A DNA stretch of 64,000 bases from Pseudomonas fluvialis (GTDB lineage Bacteria; Pseudomonadota; Gammaproteobacteria; Pseudomonadales; Pseudomonadaceae). Where the stretch lies: assembly GCF_002234375.1 (NCBI RefSeq), contig NZ_NMQV01000014.1:124001-188000 (forward strand), written 5' to 3'. How positions within the stretch are numbered: position 1 is the first letter of the stretch; every line of letters begins with the position of its first letter. Both the position numbers and the translations under genes were made by a program. Of the stretch, positions 1-64,000 are shown in pieces. The notes under the pieces are model-generated. The model made no database searches. It was not told the origin of the DNA and worked only from the letters and a program-made list of their open reading frames with translations.

Positions 1-1
1 T

Positions 2-151
2 AAGTCGCTGTTCGACGGTACCCTGCAGGGCATTGAGCGTACCGACAAGGTGGCCTTCAGCTTCCAGGGACACCCGGAAGCCAGCCCGGGCCCGCACGAT
101 GTGGCCCCGCTGTTCGACCGCTTCATTGCCGAGATGGCCAAGCGCCGCTAA
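2..151 (+). CDS. carA: Carbamoyl-phosphate synthase small subunit, C-terminal end (partial)
   Basis: These are the last 49 residues of the glutaminase subunit that feeds ammonia to CarB for arginine and pyrimidine synthesis. The fragment runs from the window edge to TAA at 149-151. It contains [10 protein letters not shown], which carries the His and Glu of the class I glutamine amidotransferase catalytic triad and is the standard CarA C-terminal signature. The gene lies 30 bases upstream of carB, as expected for a carAB operon. The N-terminal part and the nucleophilic Cys are outside the window. Confidence 0.95.
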
Positions 152-181
152 GTCCGCCGAGCAGAGAATTCGAGAAAGACC

Positions 182-3399
<3,218 letters not shown>

Positions 3400-3403
<4 letters not shown>

Positions 3404-3876
3404 ACAAGTACCCGATGACCGTCCAGGGCGCTCGCGCCCTGGAAGAGGAGCTGGCACACCTGACCAAGGTGCGCCGTCCCGCACTTAGCCAGGCCATTGC
3501 CGAAGCTCGCGAACTGGGGGATCTCAAGGAGAACGCCGAATACCATGCCGCTCGTGAGGAGCAGGGCATGGTCGAAGCGCGTATCCGTGATATCGAAGGC
3601 CGCTTGCAGAATGCCGTGGTCATCGATGTCACCAGCATTGAGCACACCGGCAAGGTGATCTTCGGAACCACCGTGGAGATTGCCAATGTGGAAACCGATG
3701 ACAGCGTGGTCTACCAGATCGTCGGTGAGGATGAAGCGGATATCAAGCAAGGCAAGATTTCCGTGGGTTCGCCGATTGCCCGCGCGCTGGTGGGCAAGCA
3801 GGAAGGTGATGTAGTGGCGGTGCAAACGCCGAGCGGCCTGGTCGAGTACGAAATTGTCGAGGTTCGCCATCTCTGA
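3400..3876 (+). CDS. greA: Transcription elongation factor GreA
   Basis: GreA stimulates RNA cleavage by backtracked RNA polymerase, acting through the secondary channel. The 158-residue length is typical. The N-terminal antiparallel coiled coil includes the loop [20 protein letters not shown], with the acidic and aromatic tip residues GreA uses at the polymerase active site. A C-terminal FKBP-like domain follows and contains [14 protein letters not shown]. Its start overlaps the carB stop by 4 bases, and its end overlaps the next reading frame by 23 bases, so it belongs to the carAB-greA operon. Confidence 0.97.
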
Positions 3877-4303
3877 GCCGGCGCCGTTGGGCGCCGGGTC
3901 GATCAGTTGGCTGCTGGCCCAGACATTCTGGGTCGGCGGCCTGTGGCTGCTGCATTTCGTGGTGCTGCCTGGGTTGGAGAAAATGGGCCTGGCACCCATG
4001 CTGGTCGATGAGGCTGGTGCTGCGTTGCGCCCGTTGCTGGTCGGGTTCGCCGGGTTTTGCGGCGTATTGCAGTTGGCTGTATTGCTGCAGGAAACGGGCT
4101 GGCGGCGTTTGCTGGCTGACCTGCGTGGTCAGCTGTTGCTGACGGTGCTGCTGGGGAGCCTGGTATTTTTTGCCGTGCGTGAGTTTTTACCGCAGCAGCA
4201 GCTGTTGCTGATGTTCAGCTACCTGGTATTGGCGTTCTGCGGCTTGTTGCTGATTCTGCAGCCGTTGCCGCGCGGCGGCCGTGGCCGCCAGCGGCTGGGC
4301 TGA
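3854..4303 (+). CDS. DUF4149-like integral membrane protein
   Basis: This is a 149-residue hydrophobic protein with about four predicted membrane segments (near residues 18-38, 60-80, 90-110 and 118-138) and a short basic tail. The [14 protein letters not shown] motif in the first segment resembles the DUF4149 family found just downstream of greA in other Pseudomonas. No function is known. The reading frame begins at a TTG inside greA. A second in-frame TTG lies at 3887, so the true N-terminus is uncertain. It ends 6 bases before the convergent yhbY gene. Confidence 0.75.
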
Positions 4304-4309
4304 GCTGTC

Positions 4310-4624
4310 TTAGAGGCCGCTGAAGCGGCTGACGTTGGACAGGTTGCGATTGACTTGCGGGTTTTTGCGATAGACCAGCGCCATCTTGCCGATCACCTGA
4401 ACCAGCTCGCTGCCGCTGTTCTGGCAGAGCGCTTCGATCAGTGCGCGGCGATCTTCGCGCTCGGTAATGCGGAACTGCACCTTGATCAGTTCGTGATCAT
4501 TGAGCGCACGCTCCAGTTCAGCCAGAACGCCTTCGCTAAGGCCGTTCTCGGCAACCGTCAATACGGGTTTCAGATGGTGCCCGATAGATTTGAATTGTTT
4601 CTTCCGCTCTTGTGTAAGCGCCAT
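4310..4624 (-). CDS. yhbY: YhbY-family CRM-domain RNA-binding protein
   Basis: This single CRM-domain protein has 104 residues. In E. coli YhbY associates with pre-50S ribosomal subunits. The sequence shows the KPVLTVAENGLSEGVLAELERALNDHELIKVQ core and the tail motif IGKMALVYRKNP. I chose the ATG at 4624, which gives MALTQERKKQFKSIGHHLKP and the normal family length; upstream in-frame sequence is non-conserved and low complexity. In other Pseudomonas this gene is divergent from rlmE(ftsJ)-ftsH. Here the divergent neighbour is ftsH directly. Confidence 0.93.
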   Translation of the reverse strand: MALTQERKKQFKSIGHHLKPVLTVAENGLSEGVLAELERALNDHELIKVQFRITEREDRRALIEALCQNSGSELVQVIGKMALVYRKNPQVNRNLSNVSRFSGL

Positions 4625-4954
4625 AATTGACCCTGCGTTTCGATCCGCGTGAAAGCGGCGTAGTGTACCCGAACCCAGCGCCGGACGCCCAGTAACGCTG
4701 CCGGGCGGAAAAGTCGCGTGGGTGTGCTTGTGATTATGCCAGCGAGCCCCCATGTGTAAGGCGTGGGTCGAATGCTTGGGCCGGGTTGTTGGCAATCGCT
4801 GCTCGCGTGCGGCTTTTACTGGGAATAGACTGGAAGCATCGGGTTACAGAGCGCAGCAGCGCGCTGCCTGGCCCTGTAGTAAGTTAAGGCCGTACACCAT
4901 AGGCCGTCATACCGGGCTGTCTCCCCTGTGAGGTTGCCGCCGGAGGGTAACGAA
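4625..4954. other. 330-base divergent intergenic region; rlmE (ftsJ) absent
   Basis: This spacer separates leftward yhbY from rightward ftsH. In other Pseudomonas the 23S rRNA 2'-O-methyltransferase gene rlmE/ftsJ (about 620 bases) sits here, just upstream of ftsH. I see no RlmE reading frame in either direction: no SAM-binding DLGAAPGGWSQ-type motif and no catalytic MAPN motif. The space is too short to hold it. The region should contain the promoters of both genes, but I could not assign clear -35/-10 pairs. Confidence 0.75.
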
Positions 4955-6874
<1,920 letters not shown>

Positions 6875-6885
6875 GGTTCATTGCA

Positions 6886-7731
6886 ATGGCTGTGCAGCCC
6901 TTCCGGCTACCTTGTGGTAGCCGGACTCTTGATTTGTCCCGTCCGCAGGTGATGGGCATTCTTAATGTTACGCCGGACTCCTTCTCCGACGGTGGTCGTT
7001 ATAACCGTATCGATGCGGCGCTGCGTCACGCTGAGCAGATGCTTGAAGCGGGTGCGACGATCATTGATGTGGGCGGGGAGTCGACTCGTCCGGGAGCGCC
7101 TCCGGTATCTGCCGAGGAAGAGTTGCAGCGTGTGGCGCCGGTGGTTGAGCAGTTGGTGTGCCGCCTGGATGCACTGGTTTCCGTGGATACCTCGAGTCCT
7201 GCGCTGATGCGCGAAGCGGCGCTGCTTGGTGCCGGGATGATCAATGATGTCCGTTCGTTGTCGCGTGATGGCGCCCTTCAGGCTGCCGCTCAGGGCAATC
7301 TGGCGGTTTGCCTCATGCATATGCAGGGCGAGCCACAGACCATGCAGGACAGCCCGCAGTATGACGATGTAACGACAGCAGTAAGGACTTTTCTGGCTGA
7401 TCGCGTGGCGGCGTGTGAAGCGGCGGGAATTGCTCGCGAGCGACTGCTGATCGATCCAGGCTTTGGTTTCGCCAAAACGCTGGCGCATAATCTGTCATTG
7501 TTTCGCCATATGCAGACGTTGCATGACTTGCACTTGCCCCTGTTGGTGGGGGTTTCTCGCAAAAGCATGATTGGCAAGGTGCTCGGTCGTGAGGTGGATC
7601 AGCGTTTGGCGGGTAGCCTGGCGTTGGCCGCTTTAGCTGTTCAGCAGGGCGCGCATATCCTGCGTGTGCATGATGTCGCCGAGACGGTAGATGTGCTGCG
7701 CATGCTCGAGGCGGTAGCTGAAGCTGATTGA
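6886..7731 (+). CDS. folP: Dihydropteroate synthase
   Basis: This enzyme condenses p-aminobenzoate with hydroxymethyl-dihydropterin diphosphate in folate synthesis and is the target of sulfonamides. The 281-residue TIM-barrel protein carries the pterin-phosphate signature ILNVTPDSFSDGG near residue 25. It also has the second signature GATIIDVGGESTRPG and the substrate loop around LIDPGFGFAKT. It is encoded 11 bases after ftsH and upstream of glmM, which is the standard ftsH-folP-glmM order. Confidence 0.97.
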   Translation: MAVQPFRLPCGSRTLDLSRPQVMGILNVTPDSFSDGGRYNRIDAALRHAEQMLEAGATIIDVGGESTRPGAPPVSAEEELQRVAPVVEQLVCRLDALVSVDTSSPALMREAALLGAGMINDVRSLSRDGALQAAAQGNLAVCLMHMQGEPQTMQDSPQYDDVTTAVRTFLADRVAACEAAGIARERLLIDPGFGFAKTLAHNLSLFRHMQTLHDLHLPLLVGVSRKSMIGKVLGREVDQRLAGSLALAALAVQQGAHILRVHDVAETVDVLRMLEAVAEAD

Positions 7732-7860
7732 TCGGTACTTTTATGCGGCGTGTGGTTGCGAGTGTTGCGGGTGTGGTCAGCAACCTGTGGTTCATTTTCA
7801 TGATTCAGGACGATCCGCGTCGCGTGGTTCAGCGCCTTGATAGCTTAGGGATTGCAAACA

Positions 7861-9204
7861 ATGGCACGTAAATACTTCGGCACCGATGGGGTGCGTGGTC
7901 GCGTTGGGACTTTTCCCATTACCCCGGAATTCGTCTTGCGCCTAGGCTGGGCGGCAGGGATGGCGTTTCGCCAGGAAGGGCGGCGCGGTCGCATTCTGGT
8001 GGGCAAGGATACGCGGGTATCGGGTTATATGTTCGAGTCTGCGCTTGAGGCGGGCTTGGCCTCGGCCGGTGTGGACGTGATGTTGCTGGGGCCGATGCCG
8101 ACACCGGCGATCGCTTATCTCACGCGGACTTTTCAGGCTGATGCGGGCATTGTCATTAGTGCTTCGCATAACCCGTATGACGATAACGGCATCAAATTCT
8201 TTTCCGGGCAGGGCACCAAGCTGCCTGATGACATCGAACTTAAGATCGAGGCCCTGCTTGATCAGCCCATGCAGGTGGTTGAGTCGGCACAGATTGGTAA
8301 GGCTTCGCGCATCAATGATGCGGCAGGGCGCTATATCGAGTTCTGCAAGAGTAGCGTGCCGACCAGTACCAGTTTTGCTGGCCTCAAATTGGTGCTTGAT
8401 TGTGCTCATGGGGCTACTTACAAGGTGGCGCCCAGCGTGTTCCGTGAGTTGGGTGCCCAGGTTCACGTGATCGCCAATCAGCCGGATGGCCTGAATATCA
8501 ATGAGAACTGTGGCTCTACCCATATGCACGGTCTTCAGGCCGCAGTGTTGGAGCAGGGGGCGGATCTGGGTATTGCCTTCGATGGGGACGGTGATCGTGT
8601 GCTCATGGTGGACCATACCGGAGCTGTGGTGGATGGCGACGAGCTGCTCTACATCATCGCGCGCGACATGCAGGAACGTGGGCGTTTGAGCGGTGGTGTT
8701 GTGGGTACACAGATGAGTAACCTCGGCCTTGAGTTGGCGCTGAAGGCGCTGGATATTCCCTTCGTGCGGGCCAAGGTGGGCGATCGCTATGTAATGGCTG
8801 AACTGCTGGCACGCGGCTGGCAGCTGGGGGGTGAGAACTCGGGGCATCTGGTGTGTTGTCAGCATACGACTACGGGAGATGCGGTGATCGCCGCCCTGCA
8901 GGTTTTGCTGGCGCTGCGGCGTTGGCAGGTCAGCCTGGCTGAGGCGCGTAGCGCTTTGGCGCTGTGCCCGCAGGTGCTCATCAATGTGCGCTTTGCTGCT
9001 GGTACCAGTGACCCCTTGCAGCATCCACAATTGCAGCAGGCGTGCGTCGATGTTGAGCGAGAAATGGCCGGCGAAGGACGTGTCTTGTTGCGCAAATCGG
9101 GTACCGAGCCGTTGTTACGGGTTATGGTCGAGGGACGTGATGCGCTGCAGGTGCGCCAGCATGCAGAGCGCCTGGCGGGGCTGGTGGCGCAACTATGTAC
9201 TTGA
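7861..9204 (+). CDS. glmM: Phosphoglucosamine mutase
   Basis: GlmM interconverts glucosamine-6-phosphate and glucosamine-1-phosphate on the way to UDP-GlcNAc for peptidoglycan and LPS. The product is 447 residues (family about 445). The catalytic phosphoserine is Ser102 in [12 protein letters not shown]. The magnesium-binding loop DGDGDR lies near residue 241 and the sugar-binding GGENSGH near 320. The C-terminal phosphate-binding [12 protein letters not shown] is present. The ATG at 7861 gives the conserved start [13 protein letters not shown], with AGGG placed 11 bases upstream; an upstream in-frame TTG at 7852 is less likely. Confidence 0.97.
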
Positions 9205-9269
9205 TTTTGCTTGCTTGGGATTAGTCGCTTGGGTAACATCTGCGCCCACTTTGAACGACGAGGTATGGC

Positions 9270-10025
9270 ATGCGTCGCCCCCTGGTAGCCGGTAACTGGA
9301 AAATGCACGGTACCCGCACCAGTGTTGCTGAGCTGCTGAGTGGCTTGCTTGATGCGTGTCGGAATTGTCGGGCCGAAGTGGCAGTAATGCCGTCCCTGGT
9401 TCACCTTGAGCAGGTCTTTCAGGCTCTTGAGGGTTCTGAAGTTGTCCTGGGGGCGCAGAACTGCGCGGTCGAGCCTGGCCAAGGTGCGCTGACCGGCGAG
9501 GTGAGTGCTTCGCAGTTGCTGGATTTTTCCTGCACTTATGTGTTGGTTGGGCACTCCGAGCGTCGTCAGTTGCTGGGTGAAGACGATCAGCAGGTGGTGC
9601 GCAAGTTTTCTGCTGTGCAGTCGTGTGGCATAACGCCGATACTGTGCGTAGGTGAGACGCTCGCCGAGCGAGAGTCGGATCAGACGCTGAATGTGGTGCT
9701 GGGACAGGTAAGTGCTGTTCTGGATGCGCTGGGTGTTCAGGCGTTCTCTCGGGCGGTAGTGGCTTACGAGCCTGTTTGGGCCATCGGTACGGGGTTGACT
9801 GCTACCGCTGATCAGGCGCAGCAGGTGCATGCGGCGATTCGCCAGCATGTGGCGGCATTCGATGCTGATGTGGCAGAGAAGCTGCGGATTTTGTACGGCG
9901 GAAGCGTGAAGTCGACGAATGCTGTCGAGCTTTTTGCAATGCCGGATATCGATGGGGGGCTGGTGGGTGGTGCCTCCCTGAATGCAGACGAATTCGGTGC
10001 GATCTGTCGCGCTGCGGGAAACTGA
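9270..10025 (+). CDS. tpiA: Triosephosphate isomerase
   Basis: TpiA interconverts dihydroxyacetone phosphate and glyceraldehyde-3-phosphate. The 251-residue TIM barrel has Asn9 and Lys11 in AGNWKMHG, the catalytic His in VGHSERRQ and the catalytic Glu in [11 protein letters not shown]. The phosphate-binding LYGGSVKS and GLVGGASL loops are also present. Its stop is directly followed by secG, so they are probably cotranscribed. Confidence 0.98.
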
Positions 10026-10026
10026 C

Positions 10027-10401
10027 ATGCTGGAAACCGTTGTTATTGTGGTGCATCTGCTGGTGGCCCTGGCTGTTGTCGGTCTTGTGCTGGTTCAGCA
10101 GGGTAAGGGTGCTGATGCGGGTGCCTCGTTCGGTTCGGGAGCCTCGGCTACGGTATTTGGTAGTCAGGGTTCGGCTACTTTTCTGAGTCGTGTTACAGCT
10201 ATACTTGCTGCAACTTTTTTTATTACCAGCTTGGGTTTAGCGTATTTTGCTAAAGAAAAAGCTGATACAATGGGTCAAGTTGGATTGCCGGATCCTGCGG
10301 TAATTCAGGTTCAACAAAAAGCGCCGGCGGTTGAAGATGTGCCGGTACTGGAAGAGCAAGGTGCTGTTCAGGGGCAGGAAGATATTCCAGTAACTGAGTA
10401 G
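10027..10401 (+). CDS. secG: Preprotein translocase subunit SecG
   Basis: SecG is the small inner-membrane subunit of the SecYEG channel that helps drive SecA-dependent export. The product is 124 residues. Two membrane segments lie near residues 3-23 and 55-75, separated by the conserved loop [20 protein letters not shown]. The C-terminal tail is Glu/Gln-rich and poorly conserved, as usual. The ATG at 10027 lies 2 bases after the tpiA stop. tRNA-Leu follows after 11 bases and is likely read through from this gene. Confidence 0.96.
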
Positions 10402-10412
10402 TGCAAAAGTTT

Positions 10413-10498
10413 GCCGAGGTGGTGGAATTGGTAGACACGCTACCTTGAGGTGGTAGTGGCCACAGGCTGTAGGGGTTCGAGTCCCCTCCTCGGTACCA
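10413..10498 (+). tRNA. tRNA-Leu (anticodon GAG)
   Basis: This 86-base gene has the long variable arm typical of class II tRNAs. The acceptor stem GCCGAGG pairs with CCTCGGT (one G-U), and the 3' ACCA is encoded. The anticodon loop TTGAGGT, closed by CTACC/GGTAG, gives anticodon GAG, reading CUC/CUU. The T arm GGGGTTCGAGTCCCC is perfect. The secG-tRNA-Leu-tRNA-fMet-rimP order matches Pseudomonas. Confidence 0.97.
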
Positions 10499-10507
10499 AA
10501 CTTGCAA

Positions 10508-10527
10508 CGACCCGCCTTGGCGGGTCG
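10508..10527 (+). terminator. GC hairpin after tRNA-Leu
   Basis: A perfect inverted repeat, cgacccgcc-tt-ggcgggtcg, starts 10 bases after the tRNA-Leu CCA. There is no clean T run (ctgcgtttct follows), so it may be a 3'-processing barrier or a weak terminator. Confidence 0.5.
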
Positions 10528-10548
10528 CTGCGTTTCTGGTGTGTGCGG

Positions 10549-10577
10549 TTGACCCTTGAGGTGTCGAGCCGTATACT
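10549..10577 (+). promoter_or_regulatory. Sigma-70 promoter of the initiator tRNA
   Basis: TTGACC (10549-10554) and TATACT (10572-10577) are separated by exactly 17 bases. The predicted start is near 10584, about 10 bases before the mature tRNA-fMet. Both hexamers are close to consensus. Confidence 0.8.
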
Positions 10578-10593
10578 CCCGCTCCAGCTTTGA

Positions 10594-10670
<77 letters not shown>

Positions 10671-10679
10671 GTAGTGCCG

Positions 10680-10702
10680 AAGCCCCTTTTCAGGGGCTTT
10701 TT
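10680..10702 (+). terminator. Rho-independent terminator after tRNA-fMet
   Basis: Stem aagcccct / aggggctt with a 4-base loop, followed by a T run at 10698-10702. It separates the tRNA unit from the rimP operon. Confidence 0.8.
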
Positions 10703-10800
10703 GCTAGCTGGGACATTGGCCGCAGGTGTGTGTCCTGGCGGCATGAGGTGATGGGCGTTATGCCCATTTTTTATTTGCAAAGCATGCGCGAGGAGTTCGA

Positions 10801-11259
10801 GTGTCGAGCAAGCTAGAACAGTTGCAGGCCTTGTTGGCTCCGGTGGTCGAAGCCCTGGGCTATGAGTGCTGGGGGGTAGAATTTCTGTCACAGGGGCGTC
10901 ACTCCCTGTTGCGTGTCTACATCGATCATGCCAATGGCGTGCTGGTTGACGATTGCGAAAAGGTCAGTCGACAGATCAGTGGCGTACTGGACGTGGAGGA
11001 TCCGATCAGCAGCGAGTACACCCTGGAGGTGTCGTCGCCCGGTATGGATCGTCCTCTGTTTACGCTGGAACAGTTTGCCCGGCATGCCGGCGAGCTGGTG
11101 AAAATCAAGCTGCGTTCGCCCTTTGAGGGGCGACGCAATTTCCAGGGCCTGCTGCGTGGAGCAGAGGAGCAGGATGTCGTGGTTCTTGTGGATGATCACG
11201 AATACCTGCTGCCGATCGATCTGATCGACAAGGCCAATATTATTCCCCGTTTTGATTGA
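10801..11259 (+). CDS. rimP: Ribosome maturation factor RimP
   Basis: RimP assists 30S subunit assembly. The 152-residue protein has the conserved N-terminal motif [14 protein letters not shown] and the central [12 protein letters not shown] motif. Its C-terminal SH3-like domain ends ..[12 protein letters not shown], as in other Pseudomonas RimP. The start is GTG at 10801, preceded by GAGGAG about 8 bases upstream. It heads the classic rimP-nusA-infB operon. Confidence 0.97.
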
Positions 11260-11306
11260 GACGCGGATCCGACGGGTCCAACGGATTGCCAAAGGCGAGG
11301 CGTGCG

Positions 11307-12788
11307 ATGAGCAAAGAAATACTGCTGGTTGTTGAGTCGGTATCCAACGAAAAGGGTGTGCCGGCGGGGGTGATTTTCGAGGCGCTGGAATTGGCGCTGG
11401 CCACGGCCACCAAGAAGCGTTACGAAGATGAAGTGGATGTGCGCGTTTGCATTAATCGGGCGAATGGCAGCTATGACACTTTCCGTCGCTGGGCTGTGGT
11501 TGAAGAAAGTGACTTCGAAGACCCGGCGCATCAGTTGACCGTCGACATGCCGCAGGCAGTGGCCGCCAATGCCAAGGTCGGTGATGTGCTTGAAGAGAAG
11601 ATCGAGTCGATTGAGTTCGGGCGCATTGCTGCGCAAACCGCCAAGCAGGTCATCGTGCAGAAGGTGCGTGAAGCCGAGCGCGCTCAGGTGGTGGAAGCCT
11701 ACCGTGATCGAGTCGGCGATATCATTGCCGGTACTGTCAAGAAGGTGACCCGCGACAACGTCATCGTCGACCTGGGTAACAACGCTGAAGCGTTGCTGGC
11801 ACGCGAAGACATCATTCCGCGCGAGACCTTCCGGGTTGGTGCACGCGTGCGTGCCTTGCTCAAGGAGATTCGTAGCGAGAATCGTGGTCCGCAACTGATC
11901 CTGTCTCGCACAGCACCGCAGATGCTGATCGAGTTGTTCCGTATCGAAGTGCCCGAGATTGCCGAAGAGCTGATCGAGGTGATGGGCGCTGCGCGTGATC
12001 CGGGTTCGCGCGCGAAAATTGCGGTGCGCTCCAAGGACAAGCGAATCGATCCGCAAGGCGCCTGTATCGGCATGCGTGGTTCGCGTGTGCAAGCCGTTTC
12101 TGGCGAACTGGGTGGCGAGCGTGTGGATATCGTGCTGTGGGACGACAACGTTGCACAGTTCGTCATCAACGCGATGGCGCCGGCCGAAGTGGCGGCGATC
12201 ATCGTTGATGAGGATGCCCACGCGATGGATATCGCGGTAGCTGAGGATAACCTGGCTCAGGCTATCGGTCGTGGTGGTCAGAACGTGCGTTTGGCTAGCC
12301 AGCTGACCGGCTGGACGCTCAACGTTATGACCGAAGCGGACATCCAGGCCAAGCAGCAAGCGGAAACCGGTGACATCCTCCAGCACTTTATCGATGAACT
12401 GGAAGTCGACGAAGAGCTGGCGCAGGTGCTGGTTGAAGAAGGCTTTACCAGCCTCGAAGAAATTGCCTACGTACCGATGGAAGAAATGCTCGGTATCGAC
12501 GGCTTTGACGAAGACATCGTCAGTGAGTTGCGTGCGCGGGCCAAGGATCGCCTGTTGACCAAGGCCATCGCCACCGAAGAGAAGCTGGCCGAGGTTCATC
12601 CGGCTGAAGACCTGCTGGCGCTGGAAGGCATGGATAGCGAGCTGGCCGTAGAGCTGGCTGTGCGTGGTGTGGTCAGCCGCGAAGATCTGGCCGAGCAGTC
12701 GATTGACGACTTGCTCGACATCGACGGCATGGATGAAGAACGTGCCGGCAAGCTGATTATGGCCGCCCGCGCCCATTGGTTCGAGTAA
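11307..12788 (+). CDS. nusA: Transcription termination/antitermination factor NusA
   Basis: NusA binds RNA polymerase and modulates pausing, termination and antitermination. The product is 493 residues. An N-terminal polymerase-binding domain (1-130) is followed by the S1 domain (about 135-200) and two KH domains (about 230-345, with [12 protein letters not shown] and [12 protein letters not shown]). Two C-terminal acidic helix-hairpin repeats follow. The ATG at 11307 with GGCGAGG upstream gives the conserved [16 protein letters not shown] start; an in-frame ATG at 11256 overlaps rimP and is not supported. Confidence 0.97.
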
Positions 12789-12815
12789 GCGATTGCGGCC
12801 TGAGGAGAGAAGTGC

Positions 12816-15305
12816 ATGACGCAAGTCACGGTGAAAGAACTGGCGCAGGTGGTGGATACCCCTGTCGAGCGCCTGCTGCAGCAAATGAAAGAGGCGGGTT
12901 TGCCGCACTCCAGCGCCGACCAGGTGGTAACCGACAGCGAGAAGCAGGCGCTGCTGGCGCACCTCAAGAGCAGTCACGGTGCCAAGGTGGAAGAGCCGCG
13001 CAAGATTACCCTGCAGCGCAAAACCACCAGTACCCTGCGCGTAGCGGGTAGCAAGACGGTCAGTGTCGAAGTTCGCAAGAAGAAAACCTACGTCAAGCGT
13101 AGTCCGGAAGAGATCGAGGCTGAAAAGCAGCGTGATCTGGCTGAGAAGCGTGCGGCGGAAGAGGCTGCTCGCAAGATCGCCGATGAGGAGAACAAGCGCC
13201 AGGCTGCTGAAGAGGCTCGCCGTCAGGCTGAGCAGGCCAGCAAGGCGGCTGTGCAGAACAAGCAGGCTGAGTTGGCTGCTGCAACTGTCGAAGAGCTGCC
13301 CGCTGCAGTCACCGAGGTCAAGAAAGAAGAAGCACGCCGCTTGCCCGAGCGTGCGCGTGTCGATGACGAACGTCGTGAGCGTAAGCCGGCGCATCGTCCT
13401 TCTGCCAAGGAAAAAGAGAAGGTGCCTGCACCGCGTGTGGCGCCGCGCAGCACTGATGAAGAAACCGACGGTTTCCGTCGCGGTGGGCGTGGTGGCAAGT
13501 CCAAGCTGAAGAAGCGCAATCAGCATGGCTTCCAAAGCCCGACCGGTCCGATCGTGCGTGACGTCGCCATTGGCGAAACCATCACCGTTTCCGAGCTCGC
13601 CCAGCAAATGGCGGTCAAGGGTGCGGAAGTGGTCAAGTTCATGTTCAAGCTGGGCACGCCGGTGACCATCAACCAGGTGCTCGATCAGGAAACCGCACAG
13701 CTGATTGCCGAGGAGTTCGGTCATAAGGTCAAGCTGGTCAGCGATAACGCCCTGGAAGAGCAACTGGCCGAGTCGCTGAAGTTCGAAGGTGAGTCCTTCC
13801 ACCGTGCGCCGGTAGTTACCGTCATGGGTCACGTCGACCATGGTAAGACCTCGCTGCTCGACTACATTCGTCGTGCCAAGGTGGCCTCAGGGGAAGCGGG
13901 TGGTATCACCCAGCACATCGGTGCCTATCACGTGGAAACCGATCGCGGCATGATCACCTTCCTCGATACGCCCGGCCACGCCGCGTTTACCCAGATGCGT
14001 GCACGTGGTGCCAAGGCTACCGACATTGTCATCTTGGTCGTGGCGGCGGATGACGGCGTTATGCCGCAGACCCAGGAAGCGGTGCAGCACGCGAAAGCGG
14101 CTGGCGTACCGATCGTGGTCGCGGTGAACAAGATCGACAAGCCCGATGCCAACCCGGACAACATCAAGAACGGCCTGGCCGCTCTGGATGTCATTCCGGA
14201 AGAGTGGGGGGGCGACGCACCCTTCGTGCATGTGTCTGCGAAAGTAGGTACGGGCGTCGACGAACTGCTCGAGGCGGTGTTGTTGCAGGCCGAGGTGCTG
14301 GAGCTGAAGGCTACGCCGGCGGCACCGGGCCGTGGGGTGGTGGTCGAGTCGCGTCTGGACAAGGGCCGTGGTCCTGTGGCCACCGTGCTGGTTCAGGACG
14401 GTACCCTGCGTCAGGGCGACATGGTGCTGGTTGGCGTCAACTATGGTCGCGTGCGTGCCATGCTCGACGAGAATGGCAAGCCGATCAAGGAAGCCGGTCC
14501 GTCGATTCCGGTCGAGATTCTCGGCCTGGACGGTACGCCGGATGCTGGCGACGAGATGATGGTGGTGGCCGACGAGAAGAAGGCCCGCGAGGTCGCGCTG
14601 TTCCGTCAAGGCAAGTTCCGCGAGGTCAAACTGGCTCGCGCGCATGCCGGCAAGCTGGAAAACATCTTCGAAAACATGGGCCAGGAAGAGAAGAAAACCC
14701 TCAACATCGTCCTCAAGGCCGATGTGCGTGGTTCTCTGGAAGCCCTGCAAGGCTCGCTCAGTACCCTGGGCAACGACGAGGTGCAGGTGCGTGTGGTCGG
14801 TGGCGGCGTCGGTGGCATCACCGAGTCCGATGCCAACCTGGCGCTCGCCTCGAATGCGGTACTGTTCGGCTTCAACGTGCGTGCTGACGCAGGGGCGCGC
14901 AAGATCGTCGAGTCCGAAGGCCTGGACATGCGCTACTACAACGTCATTTACGACATCATCGAGGACGTCAAGAAGGCGCTCACCGGTATGCTCGGCAGTG
15001 ATGTGCGGGAAAATATCCTGGGTATCGCTGAGGTACGTGACGTGTTCCGCTCGCCGAAGTTTGGCGCGGTGGCCGGTTGCATGGTGGTCGAAGGCACGGT
15101 GCACCGCAACCGTCCGATTCGCGTACTGCGTGAAGACGTGGTGATTTTCGAAGGCGAGCTGGAGTCGCTGCGCCGCTTCAAGGACGACATGTCCGAGGTG
15201 CGTGCCGGCATGGAGTGCGGTATCGCCGTGAAGAGCTACAACGACGTCAAGGTCGGCGACAAGATCGAGGTCTTCGAGAAGGTCCAGGTAGCGCGGTCGC
15301 TCTAA
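12816..15305 (+). CDS. infB: Translation initiation factor IF-2
   Basis: This GTPase delivers fMet-tRNA to the ribosome. The product is 829 residues. It has the N-terminal IF2N fold (1-50) and a long charged Ala/Glu/Arg/Lys-rich linker (about 90-230). A second IF2N segment precedes the GTPase domain with G1 GHVDHGKT (near 336), G3 DTPGHAAF and G4 NKID. The C-terminal domains are complete. The start at 12816 follows GAGGAGAG. A strong inverted repeat lies just downstream. Confidence 0.98.
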
Positions 15306-15322
15306 CCAGCAGCGACATGTCT

Positions 15323-15380
15323 CAAACGGCAAGTTTCAAGGGGTGGCCTAGCCGACCTGTTGAGCTTGCCGTTTGGCTTT
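15323..15380 (+). terminator. Intra-operon hairpin between infB and rbfA
   Basis: A perfect 11-base inverted repeat, caaacggcaag (15323-15333) and cttgccgtttg (15365-15375), encloses a 31-base loop and is followed by GCTTTTT. It resembles a rho-independent terminator with an unusually large loop, lying inside the operon. It could attenuate transcription into rbfA-truB-rpsO-pnp or be an RNase processing site. Confidence 0.6.
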
Positions 15381-15430
15381 TTGGTATTTTTTAGCTTGAA
15401 GCGTAACGCTTGGAGCTTGAGGCAGCTTTT

Positions 15431-15808
15431 ATGGCCAAAGACTACAGCCGTACCCAGCGGGTCGGCGATCAGATGCAGCGCGAACTGGCGCAGCTGATTC
15501 CGCGTGAAGTGCGCGATCCACGGCTAGGCTTCATCACCATTACGACGGTGGAAGTCAGTCGCGACCTGGGGCATGCCAAGGTCTACATCACGTTGATGGG
15601 CGAGGCCGATGCACCGCGCATCGCGCTCAACCTAGAGATTCTCAATGATGCTGCGGGTTACCTGCGTATGCTGCTGGGTAAGCTGATGAAGCTGCGCAGC
15701 GTACCGCAACTGCACTTCCACTATGACGAGAGTGTCAGTCGTGGCGTGCATCTTTCGGCGCTGATCGAGCGTGCGGTAGCCGAAGACCGCCAGCATCAGG
15801 ACGATTGA
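15431..15808 (+). CDS. rbfA: 30S ribosome-binding factor RbfA
   Basis: RbfA is a cold-shock-associated 16S rRNA maturation factor that binds the 30S subunit near the 5' helix. The product is 125 residues with a KH-type fold. Conserved segments are [23 protein letters not shown] and the C-terminal [20 protein letters not shown]. The ATG at 15431 gives [14 protein letters not shown]. An in-frame upstream ATG (15410) lies in spacer sequence that resembles a repeat. truB starts 1 base after its stop. Confidence 0.96.
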
Positions 15809-15809
15809 G

Positions 15810-16727
15810 ATGGCGCAGGTCAAGCGTGTAAGGCGTCAGGTCAATGGTGTGCTGGTGCTCGACAAACCGCGCGGCATGAGTTCCAACCAGGCTCTGCAAA
15901 AGGTGCGCTGGCTGCTCAATGCCGAAAAAGCCGGGCACACCGGCAGCCTCGACCCCCTGGCCACTGGCGTGCTGCCGCTGTGCTTTGGCGAGGCCACCAA
16001 GTTTTCCCAGTATCTGCTGGATGCTGACAAGGGTTATGAAACCCTCGCCCAGCTGGGCGTGACCACTACCACGGGCGATGCCGAGGGCGAAGTGCTGGAG
16101 CGTCGTCCCGTTGCATTGACTGCGGAACAGATCGAAGCGGCTCTACAGGGGTTTCGTGGGCCCATTCAGCAGATTCCCCCCATGTATTCGGCGCTCAAGA
16201 AAGACGGCCAGCCACTCTACAAGCTGGCTCGCGCGGGGGAAGTAGTGGAGCGCGAGGCGCGTTCTGTTACTATTGCCCGGCTTGAGTTGCTGGCCTGGCA
16301 AGGCGAGCAATTGCGTTTGGCTGTGGACTGTAGCAAGGGTACCTATATTCGTACCCTGGTCGAAGACCTCGGTCAGCAGCTTGGTTGTGGTGCGCATGTT
16401 GCAGAGTTGCGGCGCACCCAGGCCGGTCCCTTCAGTCTGGCCCAGGCCGTGAGCCTGGAGGCCCTGGAGGCGGCTCATGCCGAGTCGGGTAGCGAGGCGC
16501 TGGATGCCTTCCTCCTGCCGGTAGAAAGCGGCCTGCAACATTGGCCTCTGGTGGAGTTGAGTGCCCATTCGGCGTACTACTGGTTGCATGGTCAGCCGGT
16601 ACGTGCTCCCGGAACACCGACATTCGGTTTGCTGCGGGTGGTTGATGAGCAGGGGCGGTTTATCGGAATTGGTGAAGTTAGTGATGACGGGCGTCTGGCG
16701 CCGCGTCGACTGATTCGGTCAGAATGA
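15810..16727 (+). CDS. truB: tRNA pseudouridine-55 synthase TruB
   Basis: TruB makes the universal pseudouridine-55 in the T loop of tRNAs and also acts as a tRNA chaperone. The product is 305 residues. The catalytic aspartate is Asp48 in [17 protein letters not shown]. The [13 protein letters not shown] motif and a C-terminal PUA-like domain (from about residue 240) are present. It overlaps nothing and follows rbfA immediately. Confidence 0.97.
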
Positions 16728-16775
16728 CCGGACTCCAGTCGGGAAACCGGCTGGATGACGAGGGTGGCTGTCAAC

Positions 16776-16797
16776 AGGCACGGTCATGCCTCTTTTT
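16776..16797 (+). terminator. Short hairpin and T run upstream of rpsO
   Basis: aggca (16776-16780) pairs with tgcct (16787-16791), followed by CTTTTT. The stem is only 5 base pairs, so this is a weak or partial terminator in the truB-rpsO spacer. Confidence 0.4.
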
Positions 16798-16844
16798 AAA
16801 ACACGGGAGCAGTCCCGGCCTGTTCACTCTAGGAGCCCATTACC

Positions 16845-17114
16845 ATGGCACTGAGCGTTGAAGAAAAAGCCCAGATCGTAAACGAGTACAAGCAAGCTGA
16901 AGGCGATACCGGTTCTCCGGAAGTGCAGGTAGCCCTGCTGACCGCCAACATCAACAAGCTGCAAGGTCACTTCAAGGCCAACGGCAAAGACCACCACAGC
17001 CGTCGTGGTCTGATCCGCATGGTTAACCAGCGTCGTAAGCTGCTGGACTACCTGAAGGGCAAGGACACCACTCGTTACAGCGCCCTGATTGGTCGCCTGG
17101 GTCTGCGTCGCTAA
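16845..17114 (+). CDS. rpsO: 30S ribosomal protein S15
   Basis: S15 binds the 16S rRNA three-way junction and bridges to the 50S subunit. The 89-residue protein shows the [24 protein letters not shown] motif region and the DHHSRRGL motif that contacts rRNA. It lies between truB and pnp, the conserved order. CTAGGAG 8-14 bases before the ATG is a strong ribosome site. Confidence 0.98.
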
Positions 17115-17129
17115 GACGTAGCTCGCGTG

Positions 17130-17205
17130 AAGCCGGAAGCTGGAAGCGGGAAGTTGCATATCGGGTATCACCCGCTTGCAGCTTCTGGCTTCCAGCTTTC
17201 GGCTT
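17130..17205 (+). repeat. Large imperfect palindrome in the rpsO-pnp spacer
   Basis: The 29-base left arm (17130-17158) and right arm (17177-17205) pair with 25 Watson-Crick pairs, 3 G-U pairs and 1 mismatch. The 18-base loop itself contains cggg-tatca-cccg. The arms have the AAGCTGGAAGC-type composition of Pseudomonas dispersed repeats. The element lies 77 bases upstream of pnp. By analogy with E. coli, where RNase III cleaves a pnp leader duplex for PNPase autocontrol, it is a candidate RNase III site. Confidence 0.75.
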
Positions 17206-17281
17206 TCTTGCAGGATGCTTCGGGCCGATTCCCGGGCCTTCTGCGGATTTCCCCCAAGGCAACACAGAGAAGGAAAATACC

Positions 17282-19387
17282 GTGAACCCGGTTATCAAGA
17301 AGTTCCAGTTCGGTCAGTCGACCGTTACCCTCGAAACAGGGCGTATTGCCCGCCAAGCCTCCGGCGCCGTACTGGTTACCGTCGATAACGACGTGACCGT
17401 GCTGGTGACCGTGGTAGGCGCCAAGAGTGCCGATCCGAGCAAGGGATTCTTCCCGCTGTCGGTGCACTACCAGGAAAAAAACTACGCGGCCGGCAAGATT
17501 CCCGGTGGCTTCTTCAAGCGTGAAGCGCGTCCTTCCGAGAAAGAGACCCTGACCTCGCGCCTGATCGACCGCCCGATCCGCCCGCTGTTCCCGGAAGGTT
17601 TCCAGAACGAAGTGCAGGTTATCTGCACCGTGGTGTCCACCAGCAAGAAGACCGATCCGGATATCGCTGCGATGATCGGTACCTCGGCAGCTCTGGCTAT
17701 CTCGGGCATTCCCTTCGACGGCCCGATCGGCGCCGCCCGTGTAGCCTTCCACCCGGAAACCGGCTACCTGCTGAACCCGACCTACGAGCAGCTCAAGGCG
17801 TCCAGCCTGGACATGGTGGTGGCCGGTACCAAGGACGCCGTGCTGATGGTCGAGTCGGAAGCCAAGGAGCTGACCGAAGACCAGATGCTCGGTGCGGTGC
17901 TGTTTGCCCATGAAGAGTTCCAGGCGGTGATCAAGGCGGTTGAAGAACTCGCCGCCGAAGCCGGCAAGCCGCGCTGGGACTGGACTGCTCCGCAGGCCAA
18001 TACCGCGCTGCTCGACGCCATCCGCAGCGAATTCGGTGCGGCCATCTCCGAGGCCTACACCATCACCATCAAGCAGGACCGCTATGCGCGTCTGGGCGAG
18101 CTGAAAGATCAGGTAGTCGCCAAGTTCTCCGGTGAGGAAGGTCAGCCTTCCGCCGCAGAAGTTAAGGATGCCTTCGGCGAGATCGAATACCGCACCGTGC
18201 GTGAGAACATCGTCAACGGCAAGCCGCGCATCGATGGTCGCGACACGCGCACCGTGCGTGGCCTGAACATCGAAGTCGGCGTGCTCGACAAGACCCACGG
18301 TTCGGCGCTGTTCACCCGTGGCGAAACCCAGGCCCTGGTGGTTGCCACCCTCGGTACCGCGCGTGACGCACAGCTGCTCGATACCCTGGAAGGCGAGAAG
18401 AAAGACCCCTTCATGCTGCACTACAACTTCCCGCCCTACTCGGTCGGTGAGTGTGGTCGCATGGGCGCCACCGGTCGTCGCGAGATCGGCCACGGCCGCC
18501 TGGCCCGTCGTGGCGTGGCCGCCATGCTGCCGAGCGCCGATGAGTTCCCGTACACCATCCGCGTGGTTTCGGAGATCACCGAATCCAACGGTTCGTCTTC
18601 CATGGCCTCGGTGTGCGGTGCCTCGCTGGCCCTAATGGACGCCGGTGTACCGATGAAGGCTCCGGTAGCCGGTATCGCCATGGGTCTGGTCAAGGAAGGC
18701 GAGAAGTTCGCCGTGCTGACCGACATCCTCGGTGACGAAGACCACCTGGGCGACATGGACTTCAAGGTAGCCGGTACCGCCAAGGGCGTCACCGCGCTGC
18801 AGATGGACATCAAGATCCAGGGCATCACCGAAGAGATCATGGAGATCGCCCTGAACCAGGCGCTGGAAGCGCGTCTGAACATTCTCGGTCAGATGAACCA
18901 GGTGATCAGCGAGTCGCGCAGCGAGCTGTCGGCCAATGCGCCGACCATGCTGGCGATGAAGATCGACCAGGACAAGATCCGCGACGTGATCGGCAAGGGC
19001 GGCGCCACCATCCGTGCCATCTGCGAAGAGACCAAGGCGTCGATCGACATCGAAGACGACGGTTCGATCAAGATCTTCGGCGAAACCAAGGAAGCGGCGG
19101 AAGCGGCCAAGCAACGCGTACTGTCGATCACTGCCGAGGCGGAAATCGGCAAGATCTACGTCGGCAAGGTCGAGCGCATCGTCGACTTCGGCGCCTTCGT
19201 CAACATCCTGCCCGGCAAGGACGGTCTGGTACACATCTCCATGCTCAGCGATGCCCGCGTGGAGAAGGTGACCGACGTACTGAAGGAAGGCCAGGAAGTT
19301 GAAGTGCTGGTGCTGGATGTCGACAACCGTGGCCGTATCAAACTGTCCATCAAGGACGTGGCGGCGGCCAAGGCGTCGGGCGTGTAA
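17282..19387 (+). CDS. pnp: Polyribonucleotide nucleotidyltransferase (PNPase)
   Basis: PNPase degrades RNA phosphorolytically from the 3' end and is a core part of the RNA degradosome. The 701-residue length is normal. Two RNase PH domains (about 1-215 and 310-540) flank an all-alpha domain. They are followed by a KH domain ([17 protein letters not shown], near 560) and an S1 domain ([21 protein letters not shown], near 622). The start is GTG at 17282 after AGAAGGAAA. It ends the operon with a strong terminator. Confidence 0.98.
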
Positions 19388-19400
19388 GCGTCCAGCCGGT

Positions 19401-19429
19401 AAAAAAGAGCCCTGCGGGGCTCTTTTTTT
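19401..19429. terminator. Bidirectional terminator between pnp and ampG-like gene
   Basis: Stem agagccc / ggggctct flanked by A6 on the left and T7 on the right, so it can end both rightward pnp and leftward ampG-like transcription. Confidence 0.9.
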
Positions 19430-19464
19430 ATGGGCGGAAATCATGCGGTGACTGTTTGCCTGGC

Positions 19465-21015
19465 TTAGCGTTGTTCTGCTGTGGGCTGTGTCGCGTCATC
19501 GCTGCTGGCCGGCATAGGCTGCAGGGGCTGGTTGCGCCATTGCAGGGCGATCAGCAGCAGGGTCGGGATACCCAGCAGCGCGGTGGTGACGAAGAACTGC
19601 TCATAGCCCAGCTTCTCCACCAGGCTGCCGGAGTAGCCGCCGATCAGGCGCGGCAGGAGGAGCATGATTGAGCTGAGCAAGGCGTATTGCGTGGCGGAGA
19701 ACTTCAGGTTGGTCAGGCTCGACAAGTAGGCGACAAAGGCCGCAGTGGCCAGGCCGGAGCTGAAGTTGTCCATGCTGATGGTGAAGATCAGCATGTCGCG
19801 GTCGGCACCCATCCCGGCCAGTACGGCAAACAGCAGGTTGGTCGCTGCCGAGCTCAGGCCGCCGATGAACAGGATCGGCAGAATGCCGAAACGCACGATC
19901 AGCAAGCCGCCGGCTCCGGCCCCGATCAGGGTCATGGCCAGGCCGAACAGCTTGCTGATGCTGGCGATCTGTTCCTTGGTAAAGCCCATGTCGATGTAGA
20001 ACACGTTGGCCATCACGCCCATCACCGTATCGGAGAGGCGGTAGGTGGCGATCAGTCCGAGCATCAGCAGGGCCTGCCAACGATAGCGGCGAATGAAGTC
20101 GTTGACCGGGGTAAGCACCGGCGTGAGGCTGCGCCGGCCGAGGCTGGACAGGCAGAGTGCGGTGAGGATGGCGTAGAGGATGGCGCGCAGGAAAGCACGA
20201 TCCTCGGTGACCAGGCTCAGTGGGTCGCCGCCTTCGAGGGCGGCATTGAAACCGGTGTTGTACAGCTGGGTGAACAGTGCCGGCACGGAGATCAGCAGGA
20301 CAATCAGTACCAGTACCGAGAGCAACTGGCTGAGCAGGCTGTGGCCGTTGCCTCGGCTGATGTCGGCGGCGCGTTGTGGCTCGCGCATCAGCAGGCTGGT
20401 GAACAGTGCTGGCAGCATCAGCAGGGCGAACAGCAGGTAGGTACTGGACCAGGCGCTGTAATGGTAGAGACCGTCGTTGGCACCAAACCAGTCGGCAAAG
20501 TACAGCGCGCCGGCGGTGGCCAGCAGGGCCGAGACACGATAACCGGCCATGTAGCTGGCAGCCAGCGCAGCCTGGCGGCTGTCATCGGCGACCTCCAGGC
20601 GATAGGCATCGATGGCGATGTCCTGGGTGGCCGAGGCGAAGGCCACCACCACGGCGATGCCGATCAACAGGCCGAGGTTGTGTTGTGGGTCGCACAGGGC
20701 CATGCCGGCCAGCCCCGCTGCCACCAGGGCCTGTGACAGCACCAGCCAGGAGCGACGTCGCCCAAGATGACCGATCCATGGCAGGCGCCATTGGTCGAGC
20801 ATGGGTGACCAGACCCATTTGAACGCGTAGGCCAGGCCGATCAGGCTGGCATAGCCGATGGTCTGGTGGGTGACACCGGCTTCGCGCAACCACACCGACA
20901 GGGTGGAGAACACCAGCATGTAGGGCAGGCCGGCGGCAAAGCCCAGCAGCAGCAGCACCAGGGTCGCCGGGCTGGCATAGGCGGCCAGGGCGGCGCGCCA
21001 GGTATTTTCGGTCAT
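19465..21015 (-). CDS. ampG: AmpG-like muropeptide permease (MFS transporter)
   Basis: AmpG permeases import GlcNAc-anhydro-muropeptides from the periplasm for cell-wall recycling and thereby influence AmpC induction. The 516-residue protein has about 12-14 hydrophobic segments. It shows the family's early motifs GFAAGLPYMLVFSTLSVWL and AYAFKWVWSPMLDQ, and the central SATQDIAIDAYRLE signature near residue 150. The start ATG is at 21015. It is convergent with pnp. Pseudomonads can carry AmpG and the related AmpP, and I cannot exclude the latter, although the motif set favours AmpG. Confidence 0.85.
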   Translation of the reverse strand: MTENTWRAALAAYASPATLVLLLLGFAAGLPYMLVFSTLSVWLREAGVTHQTIGYASLIGLAYAFKWVWSPMLDQWRLPWIGHLGRRRSWLVLSQALVAAGLAGMALCDPQHNLGLLIGIAVVVAFASATQDIAIDAYRLEVADDSRQAALAASYMAGYRVSALLATAGALYFADWFGANDGLYHYSAWSSTYLLFALLMLPALFTSLLMREPQRAADISRGNGHSLLSQLLSVLVLIVLLISVPALFTQLYNTGFNAALEGGDPLSLVTEDRAFLRAILYAILTALCLSSLGRRSLTPVLTPVNDFIRRYRWQALLMLGLIATYRLSDTVMGVMANVFYIDMGFTKEQIASISKLFGLAMTLIGAGAGGLLIVRFGILPILFIGGLSSAATNLLFAVLAGMGADRDMLIFTISMDNFSSGLATAAFVAYLSSLTNLKFSATQYALLSSIMLLLPRLIGGYSGSLVEKLGYEQFFVTTALLGIPTLLLIALQWRNQPLQPMPASSDDATQPTAEQR

Positions 21016-21060
21016 CGACTGACAGGCCTTGTAGCAGACAGGCGGAATAAAGCGGGCACT

Positions 21061-21450
21061 CTACCCCCTGGGAGGCTGGGCATGCCAGCCATAGCGTCGC
21101 AAATCGACACGTGCGCCGAGCACGGGTACACCTTCCGCGGCCAGTCTGGCGCGCTGTTCTTGCCCGGCCAGGCTGTCCGCCGGCAGGCTCAGACGACCAC
21201 CTGCCGCAACGACGCGGTGCCAGGGCAACTGGCTGTCATCCGGCAACAGGGCCAGCTCCCGGCCTACCCAGCGTGCCGCACGGCCCAGGCCGGCCAGTTC
21301 GGCGAGCTGTCCGTAGCTCAGCAAATAGCCTTGGGGTATGCCTGCCAGCACGGCATAGAGTGCCGCGCGCCGCTCACTGGCGCTTGTTGCAGAGGCTGGC
21401 CTGCAGGCATCCTGTGCAACTTCTGACTCACGGTGATGAATTGATTCCAT
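21061..21450 (-). CDS. MGMT-family alkyltransferase-like protein (Trp in place of Cys)
   Basis: This small DNA-binding protein is of the alkyltransferase-like (ATL) group. The family signature, which in O6-methylguanine methyltransferase reads PCHRV, is PWHRVV here, so the methyl-accepting Cys is missing. Known ATLs bind O6-alkylguanine and hand the lesion to nucleotide excision repair. Helix motif IPQGYLLSYGQLAELAG and GRAARWVG are present. The only plausible start after upstream low-quality sequence is ATG at 21450 (129 residues). That codon shares CATG with the divergent DUF481 gene, so the starts overlap by two bases. Confidence 0.85.
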   Translation of the reverse strand: MESIHHRESEVAQDACRPASATSASERRAALYAVLAGIPQGYLLSYGQLAELAGLGRAARWVGRELALLPDDSQLPWHRVVAAGGRLSLPADSLAGQEQRARLAAEGVPVLGARVDLRRYGWHAQPPRG

Positions 21451-22435
21451 GTGGCGTGTGCTTTTCCTCTGCATGCTGGCCTGGCCAGCCCTGGCCGATA
21501 CGGTGTGGCTGAACAATGGTGACCGCCTGAGTGGCACCATCATACTGATGGATGGCGGCAAACTGGTGCTGGATACCACTTATGCCGGGCGAGTGGTCAT
21601 CGATTGGAAGAATATCCAGACCTTAAGTTCCGAAACGGCCCTGTTGCTGCGCGGTGAAGGGGTGACGGCTGAACGAGCACAACGCCTGCAGGCCGCGGAG
21701 CCTGGGCAGGTTCGGCTGCTTGGAGAGACTCCGCGGACCCTGGCTCTGCGTGATATCAATCGTGCTGTGCCGCCACGGCAACTGGTCGATGACCTGGTCT
21801 GGGAAGGCAATCTCGACTTAAAGCTGGATATCGAGCGCGAAGCGGACGACACCGATGAGCTGAAGATCAAGGGTGATACGCGTATTGAACATGGCCCGTG
21901 GCGACATCTGCTCAAGGGTGAGTTGGAAGACAAGCGTAAGAATGATGCGCAGACCAAGGATAACTGGGAGCTGGAGTACGACCTCGATCGCTTCTTCGCT
22001 GAGCAGTTGTACTGGCGAAGCAGCCTGGACTGGCAGGAGGATGCCATGGAAGCCCTGCGCCGCCAGCGTAGCATCGGCATGGGGCCCGGCTATCTGTTCT
22101 GGGACGATGAACTGGGGCGCTTCGACATGACCCTGATGCGCAATCGCTTTCGTCTGGAAGGTGAGCAGCGTGCATTGACCTTTGATACCTGGTCGCTGGA
22201 GACGGATTACCAACGCCTGCTGTGGGGCACGCGTGTCGAGCTCTACGGCAATGCCAAGCTACAGATGCCGGACATCCAGCAGATCGACTATGTGCTGGAT
22301 GGCGAAATGGGCTTGCGCTATCGCCTCAACAGCTGGGCTCGCCTGAGCTTGTTGTACGAGCTGGACCAGGTGCGCGGCCTGGGTGTGACCCAGTCGCAGC
22401 GGCGCTACCTGATTGGCCTGGGGGTCGGCTGGTAG
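21449..22435 (+). CDS. DUF481 outer-membrane-type protein
   Basis: This is a 328-residue exported protein. The N-terminus MWRVLFLCMLAWPALA-D is a short signal peptide with an ALA cleavage site. The first mature part (DTVWLNNGDRLSGTI.. to about residue 60) resembles the SH3-like repeat often seen before DUF481. The rest is an Asp/Glu/Arg/aromatic-alternating region ending in aromatic Trp (GLGVGW), typical of an outer-membrane barrel. Function is unknown (the YdiY family is related). An in-frame TGA at 21437 rules out a farther upstream start. Confidence 0.8.
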   Translation: MWRVLFLCMLAWPALADTVWLNNGDRLSGTIILMDGGKLVLDTTYAGRVVIDWKNIQTLSSETALLLRGEGVTAERAQRLQAAEPGQVRLLGETPRTLALRDINRAVPPRQLVDDLVWEGNLDLKLDIEREADDTDELKIKGDTRIEHGPWRHLLKGELEDKRKNDAQTKDNWELEYDLDRFFAEQLYWRSSLDWQEDAMEALRRQRSIGMGPGYLFWDDELGRFDMTLMRNRFRLEGEQRALTFDTWSLETDYQRLLWGTRVELYGNAKLQMPDIQQIDYVLDGEMGLRYRLNSWARLSLLYELDQVRGLGVTQSQRRYLIGLGVGW

Positions 22436-22449
22436 AGCCGGCGGAGAGG

Positions 22450-22476
22450 CACGGTGCCTGCCAGGCAGGCACCGTG
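22450..22476. terminator. Convergent terminator between DUF481 gene and thiolase
   Basis: A perfect 13-base palindromic stem, cacggtgcctgcc / ggcaggcaccgtg, with a minimal loop lies in the 48-base gap between convergent genes. There is no T run on either side. Confidence 0.6.
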
Positions 22477-22483
22477 AAAGGTC

Positions 22484-23659
22484 TTACAGCAGCTCGATGG
22501 CGACTGCGGTGGCCTCGCCGCCACCAATGCACAACGAAGCTACACCACGCTTGCCGCCTTTGCGTTGCAGCGCATTGATCAGCGTGAGGATGATCCGCGA
22601 GCCGGTGGAACCCACCGGATGCCCCTGGGCGCAGGCGCCGCCGTAGACGTTGACCTTAGCGTGATCCAGGCCATGCTCGCGCATGGCCAGCATGGTGACC
22701 ATGGCGAAGGCTTCGTTGATCTCGAACAGGTCGACGTCGTCCTTGCTCCAGCCGGTCTTCTTGAACAGGTTGCTCATGGCGCCGATCGGCGCAAGGGTGA
22801 ACTCGCTCGGGTCCTGGCTTTGCGTGGCATGGGCGACGATCTTCGCCAGCGGCTTGAGGCCACGCTGGGCGGCTTCCTCGGCGGTCATCAGCAGCAGGGC
22901 GCTGGCACCGTCGGAGATCGAGCTGGCGTTGGCTGCGGTGATCGTGCCGTCTTTCTTGAAGGCCGGCTTGAGGGTCGGAATTTTGTCCAGGTTGGCGGTC
23001 AGCGGTTGTTCGTCATCCTTCACCAGCACCTCGCCCTTGCGGCTGGTGACGGTGACCGGGACGATCTCGCTGGCCAGTTCGCCGTTCTGGATGGCGGCCT
23101 GGGCGCGCTTCAGCGACTCGATGGCGTAGGCGTCCATGTCCTCACGGGTGATCCCGTACTGGTCCGCGGTTTCCTGAGCGAAGGAGCCCATCAGGCGGCC
23201 GCTGCGGGCATCCTCCAGGCCGTCGAAGAACATGTGGTCCTTGATCTCGCCATGGCCCATGCGCAGCCCGGTACGGGCCTTCTCGATGATGTAGGGCGCG
23301 TTGGACATGCTCTCCATGCCGCCGGCGATCATCACGCGGTTGCTGCCAGCCTTGAGCAGGTCATGGGCCAGCATCACGGCCTTCATGCCCGAGCCGCACA
23401 ACTTGTTGATGGTGGTGCAGCCGGTGGCGGCCGGCAGTCCGGCATTCAGGGCCGCCTGGCGCGCCGGGCCCTGCTTGAGGCCGGCGGGCAGTACGCAGCC
23501 CATGATCACTTCCTCGACGTCGCTGGCGGCGATGCCGGCGCGGGCTACCGCTTCACGAATGGCCAGCGCGCCCAGTTCGACGGCCGGCACACTGGCCAGG
23601 CTGCCTTGGAAACCACCCATGGGGGTGCGTGCACCGCTGACGATGACGATATCGGACAT
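22484..23659 (-). CDS. Acetyl-CoA C-acetyltransferase (thiolase)
   Basis: Thiolase II family enzymes reversibly condense two acetyl-CoA to acetoacetyl-CoA. The 391-residue length is typical. The acylated nucleophile is Cys88 in NKLCGSGMKA. The histidine motif reads GGACAQGHPVGSTG and the second active-site Cys lies in LCIGGGEAT; NEAFA is also present. It is probably atoB/phaA-like. Substrate range cannot be read from sequence. It is transcribed alone; no oxidoreductase or CoA-transferase partner is adjacent. Confidence 0.92.
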   Translation of the reverse strand: MSDIVIVSGARTPMGGFQGSLASVPAVELGALAIREAVARAGIAASDVEEVIMGCVLPAGLKQGPARQAALNAGLPAATGCTTINKLCGSGMKAVMLAHDLLKAGSNRVMIAGGMESMSNAPYIIEKARTGLRMGHGEIKDHMFFDGLEDARSGRLMGSFAQETADQYGITREDMDAYAIESLKRAQAAIQNGELASEIVPVTVTSRKGEVLVKDDEQPLTANLDKIPTLKPAFKKDGTITAANASSISDGASALLLMTAEEAAQRGLKPLAKIVAHATQSQDPSEFTLAPIGAMSNLFKKTGWSKDDVDLFEINEAFAMVTMLAMREHGLDHAKVNVYGGACAQGHPVGSTGSRIILTLINALQRKGGKRGVASLCIGGGEATAVAIELL

Positions 23660-23981
23660 CTGTATAACCTCTCGTTGAGTCAGGGCCGTGGTGGGCCGAT
23701 GGGCGATTTTAGCCTGTGACCGAAAAGCGCCATAGAGTCATTTTGTTCGACGAGTGTCGCATGGCCGTTTTAGTGATGAACTGGCAGGTGGTGATCAGTT
23801 TTTCGCGCCTTATTCGGCCCAGGGCGAACGGCTAGCGTAAAATCGCAGCGCATTGATTCTGCGCCCGGCAGCCTTCGGCCGATTTTGTCGCGAGACTGCT
23901 CCTGTGCTTGCCGAATATTGCGCGTGAATCGTCATTGCACAACTTTCCTGCGCCGAACGCGCACGAACTACTTTGCTCTGC

Positions 23982-24218
23982 ATGGCGAATCTTCAAAGTG
24001 ATCACCAAGAGGCGAAGGCCTGGGGCTATATCGACAAGCGTGATCGGGCATGCGATGCCGGCATCTGGATTGGTGTCGAGCCCTGTTACAGCGAAGAGCA
24101 AGGCAAGGCCCGGGCTGCTGAGCTAGAACAAGCTGATCCCAGCCATGAATACACGGCTGAACCTTTTTTGGAACCGCCGACATGGATCAGCCGCAAGGCA
24201 TGCTCTCCAGATGTCTGA
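23982..24218 (+). CDS. Possible small hypothetical protein
   Basis: A 78-residue reading frame starting MANLQSDHQEAKAWGYIDKR. The composition (acidic, low Arg) is more protein-like than that of antisense shadows, and it does not overlap any assured gene. There is no convincing ribosome site before the ATG, and I recognise no family. It may be a remnant or not a gene. Confidence 0.3.
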   Translation: MANLQSDHQEAKAWGYIDKRDRACDAGIWIGVEPCYSEEQGKARAAELEQADPSHEYTAEPFLEPPTWISRKACSPDV

Positions 24219-24297
24219 TGGCCAAGGTCGGGCAGTTTTTGACGCCAGACGGCGGTTGACGCAATGGCGTAGCTGCCTACAATCGTCAGCAACACGG

Positions 24298-24346
24298 CCC
24301 CTGTCGGTTGATGCGCTCCGGCGCTGAGATTGCTCAGGGGTTTTTT
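24298..24346 (+). terminator. Candidate terminator near island left edge
   Basis: cccctg (24298-24303) pairs with cagggg (24335-24340), followed directly by six T. The 31-base loop contains a smaller gctccggcgctgag structure. It could serve the small frame ending at 24218. Confidence 0.5.
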
Positions 24347-24420
24347 ATTGCCTGCGATTTATGATCGTTCCCACGCTGAGGCAGTCGAACTGCCCACGCC
24401 CTGCTTGGGAGCTATTAACT

Positions 24421-24449
24421 ACGGCAGGCGCAAACCAAGCGCCTGCCGT
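24421..24449 (-). terminator. Hairpin downstream of the Pro/Gly peptide gene
   Basis: Perfect 10-base inverted repeat acggcaggcg / cgcctgccgt with a 9-base loop, 11 bases past the stop of the leftward 24460 gene. The leftward side lacks a clear T run, so termination would be weak. Confidence 0.5.
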
Positions 24450-24459
24450 ACCCACGGCG

Positions 24460-24597
24460 TTACTTCGATTTAGCCGGCGGGTAATTACCGCGACCACCGC
24501 CTGACTTGTTGCCCGTGGTGCTTGGCAAGTTAGGCACTACCGGGCGTGGGGCAGGCTGAGGGGCAGGGCGGCTTGGGCTTTGCGGTTGTTTGCTCAT
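24460..24597 (-). CDS. 45-residue Pro/Gly-rich peptide of unknown function
   Basis: A small basic peptide beginning MSKQPQSPSRPAPQPAPRP, with a Gly/Asn-rich C-terminal part containing TTGNKSGGGRGNYPP. AGGAAG lies upstream of two possible starts (24597 and 24603); 24597 gives better spacing. It is the last gene of a leftward operon, 29 bases after the glycine-rich-domain-like gene. No signal peptide or membrane segment is visible and I know no function. The low-complexity N-terminus with a more distinctive tail suggests the tail is the functional part. Its position in the operon supports a real gene. Confidence 0.6.
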   Translation of the reverse strand: MSKQPQSPSRPAPQPAPRPVVPNLPSTTGNKSGGGRGNYPPAKSK

Positions 24598-24626
24598 GGT
24601 CATGCTTCCTGAATAAGTGAATGGGT

Positions 24627-25130
24627 TTACTTGCAAGCGCCTTCGACGCGGCAGGCGCAGCTGGTCGGAACGTGGCACGGGTGATCTTTGCAGCGCATGG
24701 CCTGCGCCTCGCTGCCACCGCCCGGATAGGCACCAAAGTGCTTTTCATACAGCGCGACTGTTTGAGCAAAAGCGCTCTTCAGCTCCTGGTAATCGTCCTG
24801 ACCGTAGATGCCGAAGTAGGGGTAGTGGTCGATAAAACGGCCGAACACTTGCTGGCAGTCTTCGCGGTAGGCACGGGTGTCCAGAATGTGTGCATGCCAG
24901 ATCGCATCCACTGTCTTGCTGGGTACCAATGCCACGGATGGATAGAAGCGCTTGAGGGTCAGAAAGCGGCGGTATTCCAGCTCGGCCATATCCCACTCAG
25001 TTGCCGACATTTCAGCTTCCGAAGACTCGGTGTACTTATACTTCAGGCGTTTGAAGTCCAGGCGGCTGACGTTCATCTCCAGGCCGTTGGCCGCCAGCAG
25101 CGGCTGATTGAGCGATACAAGTGCAGTCAT
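24627..25130 (-). CDS. Glycine-rich-domain-containing-protein-like (GRDP/DUF1399-type) protein with Cys/His-rich tail
   Basis: The 167-residue protein carries the family hallmark VDAIWHAHILDTRAYREDC (residues about 74-92), followed by an aromatic FIDHYPYFGIYG stretch. The family is named from plant glycine-rich-domain proteins and has no defined biochemical role in bacteria. After GGG at 137-139 the last 21 residues hold Cys147, Cys152, Cys158, Cys160 and Cys166 plus His150 and His153, which could bind metal. The start overlaps the previous gene stop by 4 bases. It is encoded directly before the Pro/Gly peptide. Confidence 0.75.
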   Translation of the reverse strand: MTALVSLNQPLLAANGLEMNVSRLDFKRLKYKYTESSEAEMSATEWDMAELEYRRFLTLKRFYPSVALVPSKTVDAIWHAHILDTRAYREDCQQVFGRFIDHYPYFGIYGQDDYQELKSAFAQTVALYEKHFGAYPGGGSEAQAMRCKDHPCHVPTSCACRVEGACK

Positions 25131-25438
25131 GGATGTTTCTCCTGTGATTGAAGGTTGCAGGCCTTGATAGGCCGCCTTCGCTTCAGCTCACGTTCGAAAC
25201 ACTGACGACTGACCAGGGCGCACGGTGCGTAGCCAGTGGCGGTTATCTGATAGAGCAAGCGCCAGTCGCTGCCAAGCTTGAAGCGCAGTAGCCCCTCGCG
25301 GCAGCGCACGCGCTTGCCGCCCAATGCGGTAAAGGGCGTGCCAGTGTGCAAGGCTTGGTCAATGCGCTGGGCTTTAGCCTGGTGGCAGCTGCTGACCTGA
25401 TGCGGACAGCGGGCGAGAATGGATTGAATGGTGTGCAT
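25127..25438 (-). CDS. Unassigned 103-residue protein, possibly RelE/ParE-like
   Basis: The start ATG at 25438 has GGAG placed 6 bases upstream. An earlier in-frame start at 25489 is less likely. The segment RCREGLLRFKLGSDWRLLYQI resembles the Arg-rich beta-hairpin (..GdyRliY..) of RelE/ParE-type toxins, but the match is by eye only and no antitoxin-like gene is obvious. The protein has several Cys and a basic C-terminus. It overlaps the following GRDP-like gene by ATGA, so the two are translated together. Confidence 0.5.
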   Translation of the reverse strand: MHTIQSILARCPHQVSSCHQAKAQRIDQALHTGTPFTALGGKRVRCREGLLRFKLGSDWRLLYQITATGYAPCALVSRQCFERELKRRRPIKACNLQSQEKHP

Positions 25439-25494
25439 GACAGGCTCCGTTGTGATGACGGAGCCAGTGTTGATTTGTGGATTCCACAAGCCGC

Positions 25495-26262
25495 CTAGTT
25501 TTTTCGAAGTAAATCGAGCAGGTCGTCGAAGTCCTTGGCTTCTTCGTATTCACGGATGATCAGCTCGCGGTATTGCAGCAGCAGTTCATTCTGCGTGTGT
25601 ACCTCGCGGGCTTTCTCATAAGCCTGCTGCAGATCCCCGCTGAGGTAATGCGCCATCATGCTGTCGCCCAAAGAGAGCGCTGCTGTCTGCGCTGCCAGAG
25701 CTTTCAGCAGGTTGCCTTGCAGATGGCCGAGGCCCATTTGTGGGAGTGTATCGGCAAATGGATTGGGCAAGGCTTCTTCATTGAGCTTGGCAAGCGGAAG
25801 GCGTTCAAGAAAAACCAACAACTCCTGCCTGAGCAAACCAAGTCCTGCAAGTGACTGACGCTCCAGGAAAAGATGCCTGGCCCAATCGACCAGAGGCTGA
25901 CGCTTTGCGTTTGGTTTGACCAGCTCAAGGACGACCCTCGGCTCACCAAATACTCCCTGGAGCAAAATGGCATTCCACAACAGGATGATGTGCTCAGGAT
26001 TGATACGCACACGGTTGCGGCCTTCCTTGCCGCCCACGATGGGCGTCCAGTCCAGATGGATCGCCCGGTATTTGCTGCGGTCAGGACGGCGATCGACCTC
26101 GTCCTTTTCTTTGATGGAGGGGCTGAGGGCATTCACTAACGTATTGAGGCTGTTGAGCAGTTTGCCATGCTGGCTTAGAGGGCTTTGTAAGCCAATTCTT
26201 TTGCACAGTAGGTCATCGTATACCTGTGCCAGCTCGGGCCAATGGCGTGGGTCAGATTTCAC
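25495..26262 (-). CDS. Unassigned 255-residue protein
   Basis: I do not recognise a family. The start is GTG at 26262, inside the end of the upstream gene (11-base overlap), with GGAG upstream. The protein is soluble by appearance, Leu-rich and largely helical. The C-terminal third (from about residue 185) is rich in Ala/Glu/Gln and looks coiled-coil-like, ending DFDDLLDLLRKN. A central segment, WTPIVGGKEGRNRVRINPEHIILLWNAIL, is the most distinctive part and would serve for a search. It is the third gene of the operon. Confidence 0.65.
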   Translation of the reverse strand: MKSDPRHWPELAQVYDDLLCKRIGLQSPLSQHGKLLNSLNTLVNALSPSIKEKDEVDRRPDRSKYRAIHLDWTPIVGGKEGRNRVRINPEHIILLWNAILLQGVFGEPRVVLELVKPNAKRQPLVDWARHLFLERQSLAGLGLLRQELLVFLERLPLAKLNEEALPNPFADTLPQMGLGHLQGNLLKALAAQTAALSLGDSMMAHYLSGDLQQAYEKAREVHTQNELLLQYRELIIREYEEAKDFDDLLDLLRKN

Positions 26263-26593
26263 AGGAGTGCTCCAGCAGTGCCCTCACTGACGTGCGCTTG
26301 GCAAAAGACACAGGCATTTCTGCCACCCTGCTGGCCTGGCTAAACCAGTCACGCCTGGCGCAATGATTTTGGCGTCGGTACTCATCCACTACCCCCATGC
26401 AGTAACCGGCGCGCAGCGCTTCGGACAAACTGGTCGATATGCCGGCCAGCAAATTCTGCTGATCGCGCTTGGCATAAATGCCGACCAACTCCTTGCAACT
26501 CTCAATTAAGTACTCTGGGTCATTGTTGGCCTGCGCTAAAGGGCTTAGCAGGCTGGTTAGCAGGCAGCAGATGCTCAGTGCTTTCAGGTTCAC
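26252..26593 (-). CDS. Periplasmic Rap1a/Tai-like protein
   Basis: This 113-residue protein has a signal peptide (MNLKALSICCLLTSLLSPLAQA) and four mature or near-mature cysteines (33, 65, 78, 111) that could form disulfides. The core AGYCMGVVDEYRRQNHC resembles the CLGYV-type motif of Rap1a/Tai proteins, a family that includes type VI secretion immunity proteins. The resemblance is modest, and there is no nearby effector I can identify. The GTG start at 26593 has an excellent AAGGAGG 8 bases upstream. It overlaps the membrane-protein gene by 4 bases. Confidence 0.6.
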   Translation of the reverse strand: MNLKALSICCLLTSLLSPLAQANNDPEYLIESCKELVGIYAKRDQQNLLAGISTSLSEALRAGYCMGVVDEYRRQNHCARRDWFSQASRVAEMPVSFAKRTSVRALLEHSCEI

Positions 26594-27138
26594 AGGCTGG
26601 CCTCCTTGGCCAAGGGGGTAATCTCGGGTTCGACGCGCGTTTGCACGCTCGCAGGCACTGGGGCTTGAGTTGCCGGAGTACGCGGAACACCAAGAAAGAT
26701 CGCCAGTAATACCGCACCGAAGGTTACGATCTTGTCGATGGGGTGCTCTTGGGGTATCAGCCGCAAGAGTTCTTCAGGGTGCTTGTCAAGTTGAAGCACT
26801 GCTGCGATTGCACCGAGTACTACAAGACCTAAAACGAACATCACGCCTTGTGCGATCAGCAGGCGGTGCAAGCCGTGCCAGAAGCCCAAAGCAAAGTGCG
26901 AGGCGTAATGGATGTGTCGCCACAGCAAGAGCGCCAACAGCAGCATAAACAGCCATTCCAGGGGGGCAAGATCAGCCAGGCCTTCGCCGTATTCAAAAAT
27001 AGTCCAGGGCAGCGATGCCAGCATAAACAGGCCGATCAGCCATAAGCTGACGGTTTTCGACCAGCCCAATAGCCAGCACAGACCTTTGCTAAGGCCGATA
27101 TCCAGTTTGCCAGCCAGAGAGAGTTCGGGGTGTTGCAT
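26590..27138 (-). CDS. Unassigned inner-membrane protein with about four transmembrane segments
   Basis: First gene of the leftward operon, 182 residues from ATG at 27138 (AGGAG 6 bases upstream). Hydrophobic segments lie at about residues 18-45, 55-75, 95-120 and 138-155. A soluble Pro/Glu-rich tail ends LAKEASL. The sequence FHYASHF-type aromatic patch HIHYASHFALGFWHGLHRL lies between segments 2 and 3 and is His-rich. No family is recognised. Upstream in-frame ATGs exist, but the intervening sequence has no membrane or family character. Confidence 0.6.
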   Translation of the reverse strand: MQHPELSLAGKLDIGLSKGLCWLLGWSKTVSLWLIGLFMLASLPWTIFEYGEGLADLAPLEWLFMLLLALLLWRHIHYASHFALGFWHGLHRLLIAQGVMFVLGLVVLGAIAAVLQLDKHPEELLRLIPQEHPIDKIVTFGAVLLAIFLGVPRTPATQAPVPASVQTRVEPEITPLAKEASL

Positions 27139-27172
27139 AGGTGCTCCTTGCATGTGTTGTGTGTAACCACCC

Positions 27173-27295
27173 TTACCGGTGGCGGCTGAGTGTGATGCGT
27201 ACCCGCACCGATGGCTTGTCGGTGCAGGTGCAACGGTCGTCTGAATTAACGTAACGTGACTTGAAATTGTGCCCGGCAGCACCTACTGTTCGCAC
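27173..27295 (-). CDS. Possible 40-residue reading frame in the gap between the two island operons
   Basis: From a GTG at 27295 the frame reads MRTVGAAGHNFKSRYVNSDD and continues with RCTCTDKPSVRVRIT. It lies in otherwise unexplained sequence between the restriction operon and the membrane-protein operon and ends 34 bases before the next start. The ribosome site is poor. The frame extends upstream into the 27372 gene, so part of it may be a shadow. No family recognised. Confidence 0.25.
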   Translation of the reverse strand: MRTVGAAGHNFKSRYVNSDDRCTCTDKPSVRVRITLSRHR

Positions 27296-27371
27296 CAGCT
27301 CATCTACCAGCCTTCGGGTGTCAGCGTAGAAGGAGTAACGGCCCCGTCCTCCTGCGGAGGGCGCGGCCAGC

Positions 27372-27857
27372 CTAATTCCCCTCGCTATACCGCTCCCAAC
27401 GCTTCTCCAGTTTTCTCTGCTGATGCTCCCGCTCAACCGGGTAGGCCGTCCAGGGCAGGATGTAGTCCTTGCGCTCGTCCAGTACCACCAGGTATTCGGC
27501 TTCGGCAAACCAGATCAGCACGCGATGACCTGAACCGTTTGGCTCGCGCCAGACCTTGAGCGCGGCGTCTTCAGTATTTTCGATAATCGGCCTGGGCCAG
27601 CGGATGCGCTCACAACGTCTCAAGTCGGGCAGACGTTCTGCTTCGTCGTTGCCTTCGGAAATCATGTGCCAGAAGGTGGCTTCCCTACCCTGGATGATCG
27701 GGTGGCGTTTCAAGCTCAAGCGCTTACCGGCAAACACAGGTTTCGAAACAACGAAGTCGGCACAGAAGATCTGGTAGATGGCGTCCAGGTAACGAGCAAA
27801 ATCGCCCCCGTAAGCCTTCAGCTCCTCCAGTGGTGGCAGCCACCCCGGCAGGCTCAT
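27372..27857 (-). CDS. Unassigned 161-residue protein, possibly a BECR-fold nuclease-like accessory
   Basis: Last gene of the restriction operon, overlapping the DUF3800 gene by ATGA. Distinctive segments are TFWHMISE (about 63-70), PDLRRCERIRWPRPIIEN (about 77-95) and a C-terminal strand-rich part with YLVVLDERKDYILPWTAYPV then a basic helix. The order of basic/aromatic strands ending in a T-A-Y motif recalls Barnase/EndoU/ColicinE5/RelE (BECR) nuclease families. That is inference from pattern and not a secure assignment. There is no signal peptide or membrane segment. Confidence 0.6.
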   Translation of the reverse strand: MSLPGWLPPLEELKAYGGDFARYLDAIYQIFCADFVVSKPVFAGKRLSLKRHPIIQGREATFWHMISEGNDEAERLPDLRRCERIRWPRPIIENTEDAALKVWREPNGSGHRVLIWFAEAEYLVVLDERKDYILPWTAYPVEREHQQRKLEKRWERYSEGN

Positions 27858-28561
27858 ACCCCAGCGCTCCCGTTCCAGAGGAACAGGTTGAACTTGGACT
27901 CACGCAGCAGCGTGTTCTGCTTGAGGTTGTAGTGGCTGCGCTCGCGGATACGTTCGATCAGGCGCTGCTTGGCTTCACTGCCGGCAAGCCCGCGATGCAG
28001 ATAGGACAGCGCGCCGATGAGCAAGTCAGCCAGCTGCAGTTGCTCCGCCTCATGGGAGTGGATGCGTTGCACCCGGCGAATCACCCTGCGCGAGAAGTCA
28101 TAGGCGTTGTTGGCCAACACCTCATGCAGCTTGGCGACCTTCTCATGCCCTAGGGTGTCCTTGATGTCGATGTAAACGTGATAACCGGCATCTGGCTCGA
28201 AGATGGTCTTGAGCATCGAGAAGTACATCTTGTAGTACCAGTCATCATGGCTCTGCCGGTACTGCTGATGATTGAGGCGCGCCTTGTCGGCCACGATCAG
28301 GGCGCGGAAATGCAGGTCATCGTCATCGAAGAAATAGTCGATGCAGTCCAGGTAGAACTGCAGCTTGGTCGCACCGACCTTGGTCCACTTGATCTCGAAA
28401 TCCGCCGGCAGCTTGTGCCTGACCTTGATTTCACGCAGACGTTGGGCAATCTCCAGACGCTTGGCCTCCGGGCACCAGACGGCCCCCAGCACCATGGCCT
28501 TCTGACCATCGTTCTCCAGATGGCAGGATTCATCGCAGTAGATATTGAAGGTTTCACTCAT
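27854..28561 (-). CDS. DUF3800 domain protein
   Basis: This 235-residue protein starts at ATG 28561, which overlaps the hsdS stop by one base. It shows the DUF3800 pattern: FNIYCDESCH at the N-terminus, EIKWTKV, YIDIKDT near residue 130, and SHEAEQLQLADLLIGAL near 170. These acidic positions suggest an RNase H-like nuclease fold, although no activity has been established for the family. DUF3800 genes are often found in mobile or defence contexts. Here the gene is translationally coupled to a type I restriction operon. Confidence 0.85.
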   Translation of the reverse strand: MSETFNIYCDESCHLENDGQKAMVLGAVWCPEAKRLEIAQRLREIKVRHKLPADFEIKWTKVGATKLQFYLDCIDYFFDDDDLHFRALIVADKARLNHQQYRQSHDDWYYKMYFSMLKTIFEPDAGYHVYIDIKDTLGHEKVAKLHEVLANNAYDFSRRVIRRVQRIHSHEAEQLQLADLLIGALSYLHRGLAGSEAKQRLIERIRERSHYNLKQNTLLRESKFNLFLWNGSAGV

Positions 28562-30237
28562 CACGCCACCGCCTGCTCGACCAGGGTGCTGGCCAGTTGT
28601 TCGTTGAGTTGGCGGGCCTGGGTCAGGCGGGTTTTCAGTTGGTCGCAGAGGGCCATGAGTTGGTCGACTTTGGCGACGATTCGGTGTTGTTCTGCGAGGG
28701 GCGGAAGAGCAATTGGATAGTCATTCATTGCTTTGAGACCAAGATTCTTGATTGTGGTCCCAGTCGCACTCTTCAAGGCATATTCCATAAAGCCAGGCGC
28801 TTCAATCAACAATCTAACAAAGTGCTTGGATATCCCGCCAGCAAGATTGAAGTAGCAGGCGCTTTTCCCTAGGACGACTTTTTCAGAATTGTAAAATGCA
28901 ACATTGCCGATAGTGCCGTTGATTGAAACTAAAATGCTTTGTTCATCTAAGGGTTTCTTATGTTTTGAATACTCACTCTCACTAACAGTCTTGGTTTCCG
29001 GTTTGATGACTATCTTGCCATCCTTTAAGTTGTTGCCATTCACAAAATGGTATGCGCCGTCTTGGCTGTAAATCGGCGTGCCGTGCAGGCCATCACCTAG
29101 CTGCCTAGTTATCTGCGAAAGCCTCAACCACCTCCAACCTTGAGGCGATTCAAATCCTGCTTCTTCTGTAGAGACAGGACTTACAGGCTTTGGCTTTCTA
29201 ATTTTTCCCTCTGAATGAAGCTGCGCAATCTCTTTAGCAATTTTCCCGACTAACTCATCGGCCGGCTCATCGTTGGAATCTTGCGGCACCAGTTTGCCCA
29301 TTACGGCCAGTTGCAGCAGGGTTTGCTTGAGGGCGTCGATGCTGGATTCGGTGGTGAACAGCGTGTGGAAGTGTTCGGCCAGGCGTTGCCAGCTCTGGGC
29401 AAAGTCTTCGGCGTCGCTGGCCTGGGTCAAACTGTCGAGCAGTGCCTGCACCAGTTGGGCGTGGGCGCTTTCGGCGTCGGCCTGCTGGGCTTCCAGGCGG
29501 TCGCACAAGGCCATCAGTTCATCGACTTTGGCGACGATGCGGTGTTGTTCGGCGAGTGGAGGCAAGACGAGAGTAAGTGCCTCTAGCTTGCCTTTCGTCA
29601 CATGCTGAAGTCCTACTCCGCCGTGAGCTTTAGCAATCAGCTCTTCTAAGCGAGTATTAATTGCCAGTTTTAGAAACTTATCGAAAAATGCGTCGCCTAC
29701 CTGAAAGCAAGAAAAAATATGCTGGTTTAAAGCCGCTTTTCCTCGTTCCCAAATGAATGCCCCGAATGAAGTTCCAGGTGTGCCTGACCAGCTGATGAGT
29801 ATTGTCCCTGTGTCGATGACATGGCGATCATCGACAGTATCTGGGTCGCAATAGTTAAACGGCGCATCTGGTTTATTCAGGTTTTGGATTCTGACAATAG
29901 GAAGGCCCGCAGCTATCCATTCTGTTGGCTTGAATGCGCGCCCATTGATCATCTCAAGACAACTCCCAAGTCGCACCCAGCTCCAGCTCTGAGGCACGGA
30001 GAATGGTTGCTCCTTGTCATTAATCTCAGCCTGCTGCTTGCCCTTTTTACCTGCGACAACTAACCGTGCCTTTTCCTCAGCAATCCGCTTTAGCAACTCA
30101 CTGGCCGGTTCATCACTCGGATCTTGCGACACCAACTTGCCACGCACCGCCAATTCCAGAATCAGCTCACGCAGCTTTTTGATGCCATTCGGTGCGCCGG
30201 CCAGCAACGGCAGGTTGTCGGTGAGCAGCGCCGTCAT
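28561..30237 (-). CDS. hsdS: Type I restriction-modification specificity subunit HsdS
   Basis: HsdS sets the DNA target of both methylation and restriction. The 558-residue protein has the two-fold layout: target-recognition domain 1 (about 70-210), a long conserved helical spacer, target-recognition domain 2 (about 355-500) and a terminal conserved helix. The repeated element LPPLAEQHRIVAKVD occurs after each recognition domain. The DNA of the recognition domains is clearly more AT-rich than the flanks, as expected for exchanged modules. It overlaps hsdM by ATGA. Confidence 0.95.
   Translation of the reverse strand: MTALLTDNLPLLAGAPNGIKKLRELILELAVRGKLVSQDPSDEPASELLKRIAEEKARLVVAGKKGKQQAEINDKEQPFSVPQSWSWVRLGSCLEMINGRAFKPTEWIAAGLPIVRIQNLNKPDAPFNYCDPDTVDDRHVIDTGTILISWSGTPGTSFGAFIWERGKAALNQHIFSCFQVGDAFFDKFLKLAINTRLEELIAKAHGGVGLQHVTKGKLEALTLVLPPLAEQHRIVAKVDELMALCDRLEAQQADAESAHAQLVQALLDSLTQASDAEDFAQSWQRLAEHFHTLFTTESSIDALKQTLLQLAVMGKLVPQDSNDEPADELVGKIAKEIAQLHSEGKIRKPKPVSPVSTEEAGFESPQGWRWLRLSQITRQLGDGLHGTPIYSQDGAYHFVNGNNLKDGKIVIKPETKTVSESEYSKHKKPLDEQSILVSINGTIGNVAFYNSEKVVLGKSACYFNLAGGISKHFVRLLIEAPGFMEYALKSATGTTIKNLGLKAMNDYPIALPPLAEQHRIVAKVDQLMALCDQLKTRLTQARQLNEQLASTLVEQAVA
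28641..28707 (-). repeat. hsdS internal direct repeat, copy 2
   Basis: A 67-base segment encoding the conserved AEQHRIVAKVDQLMALCDQL helix. It is a close match to 29510-29576 in the same orientation, with about ten differences. Repeats of this kind allow recognition-domain exchange. Confidence 0.8.
29510..29576 (-). repeat. hsdS internal direct repeat, copy 1
   Basis: Partner of 28641-28707, encoding AEQHRIVAKVDELMALCDRL after the first recognition domain. The two copies are 869 bases apart, about one half-HsdS unit. Confidence 0.8.
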
Positions 30238-31703
30238 ACCTGGCGCTCCAGGGCCTCGGCCAGTACCGCCTTGAGCTGGTCGCGCAGGTCGCTGATTTCG
30301 TCCTGCAGGCTGGCGTAGTTACGCAGCAGTTCGTCCGGGTCGTGGCTGATCTGCTCGCCCACATGCGGGTTCTTGCAGTCGAGGTTCCAGTTGCGCGCCT
30401 TGAGTTCTTCAAGGCTGACCTTCCAGGCGAATTCGTTTTCTTCCCGTGCGGCAAAGCCATCGGCCTCGCTGCCCCACCAGGCTTCCTCCACCGCAAACTC
30501 CTCAATGCGCATGGGCTTTGTCTTGGAGTAGCTCTTGTAGCCGGCCGGGTACTGGTGCTCGTAGAACCACACCTCTTTGGTCGGCGTGCCCTTGGTGAAG
30601 AACAGCAGGTTGGTCTTGATGCCGGTGTAGGGGTTGAACACGCCATTGGGCAGGCGAACGATGGTGTGCAAGTTGCACTCGGTCAGCAGCTTTTCCTTGA
30701 TTCGGCTCTTGATGCCTTCGCCGAACAGAAAACCATCGGGCAGCACCACGGCGGCGCGGCCGCCGTCCTTGAGCAGGTGCATGATCAGCACCAGGAACAG
30801 GTCAGCGGTCTCGCGGGTGCGGAAGGCGGCGGGGAAGTTGGTTTCGATGCCATCTTCTTCCATCCCACCGAACGGCGGGTTGGCGACGATGCAGTCGACC
30901 CGCTCGCCCGGCCCCCAGCTGATCAGCGGGCGGCTCAGGGTATTGTCGTGCTTGATCTGGCTGGGCACCTCGATGCCGTGCAGGATCATATTGGTTGTGG
31001 CCAGCAGGTGCGGCAGCGGCTTTTTCTCCACGCCGAAGATGCTGGCTTGCAGCACGCGCTCGTCCTCGGCGGTATTCACGTAGCGCTTGCGCTTGTGCTC
31101 GATCGTGCAGGTAAGGAAGCCGCCAGTGCCGCAGGCCGGGTCCATGACCTTCTCGTCCAGCTTGGGATCGACCATGCGCACCATAAATTCGGTGACCGGG
31201 CGCGGCGTGTAGAACTCACCGGCGTTGCCGGCACTCTGCAGGTCGCGCAGCAACTGCTCGTACATGTCGCCGAAGGCATGACGCTCTTGCGCCTTGTTGA
31301 AGTCCACACCCTCCTGGATCTTGTTGATCACCTGGCGGATAAGCTGGCCGGACTTCATGTAGTTGTAGGCATCCTCGAATACGCCACGCACCACGTAGGC
31401 GGCTGGAGTGATGCTGTATTCGTGGAGGTTCTGCAGCTGCGGGAACAGGTTGTTGTCGATGAAGTTCTTCAGCTCGTCACCAGTAATGCCTTCCGGGTCG
31501 GCAGCCCAGGTGCGCCAGCGGCAGCTTTCTGGAATCGGCGAGCGATAGGCGTCATCCAGCAGTTCCCACTCCTGCTCGCGGTCATCGAAGATCTTGAGGA
31601 ACAGCATCCACACGAGCTGGCCAATGCGCTGAGCGTCGCCGTCGACGCCGACGTCCTTGCGCATGATGTCCTGGATGGATTTGATGGTACTGGAGATAGA
31701 CAT
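30234..31703 (-). CDS. hsdM: Type I restriction-modification DNA methyltransferase HsdM
   Basis: HsdM is the adenine methyltransferase of the complex. The 489-residue protein has an N-terminal helical HsdM_N domain (1-150) and the SAM-binding motif DPACGTGGFL (near 175). The catalytic motif reads NPPFGG (near 275). The start ATG at 31703 lies 6 bases after the radical SAM gene stop, and the end overlaps hsdS by ATGA. The gene appears intact and should protect the host sites. Confidence 0.97.
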   Translation of the reverse strand: MSISSTIKSIQDIMRKDVGVDGDAQRIGQLVWMLFLKIFDDREQEWELLDDAYRSPIPESCRWRTWAADPEGITGDELKNFIDNNLFPQLQNLHEYSITPAAYVVRGVFEDAYNYMKSGQLIRQVINKIQEGVDFNKAQERHAFGDMYEQLLRDLQSAGNAGEFYTPRPVTEFMVRMVDPKLDEKVMDPACGTGGFLTCTIEHKRKRYVNTAEDERVLQASIFGVEKKPLPHLLATTNMILHGIEVPSQIKHDNTLSRPLISWGPGERVDCIVANPPFGGMEEDGIETNFPAAFRTRETADLFLVLIMHLLKDGGRAAVVLPDGFLFGEGIKSRIKEKLLTECNLHTIVRLPNGVFNPYTGIKTNLLFFTKGTPTKEVWFYEHQYPAGYKSYSKTKPMRIEEFAVEEAWWGSEADGFAAREENEFAWKVSLEELKARNWNLDCKNPHVGEQISHDPDELLRNYASLQDEISDLRDQLKAVLAEALERQV

Positions 31704-31709
31704 AGTGGC

Positions 31710-33125
31710 TTACACAGTTAATTCAGGTGAATGGCGACCTTCACGGGCCGGCAATGTGAGGCGGGACGTATCGAAGCTCAGCGGCACGCTGGTATTGGCT
31801 ACATCTTCGAGAAAGTCCGGGTAACGGTAGTCACGTGCGAAGTAGGAAAAAGACTTCAGCTGGTAATAGTGCTCGGCATCCATGTAGCGCTGGCTGATTT
31901 CACGGGAAACTGCCAGCGCCCGCGCATGACTCATCTGTGGGCTGAGATTCAGGTGGTTTACGCCGAAACAAGGCGAGTGGCTGAGGGATGCACCAAAGGC
32001 TGAAAGCTCATTCAAATAACTTTCGCTCTCTTGCGGCCAGCCATAGACGATAACCGGCCCGACCGATACGCCGTGGAACTGATCCTTGCGTGCATCCAGC
32101 CAATTGAGCGTTTCAGCCAGGCTATCGTCAGTTTCGCCGGCAAACATCAGCAGGTTCACTTTGACCTTGATGCCATTGACGGCACAGGCCTCCAGCAGGC
32201 GGGAGGCTCTGTCCAGGTAACCTTGTGGTTTCTTGCTTTTCTGCATCCTCTGTAACTGCTGTAGGCTGGCGCTCTCCAGCCCCAGATCAAGTACTGTGAG
32301 GCCGGTTGCGGCAAGGTCGGCCATCAGTTCCGGGCGAATGTTGTCGACGCGGCCTTCACTGCGCCAGCGCAGCTCCAGCTCGGCCTCTGACAAGGCCTCG
32401 GCAAAATCGGCGACCCAGCCCTTGGTCGGCACAAACATCGAGGCCTCAAAATACGGTGTCATTTCAATCAGGTTGTCTCGCAGCAATGTCGCCCCCAGCT
32501 CCTCGACAACCTGACTGGCAGGCTTTAGCGGTTGCAGGCGCTCGCTGCGCTCCTGACAGAAGCTGCAGCCCATGCCGCAGCCGCGTGAAACTTCAATGCT
32601 GGGCTGGTAGAGCTCACGCTGATGTAGCAGCCGGTAATCCAGTATCGAACTCTGTGATGCCGGGCTGCCCAGCAATAACCCGGTGGCATTTCGCGTCCCC
32701 CCCAGCAACTCGACAATTTGCCACTCCGCCAGACCGGCGATCACCCGATCTGCCAAGGGCAGCAGAGCCTTGAGGCGCTCCGGGTTATCCCCCACTACCC
32801 AGCGACCACCGACAATAAAGCGCAGCGAAGGGTACAGCGCTTTTGCCTGGCGCATGAACAGATCCGCCCACTCCACGGCATAGAAGCTGGGCAGGGAAAT
32901 AAGGACAGGTAAGGACTTATCCAGCCCCAGATTTTCTGCTTTCAGTAACAGTGATTCCGGACGATCGAAGTGACCGTGGAGCACTACAGGATCAAACCCG
33001 TGGCGCTGCAGCACCGTGGCCAGCGAGAGCAGGCCGTAGTTCAAGTATTGGTGGCGACGGTTGATTGGGGTATCGGCCTTTTTAACTTGTAGCTGCCCCG
33101 CGCTGATGCAAATCACCCGGCTCAT
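31710..33125 (-). CDS. B12-binding-type radical SAM protein inside the hsd operon
   Basis: This 471-residue protein has an N-terminal Rossmann-like region (about 25-150, resembling cobalamin-binding domains of class B radical SAM enzymes, without a clear DxHxxG motif). The radical SAM cluster motif is Cys183-x3-Cys187-x2-Cys190 in [15 protein letters not shown]. Downstream barrel motifs include LDLGLESAS and [14 protein letters not shown]. The start overlaps the hsdR stop by ATGA, and hsdM follows 6 bases after its stop, so it is cotranslated with the restriction genes. The substrate is unknown. Nothing in its sequence suggests a tRNA methylthiotransferase: no TRAM domain is visible. Confidence 0.9.
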
Positions 33126-35494
33126 TGGGCATGCTCATAGATGGCTTGCTCAAGATCGCGTACTGCCGCCGTAAAGGAAGGCCTCCCGCCAAACGCCTTG
33201 ACCAGCTCGATGGGCGCACCGATCTGGCTGAAGGGGTCGAGCTGGAGGATCTTGATGTCCTCGATGTGCTCGATGCCGGTGTCGGCGTACTTATCCAGCA
33301 GCGCTTCCAGCACCTGGCGGGCTGCACCGGAATATTTGGCGAAGTAGTTGCGCTTCTTGACCTGCTCGGCGCGCTCCTTGCGCGACAGCGGCGGCTGGTC
33401 GAAGGCGACGTGGCAGATCAGATCGAACGGATCGAGCGGCTTGCCCTGCTTCTTTTCCACTTCTTCGGCCAGGGCCTCCCACATCACGCCCTGGGCAGCC
33501 ATTTCGTCGATGATGGCCTTCTTCTGCTCGGCATCACTCCAGCGGCGCAGGAAGTCATCCAGCGAGGCGAACTGCTTGTGCACGCAGGCACGGGTGTAGT
33601 CGTGCAGCGACTCGGTGATCAGCTTGCCGTCCGGCCCGTAGTACTGCACGCGTTCGGCGATGACGTAGATCGGCAGGTTGTCGATGACGTACTTGATGCG
33701 CTTCTTGCCGTCTTGCTCGCCGGTGAACTCAACATCTGTGGGCTGATCGGGCATGCCTGCAGTGATGCCGTCTTCATCGGCCAGCGGGCTGTCCGGTGGC
33801 ACGGGGGACTCATCGCCCTCGGGGGCGTAGATCACCACCGGGTCACCGTCGAAGGCCGGGTCGGCAAACAGCTCGGTGGCCTTCTTGAAGTCCATGATGG
33901 TGAACCAGTACTTGCCGAAGTCTTCGTTGATGCGGGTGCCGCGACCGATGATCTGCTTGAACTCGGTCATCGACTTGATGTGCTGGTCGAGGACGATCAG
34001 CTTGCAGGTCTGGGCATCGACGCCGGTGGTCATCAGCTTGCTGGTGGTGGCGATGACCGGGTAGCGCTCTTCCGGGTTGATGAAGTTGTCCAGCTCGGCC
34101 TTGCCTTCCTGATCGTCGCCGGTGATGCGCATGACGTACTTGCGGTTCTCGGCCACCCGCTCGGGGTTGAGGTTGACCAAGGCCTGGCGCATGCGCTCGG
34201 CATGGTTGATGTCGTCGCAAAAAACAATGGTTTTCTGGAACGGATCGGTGGCCTTGAGGAACTCGGTGACCTTCTGCGCGACCAGCTGGGTACGCGCCTC
34301 GATGACCAGGGTGCGGTCCATGTCCTTGAGGTTGTAGATGCGGTCTTCGATCAGCTCGCCGTTCTTGTCGAGCATGCCCTTGGGCGGCCGCCAGCCTTGC
34401 AGGTCTTTGTCGAAGTCGATGCGCACCACTTTGTAAGGGGCAAGAAAGCCGTCTTCGATGCCCTGCTTGAGGGTGTAGCTGTACACCGGCTCACCGAAGT
34501 AGGTGATGCTGGAAACGTCCTTGGTTTCCTTCGGCGTGGCGGTGAGGCCGACGTGGGTGGCGCTGGAGAAGTAGTCGAGAATCTCGCGCCAGGCGGAATC
34601 CTCAGCGGCGCTGCCGCGGTGGCATTCATCGATGACGATCAGGTCGAAGAAGTCGCGGGAGAACTGCTTGTAGACGTTCATCTCCTCTTCAGCGCCGGTA
34701 ACGGCCTGATAGAGCGACAGGTAGATCTCGTAGGAGGTGTCGATCTGGCGTTTGGCGATCTTGGTCATCGCCTGGCCGAAGGGTTTGAAGTCGTTGTTCT
34801 TGGTCTGGTCGACCAGGATGTTGCGGTCGGCGAGGAAGAGGATGCGTTTCTTCTGCCCGGACTTCCACAGCCGCCAGATGATCTGGAAGGCGGTGTAGGT
34901 CTTGCCGGTACCGGTGGCCATGACCAGCAGCACGCGGTCCTGCCCACGCGCCACGGCTTCAACCGTGCGGTTGATGGCGTTCATCTGGTAGTAGCGCGGC
35001 ATGCGCCCGGAGCCGTCGTCGTAGTAAGGCGCGGCGACCTTGTGCCGGGCCTGGTCGTCCAGCCCCTTCCACTGGCAGTAGCGTTGCCAGAGCTCATCGG
35101 GGCTGGGGAACTCGGCGAGGCTCAGCTCGCTTTCGACCTGAGCGCCAGTGCCGCTGCGGTCATGGAACAGAAAGCCATCGCCGTTGCTGGAGAACACGAA
35201 GGGCACATCCAACGCCTCGGCATAGCCCAGCGCCTGCTGCATGCCGGAGCCAATCGAGTGCTTGTTGTCCTTCGCTTCGATGATGGCGATGGGCAGGTTG
35301 GCCTGGTGGTAGAGGATGAAGTCGGCGCGGCGCGATTCGCCCCGGCTGTGGAGCTTGCCGCGGACGATGATGCGGCCCTTGGTAAAGCTGACTTCCTCGC
35401 GCACCTGCTTGTGCATATCCCAGCCGGCTTGCTGAATGGCCGGAGCGATGTATTTGCTGCAGATGTCCCGTTCGGAAAGCGACTTTTTGTCCAT
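33122..35494 (-). CDS. hsdR: Type I restriction enzyme motor/endonuclease subunit HsdR
   Basis: HsdR translocates DNA and cleaves unmodified DNA. The 790-residue protein is of the shorter EcoEI-like class. The PD-(D/E)xK nuclease site is Asp58 with Glu73-Ala-Lys75 (IIEAKD). The SF2 motor shows Walker A ATGTGKT (near 200) and motif II DECH in [10 protein letters not shown]. Motif III is TATPKE, and the C-terminal helicase lobe contains [15 protein letters not shown]. The C-terminal third is helical and would contact HsdM/HsdS. It is first in a six-gene operon. Confidence 0.97.
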
Positions 35495-35644
35495 AACCCC
35501 AATTCCCTTTCAAGCCGGCCTGGTCGCTCCATTCCGGTACTGCTGATTGTGCTCGATTGGCGTAAATGTACCTTGTTTGGCGTTGATTGGGGCTGGCGGG
35601 GCGGTCATTTTAGCGGCTTACGCTACGACTTCTTTTCTGAGTGC

Positions 35645-36757
35645 TCATAGCAGTTTTTTAGCTAAATCTTCCGTCCTCGGGTGGTAATAGCGCATCAGCA
35701 TCCGTGTGTCTTGGTGTCCGGTGATTTTGGTCAACTCATGCAGCGGGAAAATTTCGGCCAGGCGCGAGGTGGCTTCGTGGCGCAGGTCATGAAAGCGCAA
35801 ATCCATCAGAAACGGATCGTCGCTGATGTGTTTGTCGATCTTGGCCTGAGAAAGCTTTTTCTGTTTGAGGTGAAGGCTTAGCCCTTCTGCGTAGGCGCTG
35901 CGTGCATCGACGATGGCGTCCGCGAAAGCCTTGGTGATTGAGTCCGGCCGGCTTTTAAAACAGCGGCCATCGTCGCGTTTGGTGAGACTTTCCAGTATCT
36001 CCACCGCCTTGCTGGATAGGGGGACGCCACGGGCGGTTCCGTTCTTGGTCATGGGCAGTAGGGCAACCCGCTTGGCCAGGTTTACGTTGCTGCGCAGCAG
36101 GCCGGCTATCTCGCTTCGGCGCATCGCCGTTTCCACGGCGAAGGCGACGATCTTCGGCAGCTCGGCCGAGCGCGAGTAGCGGTAAATCATTTCCAGCTCA
36201 TCGAGGTGCTCGCAAATCAGTACGCCGTCGCGCAGTGTCCAAACGTCTGCGCTCAAGATGCGTCTATCTCTGGCGTCATCAACACTGGGCTGGCGAATCA
36301 GCTCCACGGGGTTGCTCAAGGACTCCATACGCCACTCTTTGCGAGCGATGGTGAAGACATGAGAAATCAAAGCAAGCTCGCGACGGACTGTGGCCGCTGC
36401 CAGCCCCTCTGCGAGGCGTTGATCGCGGTAGCTGGCCATGTCGGCGCCACGGATACTGGCGAGTGATCGTAGGGCCAGCGGATGGCGTTGCAGAGCCTGG
36501 ATGCGGGATAGCTCGGAGTCGCTACTGCGCTTCTTGCTAGTAACCTGCTCGGCGTACATCTCCAGGGCTTTGGCGAAGGAGGTTGATTCCGCTTCGTTAC
36601 GGCTGACGAAGACGCCGGCGTCCATTTCGCGCTCGATCATCGTTGCCCAAGCTTTCGCTTCAGCCTGGGTGTTGAAAGTGCGGGTCTGTTGGGGCCACCC
36701 TTTACGCCTGATTTGGGCGTGCCACTGGTATGGACCTTTCTTCCTGATCGTCGCCAT
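35645..36757 (-). CDS. Tyrosine recombinase/phage-type integrase
   Basis: This integrase probably mobilises the accessory island. From ATG 36757 the product is 370 residues (GTG 36769 is the alternative start). An N-terminal AP2-like arm-binding region (ATIRKKGPYQWHAQIRRKGW..) and a core-binding domain (about 60-165) precede the catalytic domain. That domain carries Arg in AMRRSEIAGL, Lys in TKNGTARGVPL, HDLRHEATSR and GHQDTRMLMRYYH with the Tyr nucleophile. All catalytic positions are present. It lies at the island right edge, 38 bases from the core MBL gene, pointing inward. Confidence 0.93.
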   Translation of the reverse strand: MATIRKKGPYQWHAQIRRKGWPQQTRTFNTQAEAKAWATMIEREMDAGVFVSRNEAESTSFAKALEMYAEQVTSKKRSSDSELSRIQALQRHPLALRSLASIRGADMASYRDQRLAEGLAAATVRRELALISHVFTIARKEWRMESLSNPVELIRQPSVDDARDRRILSADVWTLRDGVLICEHLDELEMIYRYSRSAELPKIVAFAVETAMRRSEIAGLLRSNVNLAKRVALLPMTKNGTARGVPLSSKAVEILESLTKRDDGRCFKSRPDSITKAFADAIVDARSAYAEGLSLHLKQKKLSQAKIDKHISDDPFLMDLRFHDLRHEATSRLAEIFPLHELTKITGHQDTRMLMRYYHPRTEDLAKKLL

Positions 36758-36807
36758 CGTCAATCGCACTGTGCCAAAAATGTGCCATTTATCCTACAGG
36801 AATACCC

Positions 36808-37452
36808 ATGGAACCCGCAAAAGCCGCGCTAATACGCGAAACCTTCCCCGTTGGCCCTTTGCAGTGCAACTGCACGATCATCGGCGACCCTGTGACCAAG
36901 AAGGCCGTAGTGGTAGATCCGGGCGGCAATCCTGAGCTGATCATGGCGCGTCTGGAGGCTCATGGGCTGAAGGTGGTGAGCATCATCCACACCCACGCCC
37001 ATCTCGATCATTTTCTCGCTTCGGGGCAGATGAAGGAGAAGACCGGCGCGACGCTGCACCTGCACAAGGAAGACCAGTTCCTCTGGGACAACCTGGAAAT
37101 GCAGTGCCGCATGTTTGGTGTGCCTTACACGCCGGTGCCGGCACCGGATCAGTGGCTCAGTGATGACGAGGAGCTGGCCTGCGGCTGTGGTGTGGCGTTG
37201 CACACGCCGGGTCATACGCCGGGCTCGATGAGCTTCTGGTTTGCCGATGCCAAGTTGCTGATTGCCGGTGACACGCTGTTCAAACGCGGTATTGGTCGCA
37301 CGGATTTGTGGGGTGGCGATTACTCGACCATCGAGCGCTCGATTCGCCAGCGCCTGTATTGCCTGGACGAGGATGCCACCGTGGTCACCGGGCATGGCCC
37401 GGATACCCGGCTGGGCGACGAAATGCGTGACAACCCCTTCGTGCGTGCCTGA
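36808..37452 (+). CDS. GloC/YcbL-like MBL-fold hydrolase (glyoxalase II type)
   Basis: The 214-residue metallo-beta-lactamase-fold protein has the metal motif THAHLDH (near residue 57-63). It also has HTPGHTPGSMSFW, the GDTLFKRGIGRTDL motif and the final VVTGHGPDT. Length and motif order match the YcbL/GloC type II glyoxalase group, which hydrolyses S-lactoylglutathione. It is the first core gene to the right of the integrase. The integration junction should lie just upstream, in 36758-36807. Confidence 0.88.
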   Translation: MEPAKAALIRETFPVGPLQCNCTIIGDPVTKKAVVVDPGGNPELIMARLEAHGLKVVSIIHTHAHLDHFLASGQMKEKTGATLHLHKEDQFLWDNLEMQCRMFGVPYTPVPAPDQWLSDDEELACGCGVALHTPGHTPGSMSFWFADAKLLIAGDTLFKRGIGRTDLWGGDYSTIERSIRQRLYCLDEDATVVTGHGPDTRLGDEMRDNPFVRA

Positions 37453-37529
37453 GCACGGAATCTTTTCCGCCCGGCGTGCTCCAATTCGGCAAGGCACTTG
37501 GCCTGGCTGTTGAATACGGGAGATTCACC

Positions 37530-38210
37530 ATGATGTTCAGACCTTCGCGAATGCTCTTGCTGGCCACTGCCGTGGCATTGGGGGCTGGTTGTGCGGTGCA
37601 GAACCCTTATGTGCGCGATGACGGACAGATGCGCAAGTCGACCACCTACGGCACTGTCGGGGCGATTGCCGGTGCGGCGGTGGGGGCGGCGACATCCAGC
37701 AAGAAGGACCGTACCAAAGGTGCGCTGATTGGCGCGGCCGTAGGTGCGGCGGCGGGTGGTGGCTACGGCTACTATGCCGACAAACAGGAAGCCGAGCTGC
37801 GCCGCAGCATGCAGGGAACCGGGGTCGAGGTGCAGCGCCAGGGAGACAATATCCAGCTGATCATGCCGGGCAACATCACTTTTGCCACCAACTCTGCCGA
37901 TATCGCCGGCAACTTCTATGCGCCGTTGAACAACCTGGCCAACTCCTTCCGCCTGTACGACCAGAACAGCATCGAGATTGTCGGGCATACCGACAATGTG
38001 GGCGCTCACGCCTACAACCTGAATCTCTCGCAGCGTCGTGCGCAGAGTGTGGCCAGTTACCTGATGGCGCAGGGCGTTAACGGCATGCGTATTACCACGC
38101 GCGGCATGGGGCCTGACCAGCCGGTGGCCAGCAATGCCACAGAATCCGGACGGGCGCAAAACCGCCGTGTCGAGATCAATCTGCGGCCGTTGCCCAACGC
38201 GCAGTATTAA
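37530..38210 (+). CDS. OmpA-family peptidoglycan-associated lipoprotein (YiaD-like)
   Basis: This 226-residue lipoprotein has a lipobox in ALGAGC, where Cys becomes the lipidated N-terminus. A glycine-zipper region follows (GTVGAIAGAAVGAA and GALIGAAVGAAAGGGYGYY, about 35-85). A C-terminal OmpA domain (about 115-220) has NSIEIVGHTDNVGAHAYNLNLSQRRA, the standard peptidoglycan-binding pattern. It likely tethers the outer membrane to peptidoglycan. The first ATG of the ATGATG pair at 37530 has GGGAGA upstream. Confidence 0.9.
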   Translation: MMFRPSRMLLLATAVALGAGCAVQNPYVRDDGQMRKSTTYGTVGAIAGAAVGAATSSKKDRTKGALIGAAVGAAAGGGYGYYADKQEAELRRSMQGTGVEVQRQGDNIQLIMPGNITFATNSADIAGNFYAPLNNLANSFRLYDQNSIEIVGHTDNVGAHAYNLNLSQRRAQSVASYLMAQGVNGMRITTRGMGPDQPVASNATESGRAQNRRVEINLRPLPNAQY

Positions 38211-38224
38211 CGTGTGTCGCTAGC

Positions 38225-38252
38225 AAAACGCCCCGCATCAGCGGGGCGTTTT
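38225..38252. terminator. Rho-independent terminator between lipoprotein and acyltransferase genes
   Basis: Perfect stem aaaacgccccgc / gcggggcgtttt with loop atca. A and T flanks make it usable in both directions. Confidence 0.9.
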
Positions 38253-38275
38253 CTTAATCAGCGGAGCGTTAGGGA

Positions 38276-39187
38276 TCAGCGGCGAATGACCGGATAGCGC
38301 TGGTGCAGGTCCTGCAGTTGGCGATCCTTGGCTTGCCATAGCTGGTTGACCCACTGCTGGAACTGCAGACGGTACTGTTCATCGCTGTCGTAGCTTTTGC
38401 CCAGGAACTCGGCGGGAATTTCCAGGGTTTCCACGCGCATCACCACGCTGTGTACCTGGCCACTGAGCAGGCTCCAGAAGCTCGGATTGCCGTCGGGATA
38501 GTGGAGGGTGACGTTGACCAGTGCGCTGAGCTGCTCGCCCATGGCGTCGAGGACGAAGGCGATACCGCCGGCCTTGGGCTTGAGCAGGTACTGGAAGGGT
38601 GACTGCTGCTGGCTGTGCTTGGCCGGGGTAAGACGGGTGCCTTCGAGAAAATTGAACACCGATACCGGATTGGTCTTGTAGCGCTCGCAGGCCTTGCGGG
38701 TGGTTTCCAGGTCCTTGCCCTGCTTTTCCGGGTATTTGGCCAGGTAGGCCTTGCTGTAGCGTTTCATGAAGGGGAATTCCAGCGCCCACCAGCACAGGCC
38801 GATCACCGGTACCCAGATCAGCTCCTGCTTGAGGAAGAACTTGAGCAGCGGAATGCGTCGGTTGCACTGGTATTGCAGCACCAGGATGTCCACCCAGCTC
38901 TGGTGGTTGCTGGTCACCAGGTAGGAGTGCTGCTTGTCCAGGCCCTGCAGGCCCTGCACGTCCCAGCGAATGGGTTGTACCAGGTCCATCCACAGGCTGT
39001 TGATGGCAATCCAGGTTTCCGCGATCCAGTGCATGACAAAGCGCAGTTGGCGCTGGATGAACGGGATGGGGATGAGCAGCTTGAGCAGGGCCAGGGCGAA
39101 CAGCGGCCAGCACCAGAACAGGGTGTTGGCTGCCAGGATCAGGCTGGCTATCAGGCCGCGCAGGGGGGCGGGAAGAAATCGCAGCAT
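38276..39187 (-). CDS. PlsC-type acyltransferase (YihG-like)
   Basis: This 303-residue membrane-associated acyltransferase has a hydrophobic N-terminus (about residues 10-40). The catalytic HX4D motif is NHQSWVDILVLQ near residue 93 and the substrate motif FLEGTRLTPAK lies near 180. The family moves acyl chains to lysophosphatidic acid or related lipids, and the YihG branch is closest by eye. It is a single gene, convergent with the lipoprotein gene and upstream of nothing obviously related. Confidence 0.85.
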   Translation of the reverse strand: MLRFLPAPLRGLIASLILAANTLFWCWPLFALALLKLLIPIPFIQRQLRFVMHWIAETWIAINSLWMDLVQPIRWDVQGLQGLDKQHSYLVTSNHQSWVDILVLQYQCNRRIPLLKFFLKQELIWVPVIGLCWWALEFPFMKRYSKAYLAKYPEKQGKDLETTRKACERYKTNPVSVFNFLEGTRLTPAKHSQQQSPFQYLLKPKAGGIAFVLDAMGEQLSALVNVTLHYPDGNPSFWSLLSGQVHSVVMRVETLEIPAEFLGKSYDSDEQYRLQFQQWVNQLWQAKDRQLQDLHQRYPVIRR

Positions 39188-39275
39188 GGTGGGCTCTTTG
39201 CAGTTGAAAGTATCAACATGGTTAACGCTTGTTCACTGACCTGCAAGCCTCATGGCTGACCAGTCGGTCTTGGCT

Positions 39276-40610
<1,335 letters not shown>

Positions 40611-40612
40611 GC

Positions 40613-42208
40613 TCAGCTCAGTTTGCGTGGGTGGGCGAAGGTGATGCGGAAGCAGCTGCCGCCGCCTTCGCGGGGTTCATAGTCGAGGCGGGCCTGGTTG
40701 CTCTCGCACAGCTCGCGAGAAATATACAGGCCCAGGCCGGTCCCTTTGTTCTCGGTGGTAAAGAAGGGTTCGAAAATGTGCTGCAGTTGTTCCGGCTGCA
40801 CGCCAGGGCCGTCGTCCAGCACTTCCAGTACTGGCAGATCACTGTCGCTGTCACGGAACAGTTTGAGCCAGACCTGGCCGTGCTTGTGGCGCTGGGCACT
40901 ATAACGCAGGCCGTTCTGTACCAGGTTGCTGATTACCTGGGTCAGCTGGTGCGGGTCCATGCGCGTCTGCAGGCTGCCGCTGCTGGTTTCCAGGTGCAGG
41001 CTGTACTTGTCGCTGGCGTGGTTGCTGCGGAAGTCGCTGGCGAAGCGATGTAGCCAGTATTTCAGATCGAGTAGCTGGGGTTCGGCCTGGCGTCGGCGTG
41101 ACAGTTGCAGGACATTCTCGATCACCAGGTTCATGCGCCGCGAATGGTCCTGGATGATCTGCGCCAGGCGCTGGTCGGCGGGGTCCAGTGCCTCGGACTC
41201 CTGCAACAGTTGCGCGGCATGGCTGATGGCCCCCAGTGGGTTGCGGATTTCGTGGGCGATGCCGGCGGTCAGGCGTCCCAGTGACGCCAGCTTGAGTTGC
41301 TGGGCCTGCTGGGCGACCTGCGACAGGTCGTCGAGAAAGACCAGGGTGTGTGTCTGCCCGTTACGCTGCAGGGGAACAAAGCTGGGTTGCAGCAGTGGGC
41401 CCGTCGGCGAGGTCTGCAGACCTTCCGAACGCAGCGTCGGATTGATCAGCCATTGCTGCAGGCGGCGGATCAGCTCCGGGGCGAAGGGGTCGAGGATTTT
41501 TCCCACCAGCTTGTTCTTGCCGATCAGGCTCAGGGCGCCCTGGTTGGCCTGTAGAACCCGGTGCTGGCTATCCAGCACGAGAATGCCGGTGCGCATGCGC
41601 TGGATGATCAGCTCGTTGAGTTCTTCCAGGTTGGCCAGCTCGGCGGCGCGCTGCTCGGCCAGGCTCTCGCTCTGTTGCAGGCGCTTGGTCAGTCCCTGGA
41701 CAAACAGGGCCACGGCAAAACATAGCGCGCCCAGACCGCCAGCCTGCAGGAACTGCCCGGCTGCCCCAGGATGGGCCAGGCTCAGATAAAAGGTCAGGTA
41801 GATGATGCCACTGGCCGCTGCCGCCGCGATCAGCAGGCCGATGCGTCCATGCAGCAGGATATTGGCGATCGCCACGGAGATGACCATCAGATGGCCGATA
41901 CCGCTGGGGGTGCCGCCGGCAGCGTAGAACAGGGCGCCAAGCAGCAGGATATCGCCGAGCGCCAGGCTGAAGACCTGTAACAGGTGGCGTGGGCGATTGA
42001 CCAGCAGGCTCACCAGCAGGTTGAACCCCAGGTAGAACCAGCTGCCGTAGCGGAACAGCTGGGCGTGGGCCATGTTTAGCAACTGGTCGTCGAGGCTGCT
42101 GGCGATCAGCACCAGCAGCGCCAGGCCGATGCTCAGCCGGTAAAGATGGTACAGGCGCAGCAGGCGTCGTGCGGGGGCGCCGCTGAAAGCCAGGTCCTGC
42201 GGGCTCAC
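40613..42208 (-). CDS. pilS: Sensor histidine kinase PilS
   Basis: PilS senses pilin level in the inner membrane and phosphorylates PilR. The product is 531 residues. Six hydrophobic segments occupy about residues 15-195. A PAS domain (about 205-310) precedes the HisKA phospho-acceptor in GIAHEIRNPLGAISHAAQLL. The HATPase motifs NLVQNGLRYS, DDGPGV and GTGLGLYISREL follow. GTG at 42208 gives the typical length and overlaps the previous gene stop as GTGA; the longer upstream frame lacks family features. Confidence 0.92.
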   Translation of the reverse strand: MSPQDLAFSGAPARRLLRLYHLYRLSIGLALLVLIASSLDDQLLNMAHAQLFRYGSWFYLGFNLLVSLLVNRPRHLLQVFSLALGDILLLGALFYAAGGTPSGIGHLMVISVAIANILLHGRIGLLIAAAAASGIIYLTFYLSLAHPGAAGQFLQAGGLGALCFAVALFVQGLTKRLQQSESLAEQRAAELANLEELNELIIQRMRTGILVLDSQHRVLQANQGALSLIGKNKLVGKILDPFAPELIRRLQQWLINPTLRSEGLQTSPTGPLLQPSFVPLQRNGQTHTLVFLDDLSQVAQQAQQLKLASLGRLTAGIAHEIRNPLGAISHAAQLLQESEALDPADQRLAQIIQDHSRRMNLVIENVLQLSRRRQAEPQLLDLKYWLHRFASDFRSNHASDKYSLHLETSSGSLQTRMDPHQLTQVISNLVQNGLRYSAQRHKHGQVWLKLFRDSDSDLPVLEVLDDGPGVQPEQLQHIFEPFFTTENKGTGLGLYISRELCESNQARLDYEPREGGGSCFRITFAHPRKLS

Positions 42209-42420
42209 GAACGATCCTGCGGGAGATGCTCGGGGCAGCAGTACCATTGCTGCTGGAAGGCAATCGCGCGCTGTTGCGGGACAAAGGCGGCACAGTGGGC
42301 GCAGCGCACCATCGGCTGACTGTCGCGTGGTGGCTGCCCGGCACTGCGTCGCAGGCGTCGCCACAGCCACAGGGCGGCCAGTATCAGGGCCAGCAGAATA
42401 ACAAGACGGACAATACCCAT
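42205..42420 (-). CDS. PP0621-family small membrane/zinc-ribbon protein
   Basis: This 71-residue protein has one membrane segment (IVRLVILLALILAALWLW) followed by a basic stop-transfer stretch. A cytoplasmic Cys/His cluster, MVRCAHCAAFVPQQRAI..YCCPEH, looks like a small zinc ribbon. The PP0621 family lies upstream of pilS in other Pseudomonas. Role unknown. The ATG at 42420 was chosen over longer frames because the conserved MGIVRL start and hydrophobic helix begin there. Its stop overlaps the pilS start. Confidence 0.85.
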   Translation of the reverse strand: MGIVRLVILLALILAALWLWRRLRRSAGQPPRDSQPMVRCAHCAAFVPQQRAIAFQQQWYCCPEHLPQDRS

Positions 42421-42566
42421 GGCAGGCTCGCAGGAAGATTGGGCTTGCAGTTTAGGGTGTCTGGCCGCGTTGCGGCAAACGCCTGGGCGCGTTGTCGGGG
42501 GCCAGGCAATGCGGGACAATGGCCGTCTTTGGCGGCCGCTGGGCCGTGTTTTTCTGGAGAGCGGCA

Positions 42567-44198
42567 ATGACCCCGGCCTTGCGAGTCGTGATGGCCCAGC
42601 TCAACCTGCGGGTGGGCGATATCGATGGCAACGTGCAACGCATCATCGAGGTGGCGGCACAGGCCCGCCAGCAGCAGGCTGACCTGCTGGTGTTGCCGGA
42701 GTTGAGCCTGTGTGGCTATCCGCCCGAGGACCTGCTGCTGCGTGCGAGCATGCAGCGACGTATCGAGGCGGCTTTGCAGCGTCTCTGTCAGGACGTGCAG
42801 GGCATCAGTCTGCTGCTCGGTTTGCCCTGGCGTGAGGGTGAGCATTGCTACAACTGCGCCGTGTTGCTGGCCGACGGTCAGGTGCAGGCGCGCTATGCCA
42901 AGCAGCGCCTGCCCAACTACAAGGTATTCGATGAAAAGCGCTATTTCACGGCAGGGCAGCAGCCCTGTGTGGTCGAGGTCAAGGGGGTACGCCTGGGGCT
43001 GACCATCTGCGAGGATATCTGGCACGCCGAGCCCGCAGCGCAGGCCCTGGCAGCCGGCGCCGAGCTGTTGGTCAGCCTGAATGCCTCACCCTTTCATCTG
43101 GACAAGCAGGCCGAGCGCGAGCGCATGCTGGCGCAGCGGGCGAGTGAAGTGGCGCTGCCGATTCTGTATGTCAACCAGGTCGGCGGCCAAGACGAACTGG
43201 TATTCGATGGCGGTAGCTGCGTGATGGCCGCCGATGGCCGTGTGCTGCAGCGTGCACTGGCGTTTACGGAAAGCCTGGAGCAGGTGGACTGTTATCGCGA
43301 AGCCGGTACCCTGCGCGTGCAGGCGGGTGCTTGCGCGCCTTTGCCCGAGCTGGAGGCCAGTGTCTACCAGGCGCTGGTGCTTGGTGTGCGCGACTATGTG
43401 CGGAAAAATGGCTTCAAGGGGGTATTGCTGGGGCTGTCCGGCGGCATCGATTCGGCCCTGACCCTGGCGATCGCCGTTGACGCGCTGGGCGCCGAGCGGG
43501 TGGACGCAGTGATGATGCCGTATCACTACACGGCGCAGATCAGTCTGGAGGATGCCGAAGCCGAGGCCCGTACGCTGGGCGTGAACTATCGGGTGTTACC
43601 GATTGCACCGATGGTCGAGGCCTTCATGAATACCCTGGAGCCGGTGTTTGCCGGTCGCCAGCGCGATACCACGGAAGAAAACCTGCAGGCGCGTTGCCGT
43701 GGCACCTTGTTGATGGCCATGTCCAACAAGCTGGGGTATCTGGTGCTGACCACCGGCAACAAAAGCGAGATGGCCGTGGGTTATGCCACCCTGTATGGCG
43801 ACATGGCGGGTGGTTTCGATGTGCTCAAGGATGTGCCAAAGACCCTGGTGTTCCGCCTCTGTGAATACCGCAACAGCCTGGCCGGAGAGGTCATTCCGCA
43901 GCGGGTCATCGACCGTCCGCCTTCCGCCGAACTGGCGCCCGACCAGAAAGACGAGGACTCACTGCCACCTTACCCCGTACTCGATGAAATCCTTCGCCGC
44001 TACGTCGAGGAAGATCAGTCCGCACAGGCCATCATTGCCGCCGGTTTTGCCGCCGACACGGTGCAGCGTGTACTGCGCCTGGTGGATATCAATGAGTACA
44101 AGCGCCGTCAGGCGGCCATTGGGCCGCGTGTTACCCAGCGTGGCTTCGGGCGTGACAGGCGTTACCCGATCAGTAACGGCTGGCGCATCGGCGATTAG
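42567..44198 (+). CDS. nadE: Glutamine-dependent NAD+ synthetase
   Basis: This enzyme amidates nicotinic acid adenine dinucleotide to NAD+, using glutamine-derived ammonia. The product is 543 residues. The N-terminal nitrilase-type glutaminase (1-260) has Glu in LPELSLCGYPPEDL, Lys in KQRLPNYKVFDEKRYF and Cys in GLTICEDIWHAE. The C-terminal synthetase domain (about 285-540) has the PP-loop GLSGGIDSALTLAIA and the TTGNKSEMAVGYATLYGD motif. ATG 42567 with GGAG upstream was chosen over the in-frame 42492 start. Confidence 0.95.
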   Translation: MTPALRVVMAQLNLRVGDIDGNVQRIIEVAAQARQQQADLLVLPELSLCGYPPEDLLLRASMQRRIEAALQRLCQDVQGISLLLGLPWREGEHCYNCAVLLADGQVQARYAKQRLPNYKVFDEKRYFTAGQQPCVVEVKGVRLGLTICEDIWHAEPAAQALAAGAELLVSLNASPFHLDKQAERERMLAQRASEVALPILYVNQVGGQDELVFDGGSCVMAADGRVLQRALAFTESLEQVDCYREAGTLRVQAGACAPLPELEASVYQALVLGVRDYVRKNGFKGVLLGLSGGIDSALTLAIAVDALGAERVDAVMMPYHYTAQISLEDAEAEARTLGVNYRVLPIAPMVEAFMNTLEPVFAGRQRDTTEENLQARCRGTLLMAMSNKLGYLVLTTGNKSEMAVGYATLYGDMAGGFDVLKDVPKTLVFRLCEYRNSLAGEVIPQRVIDRPPSAELAPDQKDEDSLPPYPVLDEILRRYVEEDQSAQAIIAAGFAADTVQRVLRLVDINEYKRRQAAIGPRVTQRGFGRDRRYPISNGWRIGD

Positions 44199-44209
44199 TC
44201 TGTGGTCTG

Positions 44210-44239
44210 CCGGTAGCCGTTGATGTGGCGCGCTACCGG
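44210..44239 (+). terminator. Candidate hairpin after nadE
   Basis: ccggtagc (44210-44217) pairs with gctaccgg (44232-44239) around a 14-base loop, 11 bases after the nadE stop. No T run follows, so termination is uncertain. Confidence 0.4.
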
Positions 44240-44360
44240 TCTGGCAAATCATTCCTTTGACTGATGAATCAGCATTGCCTGGCTGACTAGAGTGCGGCAA
44301 GCGTCGGCGTTATCCCGCCGGCGATGGCTTCTTCTACAACAACAAGTCCAAGGTAATGCC

Positions 44361-46043
44361 ATGCTGCAGACCCGTATTCTCCCCGCGGCGGACAACGCCT
44401 ACGCCTATCCCTTGCTGATCAAGCGCCTGTTGCTGTCGGGCGCGCGCTACGAAAAGACCCGTGAAATCGTCTATCGCGACCAGTTGCGCTACAGCTATGC
44501 CACCTTCAACGAGCGTGTGGCGCGTCTGGCCAATGTGCTCAGTGCTGCGGGTGTAAAGGCTGGCGATACGGTCGCGGTGATGGACTGGGACAGCCATCGC
44601 TACCTGGAATGCATGTTCGCCATCCCGATGATCGGTGCGGTGCTGCATACCATCAACATTCGTCTGTCGCCCGAGCAGATTCTCTACACCATGAATCATG
44701 CCGAGGACAAACTGGTACTGGTCAACAGTGAGTTTGTCGGCTTGTACCAGGGGATCGCCGGGCAGTTGACCACGGTGCAGAGCACCCTGCTGCTGAGCGA
44801 TGCGGGTGAACAGAACGCCGCGCTACCGAACCTGCTGGGCGAGTATGAGAGCCTGCTGGCCGGGGCCTCCAGCCACTACGATTTCCCGGACTTCGACGAG
44901 AACTCGCTGGCGACTACCTTCTACACCACCGGCACCACAGGCAACCCTAAAGGGGTGTACTTCACCCACCGGCAACTGGTGCTGCATACCCTGTCGATGG
45001 CCAGTGTGCTCGGCAGCCTCGACAGTATCCGCCTGATGGGCAGCGATGATGTGTACATGCCGATCACCCCGATGTTCCATGTGCATGCCTGGGGTGTGCC
45101 TTACGTGGCGACCATGCTGGGGGTCAAACAGGTTTATCCCGGGCGTTACGATCCGGAACTGCTGGTGCGCCTGTGGCGTGACGAGCAGGTGACGTTCTCT
45201 CACTGCGTGCCAACCATTCTGCAGATGGTCATGCATGCCAAGGCGGCTGAGGGCGTCGACTTTGCCGGCTGGAAGCTGATCATCGGTGGCAGCGCGCTGA
45301 ATACCTCGTTGTACCGTGCCGCCAAGGCCAAAGGGATCCAGCTGACAGCCGCCTACGGCATGTCGGAAACCTGTCCGCTGATTTCCTGTGCGCACATCAA
45401 TGATGAATTGCGCGCAGCGGGTGACGACGAACAGGTCACTTACCGGGTCAAGGCCGGTATCCCGGTGCCCCTGGTGGACGCCGCACTGATGGATGCTGAG
45501 GGTCGTTTTCTGGCGCATGACGGGGAAAGCCAGGGCGAGCTGGTCTTGCGCGCGCCCTGGCTGACCCAGGGATACTTCCGCGAGCCGCAGAAGGGCGCCG
45601 AACTGTGGGAGCACGGCTGGATGCATACCGGCGATGTCGCCTGCATCGACAGCATGGGCTACATCGATATTCGTGACCGCATCAAGGATGTCATCAAGAC
45701 CGGGGGAGAGTGGGTGTCCTCGCTGGAGCTGGAAGACCTGATCAGCCAGCACGCTGCGGTGCGCGAAGTGGCGGTGGTCGGTGTGCCCGATCCGCAGTGG
45801 GGGGAGCGGCCGTTTGCCTTGCTGGTGTTGCGCGATGGTCAGGCACTGGATGCGCGGCAGCTCAAGGAACACCTGAAACCCTTTGTCGAGCAGGGGCATA
45901 TCAACAAGTGGGCAATCCCGACTCAGGTGGCAATTGTTACCGAAATTCCCAAGACCAGCGTTGGCAAGCTGGATAAGAAACGTATTCGCCTGGATATCCA
46001 GCAATGGCAGGCCGCCGGTAGCCCGTTCCTGTCTACCCTGTAG
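44361..46043 (+). CDS. AlkK-like fatty-acid--CoA ligase
   Basis: This 560-residue ANL-superfamily enzyme activates a carboxylic acid to its CoA thioester by way of an acyl-AMP. The P-loop is YTTGTTGNPKGVYFTH (about 190-205). The A5 motif is AAYGMSETCPL, and the A7/A8 hinge contains GYIDIRDRIKDVIKTGGEWVSS. The catalytic Lys is in KTSVGKLDKKRI near the C-terminus. The neighbouring DUF1302/DUF1329/LuxR genes match the arrangement around the medium-chain fatty-acid CoA ligase of P. putida, so medium-chain fatty acids are a likely substrate (inference). ATG 44361 has AAGG upstream. Confidence 0.88.
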   Translation: MLQTRILPAADNAYAYPLLIKRLLLSGARYEKTREIVYRDQLRYSYATFNERVARLANVLSAAGVKAGDTVAVMDWDSHRYLECMFAIPMIGAVLHTINIRLSPEQILYTMNHAEDKLVLVNSEFVGLYQGIAGQLTTVQSTLLLSDAGEQNAALPNLLGEYESLLAGASSHYDFPDFDENSLATTFYTTGTTGNPKGVYFTHRQLVLHTLSMASVLGSLDSIRLMGSDDVYMPITPMFHVHAWGVPYVATMLGVKQVYPGRYDPELLVRLWRDEQVTFSHCVPTILQMVMHAKAAEGVDFAGWKLIIGGSALNTSLYRAAKAKGIQLTAAYGMSETCPLISCAHINDELRAAGDDEQVTYRVKAGIPVPLVDAALMDAEGRFLAHDGESQGELVLRAPWLTQGYFREPQKGAELWEHGWMHTGDVACIDSMGYIDIRDRIKDVIKTGGEWVSSLELEDLISQHAAVREVAVVGVPDPQWGERPFALLVLRDGQALDARQLKEHLKPFVEQGHINKWAIPTQVAIVTEIPKTSVGKLDKKRIRLDIQQWQAAGSPFLSTL

Positions 46044-46272
46044 CCTGCGCGGGTGCTGGGCTACAAAATGACTGCTGGGTCAAGCGAGCGTTTGGCCCGC
46101 AATTTGCTGTCTATTAGCGATTCTGTGCGCTTGCCCCGTGCCAGAGCAGTTCGGGGCGGTTTAGCAGAGGCATCCGGGGGGATCGCAAATCACTCTTTCG
46201 AGGGATCAGGCGGCACCGCTCGCAAGCGATATAGTTCGTACATCCATAACAAAAACACATGGAGTAGCGTCG

Positions 46273-48171
46273 ATGACTAAAACCAAGCAAACCTGGCGCC
46301 TGGCAAAACTGCCGCTGGCCGTCAGCCTCGCATCCACCCTTGCTGCCCCCGCCTTTGGCGTTACCTTCAACATTGGGGAAATTGAAGGCCAGTTGGACTC
46401 CTCGCTGTCGGTTGGTGCCAGTTGGTCGACGTCCAAGGCGGATAAAGACCTGATTGGCGCGAACAATGGTGGCAAGGGCTTGTCGCAGACTTCTGATGAC
46501 TCGCGTCAGAACTTCAAGCGTGGTGAAACTTTCTCGAAGATTTTCAAGGGCATTCATGACCTTGAACTTCGTTATGGTGACTCAGGTGCGTTTGTCCGTG
46601 GCAAATACTGGTATGACTTTGAGCTGAAAGACGAGTCGCGTCTCTTCAAAGATATCAGCGATAGCAACCGCAAAGAGGGCGCTCAATCCTCCGGCGGCGA
46701 AATTCTCGATGCCTTTGTCTATCACAACTACTCCGTGATGGACCAACCAGGTTCGGTGCGTTTGGGTAAACAGGTAATTAACTGGGGTGAGAGTACCTTT
46801 ATCCAGAACAGCATCAACTCGATCAACCCTATTGACGTGGCTGCTTTCCGCCGTCCGGGTGCCGAAATCAAGGAAGGTCTGATTCCGGTCAATATGTTCT
46901 ATGTTTCGCAGAGTCTGACCGACAACCTGTCCGCTGAAGCCTTCTATCAGATCGAGTGGGATCAGACCGTAGTGGATAACTGCGGCACCTTCTTCGCCCA
47001 GCCAGATGTGGTGGCTGATGGCTGTACTGACAACCATCGTTTGCTCAATAGTTCCCGAACCCTCTCTGCCGGTGCTCAGGGTTTGCTGGCAGCAAATGGG
47101 GTTAACTTTAATGAGGAGGGTGTCTTGGTCCCGCGCGGAGCAGACCGAGATGCTCGTGATAGTGGACAGTGGGGTACGGCTTTCCGTTATTTTGCAGAAC
47201 CGCTGGACACCGAGTTCGGTGCGTACTTCATGAATTATCATAGCCGTGCGCCGATTTACAGCGCGACAGGCGCCCCTCTTTCAGCATATGGTGCCCTTGG
47301 TCCAGGTGGCGCTCTGACGCCTCTCCGTGTAGCGGGGCAATCCCAGTACTTCATGGAGTACCCAGAGGATATTCAGCTTTATGGCCTGAGTTTTTCCACC
47401 ACGCTGCCTACCGGTACCGCTTGGAGCGGTGAGGTCAGCTACCGTCCGAATGCTCCTGTGCAGCTAAATACCACCGATATTCTGTATTCCGGTCTGACTC
47501 CGCTGCCGGGTCGGCAAAACGTATCCTTGCTCCAGGGAACTCCCGGCCAAGATCAGCATGGTTATCGCCGCAAGGAGATCACCCAGTTCCAGACCACCTT
47601 CACCCATTTCTTTGATCAGGTAATGGGCGCATCTCGTATGACGCTGGTGGGTGAGCTGGGTGTTACTCATGTTGGTGGCCTTGAGAATAGCAGTGAGCTG
47701 CGCTATGGCCGTGATCCCGTCTTCGGTCCTGGCCCGCTCCCAGGGAATTTGGGCAACACTGCGGGTCCAGTATTTGGTGCTGGGTTGAGTTCGACTTGCG
47801 TAGCTCTTAACAAAGGCACCTTGAATGGTGCAGGTGCTGGTACTTCTCCGGAGAATGTCAGCAAGTACTGCGAAGACGATGGTTTCGTCACCAGCACCTC
47901 TTGGGGCTACCGTGCACGTGCCATCTGGGACTACAACGACGTCTTTGCCGGTGTGAACCTGAAGCCGAGCGTGTCCTGGTCGCATGACGTTGATGGCTAT
48001 GGCCCCAACGGCCTGTTCACTGAAGGTGCCAAGGCAGTCAGCCTGGGGCTGGAAGCGGAATACCAGAACGCCTACACCGCCAACCTGGCAGTTACCGAGT
48101 TCTTCGGTGGCAAGTACAACACCTCGGTTGACCGTGACTTCGTCTCGCTCAGCTTTGGTATGAACTTCTAA
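46273..48171 (+). CDS. DUF1302 outer-membrane protein
   Basis: This 632-residue exported protein has a signal peptide ending about AAPAFG. It is followed by FNIGEIEGQLDSSLSVGASWS, the standard DUF1302 opening. The rest alternates polar/aromatic strands and ends with aromatic Phe (LSFGMNF), consistent with a beta-barrel in the outer membrane. Such proteins pair with DUF1329 proteins next to hydrophobic-compound or fatty-acid genes. The specific substrate is unknown. It is followed by the DUF1329 gene after 36 bases. Confidence 0.88.
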   Translation: MTKTKQTWRLAKLPLAVSLASTLAAPAFGVTFNIGEIEGQLDSSLSVGASWSTSKADKDLIGANNGGKGLSQTSDDSRQNFKRGETFSKIFKGIHDLELRYGDSGAFVRGKYWYDFELKDESRLFKDISDSNRKEGAQSSGGEILDAFVYHNYSVMDQPGSVRLGKQVINWGESTFIQNSINSINPIDVAAFRRPGAEIKEGLIPVNMFYVSQSLTDNLSAEAFYQIEWDQTVVDNCGTFFAQPDVVADGCTDNHRLLNSSRTLSAGAQGLLAANGVNFNEEGVLVPRGADRDARDSGQWGTAFRYFAEPLDTEFGAYFMNYHSRAPIYSATGAPLSAYGALGPGGALTPLRVAGQSQYFMEYPEDIQLYGLSFSTTLPTGTAWSGEVSYRPNAPVQLNTTDILYSGLTPLPGRQNVSLLQGTPGQDQHGYRRKEITQFQTTFTHFFDQVMGASRMTLVGELGVTHVGGLENSSELRYGRDPVFGPGPLPGNLGNTAGPVFGAGLSSTCVALNKGTLNGAGAGTSPENVSKYCEDDGFVTSTSWGYRARAIWDYNDVFAGVNLKPSVSWSHDVDGYGPNGLFTEGAKAVSLGLEAEYQNAYTANLAVTEFFGGKYNTSVDRDFVSLSFGMNF

Positions 48172-48207
48172 TTTGTGCATATCATCAGAATAAGGACGAA
48201 AGATACG

Positions 48208-49575
48208 ATGAAAGCCAAGAAACTCCTGCTGCAAACCGGTGTGCTGGGCCTGTCCCTGCTGGCGAGCAGCGTGATGGCAGCGGTTTCTGCCGATGAAGCC
48301 GCCAAGCTGGGCACTACCCTGACTCCGCTGGGTGCGGAAATGGCTGGCAATGCCGACGGCACCATCCCGGCCTGGACCGGTGGTCTGCCGAAGAACGCCG
48401 GCACTGTAGATGCACGTGGTTTCCTGCAGGATCCGTTTGCCAGCGAGAAGCCGCTGTTCGTCATCACTGCCGAGAACGTCGAGCAGTACAAGGACAAGCT
48501 GACCCCCGGTCAGCTGGCCATGTTCAAGCGTTATCCGCAAAGCTACCGCATGCCGGTTTACCCGACTCACCGTAGCGCCAGCGTACCGGATAGCGTGATC
48601 GAAGCGACCAAGCGCAACGCCACCAATACCGTGATGGTGCAGAACGGCAACGGCCTGGCCAACTTCGATACCGCCAACCCGTTCCCGATCCCGCAGAACG
48701 GTCTGGAAGTTATCTGGAACCACATCACCCGTTACCGGGGTGGTAGCGTCAAGCGTTTCGTGACCCAGGCCACCCCGCAGGCCAACGGTTCCTACTCGCT
48801 GGTCTACTTCGTTGACGAGTTCACCTTCCGTGGTGCGCTGGCCGACGTGGACAAGAGCAAGGAAAGCAACGTGCTGTTCTACTTCAAACAGCGCGTAACT
48901 GCTCCGTCGCGTCTGGCCGGTAACGTACTGCTGGTTCACGAGACCCTCGACCAGGTCAAGGAACCGCGTCTGGCCTGGCTGTACAACGCCGGTCAGCGTC
49001 GTGTACGCCGTGCTCCGCAGGTGTCCTATGACGGTCCGGGTACCGCCGCCGACGGCCTGCGTACTTCCGACAACTTCGACATGTACAACGGTGCTCCGGA
49101 TCGCTACGAGTGGAAGCTCAACGGCAAGAAGGAAATCTACATTCCCTACAACACCTACAAGCTGGACTCGCCGGACCTGAAGTACGCCGACGTGATCAAG
49201 GCTGGCCACATCAACCAGGACCTGAGCCGTTACGAGTTGCACCGCGTATGGCACGTGACCGCTACCCTGAAGCAGGGTGAGCGTCACATCTATGCCAAGC
49301 GTGACTTCTTCATCGACGAAGATACCTGGCAAGCCAGTGCCATCGACCACTACGACGGCCGTGGCACCCTGTGGCGTGTTGCCGAAGCGCACAACCAGTA
49401 CTACTACAACCATCAGGTACCGTGGTACACCGTGGAAACCCTGTATGACCTGCTGTCCGGTCGTTACCTTGCCCTGGGCATGAAGAACGAAGAGAAGCAG
49501 GCCTACGAGTTTGGCTTCCCGGCCAAGGAAAGCGACTACACCCCGGCGGCCCTGCGCCAGGCGGGCGTGCGCTAA
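48208..49575 (+). CDS. DUF1329 periplasmic lipid-handling-type protein
   Basis: This 455-residue exported protein has a signal peptide ending about SSVMA-AVSADE. The family opening is present in EAAKLGTTLTPLGAEMAGNADGTIPAWTGG, and the core contains TPGQLAMFKRYPQSYRMPVYPTHR. DUF1329 proteins have a LolA/LolB-like fold and are expected to shuttle hydrophobic molecules between membranes. ATG 48208 with AAGGA upstream gives a proper signal peptide. It is cotranscribed with DUF1302 and ends at a strong terminator. Confidence 0.88.
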   Translation: MKAKKLLLQTGVLGLSLLASSVMAAVSADEAAKLGTTLTPLGAEMAGNADGTIPAWTGGLPKNAGTVDARGFLQDPFASEKPLFVITAENVEQYKDKLTPGQLAMFKRYPQSYRMPVYPTHRSASVPDSVIEATKRNATNTVMVQNGNGLANFDTANPFPIPQNGLEVIWNHITRYRGGSVKRFVTQATPQANGSYSLVYFVDEFTFRGALADVDKSKESNVLFYFKQRVTAPSRLAGNVLLVHETLDQVKEPRLAWLYNAGQRRVRRAPQVSYDGPGTAADGLRTSDNFDMYNGAPDRYEWKLNGKKEIYIPYNTYKLDSPDLKYADVIKAGHINQDLSRYELHRVWHVTATLKQGERHIYAKRDFFIDEDTWQASAIDHYDGRGTLWRVAEAHNQYYYNHQVPWYTVETLYDLLSGRYLALGMKNEEKQAYEFGFPAKESDYTPAALRQAGVR

Positions 49576-49591
49576 GCCTCGCTGTATGAAG

Positions 49592-49619
49592 AACCGGCCC
49601 CTGGTGGGCCGGTTTTTTT
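49592..49619 (+). terminator. Rho-independent terminator after DUF1329 gene
   Basis: Stem aaccggccc / gggccggtt with loop ctggt, followed by a run of T. It separates the DUF1302-DUF1329 unit from the LuxR-type regulator gene. Confidence 0.9.
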
Positions 49620-49700
49620 ATGCCTATGGAAAACCCCGCTTTGCCCACGCGAGGGCTCAAGGTAAGGTGTGCGGCACGTGGGATAGCAGGGATTTGCGCA

Positions 49701-52421
49701 ATGAATGACGGCTTGGCAGGCAGTTCGGTGATGATTGAGGCGGCCAGCTCTTTCTATCGCCCCCCCTTGCCACCGGGCTACCTGTCGCGTCCGCAGTTGT
49801 GCCAGCGTCTGCACGCGGGGCTGACTGGACGGCTGCTGCTGATCAGCGCTCCGGCGGGCTTCGGCAAGAGCTCGCTGGCCATCGAGTGCTGTGAAACCTT
49901 GCCAGCCCCCTGGCATTCCCTGTGGCTTGGGCTCAGTGCGCGCGATGCCGATCCCGGGCGTTTCCTTGAGCGACTGTTGCTTGGCTTGCGTGAACAGCGC
50001 GCGGGCTTTGGCGAGGAAGCACTGGTTCAGTTGCGCTTGCGCCAGCGTCACCAGCCCTTCGCCTTCGAACAGTGGCTGGGCGAGCTACTCGATGAGTGGC
50101 AAGCACTCCCGCAGGCGTCGGCTCCGTTGTTGTTGGTGCTGGACGACTACCATCTGGCGCAGGGTGAGGTGCTGGATCGTTGCCTGCAGTTTCTGCTCAA
50201 CCACCTGCCCCAGGGGTTGGTGCTGCTGGTGACCAGTCGTCAGCGCCCTGACTGGCACCTGGCGCGCCTGCGCCTGGCCCGGCAACTGCTGGAGCTGCAG
50301 GAACAGGACCTGCGGCTGAGTGATGCCGAGATGCTCGAGCTGGCGCGTGCGCAGGGGGCTGGCCTGCCCGCTGAGCTGCTGAGTGCGCTGCTGGCTCGCA
50401 GTGAAGGCTGGGTGGCGGGCTTGCGCCTGTGGCTGCTGGCGGCGCAGGAGTCCGCCGAACCGGCGCTGCTGGAGCGTGGCCTGCAGGGTGACCAGGGACT
50501 GATCCGTGACTACCTGCTGGAAGAGGTGATCGAGCGGCAGAGCGCGGAGGTGCAGGGGTTTTTATTGCGCACCGCTTTTCTTGAGCGCTTCTGCGCAGAG
50601 CTCTGCGATGCACTGCGCGATGCGCATGACAGCCAGCCGATCATTGCCCAGTTGCAGGCCAACCAGGTATTTCTCGTGCCGCTCGACGAGCAGGGCCGCT
50701 GGTTTCGTTATCACCACCTGTTCTCCGACCTGTTGCGCAACCGTCTTGAGCAGGCTGGCGAGCCGCTGGTCGGCCTGCATCTGCGCGCCTGTCGCTGGTT
50801 CAGTGGCCAGGGGCTGCTGGATGAAGCGATTGACCAGGCATTGCGTGCCGGTCACCCAGAGGTGGCGGCCAGCCTGGTGCAGAATCTTTCCGAAGAGCAA
50901 CTGTTGGCGGAACAGAATGTCGGGCAACTCTTGCGCTGGAAGATGGACCTCCCCGACAGCCTGCTGGCCAGCACGCCGCGCCTGATCATCCTCTACGGCT
51001 GGGCGCTGGCGCTGGCCTGCCAGCTGGATGCGGCTGAAGAGCTCAGCGACTGTCTGGCGCGCTTTCTGCCGGCACGTGACGGCGCGAGCCAGCAGGGCTT
51101 GCTGCAACAGTGGCTGGCACTCAGCGGCTTCATTGCCCGCGGGCGCGGTGATACCCGACGTGCCGAAGCCTATTGCAGCGAGGCGCTGGCCAGTGGCGGG
51201 CATGAACAAGCCGGGCAGCGCCTGCTCTGTTTGTCGACCCTGGCCAACCTGGCCGTGGCGCGTGGCGACCTGTGGCGGGCGCGCGGCCTCAATCGCGATG
51301 CCCTGGAGCTGGCCCAGCGCATGGGCAATCCGTTGTTCGAGGCGCTGGCCTACTATGACCGCGCGCGCGTGTTGCAGGCGCGTGGCGAAGTGCGCCGCGC
51401 CTTGGCTGAGATCCATGCCGGGCAGGCACTGCTCGCCGACCTGCCGGCCCAGCGGCATTACGCGATTCGTGCACGCCTGGCCCTGTACCAGGGTTACCTG
51501 CTGACCCTGCAAGGTGACTGGCAAACCGGCGAAGCCTGCTTTGCCGCCGGTATCCACGAGGCGCGGCAGTGTCGTGATATCAGTCTGCTGCTGGGCTATT
51601 GTGTGCTGGCGCGGAGTGCTGGCTGGCGTCAGGATTTCAATGCGGCTTTCGCCCAGCTGGCTGAGGCGGAACGGCTCATGCACAGCTGGGATGTTCCGCC
51701 GGTGTACTACCTGGCGATGATTACCCTGGTCAAATGTGAGCTGTGGCTGGCCCAGGGGCAGCTGGAGATGGCTGCTGCCTGGCTGGCTCGTCTGGCTCTG
51801 ACCTACAGTGGCGAAGAAGCGGCGGCAGCGCCGGAATTCCACCCGCAACTGCCCCTGCATATCCAGCTCTATCAGGCTCGCCTGGCTCACCTGCAAGGGG
51901 ATGATGCGCAGGCTGAGCGGCGTCTGCGCGGGCTGATCGGGCAGGCACAGAGTCAGGGCGGCCAGCTGCTGGCACTGATTGCGCAGACCCGGCTGTTCAG
52001 CCTGCTGCAGGGCGCCGGGCGCTCGGTCGAGGCGCAGCAGGTGCTGGGCGACGCCTTGCAGGTGGCCGAGGGTGGGGCACTGATGCCACTGCTGGAGTTG
52101 TTGCAGCGACAACCGGAAACCTGGCGTGGCGCCTTGCAAGCCTGCGCGCCTGGCCCGCTACGCGACCAGTTGCTCGGTTACCTGCCAGTGCTTTCCAGTC
52201 CACTGCCGGTCACCTCAGGCAACCTGGCCGAACCGCTGTCTGGTCGAGAGAGCGATGTATTGCGTCTGATCGCCCAGGGCTACTCGAATCAGCAGATCAG
52301 CGAGCGGCTGTTCATCTCGTTGCATACGGTGAAAACCCACGCCCGGCATATCAACAGCAAGCTCGGCGTGGAGCGGCGTACCCAGGCCGTGGCGCGGGCC
52401 AAGGAACTGGGCCTGCTGTAA
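49701..52421 (+). CDS. MalT-like LuxR-family transcriptional activator
   Basis: This 906-residue STAND-class ATP-dependent regulator has Walker A SAPAGFGKSS (near 58) and Walker B LLLVLDDYH (near 145). Long TPR-like helical repeats occupy about 330-820. The C-terminal GerE/LuxR helix-turn-helix contains LSGRESDVLRLIAQGYSNQQ and a second helix LHTVKTHARHINSKLG. Ligand binding to the helical part would license DNA binding. Its place next to the acyl-CoA ligase and DUF1302/1329 genes suggests it controls them. ATG 49701 was chosen over the upstream in-frame ATG (49620), which overlaps the terminator. Confidence 0.9.
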   Translation: MNDGLAGSSVMIEAASSFYRPPLPPGYLSRPQLCQRLHAGLTGRLLLISAPAGFGKSSLAIECCETLPAPWHSLWLGLSARDADPGRFLERLLLGLREQRAGFGEEALVQLRLRQRHQPFAFEQWLGELLDEWQALPQASAPLLLVLDDYHLAQGEVLDRCLQFLLNHLPQGLVLLVTSRQRPDWHLARLRLARQLLELQEQDLRLSDAEMLELARAQGAGLPAELLSALLARSEGWVAGLRLWLLAAQESAEPALLERGLQGDQGLIRDYLLEEVIERQSAEVQGFLLRTAFLERFCAELCDALRDAHDSQPIIAQLQANQVFLVPLDEQGRWFRYHHLFSDLLRNRLEQAGEPLVGLHLRACRWFSGQGLLDEAIDQALRAGHPEVAASLVQNLSEEQLLAEQNVGQLLRWKMDLPDSLLASTPRLIILYGWALALACQLDAAEELSDCLARFLPARDGASQQGLLQQWLALSGFIARGRGDTRRAEAYCSEALASGGHEQAGQRLLCLSTLANLAVARGDLWRARGLNRDALELAQRMGNPLFEALAYYDRARVLQARGEVRRALAEIHAGQALLADLPAQRHYAIRARLALYQGYLLTLQGDWQTGEACFAAGIHEARQCRDISLLLGYCVLARSAGWRQDFNAAFAQLAEAERLMHSWDVPPVYYLAMITLVKCELWLAQGQLEMAAAWLARLALTYSGEEAAAAPEFHPQLPLHIQLYQARLAHLQGDDAQAERRLRGLIGQAQSQGGQLLALIAQTRLFSLLQGAGRSVEAQQVLGDALQVAEGGALMPLLELLQRQPETWRGALQACAPGPLRDQLLGYLPVLSSPLPVTSGNLAEPLSGRESDVLRLIAQGYSNQQISERLFISLHTVKTHARHINSKLGVERRTQAVARAKELGLL

Positions 52422-52532
52422 AGAAGAAATTACCTGGCAGCGGTGCAACTTGCTCAGGGCGGTGCAGGTCATATCAGGCAACCGCAGCGCCAGTCGGCGC
52501 GCGGTATTTCCTGTCCCCTGAGGAGATTCGCC

Positions 52533-52904
52533 ATGTTGCGTCATCTGCCCCCTGTCGCTGTGTTGTCAGTCGGTTTGCTGCTGGCGGGTCATACCCAGGC
52601 CGGCGAACGGGAAGCCTGGATCATCGGAACCGTGGCGGGCGTGGCACTTGGCTCGGTGCTCGCCGGGCAGCGCCATGAGGCACCGCGCCAGCAGGGTTAC
52701 GCGCCGCAGTCCGGCTACTACGGACGAGCGCATGGCCAGCCCCAGGGGTTTGCCCGCTGGGAGCAGCGGCGCGAGCAGCCGTCCCACTACCATCGTCCGC
52801 ACAAGCCGCGGCAGGCCTATCGGCAGGGTTACCAGCAGGGTTATCAGCAGGGCCTGCGTGATGCTGGCCGGCACAGCTATTACTACGCACCACCGCGTTG
52901 GTAG
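52533..52904 (+). CDS. Small secreted Tyr/Gln/Arg-rich hypothetical protein
   Basis: This 123-residue protein has a signal peptide (MLRHLPPVAVLSVGLLLAGHTQA). A short hydrophobic Gly/Val/Ala stretch follows (IIGTVAGVALGSVLA, possibly a glycine zipper). A low-complexity tail is rich in Tyr, Gln, Arg and His and includes QGYQQGYQQGLRDAG. GAGGAG lies upstream of ATG 52533. No function recognised; it is probably a periplasmic or envelope protein. Confidence 0.65.
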   Translation: MLRHLPPVAVLSVGLLLAGHTQAGEREAWIIGTVAGVALGSVLAGQRHEAPRQQGYAPQSGYYGRAHGQPQGFARWEQRREQPSHYHRPHKPRQAYRQGYQQGYQQGLRDAGRHSYYYAPPRW

Positions 52905-53041
52905 GCCTGTCAAGCGATAGCCACTATTGGCAAAAGTGATTTCAAGTCGTGCATGCGGCTCCCTAGCATCTGCCCCGTACTCACCGCCAGCGACCAGCCC
53001 GGCCCTGGCGGGATTCTGTTATCAGCACGAGGTTACGACAG

Positions 53042-53287
53042 ATGCACTATGCCTTTACCGTCCTGCTGGCCCTTGGCCTGCTCGGCACCGCTCACGCTTC
53101 GGATACGCCTATCGAGGATTACCACTACGGCCAGGCTCTGGACATTGCCCAGGTACTGCGTGTGGAAACCGACACCAGCAAGCACTGTGGTCCCGTGGAG
53201 GCGCGTATGACCTACCGCGACTCCAAGGGTGCCGAGCGCGTATTGCGCTACCGCACCCTGGCCGATGCCTGCAGCACGCAGAACTGA
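53042..53287 (+). CDS. DUF2790 small periplasmic protein
   Basis: This 81-residue protein has a signal peptide (MHYAFTVLLALGLLGTAHA). The DUF2790 pattern is clear: YGQALDIAQVLRVE, CGPVEARMTYRDSKG and a final LADACSTQ, with two Cys that may form a disulfide. The family is common in Pseudomonas and is often stress or copper responsive. No partner gene is adjacent. Confidence 0.85.
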   Translation: MHYAFTVLLALGLLGTAHASDTPIEDYHYGQALDIAQVLRVETDTSKHCGPVEARMTYRDSKGAERVLRYRTLADACSTQN

Positions 53288-53410
53288 TCGGACGCTTGTG
53301 GCACCGGCGCCAGGAGGCGTCGGATGCCGAACGGACTACTGGCGAGATACTGTGCCTGCCCGCGTGACTTGGCTAAGCTTCCCTGTACGGACAGCATGTG
53401 GGGGCAAGGT

Positions 53411-54526
53411 ATGTCGCAGCTTCACCAATGGCAGGAGCAGGGGCCGCTACAGCACAAGCTGCAACAGCTCCTGCACACCCTGCAACAGAAGTATCCCGAA
53501 GTGCAGCGCCTGGCTGTGGCGCTGTATGACCATGGCAGCGATTGGGTAAAAACCTTCGTCGCCGTAGAAAACGGCGCCAATGCCTTGCCCTTCTATCATG
53601 CGCGCCTGCATGACACGACCTGGCTGCAGACGGTGGCGGCGAGCCAGACGCCGCGGGTGATCAACGACTTCAGCGTGCTGGAAGACAGCCACAAACAGCA
53701 TGTTCAAGCCCTGCTGGAAGCCGGCTACCGGGCCAGTTACACCCTGCCGATGTGCGTGAACGGCTATTTCTTCGGCTTTGTGTTCTTCAATGCCCGGCAA
53801 GCCGGAACCTTTCAGGGGGCGCTGCTCAGCGAGCTGGATGTGCTTGGCCACCTGGCCAGCCTGATGGTCTACAACGAACGCTCCAGCGTGCGTACGCTGC
53901 TCGCCACACTCAAGTCGGCGATGAACCTGACCCACGCGCGTGACCCGGAAACCGGCAACCACCTGGAGCGCATGTCGCGCTATGCGCGGCTGATCGCCCA
54001 GGGTATCGCCCCGGCCAAGGGGCTGGATGACAGCTTTGTCGAGCACATCTACCTGTTCGCGCCGCTGCATGACCTGGGCAAGATCACCGTCCCCGACCGC
54101 GTACTGCTCAAGCCCGGCCGCTTGGACGACGAAGAACAGCGCATCATGCGTGAGCATGCCCGCGCCGGCCTGCAGCTGATCGACCAGTTGCTGGACAACT
54201 TCGGCCTGGCCAGCGTCAGCCAGGTGCCGATGTTGCGCAATATCGTCATGCACCACCATGAGCTCTATGACGGCACGGGCTATCCCTGTGGCCTGGTAGG
54301 CGAGGGGATTCCCCTGGAGGCGCGGATCGTCACGGTGGCTGATGTGTTCGATGCGTTGACCAGCGAGCGCCCCTACAAGCAGGCCTGGAGCAATACCGAG
54401 GCGTTTGCCTGGATGGCCGCGCGTGCCGGGCAGATGTTCGACCCGGCCTGCCTGCAGGCATTGCAGGCGCGCGCCGAGGAAGTGGCGCATATCCAGCAGT
54501 GTTTCCGTGAGAACGTGTTCGGCTGA
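53411..54526 (+). CDS. GAF-HD-GYP domain protein, predicted cyclic-di-GMP phosphodiesterase
   Basis: This 371-residue cytoplasmic protein has a GAF-like N-terminal sensory region (about 20-165) and an HD-GYP domain (from about 185). The catalytic residues are intact: HDLGKITVPD, HHELYDGTGYPCGL and IVTVADVFDALTSERPYK. The GYP triplet supports c-di-GMP hydrolysis. No receiver domain is present, so control is probably through the GAF region. ATG 53411 has GGGGGCAAGG just upstream. An in-frame start at 53324 would add 29 residues without family character. Confidence 0.88.
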   Translation: MSQLHQWQEQGPLQHKLQQLLHTLQQKYPEVQRLAVALYDHGSDWVKTFVAVENGANALPFYHARLHDTTWLQTVAASQTPRVINDFSVLEDSHKQHVQALLEAGYRASYTLPMCVNGYFFGFVFFNARQAGTFQGALLSELDVLGHLASLMVYNERSSVRTLLATLKSAMNLTHARDPETGNHLERMSRYARLIAQGIAPAKGLDDSFVEHIYLFAPLHDLGKITVPDRVLLKPGRLDDEEQRIMREHARAGLQLIDQLLDNFGLASVSQVPMLRNIVMHHHELYDGTGYPCGLVGEGIPLEARIVTVADVFDALTSERPYKQAWSNTEAFAWMAARAGQMFDPACLQALQARAEEVAHIQQCFRENVFG

Positions 54527-54598
54527 AGGCGCGCCTGTGGGGTGAATAGCGCTGTACTTCTCAGCATTACGATACCTACGAAAATTCGCACGGCATGA

Positions 54599-54625
54599 GA
54601 AAGGGCCAGTCCTGCGACCAGCCCT
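54599..54625 (-). terminator. Candidate terminator for the mmsA-type gene
   Basis: On the minus strand, GGGCTGGTC and GACTGGCCC form an imperfect hairpin followed by TTTCTC, just beyond the dehydrogenase stop. Confidence 0.5.
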
Positions 54626-54634
54626 GTGTGCCGC

Positions 54635-56131
54635 TTAACCGTTACTCGGGAAAGCGAACTGCGCCGCTTCGTGGCTGGCGCGCTGCGGCCAGCGCTGGGT
54701 GATGGTCTTGCGCTTGGTGTAGAAGCGCACGCCGTCCGGGCCGTAGGCATGCAGGTCGCCAAACAGCGAGCGCTTCCAGCCGCCGAAGCTGTGGTAGCTC
54801 ACCGGCACCGGCAGCGGCACGTTGACGCCGACCATGCCCACCTCGATCTCGTCGCAGAACAGCCGGGCGGCTTCGCCGTCGCGGGTGAACAGGCAGGTGC
54901 CATTGCCGTACTCGTGGTCGTTGATCAGTTGCATGGCCTGCTCAAGGCTGGCGGCGCGCACCACGCAGAGCACCGGGCCGAAGATTTCCTCCTGGTAGAT
55001 GCTCATCTGCGGGGTCACCTGGTCGAACAGCGTACCGCCGACGAAGTAGCCGTCCTCGCAGCCCGGCACCACCAGTTGCCGGCCGTCGACCACCAGCTTG
55101 GCGCCTTGTGCCACGCCGGCATCGATATAGCCCTTGACCTTGTCACGCGCCGCGGCGCTGACCAGCGGGCCCATGTCCAGGCCGCAAGCGGTGCCGGCGC
55201 CGATCTTCAGCGCCTGAATCTTCGGCACCAGGCGCTCGATCAGTGCGTCGGCGACCTGATCACCGACCGCTACCACCACCGAGATGGCCATGCAGCGTTC
55301 GCCACAGGAGCCGTAGGCCGCACCCATCAGCGCATTCACGGCGTTGTCCAGGTCGGCATCCGGCAGCACCACGGCGTGGTTCTTCGCGCCACCGAGGGCC
55401 TGCACGCGCTTGCCGTGTTTGTTGGCTTCGCGGTAGATGTACTCGGCGATCGGCGTGGAGCCGACGAAGCTGATGGCCTTGACCTCGGGGGCTTCGATCA
55501 GGGCGTCCACGGCGGCCTTGTCGCCATTCACCACGTTGAGCACGCCCTTGGGCAGGCCGGCTTCATGCAGCAGTTCGGCAATCAGCAGGGTCGAGCTGGG
55601 ATCGCGCTCGGACGGCTTGAGGATGAAGCAGTTGCCGCAGACGATGGCCAGCGGGTACATCCACAGCGGCACCATGGCCGGGAAGTTGAACGGGGTGATG
55701 CCGGCGACTACACCGAGCGGCTGGAAGTCGCTCCAGCTGTCGATGGCCGGGCCAACGTTGCGGTTGTATTCGCCCTTCAGCAGCTCCGGTGCGCCACAGG
55801 CGTACTCGACGTTCTCGATGCCGCGCTGCAGTTCGCCCAGCGCATCTTCCAGGGTCTTGCCGTGCTCTTCGCTGATCAGCGCGGCGATCTTGTCCTTGTT
55901 GGCCTCCAGCAACTGCTTGAAGCGGAACATCACCTGCGCGCGTTTGGCCGGCGGTGTATTGCGCCAGGCGGGAAAAGCCGCCTGGGCGGCCTCGATGGCC
56001 TGTTGGACGGTGCTCGCGTCGGCCAGTTCGACCTGACGGATGGCGGCGCCCAGCGCCGGGTTGTAGACCGCAGTCGTGCGGCCGCTGCGGAAGACGATTT
56101 CGCCGTTGATCAGGTGGGCGATGGTGCTCAT
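54635..56131 (-). CDS. mmsA: CoA-acylating methylmalonate/malonate semialdehyde dehydrogenase
   Basis: This 498-residue aldehyde dehydrogenase has the NAD site region GVVAGITPFNFPAMVPLWM and SFVGSTPIAEYIY. The catalytic Cys lies in YGSCGERCMAISVVV. The CoA-dependent MmsA group uses methylmalonate or malonate semialdehyde and yields propionyl- or acetyl-CoA. Beside the omega-transaminase it most likely performs the second step of beta-alanine breakdown (the BauC role). ATG 56131 gives MSTIAHLINGEIV, the conserved start; the longer in-frame extension is not supported. Confidence 0.92.
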   Translation of the reverse strand: MSTIAHLINGEIVFRSGRTTAVYNPALGAAIRQVELADASTVQQAIEAAQAAFPAWRNTPPAKRAQVMFRFKQLLEANKDKIAALISEEHGKTLEDALGELQRGIENVEYACGAPELLKGEYNRNVGPAIDSWSDFQPLGVVAGITPFNFPAMVPLWMYPLAIVCGNCFILKPSERDPSSTLLIAELLHEAGLPKGVLNVVNGDKAAVDALIEAPEVKAISFVGSTPIAEYIYREANKHGKRVQALGGAKNHAVVLPDADLDNAVNALMGAAYGSCGERCMAISVVVAVGDQVADALIERLVPKIQALKIGAGTACGLDMGPLVSAAARDKVKGYIDAGVAQGAKLVVDGRQLVVPGCEDGYFVGGTLFDQVTPQMSIYQEEIFGPVLCVVRAASLEQAMQLINDHEYGNGTCLFTRDGEAARLFCDEIEVGMVGVNVPLPVPVSYHSFGGWKRSLFGDLHAYGPDGVRFYTKRKTITQRWPQRASHEAAQFAFPSNG

Positions 56132-56162
56132 GGCATGGCTCTCGTAGGGGGTATGCGGAACA

Positions 56163-56187
56163 CCCCTCGCCCGTGGCGGGCGAGGGG
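56163..56187 (-). repeat. Hairpin between bauA- and mmsA-type genes
   Basis: An 11-base perfect inverted repeat, cccctcgcccg / cgggcgagggg, with a 3-base loop lies in the 65-base intercistronic gap. It may stabilise the upstream message segment or reduce expression of the downstream gene. Confidence 0.6.
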
Positions 56188-56196
56188 CAGGGCGTA

Positions 56197-57543
56197 TCAG
56201 TCGAGGCTGTTCAGGACATCGCCGACGGCATTGAACAGGCTGTCCAGTTGCTCCGGACGGGTGTTGAAGGTCGGGCCGAACTGCAGGCAATCGCCGCCAA
56301 AGCGCACGTAGAAGCCGGCTTGCCACAGCTTGAGGCCGGCTTCGTAGGGGCGGATCACGGCGTCGCCATCGCGTGGCGCCAGTTGCAGGGCGCCGGCCAG
56401 GCCGCAATTGCGGATGTCCAGCAGGTGTCGGCTGCCCTTGAGGCCATGCAGCTTGTCGGCGAACTGCGGGGCCAGTTCGGCGGCCTGCTGTACCAGCTGT
56501 TCCTGCTGCATCAGTTGCAGGGTGGCCAGGCCGGCGGCGCAGGCGACCGGGTGGGCGGAGTAGGTATAACCGTGGCTGAACTCGATCATGTGCGGCGCGG
56601 CCGGCTGCTGCATGAAGGTCTGGTAGATCTCCCGTGAGGCGATCACCGCGCCGAGCGGCACTGCGCCGTTGGTGATCTGCTTGGCGGTGTTCATGATGTC
56701 CGGGGTAACGCCGAAGTACTCCGCGCCGCTCCAGGTGCCCAGGCGGCCGAAGGCGGTGATCACTTCGTCGAAGATCAGCAGGATATTGTGCTGCGTGCAG
56801 ATCTCGCGCAGGCGCTGCAGGTAGCCCTTGGGCGGCACGATCACCCCGGCCGAACCGGACATCGGCTCGACGATCACCGCGGCGATGTTCGAGGCGTCGT
56901 GCAGTTCGATCAACTTGAGCAGCTCATTGGCCAGCTCCACGCCGCCGGTTTCGGCCATGCCGCGGGTGTACGCCAGATGCGGTTGCAGGGTGTGCGGCAG
57001 GTGGTCGGCGTCCATCATCTGGCCGAACATCTTGCGGTTGCCGCCGATGCCGCCGAGGCTGGTGCCGGCGATGTTCACGCCGTGGTAACCGCGGGCGCGG
57101 CCGATGAACTTGCTCTTGCTCGGCTGGCCTTTCAAGCGCCAGTAAGCTCGGGCCATCTTCACCGCCGTGTCGGCGCACTCGGAGCCGGAGCCGGTGAAGA
57201 ACACATGGTCGAGGTCGCCGGGCATCAGCGCGGCAATCTGTTCGGCCAGGCGAAACGACAGCGGGTGGCCGTACTGGAAGCCCGGCGAGTAGTCCAGGCT
57301 GCCCAGTTGCTGGGCCACCGCCTGCTGGATTTCGCTGCGGCAGTGGCCGGCGCCGCAGGTCCACAGGCCGGACAGGCTGTCGAACACCTGGCGACCCTGG
57401 TCATCGATCAGGGTGTTGCCGTGGGCGCCGACAATGATGCGCGGATCGCGCTGGAAGGCGCGGTTGGCGGTAAAGGGCATCCAGTGGGCGTCCAGCTTGA
57501 GCTGGCTGGCGACGACGGGGTCGGCGCGGTGCGGCAGGTTCAT
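56197..57543 (-). CDS. bauA: Beta-alanine--pyruvate (omega-amino acid) transaminase
   Basis: This class III PLP aminotransferase of 448 residues converts beta-alanine and pyruvate to malonate semialdehyde and alanine. The motifs are VFFTGSGSECADTAVKMARAY and YHGVNIAGTSLGG. VEPMSG and IFDEVITAFGR precede the PLP lysine in NTAKQITNGAVPLGA. The combination with an MmsA-type dehydrogenase and a divergent LysR gene matches the bau locus of P. aeruginosa (PA0130-PA0133 region). ATG 57543 gives MNLPHRAD. Confidence 0.9.
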   Translation of the reverse strand: MNLPHRADPVVASQLKLDAHWMPFTANRAFQRDPRIIVGAHGNTLIDDQGRQVFDSLSGLWTCGAGHCRSEIQQAVAQQLGSLDYSPGFQYGHPLSFRLAEQIAALMPGDLDHVFFTGSGSECADTAVKMARAYWRLKGQPSKSKFIGRARGYHGVNIAGTSLGGIGGNRKMFGQMMDADHLPHTLQPHLAYTRGMAETGGVELANELLKLIELHDASNIAAVIVEPMSGSAGVIVPPKGYLQRLREICTQHNILLIFDEVITAFGRLGTWSGAEYFGVTPDIMNTAKQITNGAVPLGAVIASREIYQTFMQQPAAPHMIEFSHGYTYSAHPVACAAGLATLQLMQQEQLVQQAAELAPQFADKLHGLKGSRHLLDIRNCGLAGALQLAPRDGDAVIRPYEAGLKLWQAGFYVRFGGDCLQFGPTFNTRPEQLDSLFNAVGDVLNSLD

Positions 57544-57646
57544 GGCAGGTCTCGCAGGCGGCGGGAAGGGTTGCCGGCAGCGTGCCATGGGCATAAAGTC
57601 AGTAAAACATGGCTTTTATGATGTTCAGTTAAGGTTCTGCTAAACA

Positions 57647-58567
57647 ATGCCTGCAGCACGCCCGCATACCCTGGCCCAGGTCAGCGATTTCGATGTACGC
57701 CTGCTCAAGCTGTTCCGCAGCGTGGTGGAGTGCGGTGGCTTCGCGGCGGCGGAAGGTGCGTTGGGCATTGGCCGCTCGGCGATCAGCCAGCAGATGGCCG
57801 ATCTTGAACAGCGCCTGGGCTTGCGTCTCTGCCAGCGCGGGCGCGCCGGCTTTGCGCTCACCGAGGAGGGCCGCGAGGTATACCAGGCCACTTTGCAACT
57901 GCTCGCGGCGCTGGAGAGTTTCCGCACCGAGGTCAACGGCCTGCATCAGCAGCTGCGTGGCGAACTGAACATTGGCCTGACCGACAATCTGGTGACGGTG
58001 CCGCACATGCGTATCACCCATGCGTTGGCGCGGCTTAAAGAGCTGGGCCCGCAAGTGCCGATCAACATCCGCATGACCACTCCGGGCGAGGTGGAGCAGG
58101 GCGTGCTTGATGGCAGCCTGCAAGTGGGCGTGGTGCCGCAGGTGGGCGCGTTGTCCGGGCTGGACTATCGCCCGTTGTATGACGAGCGTGCCTTGCTGTA
58201 CTGCGCGGTGGGCCACCCGCTGTTCCTTATCGAGGACGCCCAGCTGGAGGATGCGCGACTGGACAGCCAGGATGCCATCGCCCCGACCTTCCGCCTGCCT
58301 GCCGAAGTGCAGGGCCATTACCAGCGGCTGAACTGTACGGCCAGCGCCTCGGACCGCGAAGGCATGGCCTTCCTGATCCTCACCGGGCGTTATATCGGCT
58401 ACCTGCCGGACCACTACGCGGCGGCCTGGGTGCAGCAGGGTCGCCTGCGCGCACTGAAAGCCGAGACGCGCAGCTACGCCATCACCCTGGCCGCAGTGAC
58501 GCGCCGCGAGCGTCGCCCGCATCGCGTGCTGGAGGCGTTTTTACGGGCCCTGGAGGAAACGGCCTGA
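57647..58567 (+). CDS. LysR-family regulator, divergent from the transaminase gene (BauR-like)
   Basis: This 306-residue regulator has an N-terminal winged helix-turn-helix (VSDFDVRLLKLFRSVVECGG..AEGALGIGRSAISQQMADLEQRLG, residues about 8-65). A periplasmic-binding-like effector domain follows. The 103-base divergent spacer to bauA should hold shared promoters and the LysR site. Its position is that of BauR in P. aeruginosa, so regulation of beta-alanine catabolism is the likely role (inference from context). Confidence 0.88.
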   Translation: MPAARPHTLAQVSDFDVRLLKLFRSVVECGGFAAAEGALGIGRSAISQQMADLEQRLGLRLCQRGRAGFALTEEGREVYQATLQLLAALESFRTEVNGLHQQLRGELNIGLTDNLVTVPHMRITHALARLKELGPQVPINIRMTTPGEVEQGVLDGSLQVGVVPQVGALSGLDYRPLYDERALLYCAVGHPLFLIEDAQLEDARLDSQDAIAPTFRLPAEVQGHYQRLNCTASASDREGMAFLILTGRYIGYLPDHYAAAWVQQGRLRALKAETRSYAITLAAVTRRERRPHRVLEAFLRALEETA

Positions 58568-58576
58568 GCAAGCGCC

Positions 58577-58605
58577 TTGCCGCTGGCCGGCAGTTTTGCT
58601 ACAAA
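58577..58605 (+). promoter_or_regulatory. Promoter of tRNA-Thr
   Basis: TTGCCG (58577-58582) and TACAAA (58600-58605) with a 17-base spacer. The predicted start is a few bases before the mature tRNA at 58616. Confidence 0.6.
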
Positions 58606-58615
58606 GCAGCCCCTG

Positions 58616-58691
58616 GCCGGTGTAGCTCAGTCGGTAGAGCAGCTCATTCGTAATGAGAAGGTCGCAGGTTCGATTCCTGTCTCCGGCACCA
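58616..58691 (+). tRNA. tRNA-Thr (anticodon CGT)
   Basis: This 76-base tRNA has loop TTCGTAA, giving anticodon CGT (reads ACG). CCA is encoded. The acceptor stem GCCGGTG/CTCCGGC has one T6-T67 mismatch. The T arm GCAGGTTCGATTCCTGT is regular (one G-U). It is followed by a good terminator. Confidence 0.96.
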
Positions 58692-58698
58692 TGGACAC

Positions 58699-58728
58699 AA
58701 AAAAGCCCCGCAGTGATGCGGGCTTTTT
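58699..58728. terminator. Terminator between tRNA-Thr and the chemoreceptor gene
   Basis: aaaaagccccgca / tgcgggcttttt with loop gtga and one bulged C. It can serve both the tRNA and the convergent chemoreceptor gene. Confidence 0.85.
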
Positions 58729-58742
58729 CGTTGCTGGCCGGG

Positions 58743-60368
58743 TTACAGGCGGAAGCGGCTGACCATGCTGTTCAGCTCCACGGCCAGGCGTGACAGCTCC
58801 TGGCTGGAGGCGCTGGTCTGGTTGGCGCCGGCCGAGGTTTGCAGGGACAGGTCGCGGATATTCACCAGGTTGCGGTCCACTTCGCGGGCCACCGAGGCCT
58901 GCTCTTCGGAGGCGCTGGCGATCAGCAGGTTGCGCTCGTTGATCTCGGTGATCGAGCGGGCGATCAGGTCGAGTGCCTCGCCGGCGGCGCGGGCGACGTC
59001 GAGGGTGGTGCGGGCGCGTTCATTGCTATGGCGCATGGCATTCACGGCCTGGTCGGTACCTTGCTGGATACCGCCGATCATCTGCTCGATTTCCTGGGTG
59101 GACTGCTGGGTGCGTTGTGCCAGCAGGCGCACTTCGTCAGCCACCACGGCAAAGCCGCGGCCCTGCTCGCCGGCGCGTGCGGCTTCGATGGCGGCGTTGA
59201 GTGCCAGCAGGTTGGTCTGTTCGGCAATCGCACGGATCACGTCGAGCACCTTGCTGATGTCGCGCACCTTGTCGGCCAGTTGCTCCACCTGGCCGGCAGT
59301 CTGGGTGACGTCTTCGGCCAGGCTGTCGATGGAGTCGACGGTACGCAGCACCTGGTCGCGGCCCTGCTCGGCGGTCTTGCTCGAGGCTTGCGAGGCTTGC
59401 GAGGTGCTGACGGCGTTACGCGCGACTTCATCGACCGCTGCGGTCATTTCATTGACCGCGGTGGCTGCCTGCTCCAGTTCGTTGTTCTGCTGGTGCATGC
59501 CCCGCGTGGAGTCTTCGGTGACCGCGTGCAGCTCCTCGGAGGCCGAGGCCAGTTGGGTCGAGGAATCGGCAATCTGCTGGATGGTGCTGCGCAGGCTTTG
59601 CTGCATGTCCTGCAGGGCGCGCATCAGGCTGGTCAGTTCGTCGTTGCCTTCCAGCTGGATGCTTTGCGAGAGGTCGCCCTTGGCCACGACTTGCGCGACG
59701 CCGACGGCCTTGCGCAGCGGTTGCACGATACTGTTGGTGAGCAGTACGGCGAGCAGGATGGTCAGGGCGATGGCGGCGACGATGATCGCCACTACCAGGT
59801 TGAAGGCGCTCTGATAAATCGCCTCGCTTTGTTTTTGCGCCGCCGCCGCGTTGTCATTGTTGAACTGGGTCAGCTCATTCAGTGCGCGGAATAGATCATC
59901 AGCATGCTGGTTGAGCGGGCCGTTGGCTACGGCCAGTGCTTCATCATGACGCCCCTGCGGTACCAGTTCGACGATGCGCTGTTGCTCACTCATGTACGCG
60001 CGCTGGGCGTTCATCAGTCGTTGAAACATGGCGCGCTCGTTGTCGGCTTCCAGCAAGCTTTCATATTTGCGCTCGCTGTCGTGCAAATGACCTTTCAATT
60101 CATCCAGAGTGCGGATTGCTTGTTGTTGTTGGCTAGGATCGCGCTGGATCATCAATCGCAAGGTGAGCGCGCGAACCCTCAAAATATCCGTGCTGATGGT
60201 ATTGATAGATGCCAGGCTGGGCATCACGGTCTGGTTAATGTATTCCCCTTGGCTATGCAGCTTGCCCATCTGCATGAGAGAAAAACTGCCAACCAGCAGA
60301 ACCAGCAGGGCAAGCAGGGCAAAACCAACACCGGCACGCGTAGCCACGCGGACATCGCGAATGGACAT
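58743..60368 (-). CDS. Methyl-accepting chemotaxis protein
   Basis: This 541-residue receptor has two membrane segments (about 15-33 and 190-212). They flank a periplasmic four-helix-bundle ligand domain of the 4HB type with no recognised ligand. A HAMP domain (about 215-265) is followed by the signalling domain with the hairpin tip [33 protein letters not shown]. There is no C-terminal CheR/CheB pentapeptide. ATG 60368 with GAGGTGAAT upstream gives [13 protein letters not shown]. Confidence 0.93.
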
Positions 60369-60582
60369 ATTCACCTCGGAGCAAGGAAAGGCAGTGTGAG
60401 TTTGTATCGTCGTTATCGGGTGGAACTTGAGTACGCACAAGTGGTTGCTTTAGGGGCACTGTATTGTTCGGAAAAATGCCTAAAGAACCTATACCCAGTA
60501 TAGGTGATGATGCGTTGCTTGATTGAGCGGAATGCTCGGCTTGGCCGCGTTGCACGGCCAAGCCGACTAGGCAGGCAGGGGG

Positions 60583-62166
<1,584 letters not shown>

Positions 62167-62214
62167 GCTGGGAAACCTGTCGACGCAGTCGTCGTATTGT
62201 CAAAAAAGGCGGCG

Positions 62215-62220
62215 ATTATA
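62215..62220 (-). promoter_or_regulatory. Candidate -10 box of prfC
   Basis: On the minus strand TATAAT is a perfect -10 hexamer about 49 bases before the prfC ATG. No good -35 hexamer lies at the proper distance, so it may need an activator or an extended -10. Confidence 0.45.
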
Positions 62221-62451
62221 GCGGCAAATGGCGGCACGCCGCGCAGTCGATGCAAGCCGCGTGGAGTCTGGCTTGTAAAGCATTCCAGAGCGTTTTGTTT
62301 GGAATCTGGAACAGTCAACCAGCAGGGCGACAACAGGCTGCAAATTAGCGGCATTTTTTGATTGATCTCACCGGGGCATGGTCTTAAAGTCCGCGCCGAA
62401 CGTCCATGCTGGAAACGATCCATCCGGCTCAAGTACTGACGACGAGACAGC

Positions 62452-62496
62452 AAGGTCAACCTGCAGGTGGGACTGCCCCCAGGTTGGCCTTTTTGC
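62452..62496 (+). terminator. Terminator-like hairpin in the speC leader
   Basis: aaggtcaacctg (62452-62463) pairs with caggttggcctt (62480-62491), including one G-U, around a 16-base loop, followed by TTTTGC. It lies 105 bases upstream of the speC ATG on the same strand. It is either an attenuator of speC or the end of an upstream small RNA. Confidence 0.65.
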
Positions 62497-62600
62497 TTTC
62501 GGCGACATGCCTTGGGAAGTAGGCGAACCAAAGTGGGGAAACGGATTAGGCGTTCAGTGTCACCCCTATACACCTTTTGTTTGTCTACCTGGAGCCTTCC

Positions 62601-63764
62601 ATGCCGATCAAGATCGAAGACTACTACGCCCGCGACACCTTCCAGAAAATGAAGGCGTTTGCCGACCAGCAGGAAACCCCTTTCGTGGTCATCGACAAGC
62701 AGACCATCGCCGATTCCTATGATCAGCTGGTCAGCTGCTTCCCGTTTGCCAAGATCTATTACGCGGTCAAGGCCAATCCGGCCATCGAGATCACCGAGCT
62801 GCTGCGCGACAAGGGCAGCAACTTCGACATCGCCTCCATCTACGAGCTGGACAAGGTGATGAGCGCTGGCGTAGCTGCCGAGCGCATCAGCTATGGCAAT
62901 ACCATCAAGAAGGCCCGCGATATTCGCTACTTCTATGAGAAGGGCGTGCGCCTGTTCGCCACCGACTCGGAAGCCGACCTGCGCAACATTGCCAAGGCGG
63001 CGCCGGGGGCAAAGATTTATGTGCGTATCCTCACCGAAGGTTCCAACAGCGCCGACTGGCCGCTGTCGCGCAAGTTCGGCTGCAACCCGGACATGGCCCT
63101 GGACCTGCTGATCCTCGCCAAGCAGCTGGGCCTGGTGCCGTACGGCATCTCTTTCCACGTTGGCAGCCAGCAACGCGACATCGACGTGTGGGACGCGGCC
63201 ATCGCCAAGGTCAAGGTGATCTTCGAGCGCCTCAAGGAAGAGGACGGTATCACCCTGCAGATGATCAACATGGGTGGCGGTTTCCCGGCCAACTACATTG
63301 CCCGCACCAACAGCCTGGAGACTTACGCCGAGGAAATCATCCGCTTCCTCAAGGAAGACTTCGGCGACGAACTGCCGGAGATCATCCTTGAGCCGGGCCG
63401 CTCGCTGATTGCCAACGCCGGTATCCTGGTCAGCGAAGTGGTACTGGTGGCACGCAAGTCGCGTACCGCCGTGGAGCGTTGGGTGTACACCGACGTGGGC
63501 AAGTTCAGCGGCCTGATCGAAACCATGGACGAGTCGATCAAGTTCCCCATCTGGACCGAGAAGAAGGGCGAGATGGAAGAAGTCATCATCGCCGGGCCGA
63601 CCTGTGACAGCGCCGATATCATGTACGAGAACTACAAGTACGGCCTGCCGCTTAACCTGGCCAGCGGTGACCGCCTGTACTGGTTCTCCACCGGTGCTTA
63701 CACCACCAGCTACAGTGCGGTGGAATTCAATGGCTTCCCGCCGCTGAAGGCCTTCTATATCTAA
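62601..63764 (+). CDS. speC: Ornithine decarboxylase, eukaryotic-type (alanine racemase fold)
   Basis: This PLP enzyme makes putrescine from ornithine. The 387-residue product is the fold type III kind typical of Pseudomonas and unlike the large E. coli SpeC. The PLP lysine is Lys57 in YYAVKANP. The phosphate-binding MGGGFPANY and EPGRSL motifs are present, as is the active-site Cys region GPTCDSADIM. ATG 62601 has GGAG upstream; an in-frame start 24 bases earlier is less likely. A long structured leader precedes it. Confidence 0.93.
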   Translation: MPIKIEDYYARDTFQKMKAFADQQETPFVVIDKQTIADSYDQLVSCFPFAKIYYAVKANPAIEITELLRDKGSNFDIASIYELDKVMSAGVAAERISYGNTIKKARDIRYFYEKGVRLFATDSEADLRNIAKAAPGAKIYVRILTEGSNSADWPLSRKFGCNPDMALDLLILAKQLGLVPYGISFHVGSQQRDIDVWDAAIAKVKVIFERLKEEDGITLQMINMGGGFPANYIARTNSLETYAEEIIRFLKEDFGDELPEIILEPGRSLIANAGILVSEVVLVARKSRTAVERWVYTDVGKFSGLIETMDESIKFPIWTEKKGEMEEVIIAGPTCDSADIMYENYKYGLPLNLASGDRLYWFSTGAYTTSYSAVEFNGFPPLKAFYI

Positions 63765-63782
63765 GCCCTGTACGCTCCCCAG

Positions 63783-63809
63783 AACCCCGGCCATGCGCCG
63801 GGGTTTTGC
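63783..63809 (+). terminator. Rho-independent terminator after speC
   Basis: Stem aaccccggc / gccggggtt with loop catgc, followed by TTG. Good position, 18 bases after the speC stop. Confidence 0.8.
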
Positions 63810-63949
63810 GTTCAGCGGGCAAGGTAGCGTTTGCGCGCGCCTGGCAGTGCACCGCGAATGGCAACGGCGCTGGGGTCAGCGGGGCAAACGTGACAGCGTT
63901 GTTACAAAATAGTTCCTGTAAATTGAACGTAAGGATTGAATGAGATCAA

Positions 63950-63979
63950 ATCTTAATTAAGATGCGTCGCAATCTTAAG
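63950..63979 (+). promoter_or_regulatory. Candidate operator upstream of the last gene
   Basis: A perfect 14-base palindrome, atcttaattaagat (63950-63963), is followed by a third half-site copy atcttaag (63972-63979). They sit between an AT-rich promoter-like stretch (gttacaaaatagttcctgtaaat) and the ATG at 63994. This looks like a repressor or activator site; the regulator is unknown. Confidence 0.4.
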
Positions 63980-63993
63980 CAGGAGTGATTCTC

Positions 63994-64000
63994 ATGAGTG
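63994..64000 (+). CDS. Start of an unidentified gene (partial)
   Basis: ATGAGTG at the window edge with CAGGAGTG 8-15 bases upstream, a proper ribosome site. Only two codons are visible, so no product can be named. Confidence 0.6.

Follow-up and report, generated by a model that had tools for sequence, protein, structure and literature searches.

That type I restriction operons can harbor embedded defense genes is already known, one case being DarTG2, which sits between hsdS and hsdR (PMC12255303). Nucleotide enzymes have lately been placed in bacterial immunity too: validated systems include ones with a thymidylate synthase or with a 5-hydroxymethyluracil kinase, and predicted ones contain other nucleotide enzymes (PMC13092281). 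A chemical precedent is OxsB, which with OxsA makes oxetanocin A; it takes deoxyadenosine phosphates as substrates, alongside an HD phosphohydrolase, and gives an antiviral nucleotide product (PMC13331322). PADLOC already lists a defense candidate, PDC-M51, whose two models are matched by radical SAM enzymes and kinases of the family studied here. Viperin, for its part, is paired with kinases. Our literature search returned no report that names this enzyme family or mentions a radical SAM gene lodged between hsdR and hsdM, while one preprint on embedded defenses (10.1101/2024.01.29.577857) may list such genes.

The window analyzed here is a 64,000-nucleotide stretch of the Pseudomonas fluvialis genome, in which a radical SAM gene, referred to as rSAM, lies within a type I restriction operon. 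The features of the locus are:

31710..33125, minus strand: rSAM, radical SAM gene and slot cargo, 471 aa, with an ATG start and a TAA stop
33122..35494, minus strand: hsdR, EcoAI/FtnUII family
30234..31703, minus strand: hsdM, which scores as a type I subunit
28561..30237, minus strand: hsdS, with two Methylase_S stretches, which scores as a type I subunit
27854..28564, minus strand: DUF3800 gene, PADLOC PDC-M04A, 334 bits
27372..27857, minus strand: 161-aa gene, PADLOC PDC-M04B, 241.5 bits
35645..36769, minus strand: tyrosine recombinase gene, 150 bases upstream of hsdR

The genes run in the order hsdR-rSAM-hsdM-hsdS on the minus strand, with the end of hsdR and the start of rSAM overlapping in an ATGA and six bases separating the rSAM TAA from the hsdM ATG. 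HsdR scores 1218 bits against NF046051 (EcoAI/FtnUII family, cut-off 550). An earlier note on this DNA had described the arrangement, which we confirm on the sequence, and had read rSAM as an intact C-x3-C-x2-C radical SAM protein of 471 residues, which also holds. The operon it outlined is right for hsdR, rSAM, hsdM and hsdS, but continues downstream of hsdS into the DUF3800 gene and then the 161-aa gene through 4-base overlaps. These two genes (27372-28564) form a PDC-M04 candidate module, the operon's second accessory unit, which overlaps hsdS by 4 bases. Direct repeats that could mark island ends were sought between 35600-37000 and 18000-28000, giving one 14-base repeat and nothing more, and a promoter and terminator scan found sites in numbers no higher than in shuffles.

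The cluster motif of rSAM is intact (C183-x3-C187-x2-C190), with its cysteines invariant in all 86 aligned family sequences, and the match to Pfam Radical_SAM (PF04055; 2.2e-13, 51.2 bits, cut-off 29.5) places the protein in this superfamily. A match to the B12-binding Pfam family (3.9e-4) is sub-threshold. The predicted structure (pLDDT 92), which for the fold itself is a confident prediction, combines a cobalamin-type Rossmann domain with a radical SAM fold:

residues about 1-145: N-terminal cobalamin-type Rossmann domain, from the predicted structure
residues about 170-350: radical SAM core
C-terminal part: conserved, with the motif LKSFSYFxRDY

The earlier note had suggested predicting the structure for a cobalamin domain, and the model shows a domain of this type, by which rSAM is predicted to be an enzyme of the cobalamin-dependent kind. 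Its fold neighbors include AprD4, OxsB and MgmA, with OxsB as the top Foldseek match. The list of fold neighbors is a second pass over Foldseek's own matches, such that families absent from it are not thereby excluded. As the nearest folds include enzymes that act on protein, small molecules and tRNA, the fold alone leaves the substrate of rSAM unfixed. The protein set A1 comprised 24 of 120 listed proteins, out of 448 found. A phage origin of rSAM was rejected, with phage records giving no match at E 1e-5 and viral contigs a single distant one (24%).

Between hsdR and hsdM lies an exchangeable slot, either empty or filled with alternative defense-type genes. Across 398 genomes from the family to which the window belongs, a search for HsdM gave 37 matches at 1e-180, from which 30 loci were fetched (HsdM identity 68-100%). 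Twelve of these have no gene at the junction (gaps of 57-221 bases), six have HNH-nuclease genes, four an AbiEii-type pair (PDC-M21), three an rSAM (the window being one of them), two a DUF3800 gene, for which PADLOC gave no match, and one an Mrr-type nuclease (PDC-S02); one further locus has an IS110 gene with hsdR not in view, and the last was unscorable. The defense label of the other cargoes is taken from family names and candidate models. Since rSAM is found inside a defense operon, at a site that elsewhere takes alternative defense-type genes, it qualifies as embedded cargo. The edges of the slot are sharp in the ten longer relatives without rSAM that were compared (10 of 13 stretches, leaving out the radical SAM loci L086 and L088 and the IS110 locus L087): in all ten, DNA similarity is lost 57-64 bases before the hsdR stop, despite HsdR protein tails that are still alike, and reappears no more than about 15 bases from where hsdM starts. 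Across the junction of the two Pseudomonadaceae relatives with rSAM, DNA similarity is unbroken.

The cargo appears to move independently of HsdM, judging from swaps between close relatives and from label changes on the HsdM tree. The HsdM closest to the window's (97%) has an HNH cargo, and in 18 of 29 rows the closest HsdM bears a different cargo. Cargo labels require 15 changes on the tree against 15.8 when shuffled, a value as low being reached in 63 of 200 shuffles; as only 4 of 26 inner branches are well supported, this scatter is weak evidence by itself. The "no gene" state may show some clustering, with 7 changes compared to 9.5 under shuffling (as low in 38 of 500). Nine plasmid records match the operon, none over 80% of its length. 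In the plasmid-record stretches L092 and L093 the junction is empty, while in L091 a hypothetical gene and an HNH gene precede hsdM. For the Enterobacter copy, a near-mode search turned up no relatives in E. coli.

Other parts of these operons also vary. The slot HNH genes (L049, L052, L057, L058, L065) have the C-terminal HNH part in common and an N-terminal side that is less alike or different, as if domains had been swapped within this cargo. A second slot lies at the hsdM/hsdS junction, where an insert of about 1 kb, 84-94% alike in three genomes (L008:12840-13900, L081:7080-8110, L083:6740-7770), carries a single frame, at least some 320 aa long, with an HPFADGNKR motif, which we take to be Fic-type. 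In two rSAM operons an AbiD/Abi_2 gene directly follows hsdS (L003:14691-15704, the copy scanned, and its homologue in L008).

The order hsdR-rSAM-hsdM recurs in two further Pseudomonadaceae genomes (rSAM identity 79 and 86%) and in Azonexus (58%), and on the strength of this recurrence the arrangement exceeds chance. Together with the ATGA coupling and the 6-base spacing, the shared order could mean that rSAM works within the restriction system, by modifying DNA, HsdR or HsdM or by shifting target specificity. We regard this as very improbable. Among the 28 HsdM loci with a scored slot, 25 lack rSAM, being empty or holding other genes, which is not what is seen of a required subunit such as R, M or S. 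Window-type hsdM was not seen beside the gene in 36 of 40 family loci, several of which end at contig ends. In Azospira (L010), the hsdR frame is reduced to its start and last ~50 codons, followed by an open rSAM and then a SEC-C/Sel1 protein, and relatives of the window's HsdM or HsdS were sought at this locus without success. From the swappable slot and this hsdR remnant, a dedicated restriction subunit is rejected; as far as these gene contents tell, rSAM is not a required one. The earlier note had taken the tight coupling to suggest a shared function, but one that rSAM has in common with HsdR/HsdM is not supported, on the same grounds: the junction is swappable, 36 of 40 loci show no such hsdM, and Azospira keeps the gene with no recognizable hsdM or hsdS. 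Its conservation check had a mixed outcome: the arrangement is found in four species of two families and not in one strain alone, but at most family loci (36 of 40) no window-type hsdM is seen beside the gene.

The rSAM family is rare at E 1e-40, with 4 of 398 genomes of the family, 2 of 369 of the class and 1 of 398 of the phylum, the window's genome being counted in each. We examined 41 loci, of which 40 have a usable frame (the fragment L035 was dropped), over a partner range of 6 kb and with duplicates counted once (G570 = L008, G392 = L002, G663 = L016, G141 = L007). A divergent dTMP kinase adjoins rSAM in 23 of the 40, and a dNTPase in 11, namely a SAMHD1-like HD protein in eight (one of them, L019, without the kinase) and Dgt in three; sequence comparison matches these HD partners to structures of the SAMHD1 family and of Dgt. 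Behind the dTMP kinase, 15 loci carry a large TPR protein (~910 aa). Relatives of hsdR and hsdM adjoin rSAM in four loci, and 12 are without kinase, dNTPase, TPR protein or hsd genes. These partner counts are lower bounds, since several loci end at contig ends. No kinase or dNTPase lies within 6 kb at the restriction-linked loci.

The L036 kinase exceeds the dTMP kinase cut-off. A second, unlinked dTMP kinase is present in both kinase-type genomes checked, and four restriction-type genomes have one copy each. The kinase arrangement also occurs, with annotation, in four plasmid stretches. On an rSAM tree of 64 rows, which leaves out L019, L033 (rSAM in two frames), L022 and L035, a kinase-linked clade has the kinase in 22 of 23 rows, a second clade holds restriction-linked and other rows, and two long-branched rows fall outside both; the restriction label accounts for two changes. 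Two copies of the large TPR protein (L036:6533-9271 and L012) were scanned with PADLOC, without a match. A SEC-C/DUF4145 protein with TPR or Sel1 repeats adjoins rSAM in L004, L010 and L033 and is a possible further partner. On a Nostoc plasmid (L042:2341-16844), a distant rSAM relative (26%) occurs with a small P-loop kinase-like ATPase, a DNA methyltransferase and two helicases.

The explanation we put forward, tentatively and with a likelihood a little short of even, is that rSAM is embedded defense cargo, an independent antiviral enzyme whose modified deoxynucleotide poisons phage DNA synthesis. A second antiviral activity was one of the options in the earlier note, rightly so by our analysis. 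As one of several alternative defense-type cargoes at the junction, rSAM would convert a deoxynucleotide, perhaps thymidylate, by cobalamin-type radical SAM chemistry, and the resulting analogue would then poison phage DNA synthesis. With no dedicated kinase in the window operon, completion of the product would fall to nucleotide kinases of the host. Expression and joint transfer would come from the restriction operon, in which rSAM would act as a second layer where a phage evades restriction. A defense role is suggested by the other slot contents and the partner genes, use of cobalamin by the fold, and a deoxynucleotide substrate by the dTMP kinases and dNTPases that recur as partners. The fold, OxsB with its HD phosphohydrolase and the viperin-kinase pairing together point to a nucleotide analogue, while the analogy with OxsB and viperin would make the product poisonous. 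Nucleotide enzymes in reported defense systems (PMC13092281) make such a role less odd. Against this reading, neither a kinase nor a dNTPase adjoins rSAM at the restriction-linked loci, so that the nucleotide link is taken over from relatives that are 41-47% identical. The rarity of the family also counts against it, as do the 12 of 40 loci without any of the partner genes, some of them next to ordinary genes. For the family as a whole it is possible, if doubtful, that thymidine-type nucleotide poisons serve anti-phage immunity, with a dTMP kinase and a SAMHD1/Dgt dNTPase in plasmid or genomic modules and stand-alone in type I operons. That this would amount to a viperin-like strategy carried out by OxsB-type chemistry is an analogy we draw with similar hesitation.

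Other roles can be imagined for the same gene. Defense cargo could act on RNA or protein, such as a tRNA or translation factor (cf. MiaB, RimO, MgmA), and not on a free nucleotide, as some of the fold neighbors do; such an enzyme would have no obvious need for the dTMP kinase or the two dNTPase types that recur beside the family, and we consider it unlikely. A different small-molecule product, for example a signal activating the large TPR partner, draws on the 15 of 40 loci where this protein stands behind the kinase. The protein has a P-loop motif and matches FxSxx_TPR weakly (47.5 bits against a cut-off of 300), features that suggest a STAND-type sensor. However, no TPR partner is seen in the other 25 loci, the window included (some end at contig ends), making a signal of this kind improbable. 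The ordinary genes adjoining some relatives (gatB in L006, a cytochrome gene in L007) would suit a metabolic or selfish passenger, inserted at the junction by chance and with no part in defense. Apart from IS110, though, the identified slot contents are nucleases, the AbiEii-type pair and DUF3800 genes, and three Pseudomonadaceae species have an open rSAM frame (79-86% identity), with 62 columns invariant over the 86 family sequences, all of which renders a mere passenger distinctly improbable.

Should rSAM indeed be cargo that makes a nucleotide poison, bacteria would have, besides viperin, a route to antiviral nucleotide analogues through cobalamin radical chemistry, and new antiviral nucleosides could be sought in the family. 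The hsdR/hsdM junction, meanwhile, is a readable slot listing alternative defense-type genes, whose uncharacterized contents are ready candidates.

How does rSAM compare with the systems it most resembles? The earlier note had called it not viperin-like, and a viperin identity is rejected here too: the window's protein has no pVip match at E 0.01, and viperin structures align with its radical SAM core only. Among six family proteins scanned, only that of L006 matches pVip, weakly (19.4 bits). To our knowledge, viperin has no cobalamin domain. AprD4 (16% identity) and MgmA (20%) differ in acting, by their entry titles, on paromamine and on protein glutamine. The nearest named kind is PDC-M51, a defense candidate of a radical SAM enzyme and a small kinase. 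Its models carry no description, and we infer that PDC-M51A is the radical SAM enzyme, matched by five of six scanned family proteins (19.5-38.9 bits; none for L026), and PDC-M51B the kinase, matched by three of three (33.7-45 bits). Membership of the window's rSAM was rejected, as its score (20.7 bits) is weak, as of distant kin, and no dTMP kinase-type gene lies within 6 kb. OxsB shares the cobalamin-type Rossmann and radical SAM fold, predicted for rSAM, yet identity is about 15% and OxsB bears an extra N-terminal domain (PMC13331322). Its reaction is a ring contraction of deoxyadenosine phosphates, and the likeness of rSAM to it is one of fold only; the family's HD partners are, by sequence, SAMHD1/Dgt-like. 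DarTG2 differs in that the junction in the window is hsdR/hsdM and the cargo a radical SAM enzyme. In operon layout the two are alike, each being a separate antiviral module, putative for rSAM, within an hsd operon, at a junction that the DarTG2 source terms a potential recombination hotspot (PMC12255303).
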